Under the pieces are notes generated by a model. That model made no database searches, was not told the DNA's origin, and saw only the letters and a program-made list of their open reading frames with translations. From the IMG/VR virus record IMGVR_UViG_3300020470_002954, positions 1 to 22,856 of that record: a stretch of 22,856 nucleotides of DNA. One strand, given 5' to 3'. Positions within the stretch are counted from its first letter, which is position 1, and the number at the start of each line of letters is the position of its first letter. Below, piece after piece: positions 1 through 22,856 of the stretch. A program made the position numbers and the translations under genes. This DNA is from a virus.

Positions 1-3000
1 CAACTTCCAAATTATATTTTGGATGAGAGTCCTCTTACGTCTGATTTTCTTAAACAATATTATATTTCACAGGAATACCAAGGTGGTCCTATTGATCTTG
101 CGGATAATTTAGATCAATATTTAAGACTTGATAACTTGACTCCTGATGTTGTAGTAGATTCTACGACATTATCAGAAAAGATTAGTAGTACAGATACAAC
201 AATAACAGTATCTAATACAAAAGGATTCCCAAATACTTATGGGTTATTGAAGATTGATAATGAAATTATTACATATACAGAAAAAACATCTACTACATTT
301 ACTGGATGTGAACGTGGTTTTAGTGGTATTACTACATATCATCAAGATTTAAATGAAGAAGATCTTGTATTTTCTACTTCTAATGCCGCAGAACATGATA
401 AAGATGCAAATATACAAAATTTAAGTTCTTTATTTCTTAAAGAATTTTATAAGAAAACAAAGAAAACTTTTACACCTGGACTGGAAAATATTGATTTCAA
501 TTCTGAAGTTGATGCTGGTAATTTTATAAGAGAAGCAAGATCACTTTATGAAAGTAAAGGAACAAATGAATCATTTAGAATATTGTTTAATGTTCTTTAT
601 AATGAATCTCCTAATATTTTAAATTTAGAAGATAACTTAATTAAACCTTCTACTGCAAGGTATGTTAAGAGAAGAATTGCAATAGGACAATTAATTAGTG
701 GTAATCCCTTAAAATTAAAGGGAGAATCAGTATTTAAAAGTAATTTAAACACTGATATTAATATTTCTGTATCGGAAGTTGAACCATTTACTAGGGTTGG
801 TGTAGGAACTTATTATAAATTTGGATTATTCATTGATAATAGTGGATCTAATGAGATTTCAAATTCATTTGATATTATTCCAAATACAAAGGTAATTGGA
901 AATGTATCTAGTGGTTCTTCTATTATTACTGTAGATTCTACAATTGGTTTTAGTACTTCAGGAGTTTTAATATCTGGTGATAATAAAATAAATTACACAA
1001 ATAAAACATTAAATCAATTCTTGGGAGTAACTTCCATTACTTCTAATATTGAAACAATGGATGATATCAGAAGTGATGAATATTATTATGGTTATGAGAA
1101 TGGTGATATTAATAAAGAAGTAAGATTGAGATTTACTGGAGTATTGTCTGAATTTGATCAAGATCGTACATTATCAGTAGATGAGGGGGATATTATAGGT
1201 GTAAAACATATAGGAGATAAGATTAAAAATAATAATAAAAATTATAAAGAGATATTCGCAAATTCTTGGATTTATAATAGTAGTTCAACAACTAAACTTG
1301 AATATTTATCAGATGGGGCAGCATCTGCCAATTTGATGAGTCCAGTGGATAGATCAAATTTAAAATTTGGTGATAGAGTAGAATTTGTTGATAGCACTAC
1401 TAAAAATATAGTTTATCCCACTCCCGGTAAAGCATTTCCATATGTCAGTCAAAAATTACAGAATGGGCAAAAAGGAATTGATTTGAATGAATTAGATCAG
1501 TTTGAAGTTACTAAAGATGATAATTTTTCTTTAAGAAGAAAATTAAAAACAGCAAATAGTTCTTCTACTCCTATAGAATTTGGTAATGATAAAGTAACTT
1601 CTGATGTTCAGAATGTTTATTTTGGGGATAATTATGCATATGTTGCATCAAATTCTTTACCATCTTATAGTCCTGATGGTACTTTTCCATATAATGAACA
1701 AATAAATGTTAATATTAGATCATCAACATTAAATTTATCTGATGATCCTAATGGGTTAGATCCAGATAGTATTGTTGATAATGATCCAGTAAAAGCATTA
1801 TACAGTACAATATCATTTAGTGAACCTCATTTATTTGAAAATGGTGATAAAATTTATTATGAACCAACAAATGCTCCTTTAGTTGGTATAGAAACTGGAA
1901 TTTATTTTATTAAAACAATTAACGATAAAGATATCCAATTGTATGGATCTAGATCTAGTATCATAAGTAATCAGTACATTCCTATAGGAAAACCTGCATC
2001 TGATGATGGTAAGCATAAATTTACATTATATTCACAAAAATCTGGTGAAATTGCCCCTCAAAAATTATTTAAAAAATTTCCATTAAGTTCTAATATTAAT
2101 AATGGTGAATCAACATCGACTATCACTGGTGGTACTGGTATGTTGATTAATGGTGTAGAAATTAATAATTATAAATCATCCGATAAACTTTATTATGGTC
2201 CATTAGATAGGGTTTTAGTAGTTAATGGTGGTAATAATTTTGACGTAATAAACCCTCCAAATATTACTATATCAAAATCATCTGGTACAACAGCACTTGT
2301 ACAACCCATTTTATCAGGTAAAATTGATAAAATCTTTATCTCAAATCAAGATTATGATATTGAATCTGTAGTTTCTATTGGTATTAGTGGTGGTAATGGA
2401 ACTGGATATAATTTAGAACCTGTTCTTAAAATGAGGTCTAGGGAAGTTTCATTTAATTCTGAAGCAACAACTTTTGGTGGTGGTATTAATACTTCCCCAA
2501 ATACTGGTGATACTGGTAAAATAACCTTTTTAAGTGAGCATAATTTTGTTACAGGACAATTAATAAGATATGAATCTTCAAATGGTTCTTTGGCAGGTAT
2601 TGGTGTAGGCAACGATACTTTATCAAATTTTGGAAATTATTATGCCAGAAAGATGAATGCTACAACAATTAAAGTTTATAATACATATGAGGATTCTATT
2701 TTTGGAACTACTGGAATTAATACAATTCATTTTAATGGAACTGGATTTGGAATTCAGAAATTTACAAGTGATCCAAAACTGACTCTTGATGATATTAGAA
2801 TCTTAGATGGTGGAAAAAATTATACTAATAGAAAATTATTAGTTAAACCAACTGGAATATCAACTTATACGGATACTATCATCTTTAAAGATCATGGATT
2901 TAATAGTGGAGAATTGATATCATATTCTGCTGTAGATGGTAATTCTGCAAAAATAGAGGGATTGGAGACAACTAATGATGTTCAATATTATGTTCTTAAG

Positions 3001-6000
3001 ACAGATGATGATAAATTTAGGTTATGTAATGCTGGTGTTGGAGGAACAAATAGAACAAATTATGAAAATAAAAACATTCAATTTTTAGGAAGTACTGGAA
3101 CTGGATATCAACAATTTTCTTATCCTGAGATAAAAGGATTTGTAAAAATACTTTCCACAACAGGTCAAGAATCTGATATTCCAATAACTCCATCAGTTAA
3201 AGGATCTATAATTGATGTTTATGTATATGAAGGTGGAACTGGGTATGGGTCAACAATTGCTAATAATGAAATAAATCCAACTATTACAGTAAAAACAGGT
3301 GTAGAAGCAGTATTAACACCATATTTTAATAATGGATCTGTGTTGAGTGTTGATGTTGAGTATGGTGGTAAAGATTATTATTCATTACCTGATTTACAAG
3401 TTATTGATCCTACTGGAAGTGGTATTGGTGCAGAATTAAAACCAATTATACAGAATTTGAAACTAACAGGTGTTGAAATTTCCAATCCAGGGATTGGATA
3501 TTCATCATCTTCTACAATTTCAGTTAAGACTGCTGGACAAAATTTAAAACTTATTCCTCAAATAAGATCTCTTACAATTAATAATAAAGTTAAGTTTGGT
3601 GGTGATAGTGATTATTATCAATTGGTTGAGACTAACAATAAATTAAAATATACTGCATATGCATACAATTCTACTCTATTTGACGATGATGGAAGTAAAT
3701 CTTCAGGTATTATTGGATGGGCATATGATGGAAATCCAATATATGGTCCTTATGGTTTAGGAGATCCTAGTCAAAGTCCATCAGATACTACTGAATTAGC
3801 AAGAGAACTTAAAAGTGGATATGTTTTGGATACTGCTAATATAATTGATAGACCATCAATAAATGATTTTGAGGAAGGATATTTTATTGAAGATTATAAA
3901 TTTGATAATAGTGGTGATTTGGATAAATTTAATGGTAGATTTGAAAAAAATAAGGAATTTCCTAATGGTGTTTATGCATATCATGCTACTATCAATAAGT
4001 TTCCATATTTTATAGGTAATGAATATAGATCATTGCCTATAGATGAAAATTTCTCTGTTTTTGATCAATCTACGTTCGATTTTAATACTTCAGGTGTATT
4101 AAGAAATACTTTACCATATAAAGTATCAGATAAGTTTGCTGATAATGATTTTATTATTGAAACTGATGAAATTCAACAACAAGAAATTGAAATTCAATCA
4201 GTTTCGAGTGGAAGTATAACTGGATATGATGTACTAGATTCTGGATACGATTATAAAGTTAATGAAACATTAACTTTTGATGAATCTGGAACAGAAGGAG
4301 ACTCATTATCTGTAAAAGTTGAATCTATAAAGGGTAAAGACATTAGTGTTATTGAAACTACAGTAGATACACATAATAATGCATTATTACTATGGAATGA
4401 AGATAGTATAGAATGTATTATTGAACCAAATCATACTTTAAATAATAATGATAATGTAATTATTTCAGGTCTTTCAAGTGATTTATCTAATATTAATGGA
4501 TCTTATAAAATTGGAGTAACAACATTTTCATCAACTGCAATATCAACAATATTTTCTTCACCATCTTCAGGATTTACTACTGAAATTTATGTTTCTGGAA
4601 TACCAGAATCAATTTCTATTGGAAGTAGTATATTGGTAGGTTCAGAAACTTTAAAAATTCTGAATATATTTGATAATGTTCTTAGAATTGAAAGAGATTC
4701 GACCAATTATGCATCAGAATATCCAGCTGGAATAGGTGTAACTTATCTTACTAATTCATTCAAAATTAATAAGGAAACTAATTATTTTAATTCTTCAAGA
4801 AAGAGAAGTATTTATTTTAATCCTACTAAATCTGTTGGTATTGGTACTACTCCAGGAACTAATTATCAGGTATCATTTGATTTTGCAGGAAATAGTGTTA
4901 CTAGAAATATTCCTGTAAGGCAACTTTATATTGAAAATCATCCATTTAAGACTAATCAAAAAGTTTCTTTAACAATACCTTCTGGAAATATTTCAATATC
5001 AACTAATAAAATAGCTCCTCCATTTAACATACCAACATCTCTATATGTTGTAAATAAGGGAGTTAATACAATTGGAATAAAAACGGGAATTGGTACTGCT
5101 AGTGATGGATATGCATATGAAGACGTTTATTTCCGTAGTCTTACCAATGCTGATACTGATAAGTATTTGTTGCAATCAGATGATGATGTTCAAGTTACAT
5201 CTAAAGTTCAAAGGATAAAATCAGTAGTTTCAATATCAACTGAAAAAATTGGACAATTTGGATCATTTAATTCTGGGTATCATGAATTATCAGATGGTGA
5301 TGATATTATATTGAAAGTTAGTCCAAATATTAATTCTGGAATAGGATCAGATACTAATATTGAAGTAAAACGTGATTTATCAACAGGAAATCTTTTAATT
5401 AATCCAATTACTTTCAATACTGGTAATGTCAATATTAATGATAATAGTATTACATTGGGATCTAAAGGGTTTAATTTAAAAACAGGTGATAAAGTTTTAT
5501 ATTCTGGTAGTGCTGCAGGATTATCTACAGGAAATTATTATGTTTATAAAGTTGAGGATAAGAAAATTAAATTATGTAAAACATATTTTGAAGCAACAAA
5601 AGAAATACCAAATGTTATTGATATTACAAGTGTAGGTGAACCAAATCAATCTATTAGTTTGATAAATCCACCTATTAAAAATACAAATAATACCAATTTG
5701 GTATTTGATCATTCAGATTCTTCTATGAATGGGTATGATTTTAAAGTATATTATGATCAAGAATTTAAAAATCTATTTGTTGGAACAGGAAATACTTCAT
5801 CATTTAACGTTTCGACCACTTCAAATACTACAACTCTTACTTATAGTGATGATTTACCTAGAAAACTTTATTACAATATAGAAAAATCAGGATTTATTTC
5901 AACTTCTGATACTGATGTTGTAGATTATTCTGAAATATTATCGATTGATAGTGTATATAATGGCAAATACAGTGTTAGTGGTGTTGGGAAAACAAACTTT

Positions 6001-9000
6001 AACGTATTTTTAAATGAAATTCCAGAAAGAACAACATATCAAGCAAATGAATGTGACGTAATAGAATATACAACCAAATCAAAGTCTGCAAAAGGTCCTA
6101 TTGATAAAATAAATATCATTTCTGGAGGATCTGGATATAAAAATCTTCCTACTTTTGTTGGTGTTGTAAGTACTTCAATAGGTAAAGATGCATCAATTGT
6201 ATTGAAATCAGATACTATGGGTGATGTATCTAAAGTTAGATTTATTAATTCTGGATTTGAGTATTCATCAGATAAAACTTTAGAACCAATTGCTTATGTA
6301 TCACCAATAGTGGAATTGAAAGATTCAAATAGTGTTGGTATTGTGAGTGTAATTTCTGGTGGGGAGAATTATCTTAGTGCACCAAAAATTAATATTATTA
6401 ATTCTAGTACTAAAAAGGAAATTAATAGTGGATTATTAGAGGCAGAATTATTAGATACTTCTATTTTTGCAGTTAATGTTGTAGAAAAACCTTATGGATT
6501 ACCAGAAAAAACAGTAACATTAAAAACAACTAATAATACTAATGGTATTACAATTTCACGAGTAGATTCACCAGGAACATCATCTGGACCATCAAATCCT
6601 AGTGAATTTCTTGTTACTCTTGTTACTCCAACAATTAATTTTGGAATTCCACCATTTAAAGTAGGTGATGAAGTTTTTATTGAAGGTATTGAAAAATATG
6701 GTACTGATGGTACTGGTTGCAATTCAACAGATCTTGGGTATGAATTTTTGAAAGTGACTGAAATTATAGGTAGTAGTTTAAATCCAAATCCATTTAAATT
6801 TAGAGTTAGTGCTGTTGGATTATCTACTGGAGTCGGCATTGCAGTTACAATACCAACTAAATTTACCTCAGTAGTTCATAAATCTGATTATCCAACATTT
6901 AGTGTTGTACAATCAACAGAAAATTTTGATATTGGTGAAACTTTAGTTGTAAATGATGTAATAACAAATATTAAAATAACTCAAAATAATTTAACTTCAA
7001 TTAAAGTTAGTGGAACTAATGTAGATGATTTGAGTATTGATGATGATATTGTTGGAAATACATCAGGAAATAGAGGAAAAATAAAAAAAATTACTGGAAA
7101 TGATGGTAGATATAAGATTGATTTTTCATATGTAAAAGATATTGGTTGGTTTGATGAAATTGGAAAATTAAATGATGATACTCAAGTAACACCTAATAAT
7201 GATTATTATCAAAATTTATCTTATTCAGTACAAAGTTCTATTACTTGGGATAAATTACAAACACAAGTAAATAATATTCTTCATACTAGTGGATTAAAGA
7301 ATTTTGCAGATACTGGAATTACTTCAACAACAAATATTGGTGTTGGATCTTCATCAGTAACGACTATAATACGTGATTATGTAAGTGAAAATAGAGTTGA
7401 TGAAATTAGAGGTCTTGATTTGGTTAGAGATATTGATGTTGCAGGTAATGTAGCAAGATTAGTGGAATTTAAGAATTTAAGACTATCGGACTATATTAGT
7501 TGTATAAGTAATGATGTTTTTGTTATTGATAATATTAATAGTCAATTTTCAAATTTAGAAGATACTGAAACTTATTATACAGATATAATGGAAGTTCCAG
7601 CAGATGGAAGATATACTAATTTGTTGGTTAGGATTAGTGATAATAATCGTATTACAGGAATATCAACACAAATTCAATTATCAGAATTGGTTTTGATGAA
7701 TTCTTATGCTTATTCTGCAAATAATCAAAATACTTTGTTAGAAAAATATAGAGTATTTAATTCTGATGTTGATGGATATGTTTCTATTGAAGAAGATCAA
7801 TTAGGTAGTTTTAAAATTGAAAAAAATGATAATAATATAAACGTTCTTAGATTCTATCCAAGAGATAAGTTTGATACTGATTATGATTTAAAAATTCTTA
7901 CTGGTAAATTCACTACCGTTAATTCTGGTGTTTCCACAATTAAAGTTGGTTCAATTAATAAGAGTGTATTTATTCAAACAGTTCCTACTGGAAATACTGA
8001 TTTAATAGTGGAAGTTGGTATTGATAGTATAAGTTCATTATTTGCAAATAGTCAAATTATTGATGTTTCAACTGGGGAAATGAATTTTGTTGAATCTTAT
8101 ATAACACAAGATGGACAACATAGTTTTATATCAGAAGCATATAATGATACTAATCCAGTTGCAACTAGTGATAATAAAATTGGTATTCTAACTTCTACAT
8201 TATCAGGAAATGTTTTATCACTCAAATATGAAAATAACACATCATCCAATGTAATTATTAAGTCTAGTGTTGTTGGTTTTGGATCAACTGGATTTATTAC
8301 ACCAGAAGGACATACTGGTGTTGGAACATATAGATTTAAATCAATTGATGAACCAGATGGATATGAAAGATCTTTAATTTATCAAGGAATATCAACCAAT
8401 GGTGTTGGAAAAACAACAATTGTTGATATAAATTCTAATTTATTTGATTCTGTTAAATCTATAGTTGAAGTTAGTGTAGGATCTTCAAAAGCAGTTCATG
8501 AAGTATTATCTGTTCATGACACAAATAATATTTTTGTACAACCAGCAAAATTCATTTCAGGGGTAGTTTCTCCAATTGGTAATACTGGACTAGGTACTTT
8601 TGGTGGTGAATATGAAGGAGGTAATTTAGTTGTTAGTTTCTATCCAGATGATGAAGTTGGTATGACCACAGTATCGATACTTAATGAATGTTTCTATACT
8701 GGGGTTGATGCATTAAATATACCTCAAACTTTATTCTATGGAAATGTTTACAATGAAAAATTAGGATACAAATATTACAATGGTATTAGTGCTGATCGTA
8801 TCAATAGAAGGGATTTTAAATTAAATACAAATTCTATTCCTATATTTGCAAAATCATTTAATCCAAATTCCTCTACTTTAGATGCTGATACAGGTACTTT
8901 CGATATAGATAATCATTTCTTTAGAACTGGTGAAGAATTAGTTTATACTCCAAAATCAACAATAATTGGTATTGGTTCTACACCCGTAATGTATCATGAT

Positions 9001-12000
9001 ACAAGTTCTGGTATTACATCAACCTTACCATCTACAGTATTTGGTATAAAGAAAACTGATAATTCATTCCAAATTGCAACTACAAGAGCAAATGCAAATG
9101 CTGGTACCGCAATAACATTTACTGGATTTGGTGAAGGAAATGCACATACTTTATCAATGAAAGATCCTAATGAAAGAGCATTGATAACTATCGATGATAT
9201 AGTTCAATATCCAATAACACCAACTCCAATATCACATACTTTAAAATATAACCATGATGTTCATGTTGGATTGGCAAATACTATATTCTCTTTAAGTGGT
9301 ATTGCAACAATACATGTTGAGGATATATTAAAAATTGGTAATGAATATATGAGAGTTAATGATGTTGGTACTGGAACAAGTTCAATTGGTCCAATTACAC
9401 CAGGAATAGGAACTTTCCCATTAGTTGCTGTTGAAAGAGGTTCTGTTGGTACTGCTAAATCTAATCATGAAAATGGGGATCAAGTTAATAAGTTTAAAGG
9501 TGGTTTTAATATTGTAGATAGTACAATTTACTTTACCAATGCACCAAGAGGAAATCCTAATAGATCTTTAACTGAGAGTGGATTAGAATTTCCAACATCT
9601 GAATTTACAGGAAGAGTGTATTTAAGAAATAATTATGCTACAAATGACATATATGATGATGTTTCTGATCAGTTTAATGGAATAACTACATCATTTACAT
9701 TAACTGTAGGTGGAGCTAATACTATTGGTATTGGAACTACAGGTGGGAATGGTATTTTATTCATAAATGGTATATTCCAAACACCAACAACAGATAATAA
9801 TCCAAAAAATAACTTTAAGATTATAGAAACTGGTAGTGGTGCAACAGGTGTAACTAGTGTTATATTCTCAGGAATAACTTCAACTAATGGTGAATTAATT
9901 ATTTCTGATGATGATGTTAATCGGAATGGAATACCTAGAGGTGGAATTCCTGTATCATATGGTTCAACAACTGGATCTGGTTATGCACCTTTAGTTGGAG
10001 CAGTAGTAAGACCTGTTTTGGATGGAGATGGAACTATTACTGGTATAGTTGGTGTTCCAACTGCTGGAAGTCCATTGGCAGTTGATAATGCACAATATGA
10101 TAATACATCTGGTATATTAACAGTTACTACTTTTGAAGAACATCAATTAGTTAATGGTGGAGTTAGTGTTGATGAAGTTAAATTGATGCGTCTTGAATTT
10201 TCATGTCCTTCTGGAACTGGTATAACAACTACTTTCTTCCCAAGTGGTGTTTATGGAGATAGGTTCTCTGTTATTAGTGTTGGTGCAACAAATGAATTTA
10301 CAGTAAATGTTGGAACTAGTACAATTCCACATACCTATGTTGGTTCTGGAACTGCTTTCCCATATTATGGTGATTTAAAACTAGGATCTGGATATAATGG
10401 TCTAAATCCTATCAATGTTTCAGTTATAGATGATGGATATAATCATAGATTTGTAAGTGCTGATAGTAATTCAATTACTAAGACTACATGGGATGGTACT
10501 GCAATTACACCTACAAATGCAACATATCACCCTAGTTCTGGAATTGTTACCTTTACAGTAGCATCTCATGGATTAGCAACAGATGATTTGGTAGGTATTA
10601 AAACAGAGTCATTGACATTTAAATGCTCTAAAGACAATTATGCATCAGATCATAAGTATCCCAGACCACCATTCCCCCATACTTTTGATAGTGCTGATGC
10701 TAATGCTGTTAATAGCTCATTACAACCTACTGATGCTGCTTACAACCCTCTAACAGGTGACATGGTATTGACATTTGCTTCTCCTCATAATATAAGTAAT
10801 GGACCAAATGTAACAATTGCCAATAATTCTATCAAATTTAAGTGTTCTAGAGATGGTTTTACAACAATACATAGTTATCCAAGATCAACAGATCCTGCAT
10901 CTGGATCTAGTTTAACGGTTTCTAATGCATCTGCTAATGGTGGAAAAAGTCTTACAGTTAATGTTGGAAAATCCAATACAGGAGATCATGTAGCTGGTAT
11001 TTTAACAGCAGTTACTAAGGTAAATGATGATATCTTTAGTGTATTTGTTGGTTCTTCCGTAGGAAAGGATGCAACTATTACAGCAACACCAAAAACATAT
11101 AATACTCATGTATTTGATTCTGCTAATAGTTCTTTAACTGATGCAATTTTAATTGATGATTGGACTGGTTCTACAGTAAGAACTCCAAGTAATGCAACAT
11201 ATGCTCCAGATACTGGTAATTTGGTATTGTCAATTGGATCTCATTCATTTACAACTTCAAATACTGTTGGAATTAAAACTAGTTCTTTAGCATTCAAATG
11301 CAATCAAGATGATTACAATAGTATTCATAAGTATCCTAGAACAACAGATCCAGTTAATGGTGTACAAACTGCAATTACTGCTGTAGATCAATCTGGTGGA
11401 ACAATTACAGTTAATGTTGGAAAATCTAATGTTAATACTGGTGGTGCATTAGACTTTACTATAGTTGGTGGTGGTAAGAGTTATACTAATCCTGTAATAT
11501 CTGTATCACCACCATCATATAGTAATTTGGATGTAATAGGAGTTTCTAGATTGGGAGAAGGTTCAACTACAGATACTGGATCTGGTCTTCGTTTAACTGC
11601 TGTGGTTGGTGCTAGTCAGACATCTGGAATTGGATCTGGGTTTTTTGAAATTTCTGATTTTGAAATTACTAGAACTGGTTATGGATTTAAGAGTGGTGAT
11701 GTTTTTGAACCAATTGGATTGGTAACTGATAGAAAATTATATGAACCACTTGAAAAAGCAACAATGCAAATCCAAAATGTTTATTTTGATGATTTTGCAA
11801 TGTGGCAATTTGGAGAATTTGATTATATTGATTCGATTGAAAATTATCAGGATGGTCAAAGAACAAGATTCCCATTATATTATAATGGAAATAGAATTAG
11901 TGTTGATGCTGATCCAGAATTTGATAGTGATTTGAACAATGTAATGCTTGTGGTTATAAATGGTGTTATTCAACAACCAAAAGAAGCATATAATTTTATA

Positions 12001-13341
12001 GGTGGAGCAAGTATAAATTTTGTAAGACCTTTGGATAAAGAAGATAAGGTCGCAATATTCTTCTATAAAGGAACGGATCTTGAAGATGCTGTAGTCTCAA
12101 CAGGAATGACTGTGGTTGTTGAATCGGGTGATAGAGTTCAAATATCAGGTGTTGCAACTGGTTTTGATAATTCTGGTACCATAGGTGTTTCACAACAAGA
12201 CGAAAGAATTGTCAAGTATTTAAATACTTCAACCAGTTTAGAAACAAATATCTATACTGGAGATGGTGTAGATGAGGACGTATTCAGACCAATAAATCTT
12301 CTAAAACAGAAACAAGATCGGATAATTGATAGTACATTAGTAACAAAGAAAAGAGTTAGTTTAGAACCAATAATTCTTCCATCTGCAAAAATAATTGGTG
12401 ATTTTACTGCTAGTGATACTAGTTTTTATGTTGATAATGCAGAATTATTTGATTATGAACAACCAGATCAACAATTTAGTGGAATAATTGTTTCGGGTAA
12501 AGAAAATCCATCTATACCAACTGCAACTGCTACTATCAATACTACAGAAACTACAGTAACATCAATTTCAGTTACTGGAGGTTCTGGATATACTTCAGTT
12601 CCATCTGTTTCTATTTCGGCACCTCCAGAAATTGGTGTTGGTATTGGAACTACTGCAACTGCAACTGCAACCATATCTAATGGTACTGTAGACAACATTA
12701 CAGTAACTGAAGTAGGACTTGGATATACAATCGCACCTAAAGTCTCAATTGAACCACCAAGTTCGATTGAAGAGCATTTAGCATCACCTGGAGGTGGTAT
12801 TACAGTTCAATCATCTGCGGGAATACTTACTGGAATAGGGACAACTACTGTTGGTTCATCATTAGGAATCAAATTTATTGGTATGTCAACAGCAGGATCA
12901 GGAGTAGCTGCATTTGCCCCATTAAGTGTTGGAAATCCACTTTACATTTATGGAACTCAAGTTGGAACTGGAGTAACATCTATGGATGTTACGGGAGCTG
13001 ATAGTGTTGGTATTGGAACTAGTTTTGCAGATAATGTATATTCTGTTGCAGAATTTACTACATCTGGAAGTCAACCAAATATAGTTGGTATTATTACATG
13101 TGTGATAAAATCAGATACTAATGTAGTTGGACTTGCATCAACTTCAACAACCTTAAGTCCTGTTGGATATTATTCTGTTGGTAAGTTGAGTAATTTTACT
13201 AGAAGCTCTTCACCAATTTCTATTGGAGTCACTGGATTAACAATTGATAGTGGATTAACAACATTCCCAACATTACAAAGAAGAGGTGGTCCAGGAGATG
13301 ACACTTGGAAGCAAACTGGTGGATTAAAAACACCAGAATAA
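1..13341 (+). CDS. Giant modular baseplate/tail structural protein with YHYH-like domain (5' partial)
   Basis: The frame is open from base 1 to the TAA at 13339-13341, giving 4446 visible residues; the true start lies upstream. Residues below are codons counted from base 1. I see: a phage-conserved helical block near 130-215 containing AREARSLYESKGTN-like sequence (here REARSLYESKGTNESFRI); a YHYH-like domain near 1200-1345; a block near 1895-2050 found, as I recall it, in marine T4-like virion proteins; a DYYQNLSYSVQSSITW block near 2401-2440; four tandem units near 3361-3815; and a C-terminal block near 3925-4160 with WQFGEFDYIDS and NGVIQQP. Between these lie many Gly/Ser/Thr/Asn-rich beta-type repeats. 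It directly precedes gp8, the place of T4 gene 7 (gp7, 1032 residues), so a wedge or peripheral baseplate role is inferred from position. No signal peptide or membrane segment is seen. No frameshift is visible. It could instead act as a fibre or adhesin arm. Confidence 0.93.
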   Translation, partial: QLPNYILDESPLTSDFLKQYYISQEYQGGPIDLADNLDQYLRLDNLTPDVVVDSTTLSEKISSTDTTITVSNTKGFPNTYGLLKIDNEIITYTEKTSTTFTGCERGFSGITTYHQDLNEEDLVFSTSNAAEHDKDANIQNLSSLFLKEFYKKTKKTFTPGLENIDFNSEVDAGNFIREARSLYESKGTNESFRILFNVLYNESPNILNLEDNLIKPSTARYVKRRIAIGQLISGNPLKLKGESVFKSNLNTDINISVSEVEPFTRVGVGTYYKFGLFIDNSGSNEISNSFDIIPNTKVIGNVSSGSSIITVDSTIGFSTSGVLISGDNKINYTNKTLNQFLGVTSITSNIETMDDIRSDEYYYGYENGDINKEVRLRFTGVLSEFDQDRTLSVDEGDIIGVKHIGDKIKNNNKNYKEIFANSWIYNSSSTTKLEYLSDGAASANLMSPVDRSNLKFGDRVEFVDSTTKNIVYPTPGKAFPYVSQKLQNGQKGIDLNELDQFEVTKDDNFSLRRKLKTANSSSTPIEFGNDKVTSDVQNVYFGDNYAYVASNSLPSYSPDGTFPYNEQINVNIRSSTLNLSDDPNGLDPDSIVDNDPVKALYSTISFSEPHLFENGDKIYYEPTNAPLVGIETGIYFIKTINDKDIQLYGSRSSIISNQYIPIGKPASDDGKHKFTLYSQKSGEIAPQKLFKKFPLSSNINNGESTSTITGGTGMLINGVEINNYKSSDKLYYGPLDRVLVVNGGNNFDVINPPNITISKSSGTTALVQPILSGKIDKIFISNQDYDIESVVSIGISGGNGTGYNLEPVLKMRSREVSFNSEATTFGGGINTSPNTGDTGKITFLSEHNFVTGQLIRYESSNGSLAGIGVGNDTLSNFGNYYARKMNATTIKVYNTYEDSIFGTTGINTIHFNGTGFGIQKFTSDPKLTLDDIRILDGGKNYTNRKLLVKPTGISTYTDTIIFKDHGFNSGELISYSAVDGNSAKIEGLETTNDVQYYVLKTDDDKFRLCNAGVGGTNRTNYENKNIQFLGSTGTGYQQFSYPEIKGFVKILSTTGQESDIPITPSVKGSIIDVYVYEGGTGYGSTIANNEINPTITVKTGVEAVLTPYFNNGSVLSVDVEYGGKDYYSLPDLQVIDPTGSGIGAELKPIIQNLKLTGVEISNPGIGYSSSSTISVKTAGQNLKLIPQIRSLTINNKVKFGGDSDYYQLVETNNKLKYTAYAYNSTLFDDDGSKSSGIIGWAYDGNPIYGPYGLGDPSQSPSDTTELARELKSGYVLDTANIIDRPSINDFEEGYFIEDYKFDNSGDLDKFNGRFEKNKEFPNGVYAYHATINKFPYFIGNEYRSLPIDENFSVFDQSTFDFNTSGVLRNTLPYKVSDKFADNDFIIETDEIQQQEIEIQSVSSGSITGYDVLDSGYDYKVNETLTFDESGTEGDSLSVKVESIKGKDISVIETTVDTHNNALLLWNEDSIECIIEPNHTLNNNDNVIISGLSSDLSNINGSYKIGVTTFSSTAISTIFSSPSSGFTTEIYVSGIPESISIGSSILVGSETLKILNIFDNVLRIERDSTNYASEYPAGIGVTYLTNSFKINKETNYFNSSRKRSIYFNPTKSVGIGTTPGTNYQVSFDFAGNSVTRNIPVRQLYIENHPFKTNQKVSLTIPSGNISISTNKIAPPFNIPTSLYVVNKGVNTIGIKTGIGTASDGYAYEDVYFRSLTNADTDKYLLQSDDDVQVTSKVQRIKSVVSISTEKIGQFGSFNSGYHELSDGDDIILKVSPNINSGIGSDTNIEVKRDLSTGNLLINPITFNTGNVNINDNSITLGSKGFNLKTGDKVLYSGSAAGLSTGNYYVYKVEDKKIKLCKTYFEATKEIPNVIDITSVGEPNQSISLINPPIKNTNNTNLVFDHSDSSMNGYDFKVYYDQEFKNLFVGTGNTSSFNVSTTSNTTTLTYSDDLPRKLYYNIEKSGFISTSDTDVVDYSEILSIDSVYNGKYSVSGVGKTNFNVFLNEIPERTTYQANECDVIEYTTKSKSAKGPIDKINIISGGSGYKNLPTFVGVVSTSIGKDASIVLKSDTMGDVSKVRFINSGFEYSSDKTLEPIAYVSPIVELKDSNSVGIVSVISGGENYLSAPKINIINSSTKKEINSGLLEAELLDTSIFAVNVVEKPYGLPEKTVTLKTTNNTNGITISRVDSPGTSSGPSNPSEFLVTLVTPTINFGIPPFKVGDEVFIEGIEKYGTDGTGCNSTDLGYEFLKVTEIIGSSLNPNPFKFRVSAVGLSTGVGIAVTIPTKFTSVVHKSDYPTFSVVQSTENFDIGETLVVNDVITNIKITQNNLTSIKVSGTNVDDLSIDDDIVGNTSGNRGKIKKITGNDGRYKIDFSYVKDIGWFDEIGKLNDDTQVTPNNDYYQNLSYSVQSSITWDKLQTQVNNILHTSGLKNFADTGITSTTNIGVGSSSVTTIIRDYVSENRVDEIRGLDLVRDIDVAGNVARLVEFKNLRLSDYISCISNDVFVIDNINSQFSNLEDTETYYTDIMEVPADGRYTNLLVRISDNNRITGISTQIQLSELVLMNSYAYSANNQNTLLEKYRVFNSDVDGYVSIEEDQLGSFKIEKNDNNINVLRFYPRDKFDTDYDLKILTGKFTTVNSGVSTIKVGSINKSVFIQTVPTGNTDLIVEVGIDSISSLFANSQIIDVSTGEMNFVESYITQDGQHSFISEAYNDTNPVATSDNKIGILTSTLSGNVLSLKYENNTSSNVIIKSSVVGFGSTGFITPEGHTGVGTYRFKSIDEPDGYERSLIYQGISTNGVGKTTIVDINSNLFDSVKSIVEVSVGSSKAVHEVLSVHDTNNIFVQPAKFISGVVSPIGNTGLGTFGGEYEGGNLVVSFYPDDEVGMTTVSILNECFYTGVDALNIPQTLFYGNVYNEKLGYKYYNGISADRINRRDFKLNTNSIPIFAKSFNPNSSTLDADTGTFDIDNHFFRTGEELVYTPKSTIIGIGSTPVMYHDTSSGITSTLPSTVFGIKKTDNSFQIATTRANANAGTAITFTGFGEGNAHTLSMKDPNERALITIDDIVQYPITPTPISHTLKYNHDVHVGLANTIFSLSGIATIHVEDILKIGNEYMRVNDVGTGTSSIGPITPGIGTFPLVAVERGSVGTAKSNHENGDQVNKFKGGFNIVDSTIYFTNAPRGNPNRSLTESGLEFPTSEFTGRVYLRNNYATNDIYDDVSDQFNGITTSFTLTVGGANTIGIGTTGGNGILFINGIFQTPTTDNNPKNNFKIIETGSGATGVTSVIFSGITSTNGELIISDDDVNRNGIPRGGIPVSYGSTTGSGYAPLVGAVVRPVLDGDGTITGIVGVPTAGSPLAVDNAQYDNTSGILTVTTFEEHQLVNGGVSVDEVKLMRLEFSCPSGTGITTTFFPSGVYGDRFSVISVGATNEFTVNVGTSTIPHTYVGSGTAFPYYGDLKLGSGYNGLNPINVSVIDDGYNHRFVSADSNSITKTTWDGTAITPTNATYHPSSGIVTFTVASHGLATDDLVGIKTESLTFKCSKDNYASDHKYPRPPFPHTFDSADANAVNSSLQPTDAAYNPLTGDMVLTFASPHNISNGPNVTIANNSIKFKCSRDGFTTIHSYPRSTDPASGSSLTVSNASANGGKSLTVNVGKSNTGDHVAGILTAVTKVNDDIFSVFVGSSVGKDATITATPKTYNTHVFDSANSSLTDAILIDDWTGSTVRTPSNATYAPDTGNLVLSIGSHSFTTSNTVGIKTSSLAFKCNQDDYNSIHKYPRTTDPVNGVQTAITAVDQSGGTITVNVGKSNVNTGGALDFTIVGGGKSYTNPVISVSPPSYSNLDVIGVSRLGEGSTTDTGSGLRLTAVVGASQTSGIGSGFFEISDFEITRTGYGFKSGDVFEPIGLVTDRKLYEPLEKATMQIQNVYFDDFAMWQFGEFDYIDSIENYQDGQRTRFPLYYNGNRISVDADPEFDSDLNNVMLVVINGVIQQPKEAYNFIGGASINFVRPLDKEDKVAIFFYKGTDLEDAVVSTGMTVVVESGDRVQISGVATGFDNSGTIGVSQQDERIVKYLNTSTSLETNIYTGDGVDEDVFRPINLLKQKQDRIIDSTLVTKKRVSLEPIILPSAKIIGDFTASDTSFYVDNAELFDYEQPDQQFSGIIVSGKENPSIPTATATINTTETTVTSISVTGGSGYTSVPSVSISAPPEIGVGIGTTATATATISNGTVDNITVTEVGLGYTIAPKVSIEPPSSIEEHLASPGGGITVQSSAGILTGIGTTTVGSSLGIKFIGMSTAGSGVAAFAPLSVGNPLYIYGTQVGTGVTSMDVTGADSVGIGTSFADNVYSVAEFTTSGSQPNIVGIITCVIKSDTNVVGLASTSTTLSPVGYYSVGKLSNFTRSSSPISIGVTGLTIDSGLTTFPTLQRRGGPGDDTWKQTGGLKTPE
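172..350 (+). repeat. T-GF / NEIITYT module, copy 1 in the giant protein
   Basis: Codons about 58-116 read as a short beta module: a TTITVSNTKGF segment, then LLKIDNEIITYTEK, then a FTGCERGFSG ending. The same plan recurs at 889-1035, more loosely at 4600-4790 and 9223-9500 of this gene, and at 21385-21645 of the downstream DUF4815-like gene. The role is unknown; the layout suggests a small beta domain reused on the virion surface. Confidence 0.65.
889..1035 (+). repeat. T-GF / NEIITYT module, copy 2 in the giant protein
   Basis: The order VSSGSSIITVDSTIGF, a short link, then INYTNKTLNQFLG matches copy 1 position by position: SIITV with TTITV, TIGF with TKGF, INYTNKT with ITYTEKT, and QFLG with TFTG. 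It is shorter because it lacks the ERGFSG tail. It lies about 180 codons after the phage-conserved helical block. Confidence 0.6.
1816..3123 (+). repeat. Three H-x-F-x-x-G beta modules interleaved with GG-x-Y modules
   Basis: Three units share the plan 'H, F, (T/N/S)G, (K/Q/E)LI-YES..., G..., YY-V/A-K..., I-L/V'. Unit 1 is near 1828-1960 (PHLFENGDKIYYEP), unit 2 near 2533-2700 (EHNFVTGQLIRYESS), and unit 3 near 2890-3060 (DHGFNSGELISYSAVDG, then QYYVLKTDDDKFRLC). GG-x-Y segments lie between them, near 2218-2350, 2377-2450 and 2806-2870. Related units occur at 5458-5680 and 8911-9170. These look like repeated beta-sandwich or Ig-like decorations; the fold is inferred. Confidence 0.6.
3220..3585 (+). 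repeat. Tandem GG-x-GY modules in the giant protein
   Basis: Three consecutive turns of the same module begin with YEGGTGYGST, VEYGGKDYYSLPDL and ISNPGIGYSSSS. Each is followed by a short beta strand, a Gly-rich ga(e/v)-(a/l) segment and a hydrophobic V/I-x-V strand. The periodicity is about 43-46 codons. The same module occurs near 6109-6410, 11455-11640 and 12550-12770 of this gene, at 14098-14290 in gp8, and at 20820-21060 in the DUF4815-like gene. Confidence 0.7.
3598..4035 (+). other. YHYH-like domain within the giant protein
   Basis: Codons about 1200-1345 include GWAYDGNPIYGPYG (codons 1239-1252), which matches the G-x-AYDG-x-PIYGP signature of YHYH-domain proteins. About 75 codons later comes NGVYAYHATINKFPYFIG, with the key His at codon 1328. 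This corresponds to the YHYH-x-T ... YPY-x-G end of the family, but the first His is Ala here (YAYH). YHYH domains (Pfam YHYH family) occur in secreted proteins of uncharacterised function. I recall them as embedded in large structural proteins of marine T4-like phages, which fits this context. The assignment rests on motifs only. Confidence 0.75.
5458..5680 (+). repeat. H-F-tG type beta module, copy 4
   Basis: The segment SKGFNLKTGDKVLYSGSAAG is followed by LSTGNYYVYKVEDKKIKLCK, the same order of elements as units at 1828-1960, 2533-2700 and 2890-3060. The YYV-K-x-dd-K-x-(R/K)LC core is closest to unit 3 (YYVLKTDDDKFRLC), suggesting those two are the nearest relatives. Confidence 0.55.
6109..6410 (+). 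repeat. GG-x-GY modules, second cluster in the giant protein
   Basis: Successive units start with ISGGSGYKNLPTF, INSGFEYSSDKTL and ISGGENYLSAPKINI, spaced about 40-45 codons apart, with V-K-V/I-SV strands between. The cluster follows directly on the conserved block at about 5690-6100, which contains YYDQEFKNLF, LYYNIEKSG and a conserved-looking ANECDVIEYTTKS. Confidence 0.65.
7198..7335 (+). other. DYYQNLSYSVQSSI block (phage virion-protein signature)
   Basis: Codons about 2400-2445 read NNDYYQNLSYSVQSSITW, then a short stretch ending ILHTSGLKNFADTG. From memory, large tail and baseplate proteins of T4-like phages carry a block of the form YYQ-(n)-SY-(v)-S ... W ... V ... (v)H..G...F. It is preceded by KDIGWFDEIGKLN and lies centrally in the protein, so it is useful as an anchor for homology. 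Its function is unknown. Confidence 0.55.
8911..9210 (+). repeat. H-F-tG module copy 5 with TTRANANAG and NERALITIDDIVQ
   Basis: DNHFFRTGEELVYTPKS begins a diverged copy of the H-F-tG module. It is followed by VFGIKKTDNSFQIATTRANA, FTGFGEGNAHTL, and NERALITIDDIVQYPI. I recognise the TTRxNAxAG ... GNAH ... ALITIDxIVQ string from structural proteins of marine T4-like phages. The T-GF / IGNEY module at 9223-9500 follows. Confidence 0.55.
9667..9880 (+). repeat. Surface module with NG-x-x-QTP signature, copy 1
   Basis: DQFNGITTSFTLTVGG, then GILFINGIFQTP, then NNFKIIETGSG and VIFSG follow the plan 'fdG-x-TsFtL ... l-x-iNGv-x-Q-P ... Y/F-x-i ... I-F-x' seen in many phage tail-fibre and baseplate proteins. 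A second copy lies near 11851-12085 with NGVIQQPKEAYNFIGG. Confidence 0.65.
10081..11445 (+). repeat. Four diverged tandem units of about 75-88 residues
   Basis: Units lie at about 10081-10338, 10507-10725, 10726-10987 and 11182-11445. The consensus order is '(N/D)A-x-Y-x-p-x-(S/T)G-x-(l/v)-(v)-(l/f)-t, SH..., v-x-I, l-x-F-(K/S)-C, D-x-y, H-x-YPR-x-tDP, TVNVG-x-S'. Each unit keeps one Cys (LEFSC, LTFKC, IKFKC, LAFKC). Units 3 and 4 share a 22-base identical DNA stretch (10952-10973 and 11405-11426), so part of the array may be recent. The tract between units 3 and 4 carries an FSVFVGSS segment. Confidence 0.8.
11851..12345 (+). other. Conserved C-terminal block of the giant protein
   Basis: WQFGEFDYIDS (just upstream, near 11803) introduces this block. 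It continues with QDGQRTRFPLYYNG, VINGVIQQPKEAYNF, VAIFFYKGTD and then RPINLLKQKQDRIIDSTL. It lacks the low-complexity character of the rest and looks like a discrete globular domain, with the NG-x-Q-P module at its core. As recalled, this string is shared by large virion proteins of marine T4-like phages; it may be the part that contacts the rest of the baseplate. Confidence 0.55.
12550..12775 (+). repeat. Paired GG-x-GY modules near the C-terminus
   Basis: ISVTGGSGYTSVPSVSISAP and ITVTEVGLGYTIAPKVSIEP are two clear turns of the module, about 43 codons apart, separated by a Thr/Ala strand (TATATATIS). The DNA under that strand holds three in-frame copies of ACTGCA (12652-12669). This is the cleanest pair in the window and serves as the reference for the consensus GG-x-GY-(t)-x-(x)-P-x-V-x-I. 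Confidence 0.75.
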
Positions 13342-13385
13342 TGATTATTTTAATATGTTGTATAAATATCTAAAAAACTATTAAG
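13342..13385 (+). promoter_or_regulatory. T4-type late promoter upstream of gp8
   Basis: The only sizeable gap in the window (44 bases) contains TATAAATA at 13361-13368, identical to the T4 late promoter -10 consensus recognised by the gp55-type late sigma factor with its sliding-clamp activation. By T4 geometry, transcription would begin about 13374, leaving a leader of roughly 12 bases before the gp8 ATG. I found no other perfect copy on the + strand. There is no Shine-Dalgarno-like sequence in the leader (ACTATTAAG precedes the ATG). No hairpin terminator for the upstream gene is seen. Confidence 0.78.
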
Positions 13386-15026
13386 ATGCCAGCGGTAGTA
13401 ACAGATCAATTTAGAATAGCGAATGCTAGTAATTTTATAGATTCTATATCAAATACTAGTAATTCTTACTATGTATTCTTAGGATTAGCAAATCCAACAA
13501 CTGGAAATAGATTAGCAGAAGGTTCGGAAGGTGTAGGTATTGGGAGAACTAGTACTTGGAATAATGGTACTGAGTTAAGTGTTCCAACTCCAACAGATAA
13601 TTTTCAATATCTATCTCTTTATAATGAGACTTCTCTTTTTGGTAAGAAAATAACCTCAGCCAATGTTAAAAGGGTAATTACGAAATATCAGTGGAAAGCT
13701 AATACTAGGTATGATATGTATCGTCATGATTATGATATTTCAAAAAATCCTGCACCAAATGGGAAAAGTGGGTTGTATAGTACAAATTATTATGTAATCA
13801 ATTCTGATTATAGGGTTTATGTTTGTATTGATAATGGATCTAGTGGAAGTTTACCTAAAGGAAAAAGATCTTTAGATGAACCAACATTTACTGATTTAGA
13901 ACCAACTGCAGCAGGAACAAGTGGTGATGGATATGTTTGGAAATATCTTTATACAGTTAATCCTAGTGATATTATAAAATTTGATTCTACAAAATATATT
14001 GTTTTACCAAATGATTGGTCAACCTCAACCGATCCTCAAATAGAAACTGTTAGAGATGCTGGTAATTCTGATTTATATAAGAATCAAATTAAAAAAGTTT
14101 ATATTGAAGATGCTGGATCTGGATATGCAGATACACCAACATCAGATGGTCTTACTGTAAATATATTAGGTGATGGTGAAGGTGGTAAAGCAATAGTAAA
14201 AGTTGTTGATGGTAGTATAAGTAGTGTTGATGTTATTTCTGGAGGTTTTGGATATACTTATGGAATACTTGATTTAAGTTCATTAAACAAAGCTGCTATA
14301 GGTAGTGAATCAGGAACTTTTAGTTATGCAAAATTAATACCAATTATTCCACCTTCTAAGGGACATGGATATGATCTTTATAAAGAATTAGGTGCAGATA
14401 AAGTTTTAGTTTATAGTAGATTTGATGATTCCACTAAGGATTTTCCTACAGACACTCATTTTGCACAAGTTGGTATTCTAAAAAATCCCAATAAATATAA
14501 TTCTACAGATATTTGTACATTAGGTGAATATTCATCATTAAGTTCGATGATGTTAACTTCAGCTGCGGATATTCCAACATCTTCTGCACTTATTGGTGCT
14601 CCAATAACACAAACACAAGCTAATGGTGATGTTGCTAAAGGTTATGTTGCATCATATGATGCAGAAACAAAAGTCCTAAAATATTGGCAAGATAGATCAT
14701 TATATTTTCCAAATTATAATGATCAATTAGATAATACAAGTGTAAATACAATTGCAAAATTTGTTCCCTTTGTATCTGATAGTAGTAAAAATGTTGTATG
14801 TGCAAGAACTGGAGCTACATTTGATGTAGTTATTGATACATCCATGAATGGTATAACAAAAGTAGTTGGTGATAAATTGGTAAATTTGGGGGTAGAATTT
14901 ACAAATGGACTTGCAAATTCTGAGATAAATAAAAAGACGGGTGATATAATTTATATCGACAACCGCAAAGAGGTTGAACGTGATTTAAGGCAAAAAGAAG
15001 ACGTTAAAATTATTCTGGAATTCTAA
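13386..15026 (+). CDS. gp8: Baseplate wedge protein gp8
   Basis: This 546-residue protein is the T4 gp8 homologue, a dimeric component of the baseplate wedge that binds gp7, gp10 and gp6 in T4. The shared elements I recognise are: VTDQFRIANASNFIDSI (residues 5-21, like T4 VTSKFRTEKMLNFYNSI); KYQWKANTRYDMY (100-112); DGYVWKYLY followed by YIVLP (181-208); THFAQVGILKNP (357-368, like FRQISIIMNP); and TGDIIYIDNRKEVERD with KIILEF at the end (518-546, like SGEMIYMENRPP...). T4 gp8 has 334 residues. The extra length lies mainly in a GG-x-GY insertion at about 236-300 and a second insertion at about 371-512. The ATG at 13386 is chosen because homology begins at residue 5 and the late promoter sits just upstream. 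A six-base gap separates it from the next gene, implying co-transcription. Confidence 0.95.
   Translation: MPAVVTDQFRIANASNFIDSISNTSNSYYVFLGLANPTTGNRLAEGSEGVGIGRTSTWNNGTELSVPTPTDNFQYLSLYNETSLFGKKITSANVKRVITKYQWKANTRYDMYRHDYDISKNPAPNGKSGLYSTNYYVINSDYRVYVCIDNGSSGSLPKGKRSLDEPTFTDLEPTAAGTSGDGYVWKYLYTVNPSDIIKFDSTKYIVLPNDWSTSTDPQIETVRDAGNSDLYKNQIKKVYIEDAGSGYADTPTSDGLTVNILGDGEGGKAIVKVVDGSISSVDVISGGFGYTYGILDLSSLNKAAIGSESGTFSYAKLIPIIPPSKGHGYDLYKELGADKVLVYSRFDDSTKDFPTDTHFAQVGILKNPNKYNSTDICTLGEYSSLSSMMLTSAADIPTSSALIGAPITQTQANGDVAKGYVASYDAETKVLKYWQDRSLYFPNYNDQLDNTSVNTIAKFVPFVSDSSKNVVCARTGATFDVVIDTSMNGITKVVGDKLVNLGVEFTNGLANSEINKKTGDIIYIDNRKEVERDLRQKEDVKIILEF
14098..14290 (+). repeat. GG-x-GY module pair inserted in gp8
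   Basis: Residues about 238-300 of gp8 read VYIEDAGSGYADTP, a Gly-rich GEGGKAIVKV strand, then VDVISGGFGYTYG. This is the same paired module as at 12550-12775 in the giant gene. It lies between YIVLP and GHGYDLYKELG, where T4 gp8 has no such repeat as I recall its sequence, so it is read as an insertion. Confidence 0.7.
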
Positions 15027-15032
15027 AAAACA

Positions 15033-18000
15033 ATGGCACAAAAAACAAATTTAAATATAAGTCCATATTATGATGATTTTGATTCTGAAAAGAATTTTTA
15101 TAAGGTTTTGTATAAACCAGGATTTCCAGTTCAAGCCAGAGAATTAACTGGTACACAATCTATCTTACAAAATCAAATACAATCTTTTGGTGATAATATA
15201 TTCAAAGAAGGATCTGTTGTTATTCCTGGTAATATTGCATATGATGGACAATTTTCTGCTGTTAAATTAGATATAGAAAATTATGGTATAGATATTTCAC
15301 TTTATATTAAAGATTTTATAGGTAAAAAAATTACAGGAAGAGTATCAGGAATAAATGCTATTATTAAATATGTTGCTTTACCTGGTGTTGATGCTGTTGA
15401 TGATGTGACAATTTATGTCACATATACGAGTGGAGATAATAATAATGAGTTAAAACCTTTTATTGATGGTGAGCAATTAGTTTGTTCCGATAGTATTACT
15501 TATGGAAATACTACAATAAATGCTGGAACTCCATTTGCATCTTTAATTTCTTCTGATGCAACATCTATTGGATCTGCTGCATTTATTAAAAAAGGTGTTT
15601 ATTTTATAAGAGGATATTTTGTAAATGTTACTGATCAAACTATCATTTTAGATTATTATACTAATACACCATCCTACAGAGTTGGGTTAAGAATTGATGA
15701 ATTAATTATTAATGCAAAAGATGATAATTCATTATATGATAATGCAAAAGGTTTTAATAATTTTTCTGCTCCTGGTGCAGATAGATTAAAAATTAATTTG
15801 GTTTTAACTAAAAAATCTATAGATGATCAAGATGATACTGATTTTGTTGAGTTACTTAGAGTAAAAAATGGAAAGATTAAGATAATAAATGCTAAATCTC
15901 AATATAATAAAGTTAGAGATTGGATAGCAGCAAGAACTTTTGATGAATCTGGAGATTATACTGTAAATCCATTTAAGATGTCAGTATTGGATTCATTAAA
16001 CGATAATTTAGGTAATGGTGGATTGTTCTATAAAGATGAAAAAACAGATCAATTAAATTCCCCATCTGAAGATTTAATGTGTGTAAGAGTTTCTGATGGA
16101 AGGGCATATGTTCAAGGATATGATATTGATAAAGTTGGAACTACTATAATTGATGTTGAAAAACCAAGAGATGTTGGAATTAACAGTACCGCAAGTGTTA
16201 ATTTTAATATGGGTAGTGTTATTAGAGTTAACAATGTATCTGGTGTACCGAAGCAGGGTGCATTAGTTGAATTTTATGATGGATTTGGACAAAGTGGTAA
16301 TAATATAGGTAGTGCAAGGGCATATAATCTTAGTTTAAGAAATGAAGAATATTCTGATGCTTCGACTGTTTGGGATTTAAGATTATTTGATGTACAAACA
16401 ACAACTCAAATTACATTAAATTCTGATATTTCACCATCTGATTTACCAGATTCTTCTTTTGTTAAAGGAAAAAGTAGTGGTGCTAGTGGATATTCTGTAG
16501 GTACTCTTGCAGCTGACACAAAAAGAATTGATTTAAATCAAACTACAGGAACTTTCTCTAAAGGTGAACAGATAGAAATAAATGGTGTAGAATTTCCTAG
16601 AATTATTGGTATAGCTACTGCAAATAGTACACAATCAATTAAATCTGTAAAATCAACTTCTGCTAACTTTCCAAACTTTACAGCAGATTCGAATTTAGAT
16701 ATATTCCAAATTCCAAATGGAATATCTGATTGTATGATTTCTGGTGGTTCAGGTTCTCCAGGTATTGCTACTATAACTTCTGGTGCGAAGCAATTTAGTG
16801 GACTTAGACCAGGATCTACAATAATATATCAAAAAGGAAATAATGGAGGTGGGGATCCTACTTACAATAAAGTTAAATCTATAGGTGTTGGTAATACAAA
16901 TATAGTTGTAGAAGCAATAACTCCAAGCATACCTGGTGTTTTTGATGGTAGTTTACCAACTAGTGCATCAACAACACAATCACCAATGAAAATGAGTGTT
17001 GGTGCACCAATAATAAGAGGAAGTGGTATTTTACATGCACCATTAGGTAATAGAAATGTATCTACAGTTGATCTTTCAAATTCTAATTTAAGGGTTACTA
17101 AACAATTAACTGGTTTGACTATTGGATCTCCAGGAGTTGCTAACCAACTTCTTGTTAATGTTAGTGATGTTACTGGACAATATACAGAAATTACTTCAGA
17201 TGCAACATTTGAACCTTTTGATGAAGAAAGATATTCTGTTCATTATAGTGGTGGTGGAACAGGTTCAATTACAGAAGATACATTTAAATATCAGTTAAAT
17301 GGTAGTAGAATTACCATTGATGGTTTGACTGATGGTAATAATAATATTCTTACAACATCTGTTAAGAAAAGGGGTATTAAAAGTAAGATAAAGAATTATA
17401 ATAAGAGTAAGATGGTAGATATTGTATATTCAAAATATGCAAAATCTGGTGATGTCGCAATTGGTATTGGTGCTTCTACAATTGCAGATGGTCTTACATA
17501 TGATAAGAGATATGGTTTAAGAGTTCAAGATGAAAAGATATCATTAAACTATCCAGATGTAGCTAAATTTATAGCAGTCTATGAATCTATTGATGGTGAA
17601 CAACCAACTTTAGATGAATTTAAATTTAGTAGTACTGCTAATGTCCAATTAAATGCTATTTTAGGTGAAAATGTTGTTGGGTATAACTCTAAGGCAATTG
17701 CTAGAGTAGTAAATAAATCATCTACAGATGTTAATACATTAGGAATTGTTTATTTGACAAATACTCGTTTTACAGAGGGAGAAGCCGTCAATTTTGATGA
17801 GTCTAATATTGATACCAACATCGAAGCAATAACTAATGGTACATATAAAGATGTTACAAATTCATTCAAATTAGATAAGGGTCAAAAAGATCAATATTAT
17901 GATTATTCTTCCATCATTAGAACTAGAGGATCATCAGAACCTTCTAGTAGATTATTAGTTATTTTTGATTATTATTCTATTACATCTGATGATGATGGTG

Positions 18001-21000
18001 ATTTATTTACAGCATTGAGTTATGATTCTGATAGATTTCAATATGATATTCCTAATATTGGTCAATCTGGTATAAGAGCAACAGATACTATTGATCTTAG
18101 ACCAAGAGTACCTGTATATGATAATAGTACCAATACTTTATCACCTTTTGCTTTTAATACTAGAAGTTTTTCAATAAAACAATATCTAATATCAAATGAA
18201 AATGCAGATCTTGGATATGAATTTTATCTTCCAAGAATTGATAAAGTCTATTTAAATAAATTTGGTGAATTTATTTACCAGAAAGGAACATCTGAGATGG
18301 ATCCTAAACCTCCTGTAAGGACAGATGACCTAATGGAGTTGGCCACAATAAATCTACCTCCATATTTGTATGATACACAATCGGCAAAATTATCTTTAAT
18401 TGATAATAGAAGATTTACTATGAGGGATATTGGTAATATTGATGATAGAGTTTCAAATTTAGAAGAAGTTACAACATTATCTTTGTTGGAAAATAATGTA
18501 CAAACACTTCAAATTCAAGATTCAGAAGGTAGGAATAGATTTAAGACAGGATTTTTTGTTGATCCATTTAAAAATTATTCATCAATTAGTGCATTATCTA
18601 GAGTTCAAATTAATCCACAATCACAAGAATTAATTCCAGTACGTTCTAGAAATACTCTTGCATCTCAAGTAACACCTAAATTATCTACAACATCAGCAAC
18701 TCTTGATTTTAATAGTGATTTTGATTTATTTGATGGAAATGTTCAAAAAACTGGTGATGCTGTAACTTTAAAATATGATGAGGAGGTGTGGTTTGGTCAA
18801 TATTATGCAACAACACTTAAGGATGGTTCACTTGGAGTTATAAATGTAAACCCATATGAACTTCCTGCATTAGCAGCTAATGTTGAATTGCAACCAAATA
18901 TAGATATTTGGACAAGAACACATCAATTAGAAGATAATGTTATTAGACAAGATGGAACTGATAGTAGAGTACAGTTAAATTTATCGGCTAGTGGTAATAT
19001 TGATTTGGGTGAAGCATTTATAGATACAAGTAGTAGTGAGCATATTAGAACGAGACATAGATCTATTGTTGCTGGAACATTTTTTGATGATTTAGGTATG
19101 ACCCCTGCTCAGTTGCAAGGTAGTACTAATTTGAGTGCTTCTGATTCAATAACTGTTAGTAATACTGATACATCATTTCAAAATAGATTAATATCATCTT
19201 CATCTGAAGATCATATGAGATCTAGAAATACTGAGTTTAAAGCAAGTGGATTTGCTTCAAATGTAAAAACTTACTTATTCTTAGATGGGCAAAAAATAGA
19301 AGATGTTACACCAAAATTATTAGCAATATCTTCTTCTGTTGGTGGTGATTATGGTGCAACTAAAGCATTTACGATTGGTGAAACTGTAAGTGTAGAAGAT
19401 CCATCAACTTCAAAAGAAATTATGACATTTAGAGTTTGTACTCCAAATCATAAAGATGGTCCATATAATAATCCAACTGAAACATATTTAAATGATCCAT
19501 ATACCAATTCTCCAATTTCAAATACTTCCTATACATTAACATCTCCTACTTTAAATATTGATACTAGAGCATTAGCCGAAGAAGCTCAAGGAGATTATAA
19601 TGGTTATATAGTTGCAAATGCAAAATTAATTGGACAAGAAAGTGGTGCTGTAGCATATGTAAAGGATTGGAATAATAATAAAATGATTACTGATGATTAT
19701 GGTGATATAATTGGAACTTTCTTTTTAAGAGATCCAAATTCTATTCCTCAACCATCTGTAAAAATTACAACAGGAAGAAAAACTGTTAGAGTAACAACAA
19801 GTCCTACAAATCTAAATGTTTTACCAGGATCAAGACCTGATGTTGTTATAGCAGAAGGTGTATATACTGCAACAGGATCATTTGAAACCTGGCAGAATGA
19901 TAGATTTATTAGAACTGATACAACTACAGTTGATGTAAATGCTGATTTTTCTGTAAGTGCACAAGGATCAGTATCTCGTAGACATATTACACATCGTACA
20001 GTTGAATATTATGATCCCGTTGCACAAACCTTTGTTGTTGGTGGTAATGTTGAAGCACCTTCTGCAGTAGGTGCAAATGAAGACTTAAATGGTTTATTCT
20101 TAACTGCAGTTGAGGTGTTCTTTGCTTCTATAGACACTGAAGTAAATTCACCTATAAGATGTGAAATAAGGTCTACAACGGGTGATGCACGTCCTTCTAG
20201 GACTCTTATGGGTAGAAGTAGAACATTATACCCATTCACAACTGATTCTAATGGTAATCGTATTCAAAATATACAAACCGATGATACCAATGCCAGTGTA
20301 GGAACTAAATTCACATTCCCAGAACCAATATTCCTACCACCAGGACAATCATATGCGTTTGTTTTGGTTGCAGAAAGAAGTGTTGCATATACAGTCTGGT
20401 TGGGTGAACATGGACAGAAAGCAGTTAATGCAGCAACTATTCCTGGATCAACTGGTGAAAGTCCAACATATTCTAGACAATATGGTTCTGGAGCACTATT
20501 TAAATCTCAAAATGGTGCATTATGGACAGAAGATCAAACACAAGATTTAAAATTTATTCTTTACAGAGCTAAATTTACTTCTTCTACAGGATCAGTATTC
20601 TTTAATAATCCTAATTTGAGTGAGAGTAATGGGTATATTTCACAATTAAGAAATAACCCAATAAGAACTTTACCAAAAACAGGAAGCATTACAATACCTC
20701 GTTATGCAGAAGGTTCTGGATCAGGGGATGATAATAAGTTAGAACTTCGTATTCAACCAGGTAGAAAACTTGTTGCAGGACCCCAAGATAATAGTACAGC
20801 AGTTGTTGATTCTGTTGGAGATAAAGCTACTGCAGTTTCTGTTGCTTCTACAGGAACAAATTATAAACCATCACAAACTAATACAGTTGTAGATACATAT
20901 ACTATAACTGGAAAGGGAAGTGGTTTAAAACTAGCAGTTAATACAGATGCATCTGGTTATGTTAGTGGTGTATCAATTAATGGTACTAATACAGGATCTG

Positions 21001-22676
21001 GATATAAACCTGGTGATGTAGTTGGTATTGTAACTACACAGATGGAAGGTGATAGAGGTAGAGGTGCTGAAATTAATGTTACTTCTGGTGCACCAGGATC
21101 TATGGATACAATATATTTGACAGATATTCAAGGAGATTCAAGTGCTAGTGGTAGTTGGAAACCAGGTGGTGCTTTCTCATTAAAATATGTTAAGGATGAT
21201 GGTACAGTTTATGCTCCTCAAGCAAGTGGTGCTGATATAGGAGTTTCAGCATTCAATGCTGATGGTGGAATAAATGATGGTCAGACTTTTAGAGTTAATC
21301 ACTTTGATCATGGTATGTATTCTGATACTAATAAAGTAGAAATACGTGATCTTCAGACAGATACACCATCTACAGTATTAACAGCAAATTTATTACAAAA
21401 TGAAACAAGTACAATTAGTGTTGCTTCTACTTTGCCATTCCAATATTTTGAAGGAATTGAGGTTAATGGAAATACAAATTACATAGGATATGTAAAAATT
21501 GGTAATGAGATTATTGGTTATCAGGATGCAAATGCTACTGGATTGGTTATTGCTGCATCAACAGATGGTAGAGGAATAGATAATTCAATTATTGTTCCTC
21601 ATGAAATAGGTGATAGAGTTGAAAAATATGAATTAGGTGGAGTTTCTATGAGAAGAATGGTGATAAATGGTGGACAGGATATTAGTAATGAAGAAATTGG
21701 ACTTGATCATTATCATGTTAAAATTGATACTTCTACTAATGGACAGATTAGAAATATAGATAAAGACTATCCTTCTAATAATAAACAACCACAATTATCA
21801 TTCAAGAATGATTCTTTTGTTGGTGGTTCAGAAGTTAAAGCATCTAGAAATATAGCATATTCTGCTATAGTTCCTAGATATGATACTATTACTCCAAGTG
21901 GAGTTGATGGATCATCTACTAGTATAACTGCTAGTATAAGAAGTGTTAGTGGATCTAGTGTAGATGGAACAGAAGTATCTTTTAATGATCAAGGATATCA
22001 GGATGTTCAATTAAATGCATATAATAGTCTTAATGATGTTTCAATCGTTGCATCTAAAGTTAATGAAAATGAATATCTAACAAATTTACCTAGAAATAAA
22101 TCATTCACTACGGTATTGAATTTTACATCAAATAATGATTACCTATCACCAATGGTTTATATTGGAGAATCTAGTACTGAATTTATAAATCATCGTTTAA
22201 ACAATCCAATAGGATCTGATAATTATTCTACTGATAATAGAGTAAATACAACTATTGAAGATCCTCATAGTGCAGTTTATTATTCAAATACAATTAGATT
22301 AAGTAAACCTGCCACATCATTGAAAATTTTACTATCTGCATTTAGACCAGAAAATTCTGATATCAGAGTTTTATATCGTTTATCTAGATTAGATTCAAGT
22401 GAAGTTAGTTCAGAATTTGAATTGTTCCCTGGATATAAAAATCTCATTGATAATAATGAAGATGGTTTTGGTGATATTGTAATTGATGAGAATAAAAATG
22501 ATGGTAGATCAGATTCCTTTGTTGGTCTTAGTGTTAGTGATGAATTTAAAGAATATCAATATACTGCAGATAATCTTGATTTATTTAATGGATATACAAT
22601 TAAAATCGTTATGTCTGGTACTAATCAAGCAAAACCACCAAGAATTAAGGAACTTAGGAGTATTGCTATACGATGA
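15033..22676 (+). CDS. Large DUF4815-like baseplate/tail structural protein
   Basis: This 2547-residue protein has a DUF4815-like N-terminus: NISPYYDDFD (8-17), FPVQARELTGTQSILQNQI (31-49) and FGDNIFKEGSVVIPGN (52-67). The related part SFKLDKGQKDQYYDYSSIIR lies near 943, with DTIDLRPRVPVYDN near 1020. Residues about 1130-1175 carry RDIGNIDDRVSNLEE, a short possible coiled coil, then LQIQDSEGRNRFKTGFFVD. Residues about 1330-1410 hold two S-S-E-(D)-H-x-R-x-R motifs. Residues about 1661-1790 begin DPVAQTFVVGG and contain FLTAVEVFFASIDTEV, KFTFPEPIFLPPGQSYAFVL and YTVWLGEHG, a beta-domain common in phage tail proteins. GG-x-GY and T-GF/IGNEI modules follow, and a conserved-looking tail ends in RIKELRSIAIR. 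In position it corresponds to T4 genes 9/10, so a peripheral baseplate or fibre-attachment role is inferred. The ATG at 15033 follows the gp8 stop by six bases; the leader is A-rich, with no Shine-Dalgarno. Confidence 0.93.
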   Translation: MAQKTNLNISPYYDDFDSEKNFYKVLYKPGFPVQARELTGTQSILQNQIQSFGDNIFKEGSVVIPGNIAYDGQFSAVKLDIENYGIDISLYIKDFIGKKITGRVSGINAIIKYVALPGVDAVDDVTIYVTYTSGDNNNELKPFIDGEQLVCSDSITYGNTTINAGTPFASLISSDATSIGSAAFIKKGVYFIRGYFVNVTDQTIILDYYTNTPSYRVGLRIDELIINAKDDNSLYDNAKGFNNFSAPGADRLKINLVLTKKSIDDQDDTDFVELLRVKNGKIKIINAKSQYNKVRDWIAARTFDESGDYTVNPFKMSVLDSLNDNLGNGGLFYKDEKTDQLNSPSEDLMCVRVSDGRAYVQGYDIDKVGTTIIDVEKPRDVGINSTASVNFNMGSVIRVNNVSGVPKQGALVEFYDGFGQSGNNIGSARAYNLSLRNEEYSDASTVWDLRLFDVQTTTQITLNSDISPSDLPDSSFVKGKSSGASGYSVGTLAADTKRIDLNQTTGTFSKGEQIEINGVEFPRIIGIATANSTQSIKSVKSTSANFPNFTADSNLDIFQIPNGISDCMISGGSGSPGIATITSGAKQFSGLRPGSTIIYQKGNNGGGDPTYNKVKSIGVGNTNIVVEAITPSIPGVFDGSLPTSASTTQSPMKMSVGAPIIRGSGILHAPLGNRNVSTVDLSNSNLRVTKQLTGLTIGSPGVANQLLVNVSDVTGQYTEITSDATFEPFDEERYSVHYSGGGTGSITEDTFKYQLNGSRITIDGLTDGNNNILTTSVKKRGIKSKIKNYNKSKMVDIVYSKYAKSGDVAIGIGASTIADGLTYDKRYGLRVQDEKISLNYPDVAKFIAVYESIDGEQPTLDEFKFSSTANVQLNAILGENVVGYNSKAIARVVNKSSTDVNTLGIVYLTNTRFTEGEAVNFDESNIDTNIEAITNGTYKDVTNSFKLDKGQKDQYYDYSSIIRTRGSSEPSSRLLVIFDYYSITSDDDGDLFTALSYDSDRFQYDIPNIGQSGIRATDTIDLRPRVPVYDNSTNTLSPFAFNTRSFSIKQYLISNENADLGYEFYLPRIDKVYLNKFGEFIYQKGTSEMDPKPPVRTDDLMELATINLPPYLYDTQSAKLSLIDNRRFTMRDIGNIDDRVSNLEEVTTLSLLENNVQTLQIQDSEGRNRFKTGFFVDPFKNYSSISALSRVQINPQSQELIPVRSRNTLASQVTPKLSTTSATLDFNSDFDLFDGNVQKTGDAVTLKYDEEVWFGQYYATTLKDGSLGVINVNPYELPALAANVELQPNIDIWTRTHQLEDNVIRQDGTDSRVQLNLSASGNIDLGEAFIDTSSSEHIRTRHRSIVAGTFFDDLGMTPAQLQGSTNLSASDSITVSNTDTSFQNRLISSSSEDHMRSRNTEFKASGFASNVKTYLFLDGQKIEDVTPKLLAISSSVGGDYGATKAFTIGETVSVEDPSTSKEIMTFRVCTPNHKDGPYNNPTETYLNDPYTNSPISNTSYTLTSPTLNIDTRALAEEAQGDYNGYIVANAKLIGQESGAVAYVKDWNNNKMITDDYGDIIGTFFLRDPNSIPQPSVKITTGRKTVRVTTSPTNLNVLPGSRPDVVIAEGVYTATGSFETWQNDRFIRTDTTTVDVNADFSVSAQGSVSRRHITHRTVEYYDPVAQTFVVGGNVEAPSAVGANEDLNGLFLTAVEVFFASIDTEVNSPIRCEIRSTTGDARPSRTLMGRSRTLYPFTTDSNGNRIQNIQTDDTNASVGTKFTFPEPIFLPPGQSYAFVLVAERSVAYTVWLGEHGQKAVNAATIPGSTGESPTYSRQYGSGALFKSQNGALWTEDQTQDLKFILYRAKFTSSTGSVFFNNPNLSESNGYISQLRNNPIRTLPKTGSITIPRYAEGSGSGDDNKLELRIQPGRKLVAGPQDNSTAVVDSVGDKATAVSVASTGTNYKPSQTNTVVDTYTITGKGSGLKLAVNTDASGYVSGVSINGTNTGSGYKPGDVVGIVTTQMEGDRGRGAEINVTSGAPGSMDTIYLTDIQGDSSASGSWKPGGAFSLKYVKDDGTVYAPQASGADIGVSAFNADGGINDGQTFRVNHFDHGMYSDTNKVEIRDLQTDTPSTVLTANLLQNETSTISVASTLPFQYFEGIEVNGNTNYIGYVKIGNEIIGYQDANATGLVIAASTDGRGIDNSIIVPHEIGDRVEKYELGGVSMRRMVINGGQDISNEEIGLDHYHVKIDTSTNGQIRNIDKDYPSNNKQPQLSFKNDSFVGGSEVKASRNIAYSAIVPRYDTITPSGVDGSSTSITASIRSVSGSSVDGTEVSFNDQGYQDVQLNAYNSLNDVSIVASKVNENEYLTNLPRNKSFTTVLNFTSNNDYLSPMVYIGESSTEFINHRLNNPIGSDNYSTDNRVNTTIEDPHSAVYYSNTIRLSKPATSLKILLSAFRPENSDIRVLYRLSRLDSSEVSSEFELFPGYKNLIDNNEDGFGDIVIDENKNDGRSDSFVGLSVSDEFKEYQYTADNLDLFNGYTIKIVMSGTNQAKPPRIKELRSIAIR
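19029..19260 (+). repeat. Duplicated S-S-E-H-x-R-x-R motif in the DUF4815-like protein
   Basis: SSSEHIRTRHRSIVAGTF begins at 19029 and SSEDHMRSRNTEFKASGF at 19200; their key His codons are 19041 and 19212, 57 codons apart. The second copy is followed by LFLDGQKIEDVTP. It fits a 'MRxRxxxFxAxG ... FFDGxxVT' string that I recall from related phage proteins, so the first copy looks like a diverged duplicate. Confidence 0.55.
20820..21060 (+). repeat. GG-x-GY type modules in the DUF4815-like protein
   Basis: VSVASTGTNYKPSQTNTV, then GKGSGLKLAV, then VSINGTNTGSGYKPGDVVGI reproduce the two-turn layout of the module seen in gp8 and in the giant protein, with K-P replacing the usual x-x-P position. 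It follows the DPVAQTF domain and precedes the T-GF/IGNEI module. Confidence 0.6.
21385..21645 (+). repeat. T-LPF / IGNEIIGY module in the DUF4815-like protein
   Basis: ETSTISVASTLPF, GYVKIGNEIIGYQ, a Gly/Thr segment, GRGIDNSIIVPHEIGDRVEK and VSMRRM follow the same order as the module at 9223-9500 of the giant gene (LKIGNEYMRV, VAVERGSVGTAKSNHENGD). The shared tail 'RG-x-(x) ... H-x-x-G-D-x-V' makes these two the closest pair across the genes. Confidence 0.6.
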
Positions 22677-22856
22677 TTAAAGTTGAAGGACATACACATC
22701 TTTATAGAGATGAAAAAACTGGAGCAATAGTTAATTGTGATGATAATGGTTATGATAACTATATTAAATCTCTAAATTATAGAGAAAAAAAGGATAGGGA
22801 ATTGAGTGATCTTAGAAAGGATATTGATGAAATCAAGGATTCTTTAGCAAAATTAA
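22673..22856 (+). CDS. Small coiled-coil protein, 3' partial
   Basis: The ATG at 22673 overlaps the preceding TGA as ATGA, which suggests translational coupling. An AGGAG at 22656-22660 lies 12 bases before the ATG, a long but possible spacing, and is the only Shine-Dalgarno-like site among the three visible starts. Sixty-one complete codons are visible with no stop before the window end. The N-terminal part reads MIKVEGHTHLYRDEKTGAIV then NCDDNGYDNYIKS. Residues 40-61 form a charged helix with Leu/Ile at 44, 47, 51, 54, 58 and 61, a perfect 3-4 heptad pattern. I recall short proteins of this type after large tail genes in marine T4-like phages, but no function is known to me. It could be a small oligomerising virion protein or an assembly factor. 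Confidence 0.85.
   Translation, partial: MIKVEGHTHLYRDEKTGAIVNCDDNGYDNYIKSLNYREKKDRELSDLRKDIDEIKDSLAKL

Follow-up and report, generated by a model that had tools for sequence, protein, structure and literature searches.

A giant gp7-like baseplate wedge protein of a marine T4-like cyanophage: a core related to T4 gp7 with large additions at recurrent insertion places

Results

The gp7 locus and its integrity

In this work we analysed a stretch of 22,856 nucleotides from a viral genome (IMG/VR record IMGVR_UViG_3300020470_002954), referred to below as the window. Its genes, and the segments of the first gene product that are discussed in this study, are listed here; residues are counted from the first codon in the window and insertion places are called ports.

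1–13341, + strand: gp7-like baseplate wedge protein, 4,446 of about 4,464 residues (open frame; phrog_2885, E = 0)
1–141, + strand: first piece of the gp7 core, residues 1–47, helices (small-gp7 profile, 99.7% over 1–293; helices in the AF2 model)
154–366, + strand: port 1, a beta module within the core, residues 52–122, with a second copy at 295–344 (both found by a module HMM)
409–879, + strand: second piece of the gp7 core, residues ~137–293, corresponding to T4 ~708–828 (hhalign 93.1%; small gp7s against T4 98.0%; model Z 8.0)
880–7146, + strand: port 2, an insertion of ~2,090 residues, 294–2382 (gap between core matches)
3688–4011, + strand: YHYH-family domain in port 2, residues 1230–1337 (PF14240, E 5e-20; 72.6 bits against a cut-off of 25)
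6076–6549, + strand: beta modules of GG-x-G-Y type, residues 2026–2183 (self comparison, and gp7 against gp8; weak)
7147–7335, + strand: third piece of the gp7 core, residues 2383–2445, corresponding to T4 ~862–890 (hhalign 94.0%; motif HMM E 3e-11)
7336–13338, + strand: port 3, a C-terminal extension of ~2,000 residues, 2446–4446 (length comparison across gp7s)
10438–11430, + strand: three imperfect copies of a module of ~75–110 residues, residues 3480–3810, in port 3 (self BLAST E 7e-20, 4e-19 and 6e-12)
13386–15026, + strand: gp8-like baseplate wedge protein, 546 aa (phrog_438, E 2e-147; PF09215, Pfam Gp8, E 3e-10)
15033–22676, + strand: structural protein of 2,547 aa with DUF4815, called VrlC in related phages (phrog_358, E = 0; PF16075, E 9e-56)

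The preliminary description of this DNA had reported an uninterrupted frame, at least 4,446 codons long, directly before gp8. This is what we found: bases 1–13341 of the plus strand form a single stop-free frame of 4,446 codons which is open at its 5' end, and the gp8 gene lies directly 3' of it. The start, which was to be fixed from upstream sequence, could be placed with the help of relatives, since all 47 of those tested that hold the upstream part have an ATG exactly 18 codons before the first residue of the window. The complete protein would therefore comprise about 4,464 residues and 482 kDa, with its first 18 codons outside the window; the mass of the part within the window is 480,173 Da. 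A contig about 73% identical to the window (L010) starts with the very gp7 codon that opens the window, and it may be that assemblies break at this point where the gp7 start is conserved and related phages occur together.

From base composition, a frame of 4,446 codons would arise by chance with a probability of about 10^-174; 200 Markov-1 simulations gave frames of up to 134 codons. A contig from another metagenome (L264) is 99.75% identical to window positions 9681–19778, a further contig (L266) is 91.6% identical to positions 1695–22856, and unbroken gp7 frames of 4,470, 4,470, 4,468 and 4,572 codons, with no internal stops, are present in four relatives. The dN/dS ratio of the gene is 0.37–0.39 overall and 0.18–0.58 across blocks of 400 codons, so that by this measure the whole gene is under purifying selection. 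The assembly join or internal stop against which the preliminary description had cautioned did not appear in the nearly identical contig or in the complete frames of the relatives, and within the limits of sequence comparison an assembly error can be ruled out.

The gene order gp25–gp6–gp7–gp8–VrlC was found in the nearest relatives and in the isolates P-SSM2, S-SRM01 and S-T4: the near relative L008 has gp25–gp6–gp7, and gp25 and gp6 stand directly before gp7 in the three isolates as well. The name VriC or VrlC is used at the corresponding place in S-SRM01, S-T4, phiM19 and HTVC008M. Two adjoining genes of Ochrobactrum phage OC bear the label 'T4-like gp7': the true gp7 and the one which occupies the place of gp6 (L096, 2106–3989).

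The protein belongs to a known giant-gp7 family

Residues 1–4428 of the window protein match phrog_2885 over positions 19–4178 of 4179 (E = 0, 3130 bits), and this match is collinear and full-length. The label of this family is 'baseplate wedge subunit'; a search of the window against NCBIfam gave no match. We take the protein to be gp7, a component of the baseplate wedge, of a marine cyanophage which is T4-like and of the Kyanoviridae type. Annotated gp7 proteins have 3,328 residues in S-RIM44, 3,895 in S-SRM01, 4,749 in S-T4, 5,195 in P-SSM2, 6,076 in Syn9 and 6,619 in S-SZBM1. The 'extreme size' claimed in the preliminary description therefore holds in relation to T4 but not within the protein's own family, of which it is an ordinary mid-sized member whose size class was already known. 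These gp7s are among the largest virion proteins, they belong to very abundant marine viruses and they were annotated long ago.

The gp7 of P-SSM2 ('baseplate wedge initiator', PSSM2_111, 5,195 aa) and that of S-SRM01 (3,895 aa) are homologous to the window protein from the first to nearly the last residue, with 37–43% identity in the longest segment and with identical gene order and insertion places. The main difference in length is in the C-terminal extension, which has 1,458 residues in S-SRM01, 2,003 in the window and 2,668 in P-SSM2. Syn9 gp101 (6,076 aa) and S-SZBM1_208 (6,619 aa, 'baseplate wedge initiator') are also giant and have the same core as the window protein, whereas their port 1 has about 610 residues compared with about 70 in the window, and much of the content of their ports has no detectable similarity to it.

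A role of these proteins in the virion, for which the preliminary description had proposed proteomics as a check, is supported for homologues by published data from a larger and a smaller relative. A mass-spectrometric study of 2022 detected S-SZBM1_208, with a mass of 724 kDa, in virions with 71 peptides and 13.5% coverage (PMC9146016), and the S-CREM2 wedge protein, which has 1,937 residues and occupies the same slot, was found in virions with 91 peptides (PMC10665884). Homologues of gp7 are also present in PHROG families 4406, 701 and 19630 and in RefSeq record NC_020484. Their labels, 'head and packaging' or 'head closure Hc2', look like annotation errors that have spread by way of modules in common.

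Relationship to T4 gp7

The assignment as gp7, first made from gene position, proved right, and homology adds to it a common core, traced through smaller gp7s. According to profile comparisons, a conserved core of about 260 residues, comprising window residues 1–47, ~137–293 and 2383–2445, is homologous to residues 645–890 of T4 gp7 (1,032 aa; PDB 5iv5, 5hx2), and all of the ~4,100 extra residues lie at recurrent insertion places. The core falls into two parts, which in the window span residues 1–293 and 2383–2445. The position in the wedge is alike in the two proteins. The full-length comparison of the window and T4 profiles gave a probability of only 34%, so we took smaller gp7s as intermediates, and the link between the window and T4 rests on them. 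In an hmmscan of T4 gp7, residues 646–759 weakly matched three families, two of which hold gp7s of phiM19 and cyanophages. Profiles built from nine small gp7s (482–1,288 residues) aligned with the T4 family over T4 residues 644–828 with 98.0% probability and with the window family over residues 1–293 (98.2%) and 2383–2445 (94.0%; hhalign). With a deeper alignment of the window protein the match over residues 1–293 rose to 99.7% (E 1e-25), and a direct hhalign comparison of the T4 core with the window family placed it at window residues 177–275 (93.1%). As controls we used a reversed profile and nine other proteins of the T4 virion, none of which exceeded a probability of 0.8%. HMMs made from the small gp7s alone detected the core in every gp7 tested from T4-type phages and cyanophages, the second part of T4 being the weakest: the motif HMM for this part, which in the window reads YYQ..SY...VH..G...F, gave E values of 3e-11 for the window, 1e-6 for Phi1 gp7 and 0.005 for T4 gp7, the last of these weak when taken alone. 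A merged core profile (A3) recovered T4 gp7 with an E value of 5e-62, which is no test since A3 contains T4 sequences.

According to an earlier paper, pelagi- and cyanomyophages lack T4 gp7 and have VrlC in its place (PMC7029224). Judged by the profiles described here, the core homology contradicts this statement. A core HMM also hit VrlC of the window (residues 93–134) weakly, with E 0.002 in a set of seven proteins, which we judged to be chance.

When the window core alone was compared by sequence with solved structures, no relevant match emerged. The AF2 model of residues 1–564 had a moderate pLDDT of 68. Residues 161–392 of this model aligned with residues 708–853 of the T4 baseplate chain 5iv5_BJ (Z 8.0, 137 residues, rmsd 10.5), a score near the background level of the tool, in the register expected from sequence, while the other structural matches were mostly unrelated small beta-barrels. 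Judging by its length of 1,004 residues, 5iv5_BJ would be gp7, and we regard this match with a predicted model as suggestive. The core model also aligned with 9f4a_A0 (Z 7.5, 90 residues, rmsd 3.9), at the same model pLDDT of 68.

Ports and their contents

The core pieces follow a constant order in all gp7s that we could place, while their spacing is hugely variable, as seen from a table of the ports of about 30 gp7s. Port 0, before the core, has about 640 residues in T4 and 257 in phiM9, and is empty in cyanophages. Within the first part of the core, port 1 has no residues in the non-marine small gp7s and 65–110 in most marine gp7s, and in Syn9 and S-SZBM1 it reaches about 610. Port 2 has 16–35 residues in OC, SRB7757 and T4-type phages, 106–725 in the other small gp7s (725 in phiM19) and 1,499–2,709 in the large-gp7 cyanophages. 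Port 3 has 10–347 residues in most small gp7s, 771 in DLP6 and 137–155 in T4-type phages, and from 1,117 to at least 2,786 in the large-gp7 cyanophages, where it is a lower bound for L008, L012, L013, L047 and S-SZBM1, whose loci are cut at the 3' end (that of S-SZBM1 by 250 residues), and where the value of 1,117 comes from L072, whose frame ends unlike the others and may be shifted. The window protein has about 70, 2,090 and 2,000 residues in ports 1, 2 and 3. T4 has thus filled the N-terminal port with a part of 640 residues that is absent from the window protein, and has about 30 residues at port 2, whereas the window protein has filled the internal and C-terminal ports. The small gp7s of pf16 (523 aa), RHph_I1_18 (528), ACP17 (482), OC (631), BUCT-ZZ01 (607), Cr30 (767), HTVC008M (1,016) and phiM19 (1,007) lie directly after gp6 and share the core of the window protein in the same order but, unlike it, have ports which are nearly empty or hold only hundreds of residues. 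This anatomy of core and ports seems to us a useful addition to what was known, as it links the giant gp7s to T4 gp7 and shows the segments for structure work.

The preliminary description held that most of the extra length consists of repeated beta-type modules. Internal similarity is indeed detectable in 924 of the 4,446 residues, mainly in the three copies at 3480–3810, which are the only strong internal repeat (a shuffled control gave none). The statement is only partly borne out, and 'most' is not shown by the sequence, in which distant copies may escape detection. TRF found no tandem repeat in the gp7 gene. Residues 2026–2183, in port 2, are weakly similar to 1041–1138 and to part of gp8. 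The corresponding segment of gp8, residues 232–291 (window 14079–14258), has a module of GG-x-G-Y type in common with gp7 residues 2031–2089 and 1067–1160 (E ~0.02), possibly as a result of module exchange between neighbouring baseplate genes.

Two copies of a small beta module, TTITV...GFP...G.LKIDNEIITYT, are present in gp7, at residues 52–122 and 295–344 (window 154–366 and 883–1032), and the module recurs weakly in VrlC of the window (residues 2121–2169) and in the gp7s of Syn9 and S-SZBM1. The predicted fold of the copy at 52–122 matches domains of the virion proteins VP1 and JBD30 (Z ~10 for both) and of GP4, and the module seems to be a widely traded phage module.

The YHYH family has been proposed to be a metal-dependent hydrolase with a conserved histidine triad, forming the metal site, and an aspartate (PMC7824862). 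The triad is not present in the YHYH domain of the window protein, whose only histidine is residue 1328; among relatives this position is H, Y, F or R, and it is Y, F or R in 22 of the 45 aligned proteins. With the AF2 model of this region (pLDDT 62) no solved structure stood out, the best Foldseek E value being 0.57 and the best VIA matches, with Z 5.0, being immunoglobulin-like chains; this negative outcome carries no weight as evidence.

Discussion

How might such a protein work in the baseplate? Our literature search found no cryo-EM baseplate of a T4-like cyanophage, and our guide here is Vibrio phage XM1. Its gp17, an orthologue of T4 gp7 by structure with 242 residues, forms a core bundle with two copies of gp16 (gp6), on top of which sits the gp25 homologue; spikes are attached to an internal loop (80–106) and to the C-terminal residues 201–242, and a pull on these spikes may reach the sheath (PMC10457771). 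These two segments exit the XM1 core at places analogous to ports 2 and 3, although they consist of 27 and 42 residues which bind separate spikes, compared with ~2,090 and ~2,000 residues in the window protein. By this analogy residues 1–47 are probably the helix-turn-helix of the core bundle. We think it likely that the gp7 core sits in a (gp6)2–gp7 bundle and that the two large additions, since they lie at places analogous to the XM1 spike sites, belong to the outer baseplate, where they touch the host or hold spikes and fibres.

The core would then form the bundle that carries the sheath initiator gp25, and six copies of gp7 would be expected per tail. The two additions, one between core pieces and the other after the last of them, would emerge at the outer edge of the wedge and make up an outer baseplate rich in beta structure, which might contact the cyanobacterial surface or hold spikes and fibres. 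A pull on the additions might be transmitted by the rigid wedge to gp25 and then to the sheath, triggering contraction as proposed for XM1, and gp7 would take over in cis the work of the separate peripheral proteins of T4. The arms or skirt around the tail tip envisaged in the preliminary description are plausible; from the anatomy we would expect two large appendages that extend from the core of the wedge, not one array.

Could the additions instead be mainly architectural? Perhaps they form a skirt or scaffold which stabilizes an enlarged baseplate and anchors VrlC and separate fibres without direct contact with the host, a reading that is quite possible if not probable. Proteins of the VrlC type come next in the large-gp7 phages, and the YHYH domain does not have the proposed metal-binding histidines. 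The additions are also only moderately divergent (dN/dS ~0.4), not raised to the level typical of receptor-binding tips, and this counts against host contact in the reading that we prefer. On the other hand, the corresponding internal loop and C terminus of XM1 carry spikes, and the C-terminal additions differ widely in length among phages, neither of which fits well with a mere scaffold.

A wider version of the host-contact reading would see gp7 as a wedge core with fixed ports for lineage-specific outer baseplates. In the large-gp7 cyanophages gp7 alone would build the peripheral baseplate and make the host contact, replacing gp9–gp12 of T4 with six polypeptides of ~350–720 kDa. In this full extent we regard the idea as unlikely.

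It is also conceivable, but very improbable, that gp7 is a polyprotein which is cut after synthesis into separate virion proteins. Its length of more than 4,400 residues would suit such a scheme, and in Melnitz-1 and Mosig, where additional genes stand between gp8 and a gp7 that is short, some functions may be split in this way. Against this, the 724-kDa homologue was reported as one protein in virion mass spectrometry, although such bottom-up data are compatible with cleavage too. These separate genes of Melnitz-1 and Mosig (L090, L099), whose gp7s have 896 and 874 aa, may encode in trans what cyanophages carry within gp7.

Finally, that the frame arose by chance or by an assembly join can be dismissed, even for a metagenomic contig with an open 5' end and with the gene fragmented in S-SKS1 and in one IMG/VR record, given the minute chance probability, the independent contigs, the complete frames of four relatives and the purifying selection throughout the gene. 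In those two records (S-SKS1, L005, and the IMG/VR record, L057) the gp7 gene lies in pieces which are partly unannotated, probably owing to sequencing errors in a very long gene.
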